DNA from: Paenibacillus sp. 481
GTDB taxonomy: Bacteria > Bacillota > Bacilli > Paenibacillales > Paenibacillaceae
Assembly: GCF_021223605.1 (NCBI RefSeq)
Contig: NZ_CP075175.1
Coordinates: 4,295,501-4,359,500, forward strand
Reading direction: 5' to 3'
Length of the DNA stretch: 64,000 nt
The notes below the pieces were generated by a model. It saw nothing but the letters and a program-made list of their open reading frames with translations, did no database searches and was not told where the DNA came from. Shown here one piece after another: positions 1-64,000 of the stretch; within the stretch, counting starts at the first letter, position 1; the number at the start of each line of letters is the position of its first letter. The position numbers were made by a program, and so were the translations under genes.

Positions 1-1400
1 TATCTCAAGAAATGCCGCTCATTAATTGCAGGCTTGTTGATTTTGATATAACTTGCCCAGTTACCCACGGTCGTATATTGGCACAGGAAGCCCTGCATCT
101 AGAACAAGGCTCGATTGAGACGCTTGTTGCGTATCGTGGTCAAAAACGTCTCGTAGAACGAATTGAAAAAATGATGATTACTGACAACGTTAAACAGGAA
201 ATTCCATTCAAGCAAAAAGGTAATTATCTTATCACAGGCTTAGGTGGAATAAGTCAGCTGGTAGCTAGCTACTTACTGGAGAACTTTGAAGCTCGTCTTG
301 TCATTCTTGGTAGAACGGAGCTTGCAAATTGGTCCAGAGAGATAAAAAAACAGTATGAAGCTTTGTGTGAGCTTGCTAAGAAAAATGGTGGCTCGATTGA
401 ATTTAAAGCAACCGATATTACAAATGAGGATTCGGTGCGGACAATTGTCCATGATGCTGAAAGCAACTGGTCCGAACAGCTAGACGGAATTATTCATCTC
501 GCCGGAGTGATTGAAGAACGGCTGTTGACTGATTTAATGGTGGAAGAGCTAGAAGCTCAGTATGAAGCCAAAGTATATGGCTCTTATGTCCTGCATCAAA
601 TAGCGTTGCAGAGACCGAATTGTCAGTTTATTGCAGCTTCATCCGCACGAAGCTTCCTTTCGGGGATGACTCTGGGTGGATATTGTTCAGCTAACGGATT
701 TGTTGAGGTGTTTACCCAGTATCAGCATTATAGATGCGGAACGAATGCGGCCTGTTTTGCATGGAGCGTGTGGGATGAAATCGGAATGAGCCGCAATTTA
801 ATTACGAAACAAGCATTGCTTGCTAGAGGATATATGCCCATCACGTCATACCAAGGCATTTACTCCCTGCTAGCTGGGTTAATGACAGGTCGCGCGATGC
901 TGTTCATTGGAATTGACGGTAGCAAGCAAGATTTCCGTGATCGTAATGTGGAGCTGGTTACTACACAACATAGATTGTATGCGTTTGTTGAGACGAAAGA
1001 GGCGCAACATATTCAAACTTCACAGATTGTAAACTCGATTACGGAATTCTTGAAGAATGAGGCGATTGAGCATCAAGTACGCGTAAAGAAGCTAAATACT
1101 TTACCGTTAACTGAACATGGTCAAATCGATCGGGCTATTCTTGTTCAGCTTATGGAGTCAGAGACAACGAAGCGTAAATATGTGTTGGCAGAGACAGAGC
1201 TAGAGAAACAGCTAGTCCAAATGTGGCTCCACATCCTCGCTATTAAACAGCTAAGTGTTGAAGACAATTTCTTTGCTCTAGGGGGCCATTCACTGAAAGC
1301 AACACAGCTTGTATCGCGCATAAAGGAGCGATTTCAAGCGGACGTTACGCTGCAAGATTTATTTCTTAATCCTACAGTCCGACAGTTTGCTGCCCTTGTA
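1..1400 (+). other. Alpha-hydroxy-acid module: KR plus pseudo-Asub plus carrier
   Basis: The KR shows a nucleotide-binding TGLGGIS at residues 75-81, Ser 210/211, and a YxxxN pair (Tyr224, Asn228), so it looks active. After it comes a stretch that reads like the end of an adenylation domain (LPLTEHGQIDRAIL, about bases 1100-1140), then a peptidyl carrier with LGGHSLKA. In normal A domains the motif is NGK with a catalytic Lys; here the Lys is Gln, while all ten other A domains in this window keep Lys. This matches the published architecture of keto-acid modules (StsA, CesA, Vlm), where a non-catalytic pseudo-Asub follows an inserted KR. The inferred job is selection of an alpha-keto acid by an A domain lying upstream of the window, and its reduction to a hydroxy acid. 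A polyketide KR is the alternative, but the A-like tail and PCP-type carrier argue against it. Confidence 0.8.
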
Positions 1401-4400
1401 CAGCGAAGATTAGGGATAGGTGAACAGTCAAGTGTCCTGCAACAGTATTCACGAGGCGACCATGTGCCGATGTCATATGCTCAAAAGCGTCAATGGTTTC
1501 TTTACAAGTGGGAACCAGATAATCCTTATTACAACAATACTTTCTCGTTACGTCTAAGGGGCCCTCTACATGTAGACATTTTGTCGCGTAGTGTTCAATC
1601 TCTTGTAGACCGTCACGAAACATTACGGACGAATTTTGACGTGATTGACGATGTACCTATGCAAGTCATAAGTGCTGAGAGAAGAGTCAACATGGGCATA
1701 CACGACTTATCGAGTCTTCCACCGTCCGATCGTGAACAGGAATGGAATCGGCTTTGTAAGCAAGAAGCGAGTACGCCATTTCAATTGACAGACGGACCGT
1801 TAATCCGCTTCCGATTGTTTAAATGGGCAGAGCAAGAGCATGTATTACTTACGACGATTCATCATATTATTTCCGATGGTTGGTCCGTAGGTGTACTTAT
1901 GCGAGATCTTAACGCCTACTATACCGCGGAAGTTCAAAGTGTTCAGGCTGACATTCGACCGTTGCCGTTACAGTATGCAGACTATGCAATCTGGCACAAC
2001 AATTGGCTAACTGAACATATTCTCGAAGATCAGCTGTTGTATTGGCAGCATCAACTGCAAGAGGCGCCGTTTGTACTTGATTTACCGACAGACTGTCCAA
2101 GACCTGCCATACAGACCTTCAAGGGAAAGAGAATAAATTGGCGTATTGATCCGGAGCTCTCACACCAGCTACGACAGGTGAGTCAGTCAGGTGAATGTAC
2201 ATTGTTTATGACATTAATAAGTGCATTTTCTACATTAATGTACCGCTACACAGGTCAGAAGGATTTGCTCATAGGGACGGCTATTGCCAATCGAACACGT
2301 ACCGAAATTGAGGATTTGGTTGGTTTTTTTGTAAACACATTAGTGTTGCGGTTTTCTTTTTTGGACAATCCGACATTCCGAGAACATTTGCAGCGTGTCA
2401 AGCAGACTACGTTAGCCGCGTATCAGCACCAGGACGTACCGTTCGAGATGCTGATTGACGAGTTACATGTAGAGCGGGATGCCAGTCGTTCTCCACTCAT
2501 ACAAGTGCTGTTCATTTTGCAAAATGAGAATTTAGAAGTTACAGAGATGCATGATTTGCAGACGGAGCTTCAAATTGTAGAGAATGATTCCGCACAATTT
2601 GAGCTGACGGTACATGTGTTTGAGCGGGATGATCAATTAACGATCAGCTTGGATTATAATACCGATCTGTTTTCGGACGAGCTGATTGCACGCTTGCTGA
2701 TGCATTACGAGCAACTCTTGAAACATATGGCTGCAAATCTTCATTCGAGGGTGGGAGACGTACCTTTAGTTAGTGATGCTGAGCTTCAGCAGCTTGCATC
2801 CTTTCACGATACAGAGCTTCAGCGCGTACATACAGTCGCTTCCATTCATGAATGGTTCGAGCAGCAGGTTGTTTGTACCCCAAATCAAGTTGCGTGTACA
2901 GATGACACATCTACCCTCACATACTGGGAATTGAATGAAAAGGCCAACCAACTAGCCCGTTTCTTACGGACGAAAGGGGTCGAGCGCAATTCCGTTGTGT
3001 TGTTGCAATGCGAGCGCTCAGTAGAAATGATCGTAGGCTTGCTCGGTATTTTAAAGTCAGGAGGAGCATTTTTACCTGTTGATCCAGAGCTTCCGAGTGC
3101 ACGAATTGCCTACATCGTAGAGGATAGCGAGTCCTCAGTACTCGTGACGAGAAGTGGATTATCTGTGCCAGATGCTTTTTGCGGAGAAATCGTGCTGCTT
3201 GATGATGATTGTATATATTCGAGTGATGAGACAAGCAATCTGCAATTGGATAGCGCAGAACGGGACCTGCTTTATGTCATATATACATCAGGCACAACAG
3301 GACGCCCCAAAGGAGTTCAACTAGAGCATAAAACGTTGCTGAATCTCATTGCTTATCAGCAGGAACAGCAAGCGATTCCGTTCGATCGAGTGCTGCAGTT
3401 TACGACTTTAAGCTTTGATGTGTGCTATCAGGAAATATTTTCGACACTGCTGTGTGGTGGTGAGCTCCATATTATTGATAATGAACAGAAGCGGGATGTG
3501 CAACAGCTCATTGCGTTCGTCAAGCAACGGAATATTCGGACGCTGTTTATCCCGACTTCATTTTTAAAGTTCATGGCGTCGGAACAACAATATATAGAGC
3601 CATTGGCAAAATGTGTGGATCACATCATTACTGCGGGCGAACAGCTCGTTGTGACGAAGTTGCTACACGATACGCTTATCAAGTATAACGTCGAACTGCA
3701 CAATCATTATGGGCCATCTGAAACGCATGTCGTTACCATGTATACGATTGATCGCAATCAATTCGAGGAAGTTCCTTCAATTGGAAAGCCGATTTCGATG
3801 ACTGAGATATTCATATTGAACGAAAACGGGCAAATTCAGCCAATTGGTGTCATCGGTGAGCTTTATATTACAGGAGTCAGCCTAGCACGTGGATATCATA
3901 ACCAAGCAGAGCTTACACAACAAAAATTTGTTCAGCTACCTGTTGCTTCCGATCGTCTCATGTACAGAACGGGTGATCTTGTACGCTGGCTACCTAACGG
4001 TATGCTCGAGTATATGGGTCGTACGGATCATCAAGTGAAAATCCGTGGCTATCGAATCGAGTTGAGTGAAATTGAAGCAATACTGCATACTCATGATGCC
4101 GTCAAGGAAGCGGTCGTCATATCAATAGGCGAGGGAGCGTACAAATACTTATGTGCATATGTCGTTGTTGATGAGGCTTCGACTGTGTCTGAATTGAGAA
4201 CATTTGTGAGTGCTTCTCTACCAGACTATATGATTCCGTCCTATTTTGTGAAACTGGCCCGCTTGCCCCTAACGCATAATGGAAAGCTGGATCGTCGATT
4301 GTTGCCAGAGCCGGATGTAACGGGGATGGTATCGGAAGGTGAATTTGAGGCTCCTGCTACGGATATCGAGCAGCGCATAGCAGCCATTTGGAAAGACGTA

Positions 4401-7400
4401 TTGAAAGTAAATGATATTAGTGTGACCGATAACTTTTTTAGGTTAGGTGGACATTCACTAACAGCAACCATCTTAGTGTCTCGTTTACAGAAGGAGTTTA
4501 AGGTTCAATATCCGTTACGTGAGCTATTTACGAAGCCGACTATTCGTGATCTTGGCCGAGGGATTGAAGCTTTGGATGTCTATACGTATGCACCAATTCC
4601 GTCATTAGCCTTGCAAGCTGATTATCCAGCTTCTTCGGCACAAAAGCGGCTGTATGCTATTTCGCAATATGAAGGGGCAGCTTTAAGCTACAATATGCCT
4701 GTTATTTTGCAAGTGGATGGGCCGTTGGAAGTGGAGCGATTACGGGCGGCGATTCAGCTCGTTGTGAACCGTCATGAAATATTGCGTACTTCGTTTACGA
4801 TCAGACAAGGTGAGCTTGTGCAGCTAATAGCGGATCAAGTAGAAATCGCTCTTTCATTCGATCAACTGGAAGTTCAGCAGGTGCCGTCACGAATTGAGGC
4901 ATTTGTCCGGCCGTTTGATTTAAGTGAAGCACCACTGCTCCATGTCGAATTGCTACAAATAACGAAGGAGTCGCATCTGTTACTCCTTGACCGTCATCAC
5001 ATTGTGTTCGACGGTGTGTCTATGAATATATTTATGCAAGAACTGATCGAAGCGTATGATCGTGCTGATGCACGAGAACCATTGCTAATTCAGTACAAAG
5101 ATTTTGTCGCTTGGCAGCAGGAGCAGTTAACCCGATCTGCATTCGAGCAAGAGTCCTTTTGGCTTGATACGTTAGCGGGCGATTTGCCTGTCTTACAGTT
5201 GCCGACCGATTATTCGCGGCCGTTAGTTAAATCGTTTGCAGGCATGCGACAAGCGTTTGTCATTGATGCGGACTTGACGAAGCAACTGCACAGATGCTCC
5301 GAGGAGCATGGAGCAACGCTGTATATGTTGTTATTAGCGGTATTTAATATAATGTTAGCAAAATATTCGGGGCAAGCAGACATTATTGTGGGTGCTCCGG
5401 TCACTAATCGACCACATCCTGATGTTGATCCATTAATCGGAATGTTTGTAAATACGCTAGCGTTGCGAAACGAGCCAACAGCTGAGAAGACGGTTGCTCA
5501 ATTTATTGCAGAGGTTAGGCACAACATGCTTGCGGCACTAGAACATCAGGATTACCCACTAGAGTTGCTAGTGGATAAGCTTACCTTGGATCGAGATTTG
5601 AGCCGCAATCCACTCTTTGATGTGTTGCTTGTATTGCAAAATATGTCGTTGCATGAGAGTTCTAGCAATGAGTTAACGTTTACGCCGTATCCATTTTCGC
5701 ATCCTATTTCCAAGTTTGATTTGACGTTAGATGCGATTGAAAAAGACGGGCAAATTCATTTCGAATTGGAGTACGCGACAACATTGTTCGCTAGCAGCAC
5801 GATCGAGCGGATGGGCAATCATTTTATTCAATTGTTACGCCATGCACTGCAGCAGCCAGAGCGTGAAATCGGTGAGCTGCAAATGATTACGAAAGCAGAG
5901 TGGACCCAGTTGCTCGACGATTTTAGCGGCGAACAAATGGAATATGCATGCACGATGACGCTTGAACGTCTATTTGCGACACGTGTAAGTGAAAATCCAG
6001 CGCGTACTGCGCTTGTATGTAACGATCAAACGATGACTTATGGGGAAGTCGATGCAAAAGCAAACCAGCTTGCACATTTGTTGTTGAAGCACGGATTGAG
6101 TTCAGGCGATGTTGTGGCAGTCATGACCGAGCGATCGTTTGAAATGGTCATCTTTATTTTAGCCGTACTGAAGGCTGGCGCTATTTATTTACCACTTGAC
6201 CCTGGGCTGCCTCAAGAGAGGATTGAGTTTGTACTTGCAGACAGTCATGCTAAGCTGCTGTTAGTTAAGGATCCGCTTACAGCGCGGCTAGAATATGCTG
6301 GTGTGGTGGTGACTGTAAATGAATCGGAGCTTTCTACAGAAGTAAGCAGTCCGATCACACATTCGCAAACGGCAGAAGATGTCGTCTACATGATTTACAC
6401 GTCTGGTTCAACGGGGAATCCAAAGGGCGTAATGGTTCAGCATAAAAGTGTAATCAACATGTTGACATACTTAGAGCAGAGCTATCCGTTGCTAGCTGAG
6501 GATGCCTATTTGCTCAAAACGACCTACACGTTCGATGTTTCCGTAACCGAACTTTTTGGCTGGTTTTTCGGGCATGGAAGGCTCGTCATACTAGAGCCAG
6601 GTGCAGAAAAAGATCCTGAAAAAATGATTGCAGCTATTGCACAACACGGAATTACCCATATTAATTTTGTACCTTCGATGTTAGGGTTGTTTCCATTTGA
6701 TTCGGAGTCCATCCGTAACATGGAGGAGCTTAAATATGTATTCGTGGCTGGGGAAGCTCTGCCAGCAGATTTAATTGATAAGTTCTACAGAGCCTTGTCC
6801 GGCGTACGGCTTGAAAATTTGTACGGGCCTACGGAAGCAACGATTTATGCGACTGGCTGCTCGATAAAGCCAGGAAATGGTCAGGCAGGTTCAATTGGAA
6901 AGCCTGTGGCGAATACACGCATTTATATCGTGAACGAAGTGGGTCATATTCAACCGATAGGTATCGCGGGTGAACTATGCATCAGTGGTGACGGAGTTGC
7001 AGTCGGCTATTTAAACAATGCTGCACTTACGGCAGAGAAATTTGTGCAGGCGTCATTTAAGCCGAGCGAACGACTCTATCGGACAGGCGATTTGGCTCGT
7101 TGGCGATCGGATGGGCAAATAGAGTATTTAGGCAGATTGGATTATCAAGTCAAAATTAGAGGTAATCGAATCGAGCTTGATGAGGTTCGACAAAAGATTT
7201 TAACCTGTGAAGGGATCGAAGATACCATCGTTATCGCTCGGTATACAGCAGGTGGGCAGGCTTATCTTTGTGCCTATTTTATAGCCGAAGCATCTTGCTC
7301 TGTGAAGTCGATCCGTAAACAATTGGCAAAGTTATTGCCAGACTATATGATTCCGTCTTATTTTGTTCAACTGGCTGCGTTTCCGCATACGGCAAGCGGC

Positions 7401-9098
7401 AAAGTAGATCGCAAGCAGCTACCAGAGCCAGAAGGATATATAGAATGTACGGAGGATTACGTAGGGCCTCGAAACGGATTTGAGCAAAGGTTATGCCTAA
7501 TTTGGGAGAACCTGCTTCACTTAGATGCTGTTGGCGTTCTAGAAGATTTTTATGCGCTTGGAGGCGATTCGATCAAAGCGATTCAGGTCGTGTCCAAGTT
7601 CAATGACAACGAGCACGGGTGGCGTATTTCGGTTAGTGATGTGCTAACGTATCGAACGATTGAAGCGATTGCGCTGCAGGTCGTCACTTCAGGATCGTTC
7701 GTAACGTATGATCAAGGCTTGTTAATAGGCAAGAAAGGGCTTACTCCAATTGAGCATTGGTTTATGGATAGCGTCCTAGCTAATCCACATCATTTTAACC
7801 AATCCGTAATGCTGGAGTGGCATCACAGCCCGAATGTGCAATGGCTGGAGCAAGCTTTCCAATTGCTCGTTAAGCACCATGATGGTTTGCGATTAAATGT
7901 GAATTTGGAGCAGCAGGAACTGTTTTTTAATGAACATCATGCGAATGCTCCTTTTGAAGTACAGCAAATTGATTTAACGATGCTTGATGAGAGAGAGCAA
8001 CATGTCCAGGAGCAGCAGCTTAAATATGAGCTGAAGTCAGCTTGTCGAATTGATCAAGACCTACTTATTAGAGCGATGCTGATGAAGATTAGCGAAGGGA
8101 AGCATAAGTTGCTGATTACGGCACATCATCTATTGACTGACGGTGTGACGTGGCGAATTTTGTTGGACGACTTTGTTTATTTATATGAGTGTTTTGCAGC
8201 TGGAAGAACGCCCGTTCTTTCGCAGAAAACCGCTTCCTTATTAGATTGGTATAAACATGTTGATGAGCTTGCGGTTTCAAAAGCGTTTGTCAGCGAGCAA
8301 TCGTATTGGGAAATTGCAAATGCACACTCTTTCAAGTTACCGCAGGATGCTGAAACGGATGATTGGAGCATAGAAAGGCAGAAAACGGTCAGTAGCTCGT
8401 TAGATCGTTCCAAATCCCAATTGTTGCGAGCCGAGGCGCACTGGGCGTTCCAAACGGAAATAAATGATTTGTTGTTGACTGCCTTATCCCGAGCAATTTG
8501 TGACTTCGCTCAGGTAAGCGAATACGTTGTAGTTATGGAAAATCACGGGCGGCATGCTGAATCGCTGGATCTGTCGCGTACGGTAGGTTGGTTTACGTCC
8601 ATGTATCCGTTAAAACTGGGTTTTCCAAGTGATGACATGGGTGAGCAAATTAAAAGGATTAAAGAACAATTCCGCTCTGTACCTAACAATGGAGTCGGTT
8701 ATGGCGTCCTTCGCTATTTAAACGATGCATGGCTAGAGGACAAACGAGAAATGGTTGAATTGCGTTTCAACTACTTGGGCCAATTCAATCAAGAGTTTAA
8801 CAATGAGCTATTTCGTTTTTCAGAAATGAGCAGTGTGGGTGAGATCGGTGAGTCCAATACGATGGCGACAAAAATGGACTTGAACTGCTATATGATGAAC
8901 GATGTTTTCCACGTGGAGCTAGGCTATAATGGGCTCGCTTATCAGGAGGAAACGATGCAAGCTCTGGTAGATTCATTTATTCATCAATTAATGAGCATCG
9001 TGGATTTTAGCGTTGCACAAGAAGAAGTCCAATATACACCGTCTGATTTTGAGGCGGCGGAACTGGACCAGGAATCGTTAGATCTTTTGTTTGAGTAA
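1..9098 (+). CDS. Nonribosomal peptide synthetase, 5'-incomplete: (A)-KR-pseudoA-T / C-A(Pro)-T / C-A(X)-T-E
   Basis: The frame is already open at base 1, so the gene starts upstream; residues here are counted from the first in-window Met (base 12). Visible order: ketoreductase about 70-330, a remnant adenylation subdomain about 340-385, carrier with GGHSL about 427, C domain 485-930 (HHIISDG), A domain 940-1433, carrier, C domain 1530-1960 (HHIVFDG), A domain 1983-2473, carrier with GGDSI, epimerization domain 2568-3007 (HHLLTDG, NYLGQF, RTVGWFTSMYP). It ends in a COM-like docking tail starting YTPSDF. The pocket of the first complete A domain reads DVQFIAHVV, a textbook proline code. The second reads DVTNFALIY, which I cannot assign firmly. 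Because of the E domain that residue should be D-configured and be handed to the next protein. The cytoplasmic assembly-line role is certain; the product is not recognised. Confidence 0.95.
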   Translation, partial: SQEMPLINCRLVDFDITCPVTHGRILAQEALHLEQGSIETLVAYRGQKRLVERIEKMMITDNVKQEIPFKQKGNYLITGLGGISQLVASYLLENFEARLVILGRTELANWSREIKKQYEALCELAKKNGGSIEFKATDITNEDSVRTIVHDAESNWSEQLDGIIHLAGVIEERLLTDLMVEELEAQYEAKVYGSYVLHQIALQRPNCQFIAASSARSFLSGMTLGGYCSANGFVEVFTQYQHYRCGTNAACFAWSVWDEIGMSRNLITKQALLARGYMPITSYQGIYSLLAGLMTGRAMLFIGIDGSKQDFRDRNVELVTTQHRLYAFVETKEAQHIQTSQIVNSITEFLKNEAIEHQVRVKKLNTLPLTEHGQIDRAILVQLMESETTKRKYVLAETELEKQLVQMWLHILAIKQLSVEDNFFALGGHSLKATQLVSRIKERFQADVTLQDLFLNPTVRQFAALVQRRLGIGEQSSVLQQYSRGDHVPMSYAQKRQWFLYKWEPDNPYYNNTFSLRLRGPLHVDILSRSVQSLVDRHETLRTNFDVIDDVPMQVISAERRVNMGIHDLSSLPPSDREQEWNRLCKQEASTPFQLTDGPLIRFRLFKWAEQEHVLLTTIHHIISDGWSVGVLMRDLNAYYTAEVQSVQADIRPLPLQYADYAIWHNNWLTEHILEDQLLYWQHQLQEAPFVLDLPTDCPRPAIQTFKGKRINWRIDPELSHQLRQVSQSGECTLFMTLISAFSTLMYRYTGQKDLLIGTAIANRTRTEIEDLVGFFVNTLVLRFSFLDNPTFREHLQRVKQTTLAAYQHQDVPFEMLIDELHVERDASRSPLIQVLFILQNENLEVTEMHDLQTELQIVENDSAQFELTVHVFERDDQLTISLDYNTDLFSDELIARLLMHYEQLLKHMAANLHSRVGDVPLVSDAELQQLASFHDTELQRVHTVASIHEWFEQQVVCTPNQVACTDDTSTLTYWELNEKANQLARFLRTKGVERNSVVLLQCERSVEMIVGLLGILKSGGAFLPVDPELPSARIAYIVEDSESSVLVTRSGLSVPDAFCGEIVLLDDDCIYSSDETSNLQLDSAERDLLYVIYTSGTTGRPKGVQLEHKTLLNLIAYQQEQQAIPFDRVLQFTTLSFDVCYQEIFSTLLCGGELHIIDNEQKRDVQQLIAFVKQRNIRTLFIPTSFLKFMASEQQYIEPLAKCVDHIITAGEQLVVTKLLHDTLIKYNVELHNHYGPSETHVVTMYTIDRNQFEEVPSIGKPISMTEIFILNENGQIQPIGVIGELYITGVSLARGYHNQAELTQQKFVQLPVASDRLMYRTGDLVRWLPNGMLEYMGRTDHQVKIRGYRIELSEIEAILHTHDAVKEAVVISIGEGAYKYLCAYVVVDEASTVSELRTFVSASLPDYMIPSYFVKLARLPLTHNGKLDRRLLPEPDVTGMVSEGEFEAPATDIEQRIAAIWKDVLKVNDISVTDNFFRLGGHSLTATILVSRLQKEFKVQYPLRELFTKPTIRDLGRGIEALDVYTYAPIPSLALQADYPASSAQKRLYAISQYEGAALSYNMPVILQVDGPLEVERLRAAIQLVVNRHEILRTSFTIRQGELVQLIADQVEIALSFDQLEVQQVPSRIEAFVRPFDLSEAPLLHVELLQITKESHLLLLDRHHIVFDGVSMNIFMQELIEAYDRADAREPLLIQYKDFVAWQQEQLTRSAFEQESFWLDTLAGDLPVLQLPTDYSRPLVKSFAGMRQAFVIDADLTKQLHRCSEEHGATLYMLLLAVFNIMLAKYSGQADIIVGAPVTNRPHPDVDPLIGMFVNTLALRNEPTAEKTVAQFIAEVRHNMLAALEHQDYPLELLVDKLTLDRDLSRNPLFDVLLVLQNMSLHESSSNELTFTPYPFSHPISKFDLTLDAIEKDGQIHFELEYATTLFASSTIERMGNHFIQLLRHALQQPEREIGELQMITKAEWTQLLDDFSGEQMEYACTMTLERLFATRVSENPARTALVCNDQTMTYGEVDAKANQLAHLLLKHGLSSGDVVAVMTERSFEMVIFILAVLKAGAIYLPLDPGLPQERIEFVLADSHAKLLLVKDPLTARLEYAGVVVTVNESELSTEVSSPITHSQTAEDVVYMIYTSGSTGNPKGVMVQHKSVINMLTYLEQSYPLLAEDAYLLKTTYTFDVSVTELFGWFFGHGRLVILEPGAEKDPEKMIAAIAQHGITHINFVPSMLGLFPFDSESIRNMEELKYVFVAGEALPADLIDKFYRALSGVRLENLYGPTEATIYATGCSIKPGNGQAGSIGKPVANTRIYIVNEVGHIQPIGIAGELCISGDGVAVGYLNNAALTAEKFVQASFKPSERLYRTGDLARWRSDGQIEYLGRLDYQVKIRGNRIELDEVRQKILTCEGIEDTIVIARYTAGGQAYLCAYFIAEASCSVKSIRKQLAKLLPDYMIPSYFVQLAAFPHTASGKVDRKQLPEPEGYIECTEDYVGPRNGFEQRLCLIWENLLHLDAVGVLEDFYALGGDSIKAIQVVSKFNDNEHGWRISVSDVLTYRTIEAIALQVVTSGSFVTYDQGLLIGKKGLTPIEHWFMDSVLANPHHFNQSVMLEWHHSPNVQWLEQAFQLLVKHHDGLRLNVNLEQQELFFNEHHANAPFEVQQIDLTMLDEREQHVQEQQLKYELKSACRIDQDLLIRAMLMKISEGKHKLLITAHHLLTDGVTWRILLDDFVYLYECFAAGRTPVLSQKTASLLDWYKHVDELAVSKAFVSEQSYWEIANAHSFKLPQDAETDDWSIERQKTVSSSLDRSKSQLLRAEAHWAFQTEINDLLLTALSRAICDFAQVSEYVVVMENHGRHAESLDLSRTVGWFTSMYPLKLGFPSDDMGEQIKRIKEQFRSVPNNGVGYGVLRYLNDAWLEDKREMVELRFNYLGQFNQEFNNELFRFSEMSSVGEIGESNTMATKMDLNCYMMNDVFHVELGYNGLAYQEETMQALVDSFIHQLMSIVDFSVAQEEVQYTPSDFEAAELDQESLDLLFE

Positions 9099-9126
9099 TT
9101 AGTGTATGAGTTGATTGGTTACGTAT

Positions 9127-9175
9127 TCCGTGGGACTGTACTTGCTTATTCTACTCCCCTGAAAGGTTCCACGGA
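9127..9175 (+). other. Inverted repeat between the first and second NRPS genes
   Basis: Arms TCCGTGGGAC (9127-9136) and GTTCCACGGA (9166-9175) pair at 9 of 10 positions around a 29-base loop. They lie in the 131-bp gap before the second synthetase, upstream of its AGGGGGA ribosome site (9212-9218). It could be an RNA structure affecting expression of the second gene. No U-run follows, so it is not a standard terminator. It may be chance. Confidence 0.3.
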
Positions 9176-9229
9176 TATAAGGATTTAAGTGTAGCAAAAG
9201 GTAATTTTACTAGGGGGAAAACAAACGCT

Positions 9230-12200
9230 ATGGCCAGCATGAAATTGGACAAAAACAACGTGGAAGATATCTTATCGCTTACCTCGATGCAGCAGGGAAT
9301 GCTGTTTCATTATGTACAAAGTCCGGAAAGTGATCTTCATTTTCAGCAAATGAGTATGCGGTTGACAGGAACAATTGATGCTGAGCGAATAGAGAAAGCA
9401 TGGAATATTGTAATTGAGTGCTATCAACCGTTGCGTACTCTATTTAGATGGGAAAAGATGGATAGTCCGGTTCAAATTATTTTAAAAAAGCACCACATCC
9501 AGCTACGTGTGCATGATTTCTCTCGTGTGCCAGCAGACGAACAACAGCGTTGTCTAGAACAAATTCGTACGGATGATCGCTTGGAAAAGTTTGATTTGGG
9601 AGAAGTTGCTTTTCGGATTACGTGGTGCAAGCTGAATGATTACGAATGCGAGCTTACGGTAAGCAACCATCATATTTTGTTTGACGGCTGGAGTAATGCG
9701 ATTTTATTGAAGCACTTTTTTTCGTTTCATCGCATGCTCGTCAATGAAGAGCCAATTCGTAAACCGCTGCAAACGACATATAAAGACTATATGATGTACT
9801 TGCGAAAAATAGATAAAGACAAGCAGCGCCAGTTCTGGATAGAACAATTGTCCGGGTGGAACTCGCAAACGATGTTGCCATATGATATACCAGACAAGCG
9901 GAATCATTCGGTGCAGCAGACTGGACAATATCGGTCAAAATTGCAGTCCAGTGTGAGCGATCGTTTGCAGCAGTTTACGAAATCAAGAAAAATTACGCTC
10001 GCATCTGTGCTCTATGGCGCATGGGGTGTCTTGCTGCAAAAATACAACAACGGTGACGATGTTATATTCGGAACGACGGTATCTGGTCGCAACAACGAAG
10101 TTAAGCATATCGATGATCTCGTTGGATTGTTCATTAATACGTTGCCGATGCGCATTCAGGCTAATCCAGAGACCACTTTGGATGAGTTGTTGCAACATAT
10201 AAATCAAAAAATGAATGCGACAATTCCTTTTGAAAGCAGTTCACTAGCCGAGATAAAACAACACACCCAGTTAAGTCCCCAAGAGCAATTGTTTAACTCG
10301 ATTATCGTAGTGGAAAATTTCCCGCTCGATGGCGTTTTAAAAGGCGACTACGCTTTAAATATGCTTTCCTACATTGCCTTTGAAATGACGATTTTTGATC
10401 TTACTCTTGCGGTTACAGTAAATGATGGTGTTGAGTTCCAATTTAAATACAATGCCGATATGTTTCATGAACGTACAATTGCGCGAATGTCTACACAGCT
10501 TGAACACGTATTGGAAATGATGATTTCAAGTTCTCATCAGAAAGTATCTGAGCTGCTAGTCCAATCGAAAACAGAACAACAGGAAGTATTGATAGATTGG
10601 AATCAAACTCAAACCACATATCCAAGAAATAAAACGTTAAGTGAGTTGTTTCAACGTCAAGTTGAACGTTCGCCCGATCACATTGCCGTTGTATATGAGG
10701 GGGAGCAGATTACTTACCGCGAATTAAATCGACGAGCAAATCGATTGGCGCATCGATTAATTCGCCAAGGTGTACAGCCTAATTCAATCGTAGGCTTAAT
10801 GACAGAACGCTCGCTTGAGATGCTGGTCGGTATTTTTGGTATTTTGAAAGCGGGTGGAGCCTATTTGCCGCTAAGTCCAGATTTCCCTCAAGAAAGAATC
10901 GCATTTATGCTGTCAGATAGCGAAGCGAAATGGATTGTTGCCCAGCAGCATTTCATAGATAGCAGTTCCGATATCTCTATTACTTTGGCTGATAGTGCAT
11001 GTGAAGTGATAGGTTTTGAAGATAAGGAGTACATAAAGGGTGATGAGTATAATCCATGCGCTAATCATACTGCGGAGGATTTAGCTTATGTAATCTACAC
11101 ATCAGGTTCCACTGGTAGACCTAAAGGGACGTTAATCCGCCAATACAATGTGAGTAGAGTCGTTCTCGATACGCATTATATATCCCTACAACAACAAGAT
11201 GTTGTACTGCAACTTTCTAGTTATGCCTTTGATGGCTCTACATTCGATATTTTTGGTGCTTTACTGAATGGCTCGAAGCTGGTGATGCTGTCCAAAGATA
11301 CGCTTCTTGACGCGTCAGGCCTAGCCCATATTATTCGTGAGCAGCAGGTCACTGTATTTTTTGTCACAACGGCCTTATTTAACACGCTTGTGGATGTCAA
11401 CATCGAATGCTTTGCGAATGTGCGTAAAGTATTGTTCGGTGGGGAACTCGTGTCGCTTAGTCACGTACAACGTGCGGTTGCGTACTTAGGACCAGGAAAA
11501 ATCGTGCATGTGTACGGTCCAACTGAAAGCACGGTGTTCGCCACAGCTTACACGATTGAGCAACTTGACGAGTGTCTGGGAACAGTGCCGATCGGGAAAC
11601 CGATTAGCAATACGACTGCATACGTGCTGACCGATAATTTACAACCAGTACCAATGGGGGCTGCGGGGGAGTTGTTTATCGGTGGAGATGGGTTAGCGGC
11701 GGGTTACTTGAACAATCCACAGCTCACTGCTAAAGCATTCATTGCCCATCCTTTTATCCAAGGGGAGCAGTTGTACCGGACGGGAGATCTGGTCAAGATG
11801 CTGCCAGATGGCAACATCGTTTATTTAGGGCGAATCGACCATCAAATTAAAATTCGTGGCTTTCGGATCGAGCCAGGTGAAATTACAGAGCGGCTGCTAC
11901 AGCATGAGGCTGTAAAGGAAGCACTTGTCATGGCCCGACATTATCTCAATGGGCAAATGTATTTGTGTGCCTACTTCGTTCCTTGTAAGAAATGGAGTGT
12001 CGATGAATTAAAGGGTCATTTGGCTCAAACGTTCTCAGACTATATGATTCCATCCTATTTTGTAGCACTTGATCAGATGCCGCTGACTGCGAATGGCAAG
12101 GTAGACCGTAAAGCTTTGCCGGAGCCGATGCAATTATCAAATACGACGCATGTTGTTCATCCATCAACGTTGACCGAAGAAAAGCTTACTGAAATATGGA

Positions 12201-15200
12201 GATCCATTTTAGGCATTGAAACGTTAAGTGTGACAGACAGCTTTTTCGATTTGGGCGGCCACTCATTAAATGCGATGCGTCTCGCTGCACGTATACTTCA
12301 ACAATTTAATATCAAAGTATCATTGCAGGAGTTGTTCCAAGCGTCATCGGTGCAGCAACTTGGTGTATTGATTGATGCCAAGGAGAGACAAGCGGTTGTG
12401 TTGATTCATCCAGCAGAACCTGCGGAGTATTATCCAGTGTCGTCTGCTCAAAAACGATTGTATGTTATTCAACAATTTGAAGGTGCAGAGAAAAGTTATA
12501 ATATTCCAATCGTATTGCGGGTAAGTGGTTATTTAGAGGTAGAGCGGTTATCGCAAGCCATTCGATGGCTGACAGAGCGTCATGAATCGTTAAGAACTTC
12601 TTTTACGATGATCGATGGGAGCTTTATGCAACAGATTCATCCGCAGGCCCGCATTGATCTTGAATTTATGGAATCCGATCCCGATCAGGTAACCTCCCTT
12701 CTTCAGGAGCAAGTGCGCCCTTTTGATTTAGGTGCCGCGCCGCTAATGCGTGTACGTGTTGTTCGTGTGCAAGGTGAGGATGACTATTTAATGATAGATA
12801 TTCATCATTTGGTCGCAGACGGTATTTCTGTCGATGTGATGCTTACGGAGTTGCTAGACCTGTACGATGAGAAAATATTGCCAAACTTACCGCTGCAATA
12901 TAAAGATTATGCGGTATGGCAGCAAGATTGGATGCAGTCAGATTATTTCCACAAGCAGGAGGCTTATTGGTTAGAAGCGCTTGCGGGAGAAATACCGGTG
13001 CTGCAATTACCAACTGATTTTGTACGACCGTCTGTTCAGAAGTTCGCAGGAAGCCGAGTTCAATTCGAGCTAGGGCCGCACGTACTGGAACGAGTTAAGG
13101 CCGGATCAGCTCGATACGGCGCCACGATGAATATGATGTTCTTATGTATGTTCAAGGTGCTTTTACACAAATACACGGGTCAAGACGATATCATTGTCGG
13201 CTCACCAGTCTCGGGAAGGTTCCATCCAGATGTGGAACGAGTCGTTGGCATGTTCGTTAACACACTGCCGCTCCGTAGTCATGTAAGCGATGATATGACA
13301 TTTATACAATTTTTGGGAAACACAAAGAAAAAAGTACTGCGTGCGTACGATTATCAGGAGTATCCGCTAGAGGAAATGATTGAAAAGTTAAATGTTAAAA
13401 AAGATTTAAGCCGCAATCCGATATTTGATGTGATGTTTTCATACTTGAGTAGCGATGTGACAGAAGTTAGCTCGGAACATATCGCATTTAGCGCCTACGA
13501 ACTTGAAACGAATGTGTCTAAAGTAGATTTAACATTGACAGTCTTAGAGAAGAAAGACAAACTCATCTGCCAATTTGAATATAGTACGCATTTGTTCAAG
13601 CGCCAAACGATTGAACGACTTGTGACGCACTTTGTGCAAATCATGAATCAATTGGTTGACAATGGTGAGCAGACGTTGTCAGAAATAACGATGATTACGC
13701 CTGAAGAAGTGCAATGGCTCCAGTCGAGGTTAACTGAAACCAAGACCCTGTACGGCAAGGAAAAAACGTTACAGCAGCACTTTTTGGAGCAAGTTGAGCG
13801 AACACCGGACCATACGGCTATTGTGTGTGAAGGTCAAACGCTGACATACCGCGAGCTGAATGAACAGGCGAATCGCGCGGCACGCGTGCTGCGCGCTCAG
13901 GGGGTAGGGCCGAATGTGATCGTAGCTGTGCTGTGCGATCGATCGGTAGAAATGATTGTCGCGCTGCTGGCTGTGCTCAAGGCAGGGGGAGCGTACCTTC
14001 CCATTGATCCCGACAATCCGCTCGAGCGTATTCGCTACATGCTAGAGGACAGCGGCGCGGCATGGCTTGTAACGCGCTCGCATTTGATCGCTGCTGCGGA
14101 GGTTGCTGCTAAAGATGCTGCTGAAGTTGTTGCTGAAGTTGTTGCGAAAGCCGTGTCGGAAGCGATAGCAGAAGCGGCATCAGAAGCGACACCGGAAGCT
14201 AGGCCAGAAGCGGCATCAGGTGCTACTAAGCACGATACATATGCAGCAATACCTATTCTGCAACAATTTAAAGGAAAGCTTATCGTGATAGAGGAAGCCA
14301 TGTCTGACGCACAACGGTTCGATGAGCAGATGAAGGATTGCTGCGATGTAGCTGTAGACAGCAGCTCAGACGATTTGGCGTATGTTATTTATACGTCTGG
14401 CTCCACAGGGAAGCCCAAGGGCACGCTTGTAAAGCACTACAATGTAAGTCGAGTAGTCAAAGCAACGAATTACATTCAAATCGATGAGAAGGACAACGTA
14501 CTGCAATTGTCCAACTATGCTTTTGATGGTTCAACGTTCGATATTTACGGGGCGTTGTTGAATGGTGCGACGCTGGTGCTATTGAAGCGTGAAGATGTGA
14601 CGGACATCGGGAAGCTTGCAGGAACGATTCGAGAGCAAGGCATTACGGTGTTCTTTATTACAACGGCGTTATTTAATGTGTTGATTGATTTGGATGCGAG
14701 CTGCTTAAAGAACGTGCGCAAAGTATTGTTCGGCGGGGAGAACGTATCCGTGTCCCACGTTCGACAAGCACTGGAAGTGGTAGGAGAAGATGTGCTGACA
14801 CACGTCTACGGCCCGACGGAAAGCACGGTATTTGCCACGGCGTATTCGATACGGGAGGTGGAAGAAGGTGCGGCAACGGTGCCGATCGGTCGTCCGCTAG
14901 CTAACACAGAAGCGTATGTCATGGACGGCAAAATGCGAATGCAGCCGCGAGGAATTCCGGGGGAGCTATGCTTAGGTGGAGACGGGCTGGCCGAAGGCTA
15001 TTTGAATCAGCACGAATTAACTGCTGAGAAATTCGTGGCGCACCCATATGTGTCTGGCGAGAAGCTGTATCGGACAGGGGACTTGGTTCGTGTCTCGGAA
15101 GATGGACAGATCGAATATATCGGTCGTATCGACCAGCAGGTTAAAATTCGTGGTTTCCGCATTGAGCCTGGTGAAATTGCTAGTTATTTAGTCATGCATC

Positions 15201-18200
15201 CAGCTGTAAGCGAAGCTTATGTAAGCGTGTATGACAAGATTAACGAACAGCCTTTACTATGTGTTCACTACACATTGAATTCCGACTGTTCCGTGATGGC
15301 TCTGCGTACATTTTTACGTGCGGGTTTACCCGAGTTCATGATCCCAGATCAATTCATCCAATTGGACCAGCTACCACTTACCCCCAACGGGAAAGTGGAT
15401 CGCCTTGCACTGCCGCTTCCTGATTTAAATAAGCAAATTAGCGAACAATTTACGGCACCTACCAATGAAACGGAAGAGAGTATTGTTCGCTTATGGGAAT
15501 CGATTTTGGGTGTGGATAGAGTAGGCATTCACAATCATTTCTTTGAAATCGGAGGCAATTCGATTAAAGCGATCGTATTGTCCTCACGAATAAAAAAACA
15601 ATTTGGAGTCGACTTGCCGCTGCGTAGTATTTTCCAGTATCCAACTGTCAGCGAGCAAGCGAAATTTATACAAATTTTGGATCGAATTTCTTTTGACCGG
15701 ATAATGCCGGCTCAACCGAGCGACAGCTATCCAGCTACTGCACAGCAGGCAAGATTATTTATTATCCAGCAGTTTGAAGATGCTGGTCTGAGCTACAATA
15801 TGCCAGTTGCCCTTCGCATAGATGGTTCATTTGATGCGCAACGATTAGAGCGAGCATTACAAAGCTTAATTCAGCGCCATGAATCGTTGCGAACCTCGTT
15901 TACAGCGGAGGGAGGTCAAATTAAGCAGCGCGTGCATGAAAAAGTTGACTTCTGCTTGCCAGTCATGGAAGTCGAAGCTAACAATTGGCAATCGCTAGCT
16001 ACGGCGTTTATTCAGCCGTTTGATTTGTCGCAGGCACCATTGCTGCGGTCGGCAGTTGCTCAAGTTAAAGACGAATTTGCCGTGCTATTCATTGATATGC
16101 ATCATATTATTTCGGACGGTGTTTCGATGCAGCTATTTTTGCAGGAGCTGCTCGATTTATATGAAGCAAAGCCACTGCCATCGCTTGAGCTGCAATATAA
16201 AGATTATGCGGTGTGGCAGCTAGATCAAGAAGCTTCGACCGCAAGTGAAGCAGCGGAGCAGTATTGGTTGAAAGCTTTCGCAGGCGATATTCCGGTGCTT
16301 GCGTTGCCGACCGACTATTTCCGCCCGACGGTCAAGCAATATCGCGGAGCGCGTATCCAATTTTCAATCGAGCAGGAGCATGTGCAGGTCTTGAAAAATA
16401 TGGGTGCGAAGCATGGTGCAACCCTTAATATGATTCTTCTTACGGTGTACGCGCAGTTTTTGGCTAAGTATACGGGGCAGGAAGATATCATCATTGGAAC
16501 TCCTATGCTCGGTCGAAATCATGCCGATCTGGAGCAGGTCATGGGCATGTTTGTGCAAACATTGCCTGTACGATTATATCCACAGTCCGACAAGAGCTTT
16601 GTAAGCTTGCTGCAAGAAACACGAGATCAGGTGCTTCACGTCACTGAACACTATGCGTTTTCCCTTGAGCGGCTAGTAGAGAAGCTACGAATTGCGCGTG
16701 ATACGAGCCGGAATCCTTTATTTGACACGATGTTTGCGCTGCAAAGCATTGATGTAACTCCAAGGGTAGTCGAGTCTGCTCGTTTTACACCGATAGAATT
16801 GGAAACAGGGGCAGCCAAATTTGACCTGATGCTTACAGCAAGTGAGCAAGCGAATGGTTTAGTTTTTGAAATGGAGTTCGACACGGCTTTATTTGGAACC
16901 GCGACAATTGAACGGATGGTCAAACATTTACAGCAATTAATACGCAAAGTTGCTTTACATTCAGAAATTCCGCTGCATGAGATTTCGATGTTATCTGCTG
17001 AAGAGGAGCATCAATTCATAAACGAGTTCAATGAGATACATGTAGCCCATGTTGGTTATCCAAGGGATAGAACGATTCAAGAGCTGTTCGAGGAGCAGGT
17101 GGCACTAGTACCAGATCGTATTGCTGTTGTGCATAACGGAAGTGAGCTGACCTATGCGGAGCTAAATGTCCGCGCGAATCGTTTAGCCAAGGCGTTGCGG
17201 GATCGTGGCGTTGTTCGGCAGAGCATTGTTGCCCTGCTGCTTGACCGCTCGATCGATATGATCGTAACGCTAATCGCCGTGCTGAAAGCTGGGGGAGCCT
17301 ATGTACCCGTTGACCCGCATTATCCGGCCGATCGAATCCAATTTATGCTTGAAGATAGTGGAGCTGCTTGGTTATTGACTACAGAAGGTTCGGATAACAT
17401 CCCGACAAACTTCAAGGGACAAGTTATTGATGTGAACGAGGCTGTCCGTAGTGAGCCTAGTAATCCAAGTATGGATCATGCGATACAACCATCACTTGAT
17501 CTGCCTGGCATCTATTCCGCGAGTGATTTGGCTTACATTATTTATACGTCAGGCTCTACAGGTAAGCCGAAAGGCAATTTAACAGCTCATTATAATGTTA
17601 CGCGTGTTGTCAAGCATACCAATTACATTGAAATAGTACCTACCGATCGCATTTTGCAATTATCGAATTATGCTTTTGACGGTTCCACATTTGATTTTTA
17701 CGCTGCTCTCTTAAATGGAGCTCAGCTCGTGCTGCTAAGCAGCGAGGATATGAACTTACACAGCATAGCGGAGACGATAAGCAAACAGCAGATTACGGTC
17801 TTTTTCATTACAACTGCTTTGTTCAATACGCTGATTGATTACGATCCAAACTGCTTGTCTAGGGTACGAAAAATATTGTTCGGCGGCGAAAAAGTATCGT
17901 TAACGCATGTTCAGAAGGCATTTGCAGTAACGGGGCCGGGCAAATTAGTTCATGTTTACGGACCAACAGAGAGCACAGTGTTTGCGACATACTATCCAAT
18001 TGATGTTGTCGATCCGAATACAGCTACTATTCCGATTGGAAAGCCGATTTCACATACGGAAGCGTACATTTTAGATAGTCATTTGCAAATACAGCCTATA
18101 GGTGTTCACGGACAATTATGCCTTTCCGGTGATGGCTTGGTGGAGGGTTACTTAAATAACGATGAACTAACGCTGCAAAAATTTGTTGATCATCCTTTTA

Positions 18201-21200
18201 AGCCTGGGAAAAAGCTCTACTTAACGGGTGATCTCGCCAAGTTTAGTTACGATGGCCATATTGATTATATTGGTCGGATGGACAAACAGCTCAAAATACG
18301 TGGTTTTCGCATTGAGCCAGATGAAATCAAGGCGCGTATCGTACAGCATGAAGCGGTGAAAGAAGCGATTGTCATTCCTATGCTGGACGAGCACGAGCAA
18401 GCGTATTTATGTGCTTATTATGTCGCGCAGCAGCCGATTTCGCGCTCGGAATTGCGCCAAAGTTTGCGGTCGGTTTTACCAGGCTATATGATGCCTGCCT
18501 TTTTAGTAGAAGTCGAGCAATTTACGTTAACGCCAAATGGGAAAATTGATCAGCGCCTGCTACCAAAGCCTGAAGAAGACGTTTTTAGTGAAAAGTATGC
18601 TCCCCCAGAAAGGGTCACAGAAATACGTCTCGCTAGGATGATGGAAGAGGTATTAGGTATTGGATCAGTAGGCTTGCACCATAATTTCTTCGACATCGGT
18701 GGTCAGTCTTTGAAAGCGATGATTCTTACGTCACGAATTCAGAAGGAGTTTGGTATACAGTTTTCGCTCCAGCAGGTGTTTGAGTACCCAAATGTAAAAG
18801 AAATGGCTTCTATCATTGATGATGCTGCCAACACGGGCTATATATCCATTCAACCTGCGGAAGTGAAGGAAGTGTACCCGGCAACTTCAGCACAAAAGCG
18901 GCTTTATGTCATTTCTCAAATGGATCGCAGCAGTCTGTTGTACAATATGCCAATCGCTTTTGAGGTACACGGTGAAATCGATTTACAGCGGCTGGATCAC
19001 GCTGTTCATCTGCTGTCCGACCGTCACGAAATTCTCCGTACGAGTCTGGAAATGAAACATGGCGAGTTGGTCCAGCGTGTGCATTCCGAGGCTGCTATCA
19101 AGCTTGAAGTTGTTGAGACGATTGGAACTATTGCGAGCAACGTAAATAATTGGTTACAGGAGTGGGTACGACCATTTGCGTTAAATCAGGCTCCGCTTGC
19201 ACGCATATGTCTCCTTCGTGTCGATACACACCGCAGTCTCCTTGTGTTGGATATGCATCATACGATCTCCGATGGGATGTCGATGAATATTTATCTTGAA
19301 GAGTTAATGAGGCTTTATCGTGGAGAGGCATTACCGCAGTTATCGTTGCAGTATAAGGACTATGCAGTGTGGCAGCAGCAATGTTACAGTTCGGACAAAA
19401 TGAAACAGCAGGAATCGTTCTGGGTTGAAGAGATGAGTGGCGAACTGCCGGTGCTTGAATGGCATACCGATTATCCGCGCCCACGGATACAGCAATTTGA
19501 CGGCAATCGGATTCGCGTTGAACTTTCAAAATCAACTAGCGAGCAGTTATATCGCTTATCAGAACAAAAGGGAGTAACCCTTTTCATGCTGCTGTTATCC
19601 GTATATAACGTCTTTCTATATAAGTGTACGGGGCAAGAGGATATTATTGTCGGCACGCCAATTGCGGGGCGGACCCATGCCGATGTGGAACGTATGGCAG
19701 GCATGTTTGTCAATACGTTAGCTTTAAGGAACTATCCGGCAGCAGACAAGACATTTTCACACTTTTTACAGGAAATCAAGCGCAATGTGTTACATGCATT
19801 TATCCATCAAGATTATTCGCTGGAACAATTGCTTGAACAGCTTGATGTAAACCGTAATCTTAGCCATAGTCCATTATTCAATACGATGCTCGTCCTGCAA
19901 AATATGGACAGTGTCGCGTACAGCCTAGATCAAGTGGCCTTGCAGCCTTATGAAATGGAAAATCGTACGGCAAAGTTCGATTTGACGGTGGGCATCACGG
20001 CTTACAAGGGACAGCTTTCGTTTGAATGGGAGTATAATACGCATCTGTTCCGCAAAGATACCATCGAGCGGATGTCGAGCAATCTCATACAATTAATTCA
20101 TGCCATAATTGAGCAGCCTGAGCAAAGTATTGCGCAATTGGAATGGGTCTGTGAGGAACAGCAACGACAAATTGTTGATCGGTTTTGCAGTAACGAAACA
20201 TCGTTCCCGCAAGACAAAACGATTCATCAATTGATGGAGGAACAAGCTGCGCTTCATCCAGATCGTATTGTTTTGGTAGACGAGGAAGAGCAATTTACGT
20301 ATGAACAAGTGAACAAGTCTGCTAATCAACTCGCTCATTTACTACGAGCAAAAGGTGTAGGTCCCAATCAAATCGTGGGCATCCTTGCCGAGCGCTCAGT
20401 AGAAATGGTGATAGGAATCTTAGCGATTCTCAAGGCAGGAGGGGCTTATTTACCACTTGATCATCATTTCCCAGAAGAACGAATCGCTTACATGCTGGAA
20501 GATAGTCAAGCACAGGTTGTTCTTGTCCAACATCATTTAGTAGAGCATATGAACTCGCTCAGTCAAGAGATTATCGTACTTCATCGAGAAACGGCTTATG
20601 TAGAAGTAAGCACGAATCTTGAAAAGATTAATGACCCCGACGATTTGGCTTATATCATTTATACTTCAGGGTCAACGGGCAAGCCCAAAGGTGTCTTAAT
20701 TAAGCACCGCAGTGTGGTTAACATTTTACATGCGCTGGAGATGGACTATCCGCTTTGTGAAGATGACGCGTACTTGTTCAAGACCACTTATACGTTTGAT
20801 GTATCTGTCGCTGAATTGTTCGGGTGGATCGTGGGTCGAGGCAGATTAGTTGTGCTCAAAGCGGGTGATGAACGAGATCCGCAGGCGATTTTGACTGCAA
20901 TTGAGAAGCATCACATTAGTCATATTAACTTTGTACCGTCTATGCTCCGGTTGATGTTTGTGAACAAACACCGGATTCATATCATGAACCGGTTGACCTA
21001 TGTGTTTGCAGCAGGCGAGGCACTTTCTAACGATTTGGTCGCTCTCTTTTATAGTCAGCTGGATCACGCAGAGCTCGTTAACTTGTATGGCCCTACGGAG
21101 TCTACCATTTATGCGACACAATTTAACATCAGTCGTAACTGGCAAGGGCCTACTCCGATTGGCCGCCCCGTTCGCAATGTACGGGCATATATTTTAAGTC

Positions 21201-24200
21201 GGGACGATCAGCACCAGCCAATAGGCGTGCCAGGCGAGTTGTGTTTGGCAGGGGAAGGGTTGGCCGTAGCCTACTTAAATAGGCCAGACTTGACAGCCGA
21301 GAAGTTCACTCCACATCCTGTGTTAACCGGGGAAACCATTTATCGTACCGGCGATCTTGCTGTCTGGGACCCTGAGGGTATCATTCATTACTTAGGGCGA
21401 CAAGACCAGCAAGTAAAAGTACGTGGCTATCGAATCGAACTTGGCGAAATACGTGCGAGATTGTTAGAACTGGATGGAATCGAGGATGCAATCGTAACGG
21501 TCATTCATACGGATCAGAATGAGCCATACTTGTGTGGGTATGTCGTCGCAAATCGTGTTAAGACGACGGCTGAAATGCGACAGCATCTTAAAAAAGAGCT
21601 TCCCGATTACATGGTTCCGGCTAGTTATGTACAATTGGAGACTTTTTCTTATACTGCAAGTGGAAAAATAGATACTAAGAGCCTTCCGCAGCCGACTGGC
21701 GGTGTTGAACGTGACAATGTGTACGTTCCTCCGGCAACGGAAACGGAGAAGCAGCTCGTTCTGATTTGGTCAGAAATATTATCCGTTCAACAGGTTGGTG
21801 CTGAAGATGACTTTTTCATGCTTGGTGGACATTCATTAAAAGCTACACTGCTCATAGCACGCATACAGGAGATACTGAACGTTGAAGTACCTTTCCGTGA
21901 CGTATTTACGAAAACGACTGTTCGCGAGATGGCTGCGGGCATAGACGCAGCTAGCGCTTCCCGTATTCAAGGTGTGAACTCGGATGAGCGCAATTATGGC
22001 GCGAGCATGTTGCCTAGAGCTGTTGTTGATCCTATCAAGTCTGCGGACCCAAGTGACTTGTATCCGGCGCTGCCAAGTCAAGTCAGGCTGTTCGTGTTAC
22101 AGCAGTTCAATCACGACAACTTGAGCTACAACATGCCAGCCGTGATGAAATGGAACGGCTCCTTACATGTGGAGCGTTTTCAGCAAGCGTGTGAGTATTT
22201 GGTCGTACGCCATGAAGCATTGCGCACCACTTTCCAAATGGTTGAGGGAGAGCTGAAGCAGCGTATTCATGACGCAAATTCGGCGGTATTTCCAGTGTTT
22301 AGCTACTGTCAAACGGAAGAAGAGAGCATACCGTCACTTATACAAGCATTTATACGACCATTTGATCTAAGTGAAGGACCACTTATTCGTATGAAATTAG
22401 TACAAATCACGACATCTGAATATGTATTCCTGCTCGATATGCATCACATTATTTCAGATGGTATGTCATTACAGGTGTTCATGCAGGAGTTACAACTGTT
22501 GCTTCATGGAGATGAGCTTCCTGATTTACCATTCCAGTTTAAAGATTACGCGGTGTGGCAGCTCAATCGACTGTCTGACAGCGTAAATGCCCAACACGAA
22601 CAATATTGGGAACGTGTATTCGACACGGATGTGCCCGTGCTTCAGTTGCCAACAGATTTTTCGAGGCCAGCGATTCAGCAATTTGAAGGTAATCGCATTT
22701 TGAAGAAGCTGAATGCGCCTTTGAGCCATTCCTTACAGCAGTTTGCTGCTAAGCAAAACGCGACTTTATTTATAACATTGCTTGCTGCGTACTATAAGCT
22801 GCTGCACATCTATAGTGGGCAAGACGATATAGTTGTCGGGATTCCTGTGTCAGGGCGTGCCAAGCAAGAACTACACCAAATAATAGGGATGTTCGTCAAC
22901 ACGGTTGCTATTCGCACTCAATTAGAAGAGGGACAATCGTTTAGCCATTTTCTCGCAACGGTGAAGAACAACGTGCTGGAGGCGCAGGAGCATCAGGACT
23001 ATCCTTTAGAAAAAGTAATTGAGCGTTTCGGTACGGAACGAGATTTAGGACGAAATCCATTGTTCGATACGATGTTCACGTTTAAAAATGAGGAACAGAG
23101 TGGGGTGGGAAAAGGAGATATCTCGTTTAGTCCGTACGATTTTGAACACTTGTATACTAAATTTGATTTAACGGTTGGTGCCATGGTGTCGGACCAGCAA
23201 ATCGTGATCGAATTTGAATTTAATACAAAGCTGTTTAAGCAGAGCACGATGGAGCGAATGGCAAGACACTTTGTTCACGTATTGGAGCAAATTGTGGCCA
23301 AGCCTAATGAACGTTTGTCTGAATTGCATGTGCTGACTGCTTCGGAGGAGAAACAACTGCTGGACGTATTTAACGATACATTTGTCGCGCATCCGGTGGA
23401 GTGCACGATTCATGAGCTGTTTGAACGACAGGTAGCGTTAACGCCGGATCATCCGGCTGTTGTGTTCGAGACTGCAAGTGACGATGCGGAACATGAGGTG
23501 GAGAAAGCTGGGCGGGGCAAGGCCGAGCATGTTCAATTGACGTATCGGGAGCTGAACGAACGTGCCAATCAGCTAGCCAGCATCCTAAGGCATAAGGGAG
23601 CGGGCATCCATACCGTTGTCGGCATTATGATGGAACGCTCATTGGATATGTTAGTCGGTGTGTTAGGTATTCTGAAGTCTGGAGCGGCGTATATGCCGAT
23701 TGATCCCGCCTATCCGCAGGAGCGGATCGAATATATGCTACAAGACAGTGGAACGAGCTTAGTCGTGACGCATCGAGAAGGACTGAAGTCGACCACCTTT
23801 GCTGGAGAAGTCGTGGATGTGGACCTGTTGAGCCTGCACACAGAGAACGAACAGGAGATATCCTTGAACCGGACGAGCGTGGAAGCGAGCCATTCGGCGT
23901 ATATCATTTATACGTCAGGCTCTACGGGCAAGCCAAAAGGGGTAGCCGTCGCGCATCGCTCACTCGTCAACCTTTCCTGCTGGCATAACCGGCACTTCTC
24001 GGTGACGGCATTGGATCGGAGTACAAAGTTTGCGGGGTTTGGATTTGACGCCTCGGTATGGGAAGTGTTCCCGTATTTGATTGCGGGTGCCACGTTATTC
24101 ATCGTTCCGGATGAAGCGCGGACGGATGTGCAACGACTGAACGCATTTATGGAGCGGAATGGCATAACGATAAGCTTTTTGCCAACGCCAATATGCGAGC

Positions 24201-26596
24201 CCTTTATGGAACTGGACAACAGCTCGTTACGGCTGTTGTTGACAGGCGGGGAGAAGTTGAAGACGTATCGGAAGCAGAGCTACCAGCTCGTCAATAACTA
24301 TGGACCGACCGAAAACACGGTAGTGGCAACGAGCTACAGCGTACAGGAAGCGGAGACGAATTTGCCGATAGGAAAGCCGATTGATAATGTACGTGTGTAC
24401 ATTGTGAGCAAGGATGGCAAGCTGCAGCCCATCGGGATTCCAGGGGAGCTGTGCTTGGCAGGAGAAGGTCTGGCGCAAGGTTATTTGCACCAGCCAGAGA
24501 TGACGGCACAAAAGTTCGAAGCAAACCCGTACGAGGCGGAGGGGTTGCTGTATCGGACAGGCGATTTGGCGCGTTGGCGTGAGGATGGAAACATCGAATA
24601 CTTAGGCCGGATCGATAGCCAAGTGAAAGTGCGTGGATTTCGGGTGGAGCTGGGTGAAATTACGCAACGTCTCATCCAGCATGAAGCGGTGAAAGAGGCT
24701 GTCGTGCTAGGGAAGCAGGATAGTCGCGGACACGTGTATTTAGCGGCATATGTAGTTGGTCGGAAGGAATGGAGTGTGGCACAGCTGCGCACATGGCTTG
24801 CGCAAGCGCTGCCGGACTATATGGTTCCGACATACTATGTCGGGCTAGAAGCGCTTCCACTTACGGCAAATGGCAAAGTAGATGAGCGTGTTTTACCTGA
24901 GCCAGACAGAAGTCTCAGCGATGGTCATGCCGATGCTGCGCCTACTAATCCAATCGAAGAAATGCTATGTCAAGTATGGGCCGACATATTAGGCCTGGAG
25001 TCAGTTGGCATTCGCGATCATTTCTTTTCGCTTGGCGGTGATTCCATTAAAGCTATTCAAATCGCAGCGAAGCTCAATCATCGTGGTTATAAACTCGATG
25101 TTAAGGATTTATTCCGGTACCCAACCGTGGAACAGATCGGGCCATTTATAAGACAGGAAACGATTCAGGCTGATCAAGGGCTTATTACAGGTGAAGTTGG
25201 ATTGACGCCGATTCAAGCTTGGTTCTTTAACAATCGCTTCCAGAAGATGCACCATTGGAATCAAGCAATGATGTTGTACCGAAAAGAGCGATTTGTTCCA
25301 GATGTGCTTGGCTACGCCATGGATAGCCTCGTCAAACACCATGATGCGCTGCGCATGAGCTATCAGGTAGAGGCAGAGCGAGTCATTCAAACGAATCGTG
25401 GCTTGCAGGGGCGTATGTACTCGATCGATGTACATGATTTGACTGACTTGACAGATGAAACCGAGTTAAGGCTGCGAATTGAGAGTCTATCGACTGCTTT
25501 ACAGTCTAAAATGAGTCTGCAAGAGGGCCCGTTAATCAAACTTGGTTTGTATCAGACAGCGGAAGGCGATCATTTATTAATCGCTATTCATCATTTGGTT
25601 ATTGATGGGGTTTCTTGGCGGATTATGTTCGAAGATTTGGCAGATGCCTACAGGCAGGCAGAAAACAATCGGGAAATTAAGCTGCCACATAAATCCCATT
25701 CTTTTAAAGAATGGTCTGAACAATTGCAACAGTATGCGAATAGCAAACGAGCTTTACATGAAATCGAGTACTGGAAAGAGATTGAGTCCAAAGTAAAAGT
25801 AGGAAAAAGCATTCCGTTAATGAATGATACACAGCAAAATAAATGGGCCGATATTAGTCATGAAACGATGGTGCTATCCGTAACAGAGACAGCCAACTTA
25901 CTCGGAGATGTTCATCGTGCATATCGTACGGAAGTAAACGATTTAATGTTGACAGCCCTAGGATTAACTTTAAGAGAATGGACAGGCGAGCACAGCTTCC
26001 TTATTCAGCTCGAAGGACATGGTCGAGAGGATATTATTCCTAATTTGGATATAACGCGCACAGTGGGTTGGTTTACATCGATGTTCCCGATTCACCTAGA
26101 TATGTCGCATGCTAAGGAAATCGGGTACCAGCTCAAGTCCGTGAAGGAAATGCTAAGAAGCGTTCCACACAAGGGAATTGGGTACGGAATATTAAGTTAT
26201 TTAACAGAACCTGCTTTGCGTAATGGTCTTCAAGGTTCTTTATGTCCGGAAGTGAGCTTTAATTATTTGGGTCAATTTGATTCCTTGGCTCAAGGGGAAT
26301 TCGCGTTATCACCGATGCCGACAGGATTGTCGATGGATACAGAAAGAAAACATCTGTTAGATGTTACAGGGGTTGTTGTTGACAAGCAATTACGTGTAAC
26401 ACTTACGTATTCGACATTGCAATTTAATACAAGCGTGATGAGTACGCTAGTTCAAACGTATAAAGAGCAGCTTCTACAATGCATGAAGCACTGTATGAGC
26501 AAAGAAGATTCGGACATAACGCCGAGTGATGTTGGCGATGACCAACTCACCTTGGAAGAGCTTGATGCAATTGGAGAAATGGTTGATTTATTGTAG
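9230..26596 (+). CDS. Nonribosomal peptide synthetase, five modules: C-A-T x4, C-A-T-E
   Basis: This is a 5788-residue protein with ATG start at 9230. Approximate residues: C1 13-445, A1 467-964, T1 1003, C2 1067-1497, A2 1517-2062, T2 2106, C3 2167-2597, A3 2619-3114, T3 3157, C4 3216-3641, A4 3667-4157, T4 4197, C5 4279-4704, A5 4729-5224, T5 5267, E 5316-5757, then a TPSD-containing COM tail. C1 opens with the SMQQGMLFH pattern typical of C domains that accept a D-residue donor, which fits the E domain ending the previous protein. All C domains keep HHxxxDG. Pocket codes: A1, A2 and A3 DGFFLGVVF (Ile, possibly Val), A4 DVANFALIY (unassigned), A5 DAWFLGNVV (Leu, the tyrocidine/gramicidin S code). 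The E domain implies D-Leu. A2 has an Ala/Glu-rich insert, and A5 and most of A2 are near-duplicates of A domains in the next gene. Confidence 0.97.
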   Translation: MASMKLDKNNVEDILSLTSMQQGMLFHYVQSPESDLHFQQMSMRLTGTIDAERIEKAWNIVIECYQPLRTLFRWEKMDSPVQIILKKHHIQLRVHDFSRVPADEQQRCLEQIRTDDRLEKFDLGEVAFRITWCKLNDYECELTVSNHHILFDGWSNAILLKHFFSFHRMLVNEEPIRKPLQTTYKDYMMYLRKIDKDKQRQFWIEQLSGWNSQTMLPYDIPDKRNHSVQQTGQYRSKLQSSVSDRLQQFTKSRKITLASVLYGAWGVLLQKYNNGDDVIFGTTVSGRNNEVKHIDDLVGLFINTLPMRIQANPETTLDELLQHINQKMNATIPFESSSLAEIKQHTQLSPQEQLFNSIIVVENFPLDGVLKGDYALNMLSYIAFEMTIFDLTLAVTVNDGVEFQFKYNADMFHERTIARMSTQLEHVLEMMISSSHQKVSELLVQSKTEQQEVLIDWNQTQTTYPRNKTLSELFQRQVERSPDHIAVVYEGEQITYRELNRRANRLAHRLIRQGVQPNSIVGLMTERSLEMLVGIFGILKAGGAYLPLSPDFPQERIAFMLSDSEAKWIVAQQHFIDSSSDISITLADSACEVIGFEDKEYIKGDEYNPCANHTAEDLAYVIYTSGSTGRPKGTLIRQYNVSRVVLDTHYISLQQQDVVLQLSSYAFDGSTFDIFGALLNGSKLVMLSKDTLLDASGLAHIIREQQVTVFFVTTALFNTLVDVNIECFANVRKVLFGGELVSLSHVQRAVAYLGPGKIVHVYGPTESTVFATAYTIEQLDECLGTVPIGKPISNTTAYVLTDNLQPVPMGAAGELFIGGDGLAAGYLNNPQLTAKAFIAHPFIQGEQLYRTGDLVKMLPDGNIVYLGRIDHQIKIRGFRIEPGEITERLLQHEAVKEALVMARHYLNGQMYLCAYFVPCKKWSVDELKGHLAQTFSDYMIPSYFVALDQMPLTANGKVDRKALPEPMQLSNTTHVVHPSTLTEEKLTEIWRSILGIETLSVTDSFFDLGGHSLNAMRLAARILQQFNIKVSLQELFQASSVQQLGVLIDAKERQAVVLIHPAEPAEYYPVSSAQKRLYVIQQFEGAEKSYNIPIVLRVSGYLEVERLSQAIRWLTERHESLRTSFTMIDGSFMQQIHPQARIDLEFMESDPDQVTSLLQEQVRPFDLGAAPLMRVRVVRVQGEDDYLMIDIHHLVADGISVDVMLTELLDLYDEKILPNLPLQYKDYAVWQQDWMQSDYFHKQEAYWLEALAGEIPVLQLPTDFVRPSVQKFAGSRVQFELGPHVLERVKAGSARYGATMNMMFLCMFKVLLHKYTGQDDIIVGSPVSGRFHPDVERVVGMFVNTLPLRSHVSDDMTFIQFLGNTKKKVLRAYDYQEYPLEEMIEKLNVKKDLSRNPIFDVMFSYLSSDVTEVSSEHIAFSAYELETNVSKVDLTLTVLEKKDKLICQFEYSTHLFKRQTIERLVTHFVQIMNQLVDNGEQTLSEITMITPEEVQWLQSRLTETKTLYGKEKTLQQHFLEQVERTPDHTAIVCEGQTLTYRELNEQANRAARVLRAQGVGPNVIVAVLCDRSVEMIVALLAVLKAGGAYLPIDPDNPLERIRYMLEDSGAAWLVTRSHLIAAAEVAAKDAAEVVAEVVAKAVSEAIAEAASEATPEARPEAASGATKHDTYAAIPILQQFKGKLIVIEEAMSDAQRFDEQMKDCCDVAVDSSSDDLAYVIYTSGSTGKPKGTLVKHYNVSRVVKATNYIQIDEKDNVLQLSNYAFDGSTFDIYGALLNGATLVLLKREDVTDIGKLAGTIREQGITVFFITTALFNVLIDLDASCLKNVRKVLFGGENVSVSHVRQALEVVGEDVLTHVYGPTESTVFATAYSIREVEEGAATVPIGRPLANTEAYVMDGKMRMQPRGIPGELCLGGDGLAEGYLNQHELTAEKFVAHPYVSGEKLYRTGDLVRVSEDGQIEYIGRIDQQVKIRGFRIEPGEIASYLVMHPAVSEAYVSVYDKINEQPLLCVHYTLNSDCSVMALRTFLRAGLPEFMIPDQFIQLDQLPLTPNGKVDRLALPLPDLNKQISEQFTAPTNETEESIVRLWESILGVDRVGIHNHFFEIGGNSIKAIVLSSRIKKQFGVDLPLRSIFQYPTVSEQAKFIQILDRISFDRIMPAQPSDSYPATAQQARLFIIQQFEDAGLSYNMPVALRIDGSFDAQRLERALQSLIQRHESLRTSFTAEGGQIKQRVHEKVDFCLPVMEVEANNWQSLATAFIQPFDLSQAPLLRSAVAQVKDEFAVLFIDMHHIISDGVSMQLFLQELLDLYEAKPLPSLELQYKDYAVWQLDQEASTASEAAEQYWLKAFAGDIPVLALPTDYFRPTVKQYRGARIQFSIEQEHVQVLKNMGAKHGATLNMILLTVYAQFLAKYTGQEDIIIGTPMLGRNHADLEQVMGMFVQTLPVRLYPQSDKSFVSLLQETRDQVLHVTEHYAFSLERLVEKLRIARDTSRNPLFDTMFALQSIDVTPRVVESARFTPIELETGAAKFDLMLTASEQANGLVFEMEFDTALFGTATIERMVKHLQQLIRKVALHSEIPLHEISMLSAEEEHQFINEFNEIHVAHVGYPRDRTIQELFEEQVALVPDRIAVVHNGSELTYAELNVRANRLAKALRDRGVVRQSIVALLLDRSIDMIVTLIAVLKAGGAYVPVDPHYPADRIQFMLEDSGAAWLLTTEGSDNIPTNFKGQVIDVNEAVRSEPSNPSMDHAIQPSLDLPGIYSASDLAYIIYTSGSTGKPKGNLTAHYNVTRVVKHTNYIEIVPTDRILQLSNYAFDGSTFDFYAALLNGAQLVLLSSEDMNLHSIAETISKQQITVFFITTALFNTLIDYDPNCLSRVRKILFGGEKVSLTHVQKAFAVTGPGKLVHVYGPTESTVFATYYPIDVVDPNTATIPIGKPISHTEAYILDSHLQIQPIGVHGQLCLSGDGLVEGYLNNDELTLQKFVDHPFKPGKKLYLTGDLAKFSYDGHIDYIGRMDKQLKIRGFRIEPDEIKARIVQHEAVKEAIVIPMLDEHEQAYLCAYYVAQQPISRSELRQSLRSVLPGYMMPAFLVEVEQFTLTPNGKIDQRLLPKPEEDVFSEKYAPPERVTEIRLARMMEEVLGIGSVGLHHNFFDIGGQSLKAMILTSRIQKEFGIQFSLQQVFEYPNVKEMASIIDDAANTGYISIQPAEVKEVYPATSAQKRLYVISQMDRSSLLYNMPIAFEVHGEIDLQRLDHAVHLLSDRHEILRTSLEMKHGELVQRVHSEAAIKLEVVETIGTIASNVNNWLQEWVRPFALNQAPLARICLLRVDTHRSLLVLDMHHTISDGMSMNIYLEELMRLYRGEALPQLSLQYKDYAVWQQQCYSSDKMKQQESFWVEEMSGELPVLEWHTDYPRPRIQQFDGNRIRVELSKSTSEQLYRLSEQKGVTLFMLLLSVYNVFLYKCTGQEDIIVGTPIAGRTHADVERMAGMFVNTLALRNYPAADKTFSHFLQEIKRNVLHAFIHQDYSLEQLLEQLDVNRNLSHSPLFNTMLVLQNMDSVAYSLDQVALQPYEMENRTAKFDLTVGITAYKGQLSFEWEYNTHLFRKDTIERMSSNLIQLIHAIIEQPEQSIAQLEWVCEEQQRQIVDRFCSNETSFPQDKTIHQLMEEQAALHPDRIVLVDEEEQFTYEQVNKSANQLAHLLRAKGVGPNQIVGILAERSVEMVIGILAILKAGGAYLPLDHHFPEERIAYMLEDSQAQVVLVQHHLVEHMNSLSQEIIVLHRETAYVEVSTNLEKINDPDDLAYIIYTSGSTGKPKGVLIKHRSVVNILHALEMDYPLCEDDAYLFKTTYTFDVSVAELFGWIVGRGRLVVLKAGDERDPQAILTAIEKHHISHINFVPSMLRLMFVNKHRIHIMNRLTYVFAAGEALSNDLVALFYSQLDHAELVNLYGPTESTIYATQFNISRNWQGPTPIGRPVRNVRAYILSRDDQHQPIGVPGELCLAGEGLAVAYLNRPDLTAEKFTPHPVLTGETIYRTGDLAVWDPEGIIHYLGRQDQQVKVRGYRIELGEIRARLLELDGIEDAIVTVIHTDQNEPYLCGYVVANRVKTTAEMRQHLKKELPDYMVPASYVQLETFSYTASGKIDTKSLPQPTGGVERDNVYVPPATETEKQLVLIWSEILSVQQVGAEDDFFMLGGHSLKATLLIARIQEILNVEVPFRDVFTKTTVREMAAGIDAASASRIQGVNSDERNYGASMLPRAVVDPIKSADPSDLYPALPSQVRLFVLQQFNHDNLSYNMPAVMKWNGSLHVERFQQACEYLVVRHEALRTTFQMVEGELKQRIHDANSAVFPVFSYCQTEEESIPSLIQAFIRPFDLSEGPLIRMKLVQITTSEYVFLLDMHHIISDGMSLQVFMQELQLLLHGDELPDLPFQFKDYAVWQLNRLSDSVNAQHEQYWERVFDTDVPVLQLPTDFSRPAIQQFEGNRILKKLNAPLSHSLQQFAAKQNATLFITLLAAYYKLLHIYSGQDDIVVGIPVSGRAKQELHQIIGMFVNTVAIRTQLEEGQSFSHFLATVKNNVLEAQEHQDYPLEKVIERFGTERDLGRNPLFDTMFTFKNEEQSGVGKGDISFSPYDFEHLYTKFDLTVGAMVSDQQIVIEFEFNTKLFKQSTMERMARHFVHVLEQIVAKPNERLSELHVLTASEEKQLLDVFNDTFVAHPVECTIHELFERQVALTPDHPAVVFETASDDAEHEVEKAGRGKAEHVQLTYRELNERANQLASILRHKGAGIHTVVGIMMERSLDMLVGVLGILKSGAAYMPIDPAYPQERIEYMLQDSGTSLVVTHREGLKSTTFAGEVVDVDLLSLHTENEQEISLNRTSVEASHSAYIIYTSGSTGKPKGVAVAHRSLVNLSCWHNRHFSVTALDRSTKFAGFGFDASVWEVFPYLIAGATLFIVPDEARTDVQRLNAFMERNGITISFLPTPICEPFMELDNSSLRLLLTGGEKLKTYRKQSYQLVNNYGPTENTVVATSYSVQEAETNLPIGKPIDNVRVYIVSKDGKLQPIGIPGELCLAGEGLAQGYLHQPEMTAQKFEANPYEAEGLLYRTGDLARWREDGNIEYLGRIDSQVKVRGFRVELGEITQRLIQHEAVKEAVVLGKQDSRGHVYLAAYVVGRKEWSVAQLRTWLAQALPDYMVPTYYVGLEALPLTANGKVDERVLPEPDRSLSDGHADAAPTNPIEEMLCQVWADILGLESVGIRDHFFSLGGDSIKAIQIAAKLNHRGYKLDVKDLFRYPTVEQIGPFIRQETIQADQGLITGEVGLTPIQAWFFNNRFQKMHHWNQAMMLYRKERFVPDVLGYAMDSLVKHHDALRMSYQVEAERVIQTNRGLQGRMYSIDVHDLTDLTDETELRLRIESLSTALQSKMSLQEGPLIKLGLYQTAEGDHLLIAIHHLVIDGVSWRIMFEDLADAYRQAENNREIKLPHKSHSFKEWSEQLQQYANSKRALHEIEYWKEIESKVKVGKSIPLMNDTQQNKWADISHETMVLSVTETANLLGDVHRAYRTEVNDLMLTALGLTLREWTGEHSFLIQLEGHGREDIIPNLDITRTVGWFTSMFPIHLDMSHAKEIGYQLKSVKEMLRSVPHKGIGYGILSYLTEPALRNGLQGSLCPEVSFNYLGQFDSLAQGEFALSPMPTGLSMDTERKHLLDVTGVVVDKQLRVTLTYSTLQFNTSVMSTLVQTYKEQLLQCMKHCMSKEDSDITPSDVGDDQLTLEELDAIGEMVDLL
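13751..15150 (+). repeat. Duplicated Ile adenylation core, copy 1
   Basis: This block is nearly identical in DNA to 28074-29437 in the next gene. It begins in the C-A linker and ends at the A8 motif (QVKIRGF), so it covers the large A subdomain with the substrate pocket but not the small C-terminal subdomain; after base 15150 the two copies diverge at once. Copy 1 is 36 bp longer because of an expanded Ala/Glu-rich insert. This points to recent duplication or gene conversion between modules. Confidence 0.93.
14085..14235 (+). repeat. Low-complexity Ala/Glu-rich insert inside the A2 domain
   Basis: Between the A2 and A3 core motifs the protein carries short imperfect repeats of the type EA, EAAS, EVVA and PEA, with GCx and GAA codons dominating. 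Other Ile-type A domains in the window have a short loop here. The equivalent insert in the third synthetase is 12 residues shorter, as expected from repeat slippage. It should lie on a surface loop away from the substrate pocket. Confidence 0.85.
23252..24907 (+). repeat. Duplicated Leu adenylation domain, copy 1
   Basis: Nearly identical in DNA to 34323-35990. The block runs from the last helix of the preceding C domain through the whole A domain to just after the A10 motif (LPEPD). The other copy is 12 bp longer because of one extra DTEN-type unit. The edges coincide with the C-A linker and the A-T junction, so a complete A domain was copied. Confidence 0.93.
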
Positions 26597-26618
26597 CAAG
26601 CATGTAGTAAGTAGATTA

Positions 26619-26650
26619 GGTAGAGAATAGACGTTTTTCTATTCTCTACC
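26619..26650 (+). promoter_or_regulatory. Perfect 12-bp hairpin between second and third NRPS genes
   Basis: Arms GGTAGAGAATAG (26619-26630) and CTATTCTCTACC (26639-26650) flank the 8-base loop ACGTTTTT. It sits 10 bases upstream of the AGGAGG ribosome site of the third synthetase and 22 bases after the stop of the second. It lacks a downstream T-run, so an mRNA-stabilising or partial-attenuation role is more likely than full termination. The role is inferred. Confidence 0.6.
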
Positions 26651-26675
26651 TCTCATTCCAAGGAGGATTCGGATC

Positions 26676-29600
26676 GTGGACAAGAGCAAAATCGATAAAA
26701 TATACCCCTTATCTTCAATGCAAGAAGGGATGCTTTTTCATTCATTGCTTAGCCAAGAAGAAGCTACATATTTCGAGCAAGTGATACTCAAGTTGAACGG
26801 ACAGGTAGACCCGCTTGTTTTTGAACAAAGCGTGAAGGTTGTTATTGATCGATATGATATTTTTCGCACCGTCTTTCTTCATCTTAAAGTACAGAGACCG
26901 CGCCAAGTCGTCTTAAAAGAGAGGCCTTTTCAGCTTTATGTTGAAGATTTGACACATCTAGTTGAGAAAGAACAGCAGCAGTATTTGGAGCAATATATCG
27001 AACGGGACAAACAAAAAGGTTTTGAATTGTCTAAAGACGTGCTTATGCGCTTTGCACTTTTTCAAATTGGACAATCCGATTTTCAGTTAATTTGGAGCTA
27101 TCATCATATTTTAATGGACGGTTGGTGTACTTCCATTGTACTCGGTGAGCTGTTTCACATTTATCAATGTCTACATGCAGGCAAGCCCATTCTGTTAGCA
27201 CCTCCTACATCTTATGGAACATTCATAAAGTGGCTCGAGCAACAGGATAACGATGCTGCGACCGATTATTGGAACATGTATCTTCAACATTACGAGCTAA
27301 CGGCTGAGGTGCCCCTGAAGCAGCAGAATGGAGGGAATGCAAGCGCAAACCCCGATGTGAAATATGAAAATGCACAAGTGTTGCTAACGATTGATGAATC
27401 ACTGACGCATTCTTTTATGGAACTTGCGAAGCAGCTTCAAGTCACAGCCAATTGTCTGTTTCAGACGCTATGGGGCATATTGTTGCAGCGCTACAACAAT
27501 ACGGACGATGTCGTGTTCGGTGCGGTTGTTTCTGGGCGCCCAGCTGCTATTCAAGGAATCGAAACAATGGTCGGTTTATTTATCAATACGATACCGGTCA
27601 GAATTCAAACAGAAGCGGGTCAAACGGTGTCAGCACTCGTTCAACGCGTTCAGGAGGCTGCGATACAATCCGAACAATACAGTTATGTATCGCTAGCGGA
27701 TATTCAAGCTAAAAGTCAGTTGAGTCGCAATTTGTTTCAACATATTGTGACCTACCAGAACTTTGGTATGGCTTCGATGAACACCCTTTCTGACAAAGGA
27801 GAGTTACCGTTCACTATAGGTGATGTCAGCACGTATGAACAATCCAATTATGACTTCAACATTATGGTGGCACCACATGCACAATTAGGGCTTAAGTTTA
27901 TGTTTAATGCTGCGGTGTATGATGCAGCTCTTCCCTATCGGTTAGTGGAGCATTTTACATGTATGCTCAACCAGGTCGTACAAAATCCAGAAATTGCAGT
28001 AGAGCAATTGACTATTTCGTCCGATGCGGAGACGCAGTGGCTGCTGACGGAACTAACAGAAACGAAGTCCATATACGGCAAGGAAAAAACGTTGCAGCAG
28101 CACTTTGCGGAGCAAGTTGAGCGAACACCGGACCGTACGGCTATTGTGTTTGAAGGTCAAACGCTGACATACCGCGAGCTGAATGAACAGGCGAATCGAG
28201 CGGCACGCGTGCTGCGCGCTCAGGGGGTAGGGCCGAATGTGATCGTAGCTGTGCTGTGCGATCGATCGGTAGAAATGATTGTCGCGCTGCTGGCTATTCT
28301 CAAGGCAGGGGGAGCGTACCTTCCCATTGATCCCGACAATCCGCTCGAGCGTATTCGCTACATGCTAGAGGACAGCGGCGCGGCATGGCTTGTAACGCGC
28401 TCGCATTTGATCGCTGCTGCGGAGGTTGCTGCTAAAGCTGCTGCTGAAGTTGTTGCGAAAGCCGTGTTGGAAGCGACACCGGAAGCTAGGCCAGAAGCGG
28501 CATCAGGTGCTACTAAGCACGATACATATGCAGCAATACCTATTCTGCAACAATTTAAAGGAAAGCTTATCGTGATAGAGGAAGCCATGTCTGACGCACA
28601 ACGGTTCGATGAGCAGATGAAGGATTGCTGCGATGTAGCTGTAGACAGCAGCTCAGACGATTTGGCGTATGTTATTTATACGTCTGGCTCCACAGGGAAG
28701 CCCAAGGGCACGCTTGTGAAGCACTACAATGTAAGTCGAGTAGTCAAAGCAACGAACTACATTCAAATCGATGAGAAGGACAACGTACTGCAATTGTCCA
28801 ACTATGCCTTTGATGGTTCAACGTTCGATATTTACGGAGCGTTGTTGAATGGTGCGACGCTGGTGCTATTGAAGCGTGAAGATGTGACGGACATCGGGAA
28901 GCTTGCAGGAACGATTCGAGAGCAAGGCATTACGGTGTTCTTTATTACAACGGCTTTATTTAATGTGTTGATTGATTTGGATGCGAGCTGCTTAAAGAAC
29001 GTGCGCAAAGTATTGTTCGGCGGGGAGAACGTATCGGTGTCCCACGTTCGACAAGCACTGGAAGTGGTAGGAGAAGATGTGCTGACACACGTCTACGGCC
29101 CGACGGAAAGCACGGTATTTGCCACGGCGTATTCGATACGGGAGGTGGAAGAAGGTGCGGCAACGGTGCCGATCGGTCGTCCGCTAGCTAACACAGAAGC
29201 GTATGTCATGGACAGCAAAATGCGAATGCAGCCGCGAGGAATTCCGGGGGAGCTATGCTTAGGTGGAGACGGGCTGGCCGCAGGCTATTTGAATCAGCAC
29301 GAATTAACTGCTGAGAAATTCGTGGCGCACCCATATGTGTCTGGCGAGAAGCTGTATCGGACAGGGGACTTGGTTCGTGTCTCGGAAGATGGACAGATCG
29401 AATATATCGGTCGTATCGACCAGCAGGTTAAAATTCGCGGCTTCCGCATCGAACCCGACGAAATTGCAGTTCAGTTACGTGAGCATCCGGCAATCCAAGA
29501 AGCAGTTGTCGTTGCCATTCAGGGTGGGACTGGGGAATCCCATTATTTGTGCGCATATTACGTACCCAATCAACCCATTGAGGTTGCCGAGTTACGTACA

Positions 29601-32600
29601 CATATTGCAGCAATATTGCCTCAATATATGGTTCCGACCTATTACGTTGAACTTAATCGTATTCCATTAACGCCAAACGGTAAAATAGACAAAAAAGCGC
29701 TTCCCCAACCGAATAGTAGTGAACATTTTGCTGCTGCACTTTATGTACCACCTGAAAATGAAACTGAGGCTGACCTGCTCTTGATTTGGGAAGACGTATT
29801 GGGCTCTACAGGAATAGGAACGTCGGACAGCTTTTTCGAACGAGGTGGACATTCCCTTAAGGCGATTATGTTAATGTCTCGCATTCAAAAGCAATTTCAT
29901 GTAGATATTCCATTGCGTCTTATTTTGCAGCATCCTACCATTAAAAGCATGGCGAGCCTCATTTTGAATGGTACAGAACAAGAACAGGACGTAATTGCAG
30001 CAGCAAGTCCAATGGAATATTATCCGGCTTCATCGGCACAGAAACGAATGTATATGGTAAGTCAATTTCAGGAAGTGGGAACGTCTTACAATATACCTTA
30101 CCTTACACATATTAGAGGTCCGCTAGACATAGAGCGTTTACGACAAGCTGTGAGTAAATTAACGGATCGGCACGAATCGTTGCGTACCTCATTCATGTTG
30201 CTAAACAATGAAATCGTGCAGCAGATTCACGACCAAGTAGACGTTCCGTTTACGGTTATTTTGTGTACACGCGAAGAGGTCGCCAGCTACAGTTCAACCT
30301 TTATTCGTCCATTTGTGTTGCAGCAAGCCCCGCTGCTACGTGTAGAGCTTCTGCAATTAGCGGAAGAAGAATTCGTATTGATGATCGATGTACACCATAT
30401 CGTTTCAGATGGTATATCGTCGCAAATTCTTATTAGGGAGCTGCAGCAGCTATATGATACAAAATCATTGCCGCAGCTTCGAATCCAGTACAAAGATTAT
30501 GCTGTCTGGCAATTGCAGCAAGCTCAATCAGACACCATGAAAAAGCATGAAGACTATTGGCTGGCACAATTTCATGGGGAAGTGCCTGTACTGGAGTTGC
30601 CGACTGATTTTCCTAGGTCTGCTGTTAAACAATACGAAGGTAATCGCCACGTCTTTCGTGTGGATCGCCAAATCGTGGATCAGCTTTCGCAGGTGTGTCA
30701 CAAACAGCAATCCACGCTATATATGATATTGTTAGCTGCTTATCATGTATTTTTGTCCCGTTATTCGGGACAAGACGATATCGTTATCGGCTCGCCAATA
30801 GCAGGTCGTTCCCATGTTGATTTAGAACCGATTGTTGGTATGTTCGTGAATACACTTGCTATTCGCAATACATGTTCATCGGAGCAAACCTTTATTAACT
30901 TTTTAACAGATGTAAAAGAGACCGTCCTGCGTGCTTTTGAGCATGAGCAATATCCGCTTGAAGAAGTAATAAATAAGTTGGATTTGCAGCGTGACAGTAG
31001 TCGGAATCCTTTATTCGACACGATGTTCGCCCTACAAAATATGCAGCTGGCACAAAATGAGAGCAGCGAACTTGTCTTTCAACCATATCCTTTCAACTTA
31101 GAAATATCCAAATTTGATCTTATGTTCGTTGCCTTACAGCAAGAAGATGGACTATATGTTGAAATCGAATATCGAACAAGTCTATTCAAGGCTGAAACGA
31201 TTGAACGTATGGGTAAGCATTTTGCCAGACTCTTAACAGAAATCGCTATCCATCCAGAGCGCTTAATAGGACAACTTTCAATGATCAGTGAAGATGAAGA
31301 AATGCTGTTCGATAAGGTGAATGCTACGGACATCAGCTCTACACAGCTGACGCTAGCTCAAATATTCGAAATGCAGGTTGAATCAGCACCTGAGAAAATC
31401 GCCTTGACCATAGGAGAGCGTGACGTTAGCTACCAAACGTTAAATAAGCGTGCCAATCAAATAGCTCACTTTCTACGCGCTAATCAAGTAGGTGCGAACG
31501 CGAGAGTCGCGCTTATGTTATCGCGTTCTACTGATATGATAGCCGCCATTTTTGGCGTAATGAAGGCAGGAGGAGCATATGTTCCAATCGATCCGGACTA
31601 TCCTGCTGACCGTGTCAACTACATGCTGCATGACAGCCAAGCGTTGTTATTGCTGACCGATCAAGAGATCGGCGACACGGTCCAATTTGAGGGTGAAATT
31701 AAACAACTGCAGCAGATCGAATTAAGCGATTTTCCGAGCAGCAATATGGTAGCTAACTGTTCGCCTAGCGATTTGGCTTATGTGATGTATACATCCGGTT
31801 CTACAGGACGACCTAAAGGCACGTTAACGACACATCAAAACATTATTAGAGTTGTGAAAAATACGAATTATATTCAAATACAGCCTGATGATAGACTCTT
31901 GCAGTTATCCAATTATGCCTTTGATGGCTCGACCTTTGATATTTTTGGGGCATTACTCAATTGCGCTAGACTCGTATTGGTGTCTAAAGATACCATGTTG
32001 GATATCGATGCGTTAACTGAACTTATTCAGCGAGAGCAAATTACGGTATTTTTTATTACAACAGCACTCTTCAATACACTGGTCGATGTCAATGTAGGCG
32101 CTTTGCAGCGAGTGCGAAAAATTTTGTTCGGTGGAGAGAAAGTGTCCATTCGCCATGTACGATCAGCGTACTCTATCCTTGGACCAGGCAAGCTTGTTCA
32201 TATGTATGGACCAACCGAAAGCACCGTGTATGCGACGTTCTACCCTATTCTACAAGTAGAAGCGAATGCTCATACCGTTCCAATCGGCCGACCACTTGCC
32301 AACACGCAGGTATATGTACTCGACCGTCATGATCGGCTGCAAATGATAGGTGTGCCTGGTGAATTGTGCATTTCGGGGCAAGGATTATGCGAAGGTTATT
32401 TAAACAATGCGGAAATGACGGCGGAAAAGTTTGTCGAGCATCCATTCCTGCCTCATGAGCGACTTTATAGAACTGGTGACCTTGTAAAAATGCTGCCAGA
32501 CGGCAACTTGGAATATATTTCGCGTATGGACAATCAGGTTAAACTGCGCGGCTATCGGATTGAACTCGGTGAAATTACGAGACAACTCCTAGCGATTGAA

Positions 32601-35600
32601 GAGGTTGAATCAGCGTTTGTCGTAGCTCGGACAGATAACCAAGGACAAGGTTATCTCTGTGCATACGTCGTCATGGACGATGAGCGGGATGAGAGCTTTT
32701 TACGCGAAAGTTTATCAGAATTGCTACCGAGCTATATGATGCCAGCCTACTTTGTTATTGTGCCGGAAATGCCGCTTACGCCTAATGGGAAAATCGATCA
32801 GAGGGCGTTGCCACAGCCTGATGTGGGCGATGTGTTTACGGTTGAATACGTGAAGCCGGAAACCGCAGTTGAGCGACGTTTAGCGGAAATTTGGGCAAGT
32901 ATACTCGGTGTTAATAAGGTTGGATTGAATGATAACTTTTTCAAATTAGGAGGTCATTCACTCAAAGCTAGTGTGCTCGTTTCCCGCATTCGCCTTGAAA
33001 TGCAAGCTACTGTAACGTTAAGTGACTTATTTCAGCGTCCCACTGTTCGGGAACTAGCAGCTTTGTTGGCCATTCAACCAAAATCGGTTGTCGATGAATA
33101 TATTCTTAAGGCTATAGATGATCGCTTGTACTACCCAACTTCATCCGCGCAAAAAAGAATGTATTATGTCAGTCAATTGGATAGTGAAGGAATTACTTAC
33201 AATATGCCGCTAATTGTGCGGTTGCCTTCAAATGTGAACATGGATCGATTGATACAGAGCCTACATTGGCTAGTGGAACGGCATGAGTCGTTGCGTACCT
33301 CCTTTAACATGATAGAAGGGGAACTTGTTCAGCAGATTCATCAGAACGTATCCTTTGTCGTAACTTCGGCAACCATTCGCGCCGAGGAAGTTGCTGGCCG
33401 GAAGCAAGCGTTTGTACGTGCATTTGATTTACACCGAGCTCCTTTACTAAGAGCCGAACTGTTACACGTGGAGAATGAATCCTTTATATTGTTACTGGAT
33501 ATGCATCATATCGTGTCAGATGGCGTTTCCATTAGTATTTTCGTTAATGAACTAAACGAGCTTTATAAGGGCCAAGCTTTGCCACCGTTAACGATTCATT
33601 ACAAAGACTATGTAGTGTGGAAGCAGTCGCAAAAAAATCATAAGAATTGGCTCGATGCAGAACGGTATTGGCTAAACCGTTTTACAGATGATGTACCCGT
33701 CTTGCAACTTCCAACCGATTATGCAAGACCAGCTATTCAAAAGTTTGGAGGAAGTAGACATTCAATTGTGCTCAATCGGGACAGTGGGTTACGTATACAC
33801 GATCTTTGCAAAGAGTGGGGGATGACAACCTACACGTTGCTATTGGCCGCATATGCAGTGTTCTTGCATAAATATACGGAGCGAGAAGACGTCATCATAG
33901 GATCGCCTGTCACAGGTCGGAACCATCCCGATATAGACGGTACGCTCGGTATGTTTGTAAATATGCTCCCATTGAGAGTCTTTCCGCACAAGACCAGAAC
34001 GTTTGCCGAACTAGCGGAAGAAGTTAAGCAAATCGTAGTCGATGCATATCCTCACCAAGATTACCCGTTAGAGGATATGATTGAACAGCTTGGTGTACGC
34101 CGAGACATGAGTAGGAATCCATTATTTGACACCGTATTTACGTATCAACCATTTGAAGCCAATCGAGGTATGAATGGATTCGCGGAACCATCGTTGCTAG
34201 TGGAAGACACCGAGCACGGCTTGTCCAAATTCGACTTAACGGTGAGTGTAACCGAACAGGAGTATGCGCACCTTTGTGTTGAAATGGAATACAGCACCCA
34301 TTTATTCAAGCATAGTACGGTAGAGCGAATGGCAGGACACTTTGTTCACGTATTGGAGCAAATTGTGGCCAAGCCTAATGAACGTTTGTCTGAATTGCAT
34401 GTGCTGACTGCTTCGGAGGAGAAACAACTGCTGGACGTATTTAACGATACATTTGTCGCGCATCCGGTGGACTGCACGATTCATGAGCTGTTTGAACGAC
34501 AGGTAGCGTTAACGCCGGATCATCCGGCTGTTGTGCTCGAGACTGCAAGTGACGATGCGGAACATGAGGTGGAGAAAGCTGGGCGGGGCAAGGCCGAGCA
34601 TGTTCAATTGACGTATCGGGAGCTGAACGAACGTGCCAATCAGCTAGCTAGCATCCTAAGGCATAAGGGAGCGGGCATCCATACCGTTGTCGGCATTATG
34701 ATGGAACGGTCATTGGATATGTTAGTCGGTGTGTTAGGTATTCTGAAGGCTGGAGCGGCGTATATGCCGATTGATCCCGCCTATCCGCAGGAGCGGATCG
34801 AATATATGCTACAAGACAGTGGAACGAGCTTAGTCGTGACGCATCGAGAAGGGATGAAGTCGACCACCTTTGCTGGAGAAGTCGTGGATGTGGACCTGTT
34901 GAGCCTGCACACAGAGAACGACACAGAGAACGAACAGGAGATAACCTTGAACCGGACGAGCGTGGAAGCGAGCCATTCGGCGTATATCATTTATACGTCA
35001 GGCTCTACGGGCAAGCCAAAAGGGGTAGCCGTCGCGCATCGCTCACTCGTCAACCTTTCCTGCTGGCATAACCGGCACTTCTCGGTGACGGCATTGGATC
35101 GGAGTACAAAGTTTGCGGGGTTTGGATTTGACGCCTCGGTATGGGAAGTGTTCCCGTATTTGATTGCGGGTGCCACGTTATTCATCGTTCCGGATGAAGC
35201 GCGGACGGATGTGCAACGTCTGAACGCATTTATGGAGCGGAATGGCATTACGATAAGCTTTTTGCCAACGCCAATATGCGAGCCCTTTATGGAGCTGGAC
35301 AACAGCTCGTTACGGCTGTTGTTGACAGGTGGGGAGAAGTTGAAGACGTATCGGAAGCAGAGCTACCAACTCGTCAATAACTATGGACCGACCGAAAACA
35401 CGGTAGTGGCAACGAGCTACAGCGTACAGGAAGCGGAGACGAATTTGCCGATAGGAAAGCCGATTGATAATGTACGTGTGTACATTGTGAGCAAGGATGG
35501 CAAGCTGCAGCCCATCGGGATTCCAGGGGAGCTGTGCTTGGCAGGAGAAGGTCTGGCGCAAGGTTATTTGCACCAGCCAGAGATGACGGCACAAAAGTTC

Positions 35601-37595
35601 GAAGCAAACCCGTACGAGGCGGAGGGGTTGCTGTATCGGACAGGCGATTTGGCGCGTTGGCGTGAGGATGGAAACATCGAATACTTAGGCCGGATCGATA
35701 GCCAAGTGAAAGTGCGTGGATTTCGGGTGGAGCTGGGTGAAATTACGCAACGTCTCATCCAGCATGAAGCGGTGAAAGAGGCTGTCGTGCTAGGGAAGCA
35801 GGATAGTCGCGGACACGTGTATTTAGCGGCATATGTAGTTGGTCGGAAGGAATGGAGTGTGGCACAGCTGCGCACATGGCTTGCGCAAGCGCTGCCGGAC
35901 TATATGGTTCCGACATACTATGTCGGGCTAGAAGCGCTTCCACTTACGGCAAATGGCAAAGTAGATGAGCGTGCTTTACCTGAGCCAGACAACGATTTTG
36001 TGAACGAGACACCATATGTTGCTCCTGTTACTTGGCATGAGAAAATACTTGCCGAAATTTGGGGAGAAGTTCTAGGTGTTGAAGGATTGGGCGTTCATGA
36101 TCATTTCTTTGAGCGGGGTGGCCATTCTTTGAAAGTAACGCAAGTGGTTAACCGGATTAGCGAACAATTTAATGTGACGTTTCCGTTGCGTTTATTTTTC
36201 GAAAGGCCGACCATTATGGAACAAGCTGCCTATGTGGCGCAGGTAGGAAACGGAGAGAAAAATGTTAAGGAAGTGCTCATTCCAATTGTGGAAGAGCGTG
36301 AATATTATCCGGTTACGCCGTTACAATTGTATACCTATCAATCAAGCTCGGATCAGACGATCTACAATATGCCACAGGTGTTAAAGGTCGAAGGCTTGCT
36401 TGATATGAAGCGGTTGGAGCGAAGCTTCCGCACTATAGTGGAACGGCATGAAGCGCTTCGTACTTCGTTCACGGAAATCGATGGCGTATTAATGATGAAA
36501 ATAGACCAAGAAGTACGATTTGAACTGGTAGTGGAACAAGCGTGGGAAGAAGATGTATCGAATAAAATAAATGATTTTATTCGACCGTTTGACCTGAATT
36601 CAGCGCCGCTGATTCGAGCAAAAGTGATTCAAATCGAACACGAGTCTTATATACTGATGGTCGATATGCATCACATTATATCGGACGGCATCTCATTCTC
36701 TATCTTTTTCAACGAACTAATGATGATCTATCAAGGTCAGAGCGAGCTTCAGCCGCTTCGTATTCAATTTAAAGATTTTGTCGTATGGAGCAGCGAGCAG
36801 TTGCATAGTGGTGCATTGGAGCAGACAGAGCAATTTTGGCGGAGTCAATTAGGGAAGAATCCACCCGTTTTGCAAATCGAAACGGATTATCCGCGTCCTA
36901 GCATTCGCTCGTTTGAAGGCGATCAAATTCGCTTCACGCTTGACGAATCGTTGACCGAACAAGTTCGAAACTTTAGTCTTCAGCATGATGTTACCCTGTA
37001 CATGACATTACTTGCTGCCTACTATGCTTTATTAATGAAATATTCAAATCAGGAGGATATTATCGTCGGTACGCTAGTTGCTGGACGCCCTACTTCAGAA
37101 TTGGAGCGTGTCATGGGGCTATTTATCAACTCGTTGCCGCTACGTAACTATCCGACACCTGATAAGTCTTATAAGCAGTTCGCTATGGAAGTAAGGACGA
37201 ATTTACTTGCCGCCTATGAGCATCAGCATTATCCATTTGAGGCACTAGTTGAAACATTAAATGTGCCTAGTGATCCAAGTCGAAGTGACTGGTATGATAC
37301 AGCGTTTTCCTTTTTAAACATGGCTCCTGTTCAATTACAAGTAGACGGTCTTAGCTTTGCGACGTATCCGTTTGACTGGAAAGTTGCTGAGCACGATTTC
37401 TACTTAGTAGGAGTAGAGGGAGAGCACGAAATTATTCTGGATTTTGCGTATTGCACAAAGCTATTTAATAAAAATACAATACTAGCAATGGCCAACGACT
37501 TTAGAAGTGTCGTCGAGCAAGTCATGGCTAATTCAGAAGTGAAGTTGTCAGAGCTTGAGCTTGCTATGAACAAGATTGAACAGGGAGCCCTTTAA
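26676..37595 (+). CDS. Nonribosomal peptide synthetase, three modules plus terminal condensation domain: C-A-T x3, C
   Basis: This is a 3639-residue protein with a GTG start at 26676, placed 9 bases after AAGGAGG. Approximate residues: C1 8-440 (SMQEGMLFH opening, typical of D-donor C domains, so it fits the D-Leu end of the previous protein), A1 470-1009, T1 1055, C2 1112-1539, A2 1559-2047, T2 2090, C3 2150-2579, A3 2602-3104, T3 3149, terminal C 3209-3635. Pocket codes: A1 DGFFLGVVF (Ile), A2 DGFFLGMVY (Ile or Val), A3 DAWFLGNVV (Leu). The protein ends about 20 residues after the last C domain, with no carrier, thioesterase, reductase or COM tail. A1 and A3 are near-copies of A2 and A5 of the preceding gene. 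Order and docking signals place this as the last synthetase. Confidence 0.97.
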   Translation: MDKSKIDKIYPLSSMQEGMLFHSLLSQEEATYFEQVILKLNGQVDPLVFEQSVKVVIDRYDIFRTVFLHLKVQRPRQVVLKERPFQLYVEDLTHLVEKEQQQYLEQYIERDKQKGFELSKDVLMRFALFQIGQSDFQLIWSYHHILMDGWCTSIVLGELFHIYQCLHAGKPILLAPPTSYGTFIKWLEQQDNDAATDYWNMYLQHYELTAEVPLKQQNGGNASANPDVKYENAQVLLTIDESLTHSFMELAKQLQVTANCLFQTLWGILLQRYNNTDDVVFGAVVSGRPAAIQGIETMVGLFINTIPVRIQTEAGQTVSALVQRVQEAAIQSEQYSYVSLADIQAKSQLSRNLFQHIVTYQNFGMASMNTLSDKGELPFTIGDVSTYEQSNYDFNIMVAPHAQLGLKFMFNAAVYDAALPYRLVEHFTCMLNQVVQNPEIAVEQLTISSDAETQWLLTELTETKSIYGKEKTLQQHFAEQVERTPDRTAIVFEGQTLTYRELNEQANRAARVLRAQGVGPNVIVAVLCDRSVEMIVALLAILKAGGAYLPIDPDNPLERIRYMLEDSGAAWLVTRSHLIAAAEVAAKAAAEVVAKAVLEATPEARPEAASGATKHDTYAAIPILQQFKGKLIVIEEAMSDAQRFDEQMKDCCDVAVDSSSDDLAYVIYTSGSTGKPKGTLVKHYNVSRVVKATNYIQIDEKDNVLQLSNYAFDGSTFDIYGALLNGATLVLLKREDVTDIGKLAGTIREQGITVFFITTALFNVLIDLDASCLKNVRKVLFGGENVSVSHVRQALEVVGEDVLTHVYGPTESTVFATAYSIREVEEGAATVPIGRPLANTEAYVMDSKMRMQPRGIPGELCLGGDGLAAGYLNQHELTAEKFVAHPYVSGEKLYRTGDLVRVSEDGQIEYIGRIDQQVKIRGFRIEPDEIAVQLREHPAIQEAVVVAIQGGTGESHYLCAYYVPNQPIEVAELRTHIAAILPQYMVPTYYVELNRIPLTPNGKIDKKALPQPNSSEHFAAALYVPPENETEADLLLIWEDVLGSTGIGTSDSFFERGGHSLKAIMLMSRIQKQFHVDIPLRLILQHPTIKSMASLILNGTEQEQDVIAAASPMEYYPASSAQKRMYMVSQFQEVGTSYNIPYLTHIRGPLDIERLRQAVSKLTDRHESLRTSFMLLNNEIVQQIHDQVDVPFTVILCTREEVASYSSTFIRPFVLQQAPLLRVELLQLAEEEFVLMIDVHHIVSDGISSQILIRELQQLYDTKSLPQLRIQYKDYAVWQLQQAQSDTMKKHEDYWLAQFHGEVPVLELPTDFPRSAVKQYEGNRHVFRVDRQIVDQLSQVCHKQQSTLYMILLAAYHVFLSRYSGQDDIVIGSPIAGRSHVDLEPIVGMFVNTLAIRNTCSSEQTFINFLTDVKETVLRAFEHEQYPLEEVINKLDLQRDSSRNPLFDTMFALQNMQLAQNESSELVFQPYPFNLEISKFDLMFVALQQEDGLYVEIEYRTSLFKAETIERMGKHFARLLTEIAIHPERLIGQLSMISEDEEMLFDKVNATDISSTQLTLAQIFEMQVESAPEKIALTIGERDVSYQTLNKRANQIAHFLRANQVGANARVALMLSRSTDMIAAIFGVMKAGGAYVPIDPDYPADRVNYMLHDSQALLLLTDQEIGDTVQFEGEIKQLQQIELSDFPSSNMVANCSPSDLAYVMYTSGSTGRPKGTLTTHQNIIRVVKNTNYIQIQPDDRLLQLSNYAFDGSTFDIFGALLNCARLVLVSKDTMLDIDALTELIQREQITVFFITTALFNTLVDVNVGALQRVRKILFGGEKVSIRHVRSAYSILGPGKLVHMYGPTESTVYATFYPILQVEANAHTVPIGRPLANTQVYVLDRHDRLQMIGVPGELCISGQGLCEGYLNNAEMTAEKFVEHPFLPHERLYRTGDLVKMLPDGNLEYISRMDNQVKLRGYRIELGEITRQLLAIEEVESAFVVARTDNQGQGYLCAYVVMDDERDESFLRESLSELLPSYMMPAYFVIVPEMPLTPNGKIDQRALPQPDVGDVFTVEYVKPETAVERRLAEIWASILGVNKVGLNDNFFKLGGHSLKASVLVSRIRLEMQATVTLSDLFQRPTVRELAALLAIQPKSVVDEYILKAIDDRLYYPTSSAQKRMYYVSQLDSEGITYNMPLIVRLPSNVNMDRLIQSLHWLVERHESLRTSFNMIEGELVQQIHQNVSFVVTSATIRAEEVAGRKQAFVRAFDLHRAPLLRAELLHVENESFILLLDMHHIVSDGVSISIFVNELNELYKGQALPPLTIHYKDYVVWKQSQKNHKNWLDAERYWLNRFTDDVPVLQLPTDYARPAIQKFGGSRHSIVLNRDSGLRIHDLCKEWGMTTYTLLLAAYAVFLHKYTEREDVIIGSPVTGRNHPDIDGTLGMFVNMLPLRVFPHKTRTFAELAEEVKQIVVDAYPHQDYPLEDMIEQLGVRRDMSRNPLFDTVFTYQPFEANRGMNGFAEPSLLVEDTEHGLSKFDLTVSVTEQEYAHLCVEMEYSTHLFKHSTVERMAGHFVHVLEQIVAKPNERLSELHVLTASEEKQLLDVFNDTFVAHPVDCTIHELFERQVALTPDHPAVVLETASDDAEHEVEKAGRGKAEHVQLTYRELNERANQLASILRHKGAGIHTVVGIMMERSLDMLVGVLGILKAGAAYMPIDPAYPQERIEYMLQDSGTSLVVTHREGMKSTTFAGEVVDVDLLSLHTENDTENEQEITLNRTSVEASHSAYIIYTSGSTGKPKGVAVAHRSLVNLSCWHNRHFSVTALDRSTKFAGFGFDASVWEVFPYLIAGATLFIVPDEARTDVQRLNAFMERNGITISFLPTPICEPFMELDNSSLRLLLTGGEKLKTYRKQSYQLVNNYGPTENTVVATSYSVQEAETNLPIGKPIDNVRVYIVSKDGKLQPIGIPGELCLAGEGLAQGYLHQPEMTAQKFEANPYEAEGLLYRTGDLARWREDGNIEYLGRIDSQVKVRGFRVELGEITQRLIQHEAVKEAVVLGKQDSRGHVYLAAYVVGRKEWSVAQLRTWLAQALPDYMVPTYYVGLEALPLTANGKVDERALPEPDNDFVNETPYVAPVTWHEKILAEIWGEVLGVEGLGVHDHFFERGGHSLKVTQVVNRISEQFNVTFPLRLFFERPTIMEQAAYVAQVGNGEKNVKEVLIPIVEEREYYPVTPLQLYTYQSSSDQTIYNMPQVLKVEGLLDMKRLERSFRTIVERHEALRTSFTEIDGVLMMKIDQEVRFELVVEQAWEEDVSNKINDFIRPFDLNSAPLIRAKVIQIEHESYILMVDMHHIISDGISFSIFFNELMMIYQGQSELQPLRIQFKDFVVWSSEQLHSGALEQTEQFWRSQLGKNPPVLQIETDYPRPSIRSFEGDQIRFTLDESLTEQVRNFSLQHDVTLYMTLLAAYYALLMKYSNQEDIIVGTLVAGRPTSELERVMGLFINSLPLRNYPTPDKSYKQFAMEVRTNLLAAYEHQHYPFEALVETLNVPSDPSRSDWYDTAFSFLNMAPVQLQVDGLSFATYPFDWKVAEHDFYLVGVEGEHEIILDFAYCTKLFNKNTILAMANDFRSVVEQVMANSEVKLSELELAMNKIEQGAL
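28074..29437 (+). repeat. Duplicated Ile adenylation core, copy 2
   Basis: Second copy of the block at 13751-15150, including a shorter Ala/Glu-rich insert (about 28406-28520). Downstream of 29437 the sequence turns into an unrelated small A subdomain, marking the recombination edge at the A8 hinge. Confidence 0.93.
34323..35990 (+). repeat. Duplicated Leu adenylation domain, copy 2
   Basis: Second copy of the block at 23252-24907. It differs by scattered single bases and a 12-bp in-frame duplication near 34916-34932 (ACAGAGAACG repeated). It ends at the LPEPD motif, after which the carrier domains differ (GGHSL here, GGDSI in copy 1). Confidence 0.93.
36290..37560 (+). other. Terminal condensation domain with intact active site
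   Basis: It starts with YYPVTPLQ, has HHIISDG at about 36668-36688, and continues with the usual C-domain motifs through the IIVGT...GR and MGLFINSLPLR regions. Everything expected of an active C domain is there, but no module follows. In known systems, terminal C domains release the chain by cyclization or by condensing it with a free amine or other nucleophile; which applies here cannot be read from sequence. Confidence 0.85.
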
Positions 37596-37633
37596 ACAGA
37601 CGGAATACCTAACATCTAAATGAGGTGAGATAT

Positions 37634-38740
37634 TTGAGTAAAATGAGAACAGGTCCACTTTTACCTATTGTGTTTATTATGATTGCAATCATGTTGTCCG
37701 GCGCTGCTTATTTCTTACTTCGACAAGAGATCGTGAACGAAACCGTAATCATGAGCTCTAATATCGGAATGATCGTATTAATACCGACAACCTTTTATTT
37801 ACTGTGGGCCAGACCTAAATCGTTGCCGAGAGAGTATGTATATGTGTGGTTTATTTTTTCCGTAGCATTGACGTACTTTATAACACCGCTTGAGCATCGG
37901 TATTTTTTGCAAGGGGTGTTGAAATGGCTGCTGCCTGTCGTAGAAATATTGCTAGTGCCTTATATCATTTATCGGATATATACGATCGTTAAGCGTTATC
38001 GTGCAGTAGGTAATCGTGAAGAATTGGACCCGATCAGCACGATGAAAGAAGCGCTGATGCCGATTATGGGTGATGGTGTCGTACTTAATATTTTGCTTAC
38101 AGAAATGAGCGTATTTTTTTATTCATTGTTCGCGTGGTTTAAAAAAAATAACGAGCCCAAACCTGGTACGTATACGTATCATAAAGACTCACAAATTAAA
38201 GTCATCGTTATCGTGTTTATCATTTTAATTATCGTAGAGTCAGTAGCTTTGCATTTTTTACTCGTACGATGGAGCATTGTCCTTGCATGGATCACAGCGG
38301 TATTGAATGTATACGGTATTTTGTACATGATAGCCTTGTACAATTCTTTCCGTCTTCGTCCGCACCGTTTAACAAATGGGCAGCTGAAAGTGAATTTAGG
38401 TTTTCAGGGTAGTATTACAGTTGAAGTGGACAATATCGAAGCGGTAAACCAAGCGAAACCATTTGAATTAGGTGAAAAAATTCCAGATGACATTTTCGTC
38501 TCATTTATGCGTTTGGATGCTCCGCAATTGGAAATCTGTTTAAAAGAGCCTGTGCAGATGCAAGGCTCGTATGGAATAAAAAAAATGATTTCTAAAGTCG
38601 TGATGAGGGCCGATAACGTGAATGATTTTACTGCTGAACTTGAACAAATGCGCGATCGCTATGCGGATACCGAGGCGTATTCCAATATTCAACGCGAACA
38701 AGAATCATCACCGTCCGTCATTCAATCTCAAAGCTATTAA
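37634..38740 (+). CDS. Multi-pass membrane protein with C-terminal soluble domain, last gene of the NRPS unit
   Basis: I choose the TTG at 37634, which follows GAGGTGAG by about 4 bases; a GTG at 37625 lies inside that ribosome site and ATG 37643 is a fallback. The protein has four hydrophobic segments in its first 110 residues and two more near residues 190-235, a charged loop between, and a soluble C-terminal part of about 130 residues (LTNGQLKVNLGF onward) that looks beta-rich, possibly PH-like. It has no ABC, MFS or RND motifs. It starts 38 bases after the last synthetase and precedes a strong terminator, so it is probably co-transcribed. A role in self-protection or export is possible but unproven; I do not recognise a characterised family. 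Confidence 0.85.
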   Translation: MSKMRTGPLLPIVFIMIAIMLSGAAYFLLRQEIVNETVIMSSNIGMIVLIPTTFYLLWARPKSLPREYVYVWFIFSVALTYFITPLEHRYFLQGVLKWLLPVVEILLVPYIIYRIYTIVKRYRAVGNREELDPISTMKEALMPIMGDGVVLNILLTEMSVFFYSLFAWFKKNNEPKPGTYTYHKDSQIKVIVIVFIILIIVESVALHFLLVRWSIVLAWITAVLNVYGILYMIALYNSFRLRPHRLTNGQLKVNLGFQGSITVEVDNIEAVNQAKPFELGEKIPDDIFVSFMRLDAPQLEICLKEPVQMQGSYGIKKMISKVVMRADNVNDFTAELEQMRDRYADTEAYSNIQREQESSPSVIQSQSY

Positions 38741-38775
38741 ACGAACTCGAAAAGAAGAAATAGTTACAGTGGTTG

Positions 38776-38823
38776 GCCTGAAGAAATCATGGAGCATTTG
38801 CCTGATTAACTTCAGGCTTTTTT
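38776..38823 (+). terminator. Rho-independent terminator after the NRPS operon
   Basis: Perfect stem GCCTGAAG (38776-38783) / CTTCAGGC (38810-38817), followed by six T. It lies 35 bases after the stop of the membrane protein gene and closes the biosynthetic transcript. Confidence 0.85.
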
Positions 38824-38844
38824 ATTCTGGAAAAAATAGAGGTG

Positions 38845-38961
38845 ATGAGGTATTCCACTTTCAAAGGCATGGATATAAACGTTCATGTTGGACAGGTTCA
38901 TAATATGAATAGCAAGGATGAGGAATTTAAGTTTATGATAGAACATGAGTTTGGTACCTAA
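38845..38961 (+). CDS. Possible 38-residue small protein or gene fragment
   Basis: A short open frame with ATG at 38845 and TAA at 38959-38961. A GAGGTG sequence touches the start codon, which is too close for a normal ribosome site. The sequence is acidic and His-containing (for example KDEEFKFMIEHEFG) and reads like a piece of a globular protein. I cannot name it; it may be a gene remnant. Confidence 0.2.
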   Translation: MRYSTFKGMDINVHVGQVHNMNSKDEEFKFMIEHEFGT

Positions 38962-39008
38962 CATAAGTAGCTCGGTTGTACATTCATTCATAAGAGGAGC
39001 TGTTAGTG

Positions 39009-39761
39009 ATGAATATGACCATGCAAGAGCAGTTAAAGATCAATAAGCAGAGCTGGGATGAGTCAGCGGAACGATTTTTTGGACGAACAGCGTTGCCGGA
39101 ATATGGGCCGCATGCTCCGACGGAGGAGAAGCTGCAACTATTCGATCCTTTAGCAGGCAAAAAGGTGTTGGAGGTAGGCTGCGGGAGCGGGCACTCGTTA
39201 TTGTACATGCTGAACCATGGGGTGGATGAAGCAGTTGGGTTGGATTTGTCCAAGGTTCAGATTGAAACGGCACGGCGCGTTGTAGGCGATAGTGTCAAAG
39301 TAAAGCTCTATGAATCGCCGATGGAAGAGAATCCAGGTTTGGTAGAGAACGATTTTGATATTGCGTATTCGATTTTCGCGCTGGGCTGGACGTTGGATTT
39401 GCATCAAACGTTGTCGAACGTCTACAGCTATATAAAACCGGGCGGTTCATTTATTTTTAGTTGGGAGCATCCTCTACATGGTCTAATGGATTACAAGGAG
39501 GGTGTTATTTATTTTAGTGAGTCCTATTGGGAAGAAACACGAAATTTACATAAAGCTTGGGCACCGCGTCCTGCTGTGTATCAGCATAGAAAGCTTAGTA
39601 CGTATTTGAATGAGTTAATTCGGGTTGGGTTTACGATTGAACAAGTCATTGAAGATGTAGAAATTCAGGAACGCGAGCGTGGGGGGAATCCTAGTTCGTG
39701 GTATTCGGAGTTCAAGGCAGGCTATTTGCCAGCGACGATGATTGTGAAATGTAGGAAGTAG
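39009..39761 (+). CDS. Class I SAM-dependent methyltransferase
   Basis: ATG at 39009 follows GAGGAG by 10 bases; a GTG directly before it is less likely. The 250-residue protein has motif I LEVGCGSGH at residues 54-62 and an acidic strand end GLDLSK near 80, as in UbiE/YxbB-like small-molecule methyltransferases. The WEHPLHG segment in the middle is typical of this group. The substrate is unknown. It lies downstream of the NRPS terminator, so a link to the peptide is only possible. Part of this gene has a decayed copy at 40862-41004. Confidence 0.88.
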   Translation: MNMTMQEQLKINKQSWDESAERFFGRTALPEYGPHAPTEEKLQLFDPLAGKKVLEVGCGSGHSLLYMLNHGVDEAVGLDLSKVQIETARRVVGDSVKVKLYESPMEENPGLVENDFDIAYSIFALGWTLDLHQTLSNVYSYIKPGGSFIFSWEHPLHGLMDYKEGVIYFSESYWEETRNLHKAWAPRPAVYQHRKLSTYLNELIRVGFTIEQVIEDVEIQERERGGNPSSWYSEFKAGYLPATMIVKCRK

Positions 39762-39803
39762 TGCGGTTGTGATTAGAAAGAGGAATGGTAAGGGGGAATT
39801 ACC

Positions 39804-40217
39804 TTGATCTATGAAATGACGGTTCAAGTTCGTGTTACAGATATAAATGAAGGCCAAATATGGTATCAAACCTTGCTCAATAAGGAACCAGACGACGTAC
39901 CGCATGCAGGATTTGCGGAATGGGAGCTTGTACCTGGATGTTGGTTGCAAGTAGCAGAAGGAGTGCCAAGTGCAGGGAGCGGGCCCATTCGTTTAGGAGT
40001 TATCGATATTGAAGCTGAAAGAGATAGACTTCAAAAGGAACTAAATGTGGAGAGCTTCGAAATTCATTCGCGAGCAGAAGTTCCAGTAAAGTGGGCAACT
40101 TTTACTGATCCTTGGGGAAATCGTCTTGGTCTTTTTGAATATTTGAGTGATACGGAGAAGAATGAGCGGGTGCAAACGGTTTTAAGCAAGACGTCATGTA
40201 GTGACATAGGAGGATAG
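39804..40217 (+). CDS. VOC-fold (glyoxalase/bleomycin-resistance type) protein
   Basis: 137 residues. The TTG at 39804 is preferred because AAGGGGG (39790-39796) is 7 bases upstream; the first ATG (39816) would be too far. The protein begins with a strand typical of the VOC fold (EMTVQVRVTDINEGQIWYQTLL) in meaning: a beta strand, then a helix; it ends with FTDPWGNRLGLFE, the characteristic second-half motif with a metal-ligand Glu. Members are lyases, dioxygenases or drug-binding resistance proteins; the substrate is not deducible. Its last codons contain the AGGAGG ribosome site of the next gene, so the two are probably translationally coupled. Confidence 0.85.
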   Translation: MIYEMTVQVRVTDINEGQIWYQTLLNKEPDDVPHAGFAEWELVPGCWLQVAEGVPSAGSGPIRLGVIDIEAERDRLQKELNVESFEIHSRAEVPVKWATFTDPWGNRLGLFEYLSDTEKNERVQTVLSKTSCSDIGG

Positions 40218-40219
40218 CC

Positions 40220-40783
40220 ATGAATTTTACAAAAGTGTTTAAAGCGTTTCCAGTCATCGAAGGTCAGAAAATACGATTAAGACCATTAAGATTGGAAGAT
40301 GCTCCGGAGTTGCTTGCATATTATTCGAATGAAAATGTATATCGTTATTTGGATTGGAATGGACCTGAAACGTTAGAGAAGAGTTATGAAATCATAAAAG
40401 ATTGGAATAAAGGTTATATGGACGGCTGGATAATTCGATTTGCCATTGCTGACAAAGCGACGGATGAATTGATTGGAACGATATTTTTGAGTGAGTTTGA
40501 AGGGGCGAGGGCTGAAATCGGGTATGAATTATCCGAAGCGTATTGGCGTCGTGGAATGATGTCGGAAGCGATACGTGAAGTATTAGGGTTAGGATTTAAT
40601 CAGTTAGGTTTAGTACGTATTCAGGCTTTGGTGAGTGATGAAAATACGGCTTCTGCGGAGATGTTAAAAAGATTCAATTTCAAAGCAGAAGGCTGTTTAA
40701 GGAAGTATGAGTGTCATGGTGTTACTGGGGAGTGCAGGGATATGTGGGTGTATAGTTTGTTGAACACAGAGTTTGAGAATTAA
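40220..40783 (+). CDS. GNAT-family N-acetyltransferase, RimJ/RimL type
   Basis: 187 residues, ATG at 40220, 2 bases after the stop of the VOC gene, with AGGAGG inside that gene's end. It has the RLRPLRLEDAPEL opening, a central EIGYELSEAYWRRGMMSEA acetyl-CoA-binding segment (R/Q-x-x-G-x-A equivalent is RRGMMSEA), and ARRFGFxxEG-like ending seen here as LKRFNFKAEGCLR. Close family members acetylate protein N-termini, aminoglycosides or small amines. No pathway is implied by the context. Confidence 0.9.
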   Translation: MNFTKVFKAFPVIEGQKIRLRPLRLEDAPELLAYYSNENVYRYLDWNGPETLEKSYEIIKDWNKGYMDGWIIRFAIADKATDELIGTIFLSEFEGARAEIGYELSEAYWRRGMMSEAIREVLGLGFNQLGLVRIQALVSDENTASAEMLKRFNFKAEGCLRKYECHGVTGECRDMWVYSLLNTEFEN

Positions 40784-40861
40784 AATATAAAGAAATTTAA
40801 AAGGGTATGTTGTGATGTGTTGAAAAAGAATGATTAGAACCTCGATCTATTTGTAGGCGGT

Positions 40862-41004
40862 TTATTATCTTAAGCTGGGAGTACCCTTTACATGGCTGAA
40901 TGGAGGATAGGGAGGGTGTTGTTTATTTTAGTGAGTCCTATTGGGAGGGGGGACTTGCATCAAACTTGGGTGCGACGTCCTACTGTGTATCGGCTTAGCG
41001 GGAG
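40862..41004 (+). pseudogene. Decayed partial copy of the upstream methyltransferase gene
   Basis: The stretch clearly matches bases about 39453-39590 of the methyltransferase, including an almost identical core GGAGGGTGTT / TTTATTTTAGTGAGTCCTA. Small deletions and substitutions break the frame and no start or end of a gene is present. It is the remnant of a tandem or neighbouring paralog. The rest of the 400-bp gap (40784-41183) holds two short hairpins and no gene. Confidence 0.85.
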
Positions 41005-41055
41005 CAGTAGAAATAGGGATTAAAGCTATCATCTAACAAAAGATAAGGGATTCTA

Positions 41056-41123
41056 TCTTAGGCTTCTACCTATTTCCTAAGAAAGATGTGTTTATATGGG
41101 AGAATACCCACTCCGGAGGTGGG
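41056..41123 (+). other. Two short inverted repeats upstream of the first collagen-like gene
   Basis: TCTTAGG (41056-41062) pairs with CCTAAGA (41076-41082), and CCCAC (41107-41111) with GTGGG (41119-41123). They lie 60-130 bases before the start at 41184, either as leader structures or as a weak terminator for the GNAT gene. No T-run follows either one. Confidence 0.35.
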
Positions 41124-41183
41124 CATGTGAATACTATGACTGTGTGAAAGCAACAAGGATAAATGCACAGGAGGAGTATACGT

Positions 41184-42905
<1,722 letters not shown>

Positions 42906-42983
42906 ATGCAAACCGTATAGGAATGAAATAAAGAATTTTAATTCTTCTTAGGATAGACAGCTTATAAATTGTCTGTGTGCTAC

Positions 42984-43021
42984 CCATAAGAGAACACTTT
43001 GAAAAAAGTGGCCTCTTATGG
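42984..43021 (+). terminator. Long hairpin with GAAA tetraloop after the collagen-like gene
   Basis: Outer stem CCATAAGAG (42984-42992) / CTCTTATGG (43013-43021), a 2x2 internal loop, inner stem CACTTT / AAAGTG, and the loop GAAA. It is 79 bases after the stop codon. No T-run follows, so it may be an imperfect terminator or a 3'-end stabiliser. Confidence 0.55.
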
Positions 43022-43104
43022 ATGTATTCATACATTACCTCTAGCTCTTGTAATATCGAACACCACGGACATTGAACGCATTCGTACGAGTATGTCATTT
43101 ATTG

Positions 43105-43368
43105 TTATACCCATAGAAACGGCTGGCTGGTAGCGACGAACAAGCTATATCCGTATTTCGGTGGCAGATGAGCAGGTACATAGGGACGTAAAAGCTCAAG
43201 AGTGCTTTCATTGTCACAATGAATAATAAATCCATATTAACGAAACCTAACATCTTCATCGCTAATCATAGGCCACGGAATAGACTTTCCTCTGAAATCT
43301 TAATAATACCTGATGATTGCCAGATAACTTCTCCCTTTTCAAACATTAGCTCCTTCATATACCCATGA
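43105..43368 (-). pseudogene. Frameshifted remnant of an unidentified gene
   Basis: On the minus strand one frame reads MKELMFEKGEVIWQSSG and runs to SEESLFRG; the following text continues in another frame as SDEDVRF, a stop, then IIHCDNESTLELLRP and KYGYSLFVATSQPFLWV before a TAA. The pieces are protein-like and join with one frame change and one internal stop, which is typical of gene decay. I do not recognise the family. Confidence 0.4.
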
Positions 43369-43927
43369 AAACTCCATATATATCTTTACTTAGTTAGGAA
43401 AGAGAGTGTTAAATATTCCGAATGGAGCATGATTGAGAGTAAGAAATGCAGTGTTTTTGAAACCATGAATGGTTTGCAACGGCGTGTAGGCTTAATTTAA
43501 AGCAAGGCATTGATAGTCCCTAATGTTTACGCATAATAATTTGGTAGGGAAGTTCGCATTTACTTTTTCTGCAATTGCAAAAGAATTCAGAGCATTCCAT
43601 ATGCCATTGAATATACAGTTATCAATTTTGAAACGAAGGAAGCCCTTAATAAATCAGTCTAATGTTGGATATGGCAAAATGGCTAGGGCACTTGATAACA
43701 GCTAACGGTACTGATTTCTGGAACCCGATGCTACAATGCAGAGCGATATACAATAATGGTCAATTTGGAACGTATGAAGGTTAACGAGTTAAATGAATAG
43801 TAGATTTTTCGTTGAATAAAAATTTGACCATGTGAAGTCTATGGCTAGATCGGTATATCGTGTGCAACGGCGAAAAGTTTAGGGACCGGGGAACAGATCA
43901 CGAATTAGAGGAGGACAGAGGAATCAG
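43369..43927. other. AT-rich gap without a supported gene
   Basis: A 60-codon open frame at 43523-43705 has no ribosome site and no recognisable motif. The sequence is visibly richer in A and T than the flanking genes. The only clear signal is the GAGGAGGA ribosome site at its end, for the lipoprotein gene at 43928. Possibly decayed or acquired DNA. Confidence 0.5.
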
Positions 43928-44716
43928 ATGAAACACAAATGTGTGGTGTCTTTGATATTTCTTTGTTTATTCATGACGAGTTGTAGTCAGGCTCATACTA
44001 CGGACGAAGCGGAAATCATATCAACCGATAATCAGTTTCAATATCTGATTCAAAGAGAACGATATTACAACGTATTTGAAGCTCAGAATAGCTTTCCAAA
44101 TGCGAGTTCATCTCTGAAGAGCAATTGGTCTTTGTTAAATATAAAAGCAAGCAAGGGAGTTTCGAAACAATTTTATTTTGAGTATGACGATGAAAATAAC
44201 AAACTTGTGCCTATAAAGGAAGATGTTTTTGAAACGTTTACAAAAGAGAGAATTGATAAGGAATGTTATGGATTGACCATATATTTAATTGTTGAGGACA
44301 ATAACAAATGGAATGAAACCAATTTACGATTGATAGGTTCTTTTGAATGGTCGCGTTCTTTACCTAAGGCTCTACAGCATCAATCGTATGCATTTTTGGG
44401 GGCGCATGCTCATGCTGGTCATGTTTCATTTTTAGATGATATTGGTACATTGGAGGGTACGCTGATGCCCGCACCTGCATTCCACGGGAGAGGATTTGGA
44501 TGGGAAAGTAGAGAAGTCGAAACGGTGCCTGTCCATGGGACATTTAGTGTAAGAGCATATCAACAAGGAAAAGTTGATGTATCCGAAAAAAACTTTGCAT
44601 ACGTTATTCCATTTGATATGGACAGTACTTCTTCTTATCGCGTTTCTTTTGAACAAGGTTTTACTACAATTAAAAATGTTAAACCTTTAAGCACTGTGTA
44701 TATACAGCTTCCGTGA
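43928..44716 (+). CDS. Predicted lipoprotein of unknown function
   Basis: 262 residues, ATG at 43928 with GAGGAGGA 10 bases upstream. The N-terminus MKHKCVVSLIFLCLFMTSC is a signal peptide with a lipobox ending at Cys19 (Met at -3 is unusual but tolerated), so the mature protein should be anchored on the outer face of the membrane. The rest is hydrophilic with several strand-like segments and a His-rich stretch (GAHAHAGH near residue 158). I recognise no family. It is a single gene bounded downstream by a terminator. Confidence 0.8.
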   Translation: MKHKCVVSLIFLCLFMTSCSQAHTTDEAEIISTDNQFQYLIQRERYYNVFEAQNSFPNASSSLKSNWSLLNIKASKGVSKQFYFEYDDENNKLVPIKEDVFETFTKERIDKECYGLTIYLIVEDNNKWNETNLRLIGSFEWSRSLPKALQHQSYAFLGAHAHAGHVSFLDDIGTLEGTLMPAPAFHGRGFGWESREVETVPVHGTFSVRAYQQGKVDVSEKNFAYVIPFDMDSTSSYRVSFEQGFTTIKNVKPLSTVYIQLP

Positions 44717-44805
44717 AATCATCTACCCTCAACCTCAGTGCTTGACTGCTAATTGAATCGCAATGACGATATTGAAACTCATTCAACATATGAGGGTTCA
44801 TTCTA

Positions 44806-44843
44806 AAAAGCGTCTTCTACACGGTGTGTGGGACGCTTTTCTT
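44806..44843 (+). terminator. Terminator after the lipoprotein gene
   Basis: Perfect stem AAAAGCGTC (44806-44814) / GACGCTTTT (44832-44840), with the 3' arm itself ending in a T-run followed by CTT. It lies 90 bases after the stop. Confidence 0.75.
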
Positions 44844-44934
44844 GGTATATATCGTTGGGCGCGACGCACATTTTGGTGTTTTGTAACATTTATCCTGTGT
44901 TCGGGGTGGACAAGCTGCCTATGATTTTCTCGTG

Positions 44935-45261
44935 ATGCGAGACTATCCGCACGATAAAGCTCACATTGCTCAACTCGCGATTGAGCTTCATACGACGTTA
45001 GAAGCAAGTAGCCATTTACATCCAGAAATTGCATTGGTTGCGATCGGGGCGACGTTAGATGCAACAGGCGCAGCTCAAAAAGAGATTGATGCGAGAGCGT
45101 TACGATATATTTTAGATGCATACCCTGAAGTGGAAAATCACTGTGCATTCATTGAATTGTTTATGTATCAATATAAGAAGACGCATGATGAGAAGTTCTT
45201 TATGATTGCTGAGGCGGCGAGGAACAATCACAAGGAATGTAGTCATATGATTCTTAACTAA
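44935..45261 (+). CDS. Small protein of unknown function, possibly N-terminally truncated
   Basis: 108 residues from ATG 44935 (a GTG precedes it at 44932). The product looks alpha-helical, with an IALVAIGATLDATGAAQKEI segment giving it a folded-protein look. No ribosome site is visible. The frame stays open about 45 bases further upstream with plausible coding sequence (GGQAAYDFLV) but no start codon before a stop at about 44884. This suggests either a leaderless start or the tail of a broken gene. Function unknown. Confidence 0.45.
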   Translation: MRDYPHDKAHIAQLAIELHTTLEASSHLHPEIALVAIGATLDATGAAQKEIDARALRYILDAYPEVENHCAFIELFMYQYKKTHDEKFFMIAEAARNNHKECSHMILN

Positions 45262-45873
45262 AGTACTGTATTTTGTGATAATTGTGGTTAAATTGGTAGT
45301 TTCACAAATGATAGGGGTTCGTATTATGTTACTGACGTTCATAGGATGATTTAGACATTGAGGATGTACAATCGTAAAGATAAAAGGCTAAGTTTTGAAC
45401 TATAGGGCCACCACTCTAGTTGATAGGTTGTGCTAGCCACTAATAAAGCTGTGGATGAACGATACAATTTGTAGATGATGGACCGTTGCGGACCGACGTT
45501 CCGTTCTGTAGGCGGATGCTGTAGATGGACAAGGATTGAAATGATGCGGAGTTCGTTATTGGCTTAAAATCGTGTGAATGGGGCGCTTTTTTAACTCTTT
45601 AGCGGATCTATGGTCCAGATTAGACGAGCAACCAATGAAGGGTTTCATTTTTCTTTGGGCTTCCGCCATTCAAGAACGAATTTTTTGATCGAAAATATGA
45701 AGAGAGGGATGTCTCACCGTCATTTTCAATGACTTTTGAGACATCCCTGTTGTTGTGTGACTTGTCAGTGTTAGTGGGGTGTGCAGGGGGATACGAGATA
45801 CGGATGGGAAAACATCATCTGTTCAATGCTCGCTTGTGAAGTGATGCCGTATTGTGATGTGAGGTAGCATTGT
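45262..45873. other. Gap of 612 bp without a supported gene
   Basis: I find no open frame with a start and ribosome site, and no transposase or RNA-gene signature. The one structured element is the hairpin at 45705-45748. Confidence 0.5.
45705..45748 (-). terminator. Strong nested hairpin, probable terminator of the minus-strand collagen-like gene
   Basis: Outer arms AGGGATGTCTCA (45705-45716) and TGAGACATCCCT (45737-45748) are perfect complements; an inner GTCATT / AATGAC pair closes over TTC. It lies 126 bases beyond the stop of the minus-strand gene at 45874. On the minus strand the sequence after it is moderately T-rich (CTCTTCATATTTTC), not a clean T-run. It could serve either strand. 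Confidence 0.6.
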
Positions 45874-48689
<2,816 letters not shown>

Positions 48690-48896
48690 TGTCTAGAATA
48701 GACTGCGTTTACTCTCACAGAATATTCACGGGCGGTACGAATGATTGGGTGAATGGATTTAAATTAGGGCTATGATTGTTGCCAGCTTGTTCGAAGCAAC
48801 TTGACCTTTTTATCTGCTTTATCACCGAAGAGCCTAATCTGACATACGTATGGATATAAGTTTCAGAATGAGTCGAAACCGAAAAGAGGGGATTGT

Positions 48897-49997
48897 ATGA
48901 GACAGCCACAGTTAGGAATCCTTATGGAATATCACAGAGGGAAGCACAAAATGGAGGAGCTTCATATTTATAAAAAAATGATTGTAGCTGGTCAAAAAAT
49001 TGGTTTAGACGTGTGCTTATTTACAGCGCAGGATGTAGACTACCATAGAGATAAAATAAACGCCATTATCTATCTACCTACTTCCCAGAAGTGGGCACGA
49101 GAGTGGGTTTCTCTACCAGATATTATTTTTGATAGATGTCGGAGTCAACAACCCGTCCAACAGTTACAAGTAAAGCGGTTTCGCTACATATATGAACATC
49201 TGGTATACCTCAATCATCCCCTCCGAAACAAATGGACGCTTCACAATGTGTTATCCGAGAATCCCGAATTCAGGACGTGTCTTCCGGATACTATGCTATT
49301 TACCCGAGCTTGCGATATCAATCGAATGATAAAAAAGTCAGGAATGATTTATATTAAACCGGTGAATGGAACGGGTGGACGAGGTATTCTTCGCATTGAA
49401 CAAAAAAAAGACCACCCTGCCTTTTTATTTGTAGAAGGACGGGATCGGAATCGCCGCATTATTAAACCACAGTATGTCAAATTCAATCGTCTGGGAAGGT
49501 ATATGTATACATGGGTAAGGCGAGAGAGTTTCATTGTACAGCAGGGCATTCATCTAAAAATGCCTAATGGAAGGGTTCACGATTATCGCATGCTCGTGCA
49601 AAAAAATGAGTATGGAGTATGGACATTAACGGGTACAGTTGGTCGCGTTGGCGCGCGAAGAAGTGTAACGTCTAATTTACACGGTGGCGGTCATGCCGTT
49701 CCAATGAGAACGTTGCTCCAGCAATGGATCGGCCATCGCCAGCCTATTCATAGGGTACAGTACAACATGGAGAATACTGGAATCGGTATAGCGAAATTTC
49801 TTGAACGCAAATATGGCTCATTATGTGAACTGGCTTTGGACTGGGCAGTCGATAAAAATGGCCGACATTGGCTGCTAGAAGTTAACTCCAAACCTTCGCG
49901 TGAAGTCTTCCACAGTATCGGTGACGAATCTACCTACGAAAAGGCGATAACACAGCCTATCCATTATGCGAAGTGGCTTTACAACAAAATCAACTAG
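48897..49997 (+). CDS. YheC/YheD-family ATP-grasp, endospore coat-associated protein
   Basis: 366 residues, ATG at 48897 after GAGGGGA. The N-terminal part opens with LGILMEYHRG, and the C-terminal half has the ATP-grasp features of this family: IYIKPVNGTGGRGI (phosphate-binding loop, about residue 150), DYRMLVQ, GVWTLTGTVGRVG, a Gly-rich HGGGH, and the ending HWLLEVNSKPSRE with the Mg-binding E-x-N. YheC and YheD of Bacillus subtilis are spore-associated, though their reaction is unknown. Its place between collagen-like genes supports a spore-surface theme for the region. It starts divergently from the large collagen-like gene. Confidence 0.92.
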   Translation: MRQPQLGILMEYHRGKHKMEELHIYKKMIVAGQKIGLDVCLFTAQDVDYHRDKINAIIYLPTSQKWAREWVSLPDIIFDRCRSQQPVQQLQVKRFRYIYEHLVYLNHPLRNKWTLHNVLSENPEFRTCLPDTMLFTRACDINRMIKKSGMIYIKPVNGTGGRGILRIEQKKDHPAFLFVEGRDRNRRIIKPQYVKFNRLGRYMYTWVRRESFIVQQGIHLKMPNGRVHDYRMLVQKNEYGVWTLTGTVGRVGARRSVTSNLHGGGHAVPMRTLLQQWIGHRQPIHRVQYNMENTGIGIAKFLERKYGSLCELALDWAVDKNGRHWLLEVNSKPSREVFHSIGDESTYEKAITQPIHYAKWLYNKIN

Positions 49998-50040
49998 CAA
50001 TGTGATTCTGCATGTTTCTAATGGCTTCATATATATGTAG

Positions 50041-50076
50041 AAATAGCGCATATCTGTGCCTAGATATGCGCTATTT
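50041..50076 (+). terminator. Perfect 15-bp hairpin after the YheC/YheD gene
   Basis: AAATAGCGCATATCT (50041-50055) pairs fully with AGATATGCGCTATTT (50062-50076) around GTGCCT. The A-rich 5' and T-rich 3' ends make it a likely terminator, 44 bases after the stop. Confidence 0.75.
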
Positions 50077-50234
50077 ACGTGATTATCGATGTGCCAAAAA
50101 ATCAAAAATAAGTTTGTACACTTCTAATCATAATAAAATGAATGCCTTCATAGAATAGGTTACGTATAGCAAGTCTCATTCGCTTTGGAGGACGCTTTTT
50201 CTGACCAATAGATGTTTAAAGGAGCTGAATACCC

Positions 50235-50537
50235 GTGTCAATGCCTAACATTCCTGATATAAAACCTGAAATCGTCTTAAATCGTCCCGAGGTTATCAAC
50301 TTGTTGCTCACTTCAATTGCGCTGGAAGAAATCGGGATGTCACATATCATTAATGCAGAAGGAGAGAAGATTCAAGCCATTCTTAAGAACTCTTGCGTCA
50401 GTTTGGATGATGCGCTGAAAATTAACAACAGTGTGGAAAAAATGTTGCGTAATATTATCAAACATCAGATGCTGCTGCAATTCAAGTTAGAAGATGTTAT
50501 TTCGTTGGAAGAGCGTGATGATTTCTTTGAAGAATAA
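50235..50537 (+). CDS. Stand-alone N-terminal module of the collagen-like family, 100 residues
   Basis: GTG at 50235 follows AAAGGAG by about 10 bases and gives MSMPNIPDIKPEI, in register with the MSQxNIPNITP start of the collagen-like proteins. The whole protein is that module: the [26 protein letters not shown] helix, then a second helical part ending in KLEDVI and an acidic tail. No collagen repeat or C-terminal head follows; a stop comes where the stalk would begin. It heads a cluster with 50577, 50980 and 51665. I infer a structural or anchoring role in the same spore layer. Confidence 0.85.
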   Translation: MSMPNIPDIKPEIVLNRPEVINLLLTSIALEEIGMSHIINAEGEKIQAILKNSCVSLDDALKINNSVEKMLRNIIKHQMLLQFKLEDVISLEERDDFFEE

Positions 50538-50576
50538 TAACTGAATGATCGTGTTGAACGGGGAAGGAGGCGTACT

Positions 50577-50951
50577 GTGAAAATAAAGAGTGAATCTTTT
50601 TACGAAGAGCCAATCTCTAAGGAAGAAGCTGTAGCTCATTTAATTAAGGCAATTGCTTTAGAAGAAGAAGCATTGTCCAATCTAGTTAATACGGAAACAG
50701 ATAAAGCAGCGGCATTTGTAGGGAAAAATCTCGATTTTCCTACAGGGCCCTCTACATCTGAAATCATCCAGTTTAATCATACGGTAATTCAGTTTTTAGA
50801 TAGTTTATTAATGGCTGAATGGTTACTACTCAAAAAAATTGACATGTTAACGGGTATGCAAGACTTCCACTCCAGCTACAGTCCGATTGATAAACATCGA
50901 ACAAAACATAAACAACGGACATCCCAAAACGATGACGTATTTGATTACTAA
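50577..50951 (+). CDS. Divergent stand-alone paralog of the same N-terminal module, 124 residues
   Basis: GTG at 50577 with GGAAGGAGG 7 bases upstream, 39 bases after the previous gene. It keeps the hallmark helix (HLIKAIALEEEALSNLVNTETDK) and a second helix with LLMAEWLLLKKIDML, but lacks the NIPNITP start and has a basic, Lys/His-rich C-terminal tail. It probably shares the fold of the preceding protein. Function unknown; likely co-transcribed with its neighbours. Confidence 0.8.
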   Translation: MKIKSESFYEEPISKEEAVAHLIKAIALEEEALSNLVNTETDKAAAFVGKNLDFPTGPSTSEIIQFNHTVIQFLDSLLMAEWLLLKKIDMLTGMQDFHSSYSPIDKHRTKHKQRTSQNDDVFDY

Positions 50952-50979
50952 AAATCAATGAAAAAAGAGGCGTTATATC

Positions 50980-51702
50980 ATGCTACTCTCTCTTAGCCAT
51001 GATCGTGATAACTCATCCTTCAGGCTCGAACGCGCTATCTTGCATTTGGTCAGAGGGACTTTATTTAGACGCCCGATGTCGCACAGTATGGAAGCTGCTG
51101 CTTTTGAAGCTAAAATTTACTCCTTAGTTAGTTCTATCATGGAGCTGCATCGATTCCGCGATAGTCGGGAAATGAGGATACATCCCGAGGACAGAATAGG
51201 TGTTGAACCGAATGTTAGGAAAGAAAAAATTATAGCGGATATTATCGACTGTGCTCGCATTATCAAACATGAAATCAATGAGAATCCGCTTGATAACGTG
51301 ATACATATGGATGTTATTATGATGAAGTTGGACGTCATTTTGAAATATCATAAAAAAGGAAAGCCCAGCACACGCCGTGATGTACGGACTTCTTCAATCA
51401 GCAGCGAGAATGAACCGTTTCTTATGGAGCAAACAGAACCAGATGTAACAGCGGATTTCGTTGACTTACCTCCAATGGAATCTGTAAACGAAAGGAAAAA
51501 AGAGGAGTTCATTACGGAGCATACTCACGTAAATAAGAAAAAGCAGTCCAGTCGATCAAGCCTACCTTATATGACCACTTTTGTTACCTCGAATGTAGGC
51601 AACGTCATGTTTAAACAAGGAAACTTTGATGACACAGGTACCTTGAATAAAGGGGAATCCGACGATGAAAGATACCAATTTATCACTGATACGCGGGAAT
51701 AG
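50980..51702 (+). CDS. Uncharacterised 240-residue protein
   Basis: ATG at 50980 after AAGAGG, 28 bases past the previous stop. The first 130 residues look helical (SMEAAAFEAKIYSLVSSIM; KEKIIADIIDCARIIKHEI); the remainder is polar and disordered-looking with many Ser, Lys and Glu. There is no signal peptide or membrane segment. Its end overlaps the next gene by 38 bases, implying translational coupling. I recognise no family; the neighbourhood suggests a spore-layer protein. Confidence 0.75.
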   Translation: MLLSLSHDRDNSSFRLERAILHLVRGTLFRRPMSHSMEAAAFEAKIYSLVSSIMELHRFRDSREMRIHPEDRIGVEPNVRKEKIIADIIDCARIIKHEINENPLDNVIHMDVIMMKLDVILKYHKKGKPSTRRDVRTSSISSENEPFLMEQTEPDVTADFVDLPPMESVNERKKEEFITEHTHVNKKKQSSRSSLPYMTTFVTSNVGNVMFKQGNFDDTGTLNKGESDDERYQFITDTRE

Positions 51703-52588
51703 TTACATGTTTGAAGGCGATTTGACGGTGGGCGTTTATTTCAATGACACTAATCGTTCGGCTGTGCTCATTGATAGTGGGGCGAACAAGGATGTTGCGA
51801 AACGAATCGAGCAATCTATCAAGCAAAAAGACTATCAGATTACGTCGATTATCGTCACGCACGGTCATCAGGCTCAACTTGGAGGAGTCAGCTATTTTAA
51901 GCAAAAATACAAAGGTTTGAAAGTATACGCCACTTCATGGACTACCCAATTTATTGAGAAACGTGCGTTGGAGGATTGGTTGTCGGGGCACATCCCCTGT
52001 ATAACGAAGGAAACGGAGCACAATCAATCCCCCGATTTGATTACCGATATTGTCCCATATACGGATCATACGTTGGTCATCGATCAAGTTTCTTTCGCTG
52101 TGGTACCACTTCCAGGACACTTTCCAGGCATGGTAGGACTTATTACACCCGATCAAGTATTTTACTGCGGTGATGCTATTTTTGGAAAAAAGACTTTAAA
52201 CAAGCAAAAGCTTCTGTACTATACCGATATTAAAGGTGCTAAAGCTTCCTTAAGGAAAATTGGAAAAAGAAAAACGAATGGCTATGTACTATCACATGGT
52301 GGTGTATATACGGAAGTTACTGATTTGATTCAACAGCACTTGCAACTCATTGATGAAACGTCCACCTTTATACTAGGACTTGTACGGGAGCAGCCGATGA
52401 CGCTAGAAAGTATTGTTCAGCAAGTGATGAAAAAATATCAACTGCAAAATAAGTCGGCGCACTTTACTTTGGCGAACTCGATTGTCAGGTCTTATTTGAC
52501 AGAGTTAAGTGATAACTCGAAATTACGAGCCACGGTTAATGACGGTCGATTACATTACTATGCTCGTTCCTCAGCGGCTTTGATTTAG
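51665..52588 (+). CDS. Metallo-beta-lactamase-fold protein with an incomplete metal site
   Basis: 307 residues, ATG at 51665 with AAAGGGG upstream, inside the 3' end of the preceding gene. The fold is clear: LIDSGA near 39, THGHQAQLGG at 65-74, PLPGHFPGMVG at 148-158, YCGDAIFG at 167-174 and a later SHGG. In the usual THxHxDHxGG motif His66 and His68 are kept, but the Asp and the third His are replaced by Ala70 and Gln71. So one metal site could survive (with His152 and Asp170) while the second is lost. The last 80 residues resemble the winged-helix tail of MBL proteins such as the glyoxalase-II-like group. The catalytic role is uncertain. Confidence 0.85.
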   Translation: MKDTNLSLIRGNSYMFEGDLTVGVYFNDTNRSAVLIDSGANKDVAKRIEQSIKQKDYQITSIIVTHGHQAQLGGVSYFKQKYKGLKVYATSWTTQFIEKRALEDWLSGHIPCITKETEHNQSPDLITDIVPYTDHTLVIDQVSFAVVPLPGHFPGMVGLITPDQVFYCGDAIFGKKTLNKQKLLYYTDIKGAKASLRKIGKRKTNGYVLSHGGVYTEVTDLIQQHLQLIDETSTFILGLVREQPMTLESIVQQVMKKYQLQNKSAHFTLANSIVRSYLTELSDNSKLRATVNDGRLHYYARSSAALI

Positions 52589-52633
52589 AGGACTCCATTT
52601 CATAAAAGGATATAAAATGAATAACACATCGCG

Positions 52634-52700
52634 ATAACCTCTTCACATCTATACCTGTATGGCTCAATCATACAGGTATGAACGTGAAGAGGTTATTTTA
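52634..52700 (+). terminator. Nested double hairpin, terminator of the 50235-52588 gene cluster
   Basis: Outer arms ATAACCTCTTCAC (52634-52646) / GTGAAGAGGTTAT (52684-52696) enclose a second perfect stem ATACCTGTATG / CATACAGGTAT with loop GCTCAAT; TTTA follows. It lies 46 bases after the stop of the MBL-fold gene. An open frame crossing it (from 52659) is not credible as a gene. Confidence 0.75.
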
Positions 52701-52767
52701 ATGGGATTTCGTTCAGGAGGATTCGACTTGTCATCTCGGAACTTCGACTTTTTTCAAACAATAATTA

Positions 52768-53923
<1,156 letters not shown>

Positions 53924-54151
53924 CGCATGTAGAACCAAATTTTGATCGAAAAATAAAAAAAGATTGGTTCAGATAGGTAGGCTATGGTGCATAGATATAG
54001 ATGAGCGAATTGAGATGAGAGGGCATAGTTGTGGAAGCAGAAACACACGGAACTGTTTACGCTTCTGGGTAGAGCAGATCCAAATTCACACATATGGATG
54101 TTGTGAATGGTGAGATGATGTTTACATTTTATTATACGAGGTGATCTGAGG

Positions 54152-54466
54152 ATGTCCCAAGCGAATATTCCTAATATTACACCTACGATTTCGATTACAA
54201 TTGGTGACTCTGTTAACCTGCTATTGGCGTCAATTGCACTGGAAGAACTTGCTCTCGCTCACATTATCAATGCTGAAGCGGAGAAGATTCAATATGTTCT
54301 GGGTACATTGCCTGGAAGTGCAGGGCTCTCTCCACCAGCTACACTCTCCAACTTGATTGCTATCGACCATAGTGTGCAAAGAACCCTCCAAGAAGTGATT
54401 AAGAAAGAGATCTTACTGCAAATTAAGCTCGACAACATTGTGAATAGCTTGCCAATCACGCCTTAA
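54152..54466 (+). CDS. Stand-alone N-terminal module of the collagen-like family, 104 residues
   Basis: ATG at 54152 after a GAGGTGATCTGAGG stretch. [11 protein letters not shown], then [21 protein letters not shown] and a second helix with VIKKEILLQIKLDNIV: almost the same as the first 100 residues of the protein at 52913. It stops at PITP, where the paralogs enter their collagen stalk. I see no downstream collagen sequence in any frame, so this is a short protein rather than a recent frameshift. It lies directly downstream of the 52913 gene. Confidence 0.85.
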   Translation: MSQANIPNITPTISITIGDSVNLLLASIALEELALAHIINAEAEKIQYVLGTLPGSAGLSPPATLSNLIAIDHSVQRTLQEVIKKEILLQIKLDNIVNSLPITP

Positions 54467-54670
54467 GCATTCACTTGTTGTCACAAGCTTGTACTTGTAA
54501 CGATAATCTATTACTTACGTACGAACGACATGAGAATAACCCAAGACATAGGCTGAAGCAGTTATGGCACGTTCCTCATCTCGCTCGCTTAGCTCACAAT
54601 TCCTATCATGAACATCAATCATTTTTTGTACAGCATTTACAAAAAAATGATTTCCTATTTTCTTTAAAGT

Positions 54671-54695
54671 AGGTTGCCGAAGTGTCAGGCAACCT
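54671..54695 (+). terminator. Hairpin between the short module gene and the glycosyltransferases
   Basis: AGGTTGCC (54671-54678) / GGCAACCT (54688-54695) followed by CTTTGCTCTT. This is a plausible terminator in the 318-bp (54467-54784) gap, which otherwise holds no supported gene. Confidence 0.55.
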
Positions 54696-54802
54696 CTTTG
54701 CTCTTCTGTTGAAGCCAGACATAAAGCGCTCATATATTACACAATGACTCGTGGGCTTTAAGTAGAGTAAACATTGTATATGGTGTGGGGGTGGTGAAGG
54801 AC

Positions 54803-55918
54803 ATGGTGAACATTTCGTTGTGCATGATTGTCAAAAATGAAGAAGGCTGTCTGCATCGCTGTCTGAGCAGTGTGAAAGATTTAGTAGATGAAATTATTAT
54901 CGTAGATACCGGATCTACGGATCAAACAGTTGAAATATGCCATTTGCATGGTGCCAACGTGTTGCATTATGCATGGAATGATCATTTTGCCGAGGCTCGA
55001 AATTATGGTCTCCGGCAAGCAACAGGAGATTGGATATTATGGATGGATGCCGATGAAGTATTGGGGAGTTGTGACACTGCGCAACTCAAGCAAACACTAG
55101 CGTTGCAATCAGAGTCGATCGGTTGGATACATCTCATTAACTTTATTGGCGATACGCCCAATGAGAACGATGCTTTTCATATTGCTCATTCTCGTCTTTT
55201 CCGTAACCACATCGGATTTAAATTCAATAATTCCATCCATGAGATGCTAAATCTCGAAGAAGTACTCCCTGACTACACGCCTGCTCAACAACTTCAGCTG
55301 CCGGTAAAAATATATCATTATGGATATATGAATGAATACTTAGCAAATAAAAAGAAATCAGAGCGGAATATTCAGCTCCTGAAAAAAGAGTTAAGTAAAG
55401 AAAATCATCATCCATGGATCAAATATCATATGGCTACAGAATATTATCGAATGAAAGATTACGTTCGAGCTTTCGAATATTTAAATCTGGCTATCGTTCA
55501 TTTTTTGCAAGAAGAGAAAACCCCTCCTTCCTTACTGTATAAACTGAAGTATTCAATCTTGATTACATTAGGGAGTGTCGATGGAGCATGGCAAGGTATT
55601 GATCGTGCCATACAGATGTATCCGGACTATGTGGACTTGCAATTTTATAAAGGTGTTATTTATTTTTTGAAGGAGTGGTACGGGCAGGCTATTTCTGTCT
55701 TTGAGCAATGTGTCGAGATGGGTGAAGACAATATCAAGTATTTGACGTTAAAGGGAGCGGGTAGCTTTCATGCTTGGTTTTACATCGGCTTATGCCACGA
55801 GAATCTCGGAAATGCCGACGAGGCTATTCAAGCTTACGAACATGCTCTACGACTATTTCCGGATTACATACCAGCTCTAGATAAGCTTAACCACATCATG
55901 GGATCAGCTAGCGTATAG
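54803..55918 (+). CDS. Family 2 glycosyltransferase with TPR-like C-terminal region
   Basis: I prefer ATG 54803, which starts the conserved MVNISLCMIVKNEEG; GTG codons at 54785-54794 are possible. 371 residues. The GT2 catalytic part has DTGSTD at 35-40, AEARNYG near 63 and the nucleotide-sugar DxD motif as MDADE at 81-85. Residues about 215-365 form helical TPR-type repeats (YHMATEYYRMKDYVRAF, GAWQGIDRAIQMYPDY, AFxxALRLFPDY). No membrane segment, so it is cytosolic, of the SunS/TPR-GT2 kind that glycosylates proteins or peptides. It lies just after collagen-like genes, so I infer the Thr-rich stalks as targets. The sugar is unknown. Confidence 0.9.
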   Translation: MVNISLCMIVKNEEGCLHRCLSSVKDLVDEIIIVDTGSTDQTVEICHLHGANVLHYAWNDHFAEARNYGLRQATGDWILWMDADEVLGSCDTAQLKQTLALQSESIGWIHLINFIGDTPNENDAFHIAHSRLFRNHIGFKFNNSIHEMLNLEEVLPDYTPAQQLQLPVKIYHYGYMNEYLANKKKSERNIQLLKKELSKENHHPWIKYHMATEYYRMKDYVRAFEYLNLAIVHFLQEEKTPPSLLYKLKYSILITLGSVDGAWQGIDRAIQMYPDYVDLQFYKGVIYFLKEWYGQAISVFEQCVEMGEDNIKYLTLKGAGSFHAWFYIGLCHENLGNADEAIQAYEHALRLFPDYIPALDKLNHIMGSASV

Positions 55919-56122
55919 AACACACTTCCTACTTGTGTGGATATAATCCTAACAACGTATCTGCCACGTATGAGCCTATTATTTTTCACATATAATTTAT
56001 CTTGCGCTATATCGTTACCTCGTTCAAATAACAAATGATGAGTAGTAAGACGAAGGGTTATAAGGCTGTTAAGATTGGCGTCTTTATACTTGGATACATG
56101 AAGGAAAGGAACGGGGATAGTT

Positions 56123-56797
56123 ATGGGGCTGCAACGAATATTGTTCGTGATGTGTGTCAGCAACGAAACTTTATTCCAACAGGCCAAGAGACAAATTGCT
56201 CATTTAACGGTTCCAGAAGGATTTACAGTTGAGTTATATGAGATTAGAAATGCAGCAGGTATGGCAAGCGGCTACAATAATGCGCTCCATATCGAAGCTG
56301 CATACAAAATATATATTCATCAAGATACGTTTCTTGTGCATCGAGGTATGCTACTTGAAATGGTCCAGCTCTTTCAACGGCACGCCGATCTTGGCATGAT
56401 TGGACTCGCTGGATGTGCAACGTTGCCGACGAATGGAATATGGTGGGAGGGAAGCCCGCTTGTTGGCCAAGTGATCGAGCATCGGCGGGAGACATACCAG
56501 CTATTACGTTTCGATTATGGGTGGCATGAATCGTCGGATTATGTGCAAGTTCAGGCGATCGATGGCTTATTCATGGCGACTCGTGTAAACATACCGTGGC
56601 GAGAAGATTTGTTCGATGGATTTCACTTTTATGATTCTTCTCATTCTATAGAAATGCAACGCAATGGATACGTAGTAGGTGTTCCAGTGCTGCAAAGCCC
56701 ATGGTGTATTCATTATAATGGCGATGAATTTGATCGCGTATCGTATGAGCGCTACCGAACTATTTTTGTTCACGAGTATATGACGATTCATTCCTGA
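56123..56797 (+). CDS. Glycosyltransferase, StrF-like domain
   Basis: 224 residues, ATG at 56123 with GGGGAT upstream. It begins ILFVMCVSNETLF and contains AGMASGYNNAL, YKIYIHQDTFL (the DxD-like metal site as HQDTF) and AIDGLFMATR, the pattern of the streptomycin StrF-type GT2-like domain. The ending SPWCIHYNGDEF adds a His/Asp-rich segment typical of these proteins. It lies in the same direction between two TPR glycosyltransferases, 204 bp after the first. The sugar and acceptor are unknown. The upstream gap 55919-56122 has no gene. Confidence 0.82.
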   Translation: MGLQRILFVMCVSNETLFQQAKRQIAHLTVPEGFTVELYEIRNAAGMASGYNNALHIEAAYKIYIHQDTFLVHRGMLLEMVQLFQRHADLGMIGLAGCATLPTNGIWWEGSPLVGQVIEHRRETYQLLRFDYGWHESSDYVQVQAIDGLFMATRVNIPWREDLFDGFHFYDSSHSIEMQRNGYVVGVPVLQSPWCIHYNGDEFDRVSYERYRTIFVHEYMTIHS

Positions 56798-56866
56798 ATC
56801 GATGCTTGATACAACAATCCGTTGCAACACCAAGCTAACCGGATTCTCCTGGAAAGGATGGATGTT

Positions 56867-59128
56867 ATGCATCAGACAGATCGTGAAAGCACCTTAGAAG
56901 GTCGCATATCCTTATGTATGATTGTCAAAGATGAATCTAAGCTGATTGGAAAATGCTTGGATAGTGTGCAAAATGTCGTAGATGAGATCATAGTCGTTGA
57001 CACGGGCTCAACAGATGACACGATCGCGATTTGCGAATCGCGCGGAGCTAAAGTGTTTCCGTTGGAATGGACGGACAACTTTGCTGAGGCACGCAATTAC
57101 AGCTTGCAACAAGCCACAGGGGATTGGATCTTTTGGTTGGATGCAGATGAGCATTTGGACCCGGATACGGCTCCAGCATTGCGAACTATTTTTACCGTAC
57201 AAGATAATCATGTAGCGGTTATCGAGCTTATTAATTACATTGGGGAAGAAGCAAATGGGGAACACGCATTTATTGTGCATCATCATCGGTTATTTCGCAA
57301 TCATAAGGGCTTTCAGTTCAATGGCGCGATTCATGAACAACTGAATGTGCATGATATTTTGGGCTCCGATTTCAACGTATATCGGTTGCCTGTTCGCGTA
57401 CATCATTTCGGTTATATGGACGTGATCGTTAAAGCACGCGATAAAGCGGAGCGTAATAAGCAGATGCTGTTGCGGGAAAAACAAAAAGAAGGATATAACC
57501 CTTGGGTTGACTATCATCTTGCAAGTGAGTATTACCGTTTGGGACAGTATAAGGACGCTTACGATACGGTTAATTTGGCGATGAAGTTGTTTATCGAGCA
57601 AAGCAAGTTACCCCCATCTCTATGCTACAAATTAAAATACGATACTCTTTTGGCAAGTGGCTCCTATGAGGGAGCATGGCCATCTATTGAACGGGCCATC
57701 CAGCTATATCCCGACTATGTTGATCTTCATTTTTACAGAGGAGTCATCCTGTATCATAAGAATAAGTTCGAGATGGCATTGGACACTTTTAAACATTGTC
57801 TTGAATTAGGAGAGGGAAATTTGCAACATCTCACATTGCGTGGGATGGGCAGCTTTCATGCTTGGTACCATATCGGGCTTAGTTATGAAAAATTAGACCA
57901 GCAGCAGAACGCCATACATGCTTATGAGCAAGCGCTCGCTGCCAATGCGAAGCATGAGTTGGCGCACGAAGCGCTCGCACGACTACTTCAGCTCGCAGAG
58001 CAGGATGCCTCTGCGCTAAAGATCAGCTTGTGCATGATTGTTAAGAATGAAGAAGAAAGTTTACAGCGTTGTTTAGACAGTGTGATCGATCTGGTCGACG
58101 AGATCGTGATCGTTGACACGGGATCGACGGACAATACGAAGCAAATTGCCGCTCGCAATCAAGCTTGCCTGTATGATTTTGAATGGATAGACGATTTTGG
58201 GGCTGCAAGAAACTATGCGTTTAGTAAAGCGACGCAGGAATACATCTTTTGGTTGGATGCAGATGACATTATTGACGAGAAGGGCCGTGTCGCGTTCAGG
58301 CAATTGAAGCGTGAATTGTCACGCGACGTCACCAGTGTAAGTATGCCTTATGTGTTGACGACCAACGAGGCAGGCGATCCTTTGTTTTCGCTTAGGCGCA
58401 ACCGTCTCGTGCAGCGAGCTGCTAATTTTCGCTGGATTGGCCCCGTCCATGAATATTTGGAGGTGTACGGCAACATTCAACATAGTGATATATGCGTATA
58501 TCATAAAAAAGATAAACACTACACCGATCGCAATTTACGCATATATGAAAATCGTTTGGCAGCAGGTGAAGTGTTTTCAGCGCGAGACTTGTACTATTAT
58601 GCTAACGAGCTGAAGGATCATGCTCGATACGCGGAGGCACTTGATTACTACGAGAAATTTTTGCAAACGAAACAAGGGTGGTATGAGGACTGTATCCAAG
58701 CTTGTCTAAAGATGGAGTCCTGCCATGAAAAGCTTAACCATGAGGAAGAGCGGCTGCCCGCTTTAGTCCGATCGTTTATATTTGATAAACCACATTCCGA
58801 TATATGCTGTCAAATCGGCGAGATCATGCTGAACAAGCAGCGCATGCCAGATGCCATCTATTGGTTTGAACAAGCAACCCAACTCGCGATTCCTTCCAAT
58901 CAGCTGACCATGACACAATCATCCACTTGGACATGGATTCCTCACTTGAAGCTATGTGTCGTCTACGACCAAATGGGCCAACACGAAACGGCATGCTATC
59001 ACAATGAAATGGCGCTCCGCTTTATTCCTGATCATCCAAGTATGCTGTACAATCAAACGTACTTCAAAAATCTACTGGGGGAACGATTTGAACAAGTGAC
59101 GGGTAGTGCTAGTGGAGGGCGAGAATAA
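56867..59128 (+). CDS. Dual-domain GT2-TPR glycosyltransferase, 753 residues
   Basis: ATG 56867 sits 8 bases after AAAGGA; a few more in-frame codons upstream are less likely. First half: GT2 domain with DTGSTD at 45-50 and LDADE at 91-95, then TPR-like helices to about 380. This half is clearly paralogous to the protein at 54803. Second half: another GT2 domain from about 383 (SLCMIVKNEEESLQRCLDS, DTGSTD, LDADD near 462), followed by more helical repeats to the end. Both catalytic motifs look intact, so one protein may add two sugars. Its stop overlaps the start of the next gene (TAATG), so the two are translationally coupled. Confidence 0.9.
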   Translation: MHQTDRESTLEGRISLCMIVKDESKLIGKCLDSVQNVVDEIIVVDTGSTDDTIAICESRGAKVFPLEWTDNFAEARNYSLQQATGDWIFWLDADEHLDPDTAPALRTIFTVQDNHVAVIELINYIGEEANGEHAFIVHHHRLFRNHKGFQFNGAIHEQLNVHDILGSDFNVYRLPVRVHHFGYMDVIVKARDKAERNKQMLLREKQKEGYNPWVDYHLASEYYRLGQYKDAYDTVNLAMKLFIEQSKLPPSLCYKLKYDTLLASGSYEGAWPSIERAIQLYPDYVDLHFYRGVILYHKNKFEMALDTFKHCLELGEGNLQHLTLRGMGSFHAWYHIGLSYEKLDQQQNAIHAYEQALAANAKHELAHEALARLLQLAEQDASALKISLCMIVKNEEESLQRCLDSVIDLVDEIVIVDTGSTDNTKQIAARNQACLYDFEWIDDFGAARNYAFSKATQEYIFWLDADDIIDEKGRVAFRQLKRELSRDVTSVSMPYVLTTNEAGDPLFSLRRNRLVQRAANFRWIGPVHEYLEVYGNIQHSDICVYHKKDKHYTDRNLRIYENRLAAGEVFSARDLYYYANELKDHARYAEALDYYEKFLQTKQGWYEDCIQACLKMESCHEKLNHEEERLPALVRSFIFDKPHSDICCQIGEIMLNKQRMPDAIYWFEQATQLAIPSNQLTMTQSSTWTWIPHLKLCVVYDQMGQHETACYHNEMALRFIPDHPSMLYNQTYFKNLLGERFEQVTGSASGGRE

Positions 59129-60381
59129 TGAAGACGAGTATGATTATACTGACTCATAACCAGTTTCATCACACTGTACTATGTCTGGAAAGCATCCGCA
59201 AATGGACCTCGGAACCGTATGAAATTATCGTGGTTGACAATGGGTCAACAGATGGATTAACGGTCATGTATTTAAAGCTTCAACCGGATGTCATTCTCAT
59301 CTGTAACGACCATAATGCGGGCTTTGCTGCGGGCTGTAATCAAGGGCTAGAAGTTGCGACAGGTGAACACATCTTATTTTTAAACAATGACACCGTCGTG
59401 ACTCCTAACTGGCTGACCCACCTGCTAGCTGCCTTGCATGCAAGCCCTGATATAGGAATGGTAGGTCCGCTTACGAACTATTCAAGTGGTCACCAGATCA
59501 TTCCGGTTCCTTATACAGATTTATTGGATCTGAATGCATTTGCACACGAACATGGGACTCGCAATCAAGGAAAGACGACTGAAGTTCGGCGCTTGATTGG
59601 CTTTTGTTTATTAGCTAAGCGTGCGGTACTGGAAGAAGTTGGAGGCTTCGATGAAATATATGACATCGGGAATTTTGAGGATGATGATTTATGTTTGCGC
59701 GTCGCACGTGCTGGCTATCGTCTAGTCATAGCGAATGCGAGCTTTATACATCATGTCGGACACGCAACGATGAAGGAACTCCAACAGGATACGCCCCAAA
59801 ATAATGTGCAATATTTAATGGGCATAAATCGGAACAAAGCGAAAGAAAAGTGGGGAGAGGACATTTTTGATTTAATTTATAAAGAGGACGCTAAGCTCAC
59901 TTGCTGCGTACTTGCGGATACAGAGTCGGCTTTAATTAAGGCATTAGACTCGATTAAAGATATCGCAGATGAAATCATCGTCGTTGATATTTCAGGTGCA
60001 TGCGAAGCGATATCGCAAAGCTACGCTGCTAGCTACGTGAAAGAGAAGCCAAGGAAAAGTAGGATGAAGCAGTGGGAGCGGGCAGTTCAGCAAGCAGCAG
60101 GGCCTTATATACTGCTGTTGGAAGCAGGTGAGTATGTTTCCGAGCAGGCGAGGAGAAAAATACGTGCTTTAAAGCGCTCTATTTCCCCAGATGGAGCGGT
60201 TGCTACGATGAAGTTCGAACAACGTGAAGAAGTACCTGCCACGAAGCAAGTCAGGCTGTTCCATCGATCTTTTCCGCTATCGTATTTAGATAAGCCGAAA
60301 TCGTATAAGCAAGAGGTGTTGGACACGGATATTGTGATCCACTATGAATTTGATTCCCGCAAGGAGAATGCGATCCATTAA
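59128..60381 (+). CDS. GT2 glycosyltransferase with a degenerate second GT2-like domain
   Basis: 417 residues, ATG overlapping the previous stop. The N-terminal 250 residues are a rhamnosyltransferase-like GT2: VVDNGSTDG 36-43, NAGFAAGCNQGL 63-73, LNNDT 85-89 as the DxD-type site, GGFDE and FEDDDLCLR near 190. Residues 255-350 again look like a GT2 fold (CCVLADTESALIKALDSIKDIADEIIVVD), but the usual sugar-site LDADE is replaced by LEAGE, so this part is probably inactive. It is the last gene of the glycosyltransferase run and is followed by a terminator shared with the convergent gene. Confidence 0.88.
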   Translation: MKTSMIILTHNQFHHTVLCLESIRKWTSEPYEIIVVDNGSTDGLTVMYLKLQPDVILICNDHNAGFAAGCNQGLEVATGEHILFLNNDTVVTPNWLTHLLAALHASPDIGMVGPLTNYSSGHQIIPVPYTDLLDLNAFAHEHGTRNQGKTTEVRRLIGFCLLAKRAVLEEVGGFDEIYDIGNFEDDDLCLRVARAGYRLVIANASFIHHVGHATMKELQQDTPQNNVQYLMGINRNKAKEKWGEDIFDLIYKEDAKLTCCVLADTESALIKALDSIKDIADEIIVVDISGACEAISQSYAASYVKEKPRKSRMKQWERAVQQAAGPYILLLEAGEYVSEQARRKIRALKRSISPDGAVATMKFEQREEVPATKQVRLFHRSFPLSYLDKPKSYKQEVLDTDIVIHYEFDSRKENAIH

Positions 60382-60486
60382 TGCGAATCATGCGAAATAG
60401 GGTAACCTTCTATTTAGATGTAAATTTAGATGTGATTTTATTGGAAATTCAAAGCGCCATTATATATGCAATACCGTCTGCCCAAC

Positions 60487-60524
60487 AAAAAGCGCAACTG
60501 TCTGCTTTGACAAGTTGCGCTTTT
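60487..60524 (+). terminator. Bidirectional terminator between convergent genes
   Basis: AAAAAGCGCAACT (60487-60499) pairs with AGTTGCGCTTTT (60513-60524), with A-rich and T-rich ends on either side, so it can act on both strands. It lies between the + strand glycosyltransferase (stop 60381) and the minus-strand methyltransferase (stop 60537). Confidence 0.8.
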
Positions 60525-60536
60525 GTACGTATTCGA

Positions 60537-61205
60537 TTACGTGTTCGCGTACTTCTGACGCAACTCTGCCCACTGAAGATGCAACGTATCATACTGGTCT
60601 GTAGTTCCTTTCGGGAACAAGATTCCTAAGCCAGCAGAGTGTGCAAACTCAAGGGAAGGGTATTGTGCTGTTAACTCTCCCCATAACTTCCATACACCGA
60701 ATCCGAATCCGTGTATCGAAATATCATGAAACAATACGATGCCGTTCGGAGCAACTTTAGGAAGCCATGTTTCATAATCATGCTTGACCGCTTCATATTG
60801 ATGAAATCCATCAATGTGAAGTAAATCGATGGAGCCATCCTCGAATTGCTCCAACGCTTCGTCAAACGTCGTACGCAGCAAGTGGGAAAAGTGAGGATAT
60901 AAGGTAGAGGATATGGAGGATATCGTATCATACACTTCATTATTGTATTGTCCGGTATGTCCATCGCCAACCCATGTGTCCACCGCATAGCACGAAGTAG
61001 GCAATGCTCCGTCCTTCACCGCTTGGCACATGCTAAAAAAGGACGCACCCCAATGTGTTCCTAATTCCACGAATAATCGAGGACGATAAAAGCGAATGAG
61101 ATCATAGCTGAAACGACGATGTCCTACCCAAGCAGAGTGCTGCAAAGTACGTGCATCGATATGTTCATATTCAAAGGTAGGGCTAAATGGATTCCAGTCC
61201 GTCAT
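60537..61205 (-). CDS. SAM-dependent methyltransferase, Methyltransf_24 type
   Basis: 222 residues, minus-strand ATG at 61205 with AAGGTGA upstream. Motifs: LFVELGTHWGASF (SAM-binding loop) near 44, AVDTWVGDG near 74, and IDLLHIDGFHQYEAV then PNGIVLFHDI, the pattern of the Methyltransf_24 group often found beside glycosyltransferases and acting on sugars. It lies convergent to the glycosyltransferase run and could O-methylate the same glycan; this is inference. Confidence 0.88.
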   Translation of the reverse strand: MTDWNPFSPTFEYEHIDARTLQHSAWVGHRRFSYDLIRFYRPRLFVELGTHWGASFFSMCQAVKDGALPTSCYAVDTWVGDGHTGQYNNEVYDTISSISSTLYPHFSHLLRTTFDEALEQFEDGSIDLLHIDGFHQYEAVKHDYETWLPKVAPNGIVLFHDISIHGFGFGVWKLWGELTAQYPSLEFAHSAGLGILFPKGTTDQYDTLHLQWAELRQKYANT

Positions 61206-61327
61206 AATTCACCTTCTTACCCTTGTTTTCGAAATGGTTCGGAATTGAACCTGACGTTCATCTTTATCATAACTATGTATATGAAGGTGTGAGGAGATCA
61301 GTACAACATATTTTGGCAAACCAACGA

Positions 61328-61996
61328 CTAAGCGTGGGAGGTGCTTATTTTTGTTAATATTTCATTTTCGATGCTATAAACCCCTTTACCTTCAGTAGCT
61401 TCCAGCCGTCCGTGTCGAAAATAAATACAAGTAGCCTCGTCTATTCCATAATTCAAATGATCGCTAAACGTGCTGACAGCGTGCCGTAAATGAGCTTCCT
61501 CGTTCCATTCTGTAAAGTGTACCGCAATCAGTACATCAGCAATTAACCCTAATCCTTTTCGATGTTGGAACACGCCTTCCACATTATCATGAGGCGAAAT
61601 CACACATCGTTCTGGGCTGATTAATGCTCCCGCTGAAAAACCCGCAATAGGAACACCACGTTCATATCGTTCTTTAATGGTGTTCGAAATGGACGTCTCA
61701 ACAATGTAATCCGCATATAAATTCGTATCCCCACCCCCAATGATAATGCCGGAACTACGGTCTAGACATGCAATGACCTGCTCTATTGGCGTAGTAGGTA
61801 GAGGTAAGAAGTAGAATTTACTTACGCCTAAATCTCTTAAGGCTTGAGTATAGCGCGGCATATATTCTTCCCACCCGCTTCTATCTACGCATAATATCGA
61901 AACGGGGCCCTCCGTTTGGGCCGCTTCTACAAACCGTCTGGCCATATGCGATGTAAATGGAGGGCCACCTCCAAACAGAAATAAATGTGTATCCAT
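61328..61996 (-). CDS. Peptidase S51-like protein (dipeptidase E / cyanophycinase family)
   Basis: 222 residues, ATG at 61996 with GAAGGTGA before it. It opens with LFLFGGGPPF, has IIIGGGDTN near 84-92 and the nucleophile elbow GFSAGA with Ser121, as in alpha-aspartyl dipeptidase and cyanophycinase. A downstream His (about 131-165) could complete the catalytic set. The substrate is likely a small peptide. No clear link to neighbours. Confidence 0.88.
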   Translation of the reverse strand: MDTHLFLFGGGPPFTSHMARRFVEAAQTEGPVSILCVDRSGWEEYMPRYTQALRDLGVSKFYFLPLPTTPIEQVIACLDRSSGIIIGGGDTNLYADYIVETSISNTIKERYERGVPIAGFSAGALISPERCVISPHDNVEGVFQHRKGLGLIADVLIAVHFTEWNEEAHLRHAVSTFSDHLNYGIDEATCIYFRHGRLEATEGKGVYSIENEILTKISTSHA

Positions 61997-62084
61997 CTGA
62001 TCACCTTCTCATTTGTATCGTTCAACTTAGTCTGTAGCTCTGCTATTCCACTCATTTGAAATCTCTCATTATCGAAGGATGTTC

Positions 62085-62609
62085 TTATAATTGTTCTAAC
62101 GGACGTAGCGTAACAAAACGGTGATTCCATATATGTTCATGGTGCTGAATAATCGCTGTTGCCTCTAGACAAGCACTATTGAGTGTACTGTGGGTGTGCT
62201 TGTATAAGATGTTATGTTGATAACCTAAACTGTAAGCAGCCCGAATGGTCGTATCTAAGCAGAACTCGGTTTGGGCCCCTGCAAAAATAAGCTGTTCGAT
62301 GCGGTTATGAGTTAAATAATCCAACAGGGGTGTGTTATAGAAGGCATCCCATTTTGTCTTTTTGATGATGGTATCGGAATCAGACATCCGTAAGTTTCGA
62401 TGAAGTTTCCAGTTGTCTTTGCCTTCAAATAGTGCACCTTGTTCATTTGGATCGGTATGTTGAATAAAGATGACGGGGATGTGTTGTTGACGCGCATGAT
62501 TAATTAATAGGTTCACATTTTCAAGCAACTGATTGTGATCATGTAGGAAATATTGGGGTTCATTAAAGAAAATTTCTTGCATATCAACGACAATTAAAGC
62601 TTGTTTCAT
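62085..62609 (-). CDS. Isochorismatase-family cysteine hydrolase
   Basis: 174 residues, ATG at 62609 with GAGGATG upstream. The family triad is visible: Asp9 in IVVDMQ, a Lys at 84-86 (KKTKWDAF) and Cys117 in GAQTEFCLDTT. Members are nicotinamidases, isochorismatases and related amide hydrolases; the exact substrate cannot be told. It is the first of three same-strand genes, 88 bp from the next. Confidence 0.9.
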   Translation of the reverse strand: MKQALIVVDMQEIFFNEPQYFLHDHNQLLENVNLLINHARQQHIPVIFIQHTDPNEQGALFEGKDNWKLHRNLRMSDSDTIIKKTKWDAFYNTPLLDYLTHNRIEQLIFAGAQTEFCLDTTIRAAYSLGYQHNILYKHTHSTLNSACLEATAIIQHHEHIWNHRFVTLRPLEQL

Positions 62610-62637
62610 TGTGGATCACATCCTCTGTTTCTTATTT

Positions 62638-62643
62638 ATTATA
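62638..62643 (-). promoter_or_regulatory. Candidate -10 box for the isochorismatase-like gene
   Basis: A perfect TATAAT on the minus strand about 29 bases before the start codon, with the ribosome site between. The -35 region at 17-18 bp spacing is a poor match, so the call is tentative. Confidence 0.35.
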
Positions 62644-62821
62644 ACAAAAAATAGCACCATAGCATCTGTATTGTTATCCATAAAAGACTTCGCATCATGT
62701 CATGGTTCATTCATCTCCTGTATAACTCACTAAGCCGTTGAGCTGCACAATCTATCGAAACCAATCGGCTTATAACGAGTATAAAAATGAGATAGAGGAA
62801 AACAGTTCGGTGCTCAACGAT

Positions 62822-62881
62822 ATGAAAATCATTGTAACGGGAGCGGCTTCCGGCATTGGGGAGCAGCTTGTACAAGCTTAA
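62822..62881 (+). pseudogene. Fragment of a short-chain dehydrogenase/reductase
   Basis: ATG at 62822 gives MKIIVTGAASGIGEQLVQA and then a stop. TGAASGIG is the NAD(P)-binding loop at the very start of SDR enzymes, but the remaining 230 or so residues are absent in all frames. The sequence therefore looks like a gene remnant. It is the only recognisable item in the 380-bp gap 62610-62989 apart from the -10 candidate. Confidence 0.6.
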
Positions 62882-62989
62882 ATGATCGATGCGTGTAACA
62901 GCGCATGGTGAGCGATGCGGTGGCAGGCGCTCCGATTTTTGAACGATGGTATGATGATGGCTAATCTAGAGTTGAAGGGGATGGCGTGA

Positions 62990-63421
62990 ATGTCAGCGGA
63001 ACAGCTCATTACACATTTTTTTGAAGAGGTAAAATCGGGAAAAGATCCAGACAAAGCTCATCAATACATGGCTCCGCTTGTTAAAGCTCATCAAGTGAAT
63101 GCCGAACATTCGGCCACGATTGACCGTACACCTGACAATTATGCCGAGCATATAAGAGAGTTTAAAGATATGTTTGGCGATTTCGTGGTGGAAGTCCAAG
63201 AGCTAATTGCTCAAGAGCAAAAAGTGTACGTTCGTTGGAAGCAGACGGGCAAGCACGTTGGTGTTGTTGAAGGATATGCTCCCACGGGGAAGGAACTGGT
63301 TGAAATCGCAAGCGCGGTGTATCGTGTGGAAGATATGAAGATCGTCGAATATTGGATTCAAATTGATCGCTTAGGAATGCTTAAGCAGTTGAAACAGCAT
63401 GAACTAGAAAACGATAAGTAG
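62990..63421 (+). CDS. SnoaL-like / ester cyclase-type protein
   Basis: 143 residues, ATG at 62990 following GAAGGGGATGG. It has the NTF2-like cone-fold pattern of the SnoaL/ester cyclase group: an N-terminal helix pair, ahydrophobic DMFGDFVVEVQELIAQ region, VYVRWKQTGKH, a GYAPTGKELVE turn and the ending EYWIQIDRLGMLKQL. Members are hydrolases, cyclases or have no known activity. No pathway neighbours. Confidence 0.82.
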   Translation: MSAEQLITHFFEEVKSGKDPDKAHQYMAPLVKAHQVNAEHSATIDRTPDNYAEHIREFKDMFGDFVVEVQELIAQEQKVYVRWKQTGKHVGVVEGYAPTGKELVEIASAVYRVEDMKIVEYWIQIDRLGMLKQLKQHELENDK

Positions 63422-63502
63422 GTCAGCCACATGGAGACGGCTGGATAGAAATAATATGCCGAGAATATCACTAGTGAATAACGAAAGAAAGGAGGGGAAT
63501 CG

Positions 63503-63925
63503 ATGAAAATTCTAAAGGGATTCCTTTTAATTAGCTTGTTTATCATTTCCTTTCTGGCTGGTATCTCTACTTATAAAGCCACCCTTTGGTACGGGTGGGA
63601 GCAAGCAGTAGGCAGTGATCTGAATGCGATTCTATTTTGGTCAATCCTTGCGTATGGCATCGTGTTAGTACCGTTATACTTGTATGTTTGCGCTATTGTC
63701 CGTACAAGACAGCTGAATCCGTACATCAAACTAGCGCTGTACCCTTTCGCCTGTGCCGCACTTTTTATTTTACCAACTGCATTCATGATGATGTTCTTTG
63801 GTGGGGGAAGGTTGATTTCGGCTGAAGCGCAGCTGTTCTATGCTTTTTTTGCCTCATCGGGTGTCGTATTTGGGCTGGGATACGGTGCTATACAAGGGTT
63901 GAGCCGTCGCTATAGAACAGTTTGA
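63503..63925 (+). CDS. Small integral membrane protein
   Basis: 140 residues, ATG at 63503 with AAAGGAGG upstream. Four hydrophobic segments at about 5-22, 42-62, 75-98 and 108-130, with a basic C-terminus (SRRYRTV). No signature family motif seen. Possibly in one transcript with the SnoaL-like gene 81 bp upstream. Confidence 0.75.
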   Translation: MKILKGFLLISLFIISFLAGISTYKATLWYGWEQAVGSDLNAILFWSILAYGIVLVPLYLYVCAIVRTRQLNPYIKLALYPFACAALFILPTAFMMMFFGGGRLISAEAQLFYAFFASSGVVFGLGYGAIQGLSRRYRTV

Positions 63926-63984
63926 ATACATAGATTTGCCATGGTAATATGTAGAATAAGATAATGAAAAGGAGAATCACAGTC

Positions 63985-64000
63985 ATGGTAAATAGAAAGC
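63985..64000 (+). CDS. Start of a further gene, truncated by the window edge
   Basis: AAAGGAG at about 63968-63974 followed by ATG at 63985 and MVNRK. Too little is present to say what it encodes. Confidence 0.45.

What the first reader, a model, noticed from the sequence alone, without database searches (positions are those of the whole stretch)
36290..37595. NRPS line ends in an intact C domain, with no release domain nearby
The last synthetase finishes with a C domain keeping HHIISDG, without carrier, TE, R or docking tail, and no TE or additional NRPS gene follows before the terminator. In Bacillales lines TE or reductase release is usual. A terminal C could cyclise the chain, or join it to an amine or other nucleophile supplied from outside.
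Basis: partly seen in the sequence, partly recalled or inferred. Interest (0 to 1): 0.75.

Follow-up and report, generated by a model that had tools for sequence, protein, structure and literature searches.

The report
Peptide assembly line with amine-releasing end
A bacterial peptide factory stops at a bond-forming domain instead of the usual release enzyme, and sequence comparisons suggest that this last domain frees the finished peptide by attaching it to a small free amine.

Summary
The third synthetase (26676-37595) ends in a complete C domain with HHIISDG and has no carrier, TE, reductase or docking tail after it. The nearest PF00975 hit is about 510 kb away.
The missing tail is informative. 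Of nine C-ended proteins read in this genome, six have an aromatic tail and all six a partner gene. This one and a second line (5.22 Mb) have neither.
Both belong to a clade of 11 tail-less terminal C domains (support 0.997). All 11 carry Tyr at the arginine that gates the acceptor channel, and Glu for a conserved Lys. Neither change occurs in 189 distinct elongation domains. By position counting the Glu falls on a putrescine-binding Asp of glidonin synthetase.
In the only close ortholog found, genes for 1,3-diaminopropane lie just downstream.
Most likely the domain releases the peptide as an amide of a free amine. The amine here is unidentified: this genome lacks the decarboxylase. Cyclisation is not excluded. 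Terminal-C amine release is known; this clade looks like a new variant.

The parts
1..9098 (+). NRPS gene 1, its 5' part lies upstream (L001:16971 on): FAAL-like AMP-binding, KR, T-C-A-T-C-A-T-E
9230..26596 (+). NRPS gene 2: five C-A-T modules then E
26676..37595 (+). NRPS gene 3: three C-A-T modules then terminal C
36048..36233 (+). last carrier (T) domain, donor to the terminal C
36291..37592 (+). terminal, tail-less C domain
36330..36332 (+). codon of Tyr14 (Arg in 183 of 189 distinct LCL-position elongation C domains; gate position of the acceptor channel)
36669..36689 (+). HHIISDG catalytic motif
37389..37391 (+). codon of Glu367 (Lys in 159 of 189, acidic in none)
37625..38740 (+). P0004, 371 aa, hydrophobic segments by eye (probable membrane protein), no Pfam family; a homolog follows the terminal C in G246 too
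38800..38817 (+). terminator-like stem with T-run, possible operon end
   Evidence: one found, mean 2.7 in shuffles, so weak on its own

Best explanation
The terminal C domain is the chain-release enzyme of a ten-module lipopeptide line that starts with a FAAL-like domain and a KR. The last carrier presents the finished chain at the donor side. The His of HHIISDG promotes attack by the amino group of a small free amine, most likely a diamine or polyamine, which enters where an acceptor carrier would normally dock, and the product leaves as a C-terminal amide. Shown here: the architecture, the missing tail and partner, the clade, its diagnostic residues, and the diaminopropane-type genes beside the one close ortholog. 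Inferred: the reaction, the role of Glu367 as ligand of the distal ammonium group, and the identity of the amine.
For: Terminal C with intact motif and no TE, reductase or partner found nearby. Of 9 C-ended proteins read in the genome, 6 have a tail and all 6 a partner gene; the two release-type ones have neither. 11 tail-less terminal C domains form one clade, support 0.997, and in each profile search the members sampled ranked above every internal C domain seen. Tyr14 11/11 versus 0/189 and Glu367 11/11 versus 0/189. Position 14 lies in helix 1 and falls on R2577 of the fuscachelin C3 domain in the structural alignment, whose ends pair model residue 1 with 2564 (assuming no gap in the first 14 residues); R2577 gates the acceptor channel and contacts the acceptor pantetheine arm (PMC8097023, passages). 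Position 367 counts onto D9965 of glidonin C13, needed for putrescine use and replaceable by Glu (PMC10587159, passages; counting). In G246 the terminal C gene, the P0004 homolog, a diaminobutyrate transaminase, a diaminobutyrate-decarboxylase-like enzyme and a TEII are consecutive. In the 12 other family genomes with a close Ddc, Dat and Ddc sit together, followed by an open frame of 611-674 aa, an IucA/IucC synthetase in 5 of 5 tested.
Against: No Ddc homolog in this genome (none either) and no amine-forming gene among the neighbouring ORFs scanned. The diaminopropane link rests on one genome, and its transaminase could instead supply Dab as a peptide residue. The decarboxylase scores 472 against the family cut-off of 900. 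B-type members show no Dat-Ddc beside the terminal C and carry PABA genes instead. Residues 365 and 386, which count onto glidonin S9963 and E9984, are Val and Ala here. The glidonin mapping rests on counting; its sequence was not in hand. Tyr at the channel gate could also narrow the acceptor side, as in cyclising domains. By fold and by sequence the nearest solved domains are ordinary elongation C domains.
Confidence: 0.66

Rival explanations
1. The terminal C cyclises the chain, like fungal CT domains. The KR of the loading module would make a hydroxyl on the starter acyl group, and the terminal C would close a lactone onto it.
Against: Line B, the sister group, has AMP-binding-T-C loading with no KR family in Pfam, yet shares the diagnostic residues. 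A diaminopropane gene pair in the ortholog's operon has no role in cyclisation. An acidic residue at 367 is not explained. HtmB2-CT is no closer than elongation domains.
Confidence: 0.15
2. A separate synthetase or TE encoded elsewhere acts in trans: a stand-alone subunit or a distant TE accepts the chain.
For: The genome has 17 PF00975 and 27 PF00144 hits at E 0.001. Two genes, at 3.695 and 4.980 Mb, start with a C-lobe plus A without a C-ended protein seen before them, and two more (0.63 and 3.704 Mb) start with shorter remnants. A TEII gene lies near the terminal C in 8 of the 9 other genomes read.
Against: The tail that goes with partner genes in 6 of 6 cases is absent. The clade has lost the acceptor-gate Arg. 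TEII enzymes are usually editing enzymes (recalled), and none was found in this cluster.
Confidence: 0.08
3. The terminal C hydrolyses the chain or is a relic, and release is by water or by an editing TE.
For: No amine gene found among the ORFs scanned here and no Ddc in the genome; hydrolysing terminal C domains are known but rare (PMC11546977, passages).
Against: HHxxxDG in 11 of 11 clade members and persistence in four genera (g1, g6, g17, g18) argue for a selected function; a relic would not share specific pocket changes.
Confidence: 0.07

Closest known systems
Glidonin synthetase termination module, C13 (Schlegelella brevitalea)
   Same: C domain attaches a free diamine to the carrier-bound chain; acidic residue (D9965) at the position that counts onto Glu367; Leu (L9860) at the position that counts onto Leu262, where 36 of 41 comparison domains have Pro (PMC10587159, passages).
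   Different: There C13 is followed by A*-T-TE; here the protein ends. Residues at 365 and 386 differ. No sequence comparison was possible.
Malleobactin, bicornutin and rhabdopeptide/xenortide terminal C domains
   Different: Sequences not in hand, so relatedness was not tested; they come from Gram-negative bacteria (recalled).
Paenilamicin (Paenibacillus larvae)
   Same: A Bacillales line whose chain is released by spermidine without a thioesterase (PMC4397504, one passage).
   Different: PKS-NRPS hybrid with other residues; its terminal domain was not compared here.
Fungal CT cyclising domains; HtmB2-CT (8z0q)
   Same: Terminal C domain as release enzyme; acceptor side altered in the fungal ones (PMC11546977, passages).
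   Different: HtmB2-CT is no closer by sequence or fold than elongation domains; fungal CT sequences were not compared; no evidence of cyclisation here. What HtmB2-CT does I saw in no call.
OaaC and VibH stand-alone amide synthases
   Same: C domain that uses a free small amine as acceptor (PMC13142362, passages; VibH named in PMC10587159, passages).
   Different: Free-standing proteins; the OaaC type often has DHxxxDS, here HHIISDG.

Membership tests
Amine-releasing terminal C domain | C domain at the very end of the assembly line, catalytic HHxxxDG intact | tested here: met
Amine-releasing terminal C domain | No acceptor carrier or downstream partner | tested here: met
   no tail and no partner, against 6 of 6 tailed proteins with partner; no TE/NRPS nearby. 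A partner in trans is not strictly excluded
Amine-releasing terminal C domain | Acceptor pocket fitted to an amine (as glidonin S9963/D9965/E9984) | tested here: inconclusive
   Glu367 at the D9965 position in 11/11, but Val365 and Ala386 here; mapping by counting only
Amine-releasing terminal C domain | Amine source in the cluster (accompanying, not defining: glidonin uses free putrescine, PMC10587159) | tested here: not met
   none among the ORFs scanned here and no Ddc in the genome; present in the ortholog G246
Amine-releasing terminal C domain | Amide product | not testable with these tools
   needs product mass or enzyme assay
CT cyclising domain | Belongs to the CT clade, acceptor channel blocked | tested here: inconclusive
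   HtmB2-CT is in the fold lists but no closer than elongation domains; no fungal CT sequences in hand; channel not measured
Docking C domain with partner C-lobe-A subunit | Aromatic C-terminal tail and following gene starting with a C-lobe fused to A | tested here: not met
LCL condensation domain | Follows a module without E domain | tested here: met
LCL condensation domain | Groups with LCL domains in a tree | tested here: inconclusive
   the clade nests among LCL-position domains, but the joining nodes have support 0.17 to 0.51

The most novel reading that the evidence does not exclude
The 11 domains are a dedicated chain-release class of this bacterial family, derived from ordinary LCL domains by loss of the carrier-gating arginine (Arg14 to Tyr) and gain of an ammonium-binding acid (Lys367 to Glu). 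The two residues would let one read from sequence that a terminal C domain caps its peptide with a free amine, and the clade would make lipopeptides with cationic C-terminal caps, diaminopropane in one member.
Probability: 0.5. Interest if true: 0.75.

Novelty: new variant of a known kind. Interest (0 to 1): 0.6.

Why it matters
Release decides whether a nonribosomal peptide is cyclic, acidic or cationic, and terminal C domains are hard to interpret from sequence. A two-residue signature backed by a clade and a linked diamine pathway would make the release mode predictable and gives a concrete, testable product: a hydrophobic lipodecapeptide with an amine cap. It would also offer a natural amine-capping domain for peptide engineering.

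Tried and rejected
Frame or assembly error at the end: rejected, since the ortholog ends in the same way. A hidden docking tail: rejected by comparison with six tailed proteins. A domain at the end of a protein at 3.711 Mb looked like a third release C but has E-like features (RTIGFF); it was left out but is among the 41 comparison domains. The GNAT gene at 40220 with a weak spermidine-acetyltransferase hit (32 bits against a cut-off of 218) was not taken as evidence; it lies beyond the terminator-like stem. P0004 as a marker of such clusters: of limited use, because 73 of 394 family genomes, this one included, have a match at 1e-15, and three of the four further P0004 loci read show no NRPS domain in the stretch of about 20 kb. 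A short-segment PDB search gave only an unrelated weak hit. A paper on 8z0q was not found; its title came. Residue specificities (Pro, Ile, Leu) use recalled Stachelhaus codes read by eye and are tentative.

Limits of counts: candidates scored per genome were capped (5, 4). The phylum sample (398 genomes, threshold 1e-138) gave no member outside this genome. Ddc matches at 1e-40 occur in 29 of 394 genomes; only 13 score 527 bits or more, the rest 148 to 224. The tree is one FastTree run. A fungal CT fold is not among the 50 rows shown, which excludes nothing.
Full report
WHAT IS THERE. The window is part of a 5.69-Mb single-contig genome. Three NRPS genes run in one direction: gene 1 begins about 2.5 kb upstream of the window and reads FAAL-like, KR, T-C-A-T-C-A-T-E; gene 2 (9230-26596) has five C-A-T modules and an E domain; gene 3 (26676-37595) has three C-A-T modules and a last C domain. 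The start domain is called FAAL-like because its best NCBIfam hits are acyl ligases and fatty acyl-AMP ligases, below their cut-offs. That is ten residues. By recalled specificity codes read by eye they are about Pro, unknown, Ile, Ile, Ile, unknown, Leu, Ile, Ile, Leu, with D residues at 2 and 7 from the E domains. A 371-aa gene, probably for a membrane protein, starts 29 bases after the last stop, and a terminator-like stem lies about 60 bases after that gene.

CHECK OF THE OBSERVATION. The last C domain is complete, keeps HHIISDG, and the protein stops 7 residues after the match to my model; its predicted structure is a full C fold, mean pLDDT 89.4. None of the neighbouring ORFs scanned is a TE, a reductase or another synthetase, and the nearest PF00975 hit is about 510 kb away.

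THE MISSING TAIL IS MEANINGFUL. Among the stretches read in this genome nine proteins end in a C domain with HHxxxDG, E-like domains and proteins cut by a stretch end removed. Six end in an aromatic tail such as LESVDFTF or LDTIEFSF, and all six are followed by a gene that starts with a stand-alone C-terminal lobe of a C domain fused to an A domain. Three have no tail: this one, the last gene of a second line at 5.22 Mb (line B), and the first gene of line B, which is followed by an A-T gene. Only the first two have no NRPS gene after them.

A CLADE OF RELEASE DOMAINS. A profile of the two terminal domains was run over 295 family genomes. Ten domains in 9 genomes scored 486 bits or more, the next 453 or less. 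All eight loci outside this genome are terminal and tail-less. Of the 21 loci fetched below the gap, 19 are internal C-A, one is tailed with a C-lobe-A partner (L153) and one runs off the stretch (L164). A five-row profile over 392 order genomes added one genome, G307, with a gap from 551 to 499 bits; below it the loci read are internal, save the tailed L228. A 398-genome phylum sample added none. The resulting 11 domains (2 like this one, 9 like line B) are monophyletic among 153 C and E domains, support 0.997; their place among the LCL-position domains is weakly supported.

DIAGNOSTIC RESIDUES. The 11 were compared with 41 other LCL-position domains of this genome, 33 followed by A and 8 at protein ends, one of these E-like. 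11 of 11 terminal domains have Tyr14 (Arg in 39 of 41), Glu367 (Lys in 35) and Tyr371 (Thr or Ser in 34), with Leu277 and Ile279. In a larger set of 189 distinct LCL-position elongation domains Arg14 occurs in 183 and Tyr14 in none, Lys367 in 159 and Asp or Glu in none (190 with one repeat). The passages I read of PMC8097023 describe R2577 as the gate of the acceptor channel that also contacts the acceptor pantetheine arm. The structural alignment of the model to that domain (7kvw) starts at 1 and 2564, so residue 14 falls on 2577 if the first residues carry no gap, and residue 14 lies in helix 1. At this position LCL-position domains have Arg and 48 of 70 domains after E or at a gene start have Gly; the paper reports different patterns for LCL and DCL. 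Losing the gate residue fits a domain that no longer receives an acceptor carrier. The passages I read of PMC10587159 report that glidonin C13 joins free putrescine to the chain, that mutation of S9963, D9965 and E9984 to Ala greatly lowers the yield, and that D9965E recovers activity. I assigned our 262, 279 and 281 by motif to L9860, V9877 and T9879. The spacing (17, 2) agrees with glidonin, and with RzmA (16, 2) but for one residue. Continuing without gaps, S9963, D9965 and E9984 fall on 365, 367 and 386. Residue 386 lies in a strand, as the paper says of E9984. This is counting, not an alignment, and 365 and 386 do not match in kind.

THE AMINE. In G246 (L166) the A-type terminal C gene is followed by the P0004 homolog (54% identical), a class III aminotransferase above the EctB and diaminobutyrate-transaminase cut-offs, a decarboxylase whose best family is RhbB diaminobutyrate decarboxylase (472 bits, cut-off 900), and a TEII. 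Such a pair makes 1,3-diaminopropane (established for rhizobactin-type pathways; recalled). Ddc homologs of 527 bits or more occur in 13 of 394 family genomes. In the 12 others Dat precedes Ddc, and an open frame of 611-674 aa follows, an IucA/IucC siderophore synthetase in 5 of 5 tested. So the pair, elsewhere a siderophore module, sits behind the terminal C in G246. This genome has no Ddc, so its amine must be another one, perhaps a common cellular polyamine. Line B types carry PabA and PabBC upstream and show no Dat-Ddc beside the terminal C, so their nucleophile is open.

MECHANISM AND RIVALS. The best reading is amide release with a free amine (0.66). Cyclisation onto the KR-made hydroxyl is the main rival (0.15); line B, whose loading gene shows no KR in Pfam, and the diaminopropane genes speak against it, while the existence of a solved domain labelled CT (HtmB2-CT) among the matches speaks for keeping it. 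A trans-acting partner (0.08) and hydrolysis or decay (0.07) are less likely. A very hydrophobic decapeptide would gain an amphiphilic character from a cationic cap, which fits but proves nothing.

COMPARISON. Amine release by a terminal C domain is known: glidonin tested in vitro, malleobactin, bicornutin and others proposed, and paenilamicin released by spermidine without a thioesterase (PMC10587159, PMC4397504, passages). What differs is the lineage-restricted clade, its two-residue signature, the FAAL-like plus KR start and the linked diaminopropane-type genes in one ortholog. I saw no paper on this clade in the listings of searches, which cover open-licence papers only.

Noticed in passing
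L080, L083, L087, L093, L096, L097 and loci (for example L050, L052, L062): An intersubunit junction in which the upstream protein ends in a complete C domain with an xFxF-type tail and the next protein begins with an extra C-terminal lobe of a C domain (model positions about 182-446) fused to A. 6 of 6 tailed proteins here; a C-lobe plus A follows in 23 of 41 C-ended entries's loci, from Acidobacteriota, Aminicenantes, Clostridia and Bacteroidota among others. Not mentioned in the passages read of the docking-domain review PMC9113145.
   Followed up: partly
L095, L094, L131 (genome 5.216-5.256 Mb): Line B: a second line with a FAAL-like start and a terminal C, with PabA and PabBC genes directly upstream, found in several genera; p-aminobenzoate may be its starter.
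   Followed up: partly
window 41163-42905 and 45874-48669: Two collagen-repeat proteins.
   Followed up: no
L001:8976-15411: ECF transporter set with a Trep_Strep S component and two exporter-type ABC proteins upstream of the NRPS genes; resembles metallophore uptake sets (recalled).
   Followed up: no
G000:C1:4843957-4844529: A second P0004-like gene, interrupted by a stop, beside another NRPS cluster.
   Followed up: no
window 9230-26596 and 26676-37595: The last A domains of genes 2 and 3 look identical over the core shown, and the second A of gene 2 and first A of gene 3 nearly so, suggesting recent module duplication or conversion.
   Followed up: no
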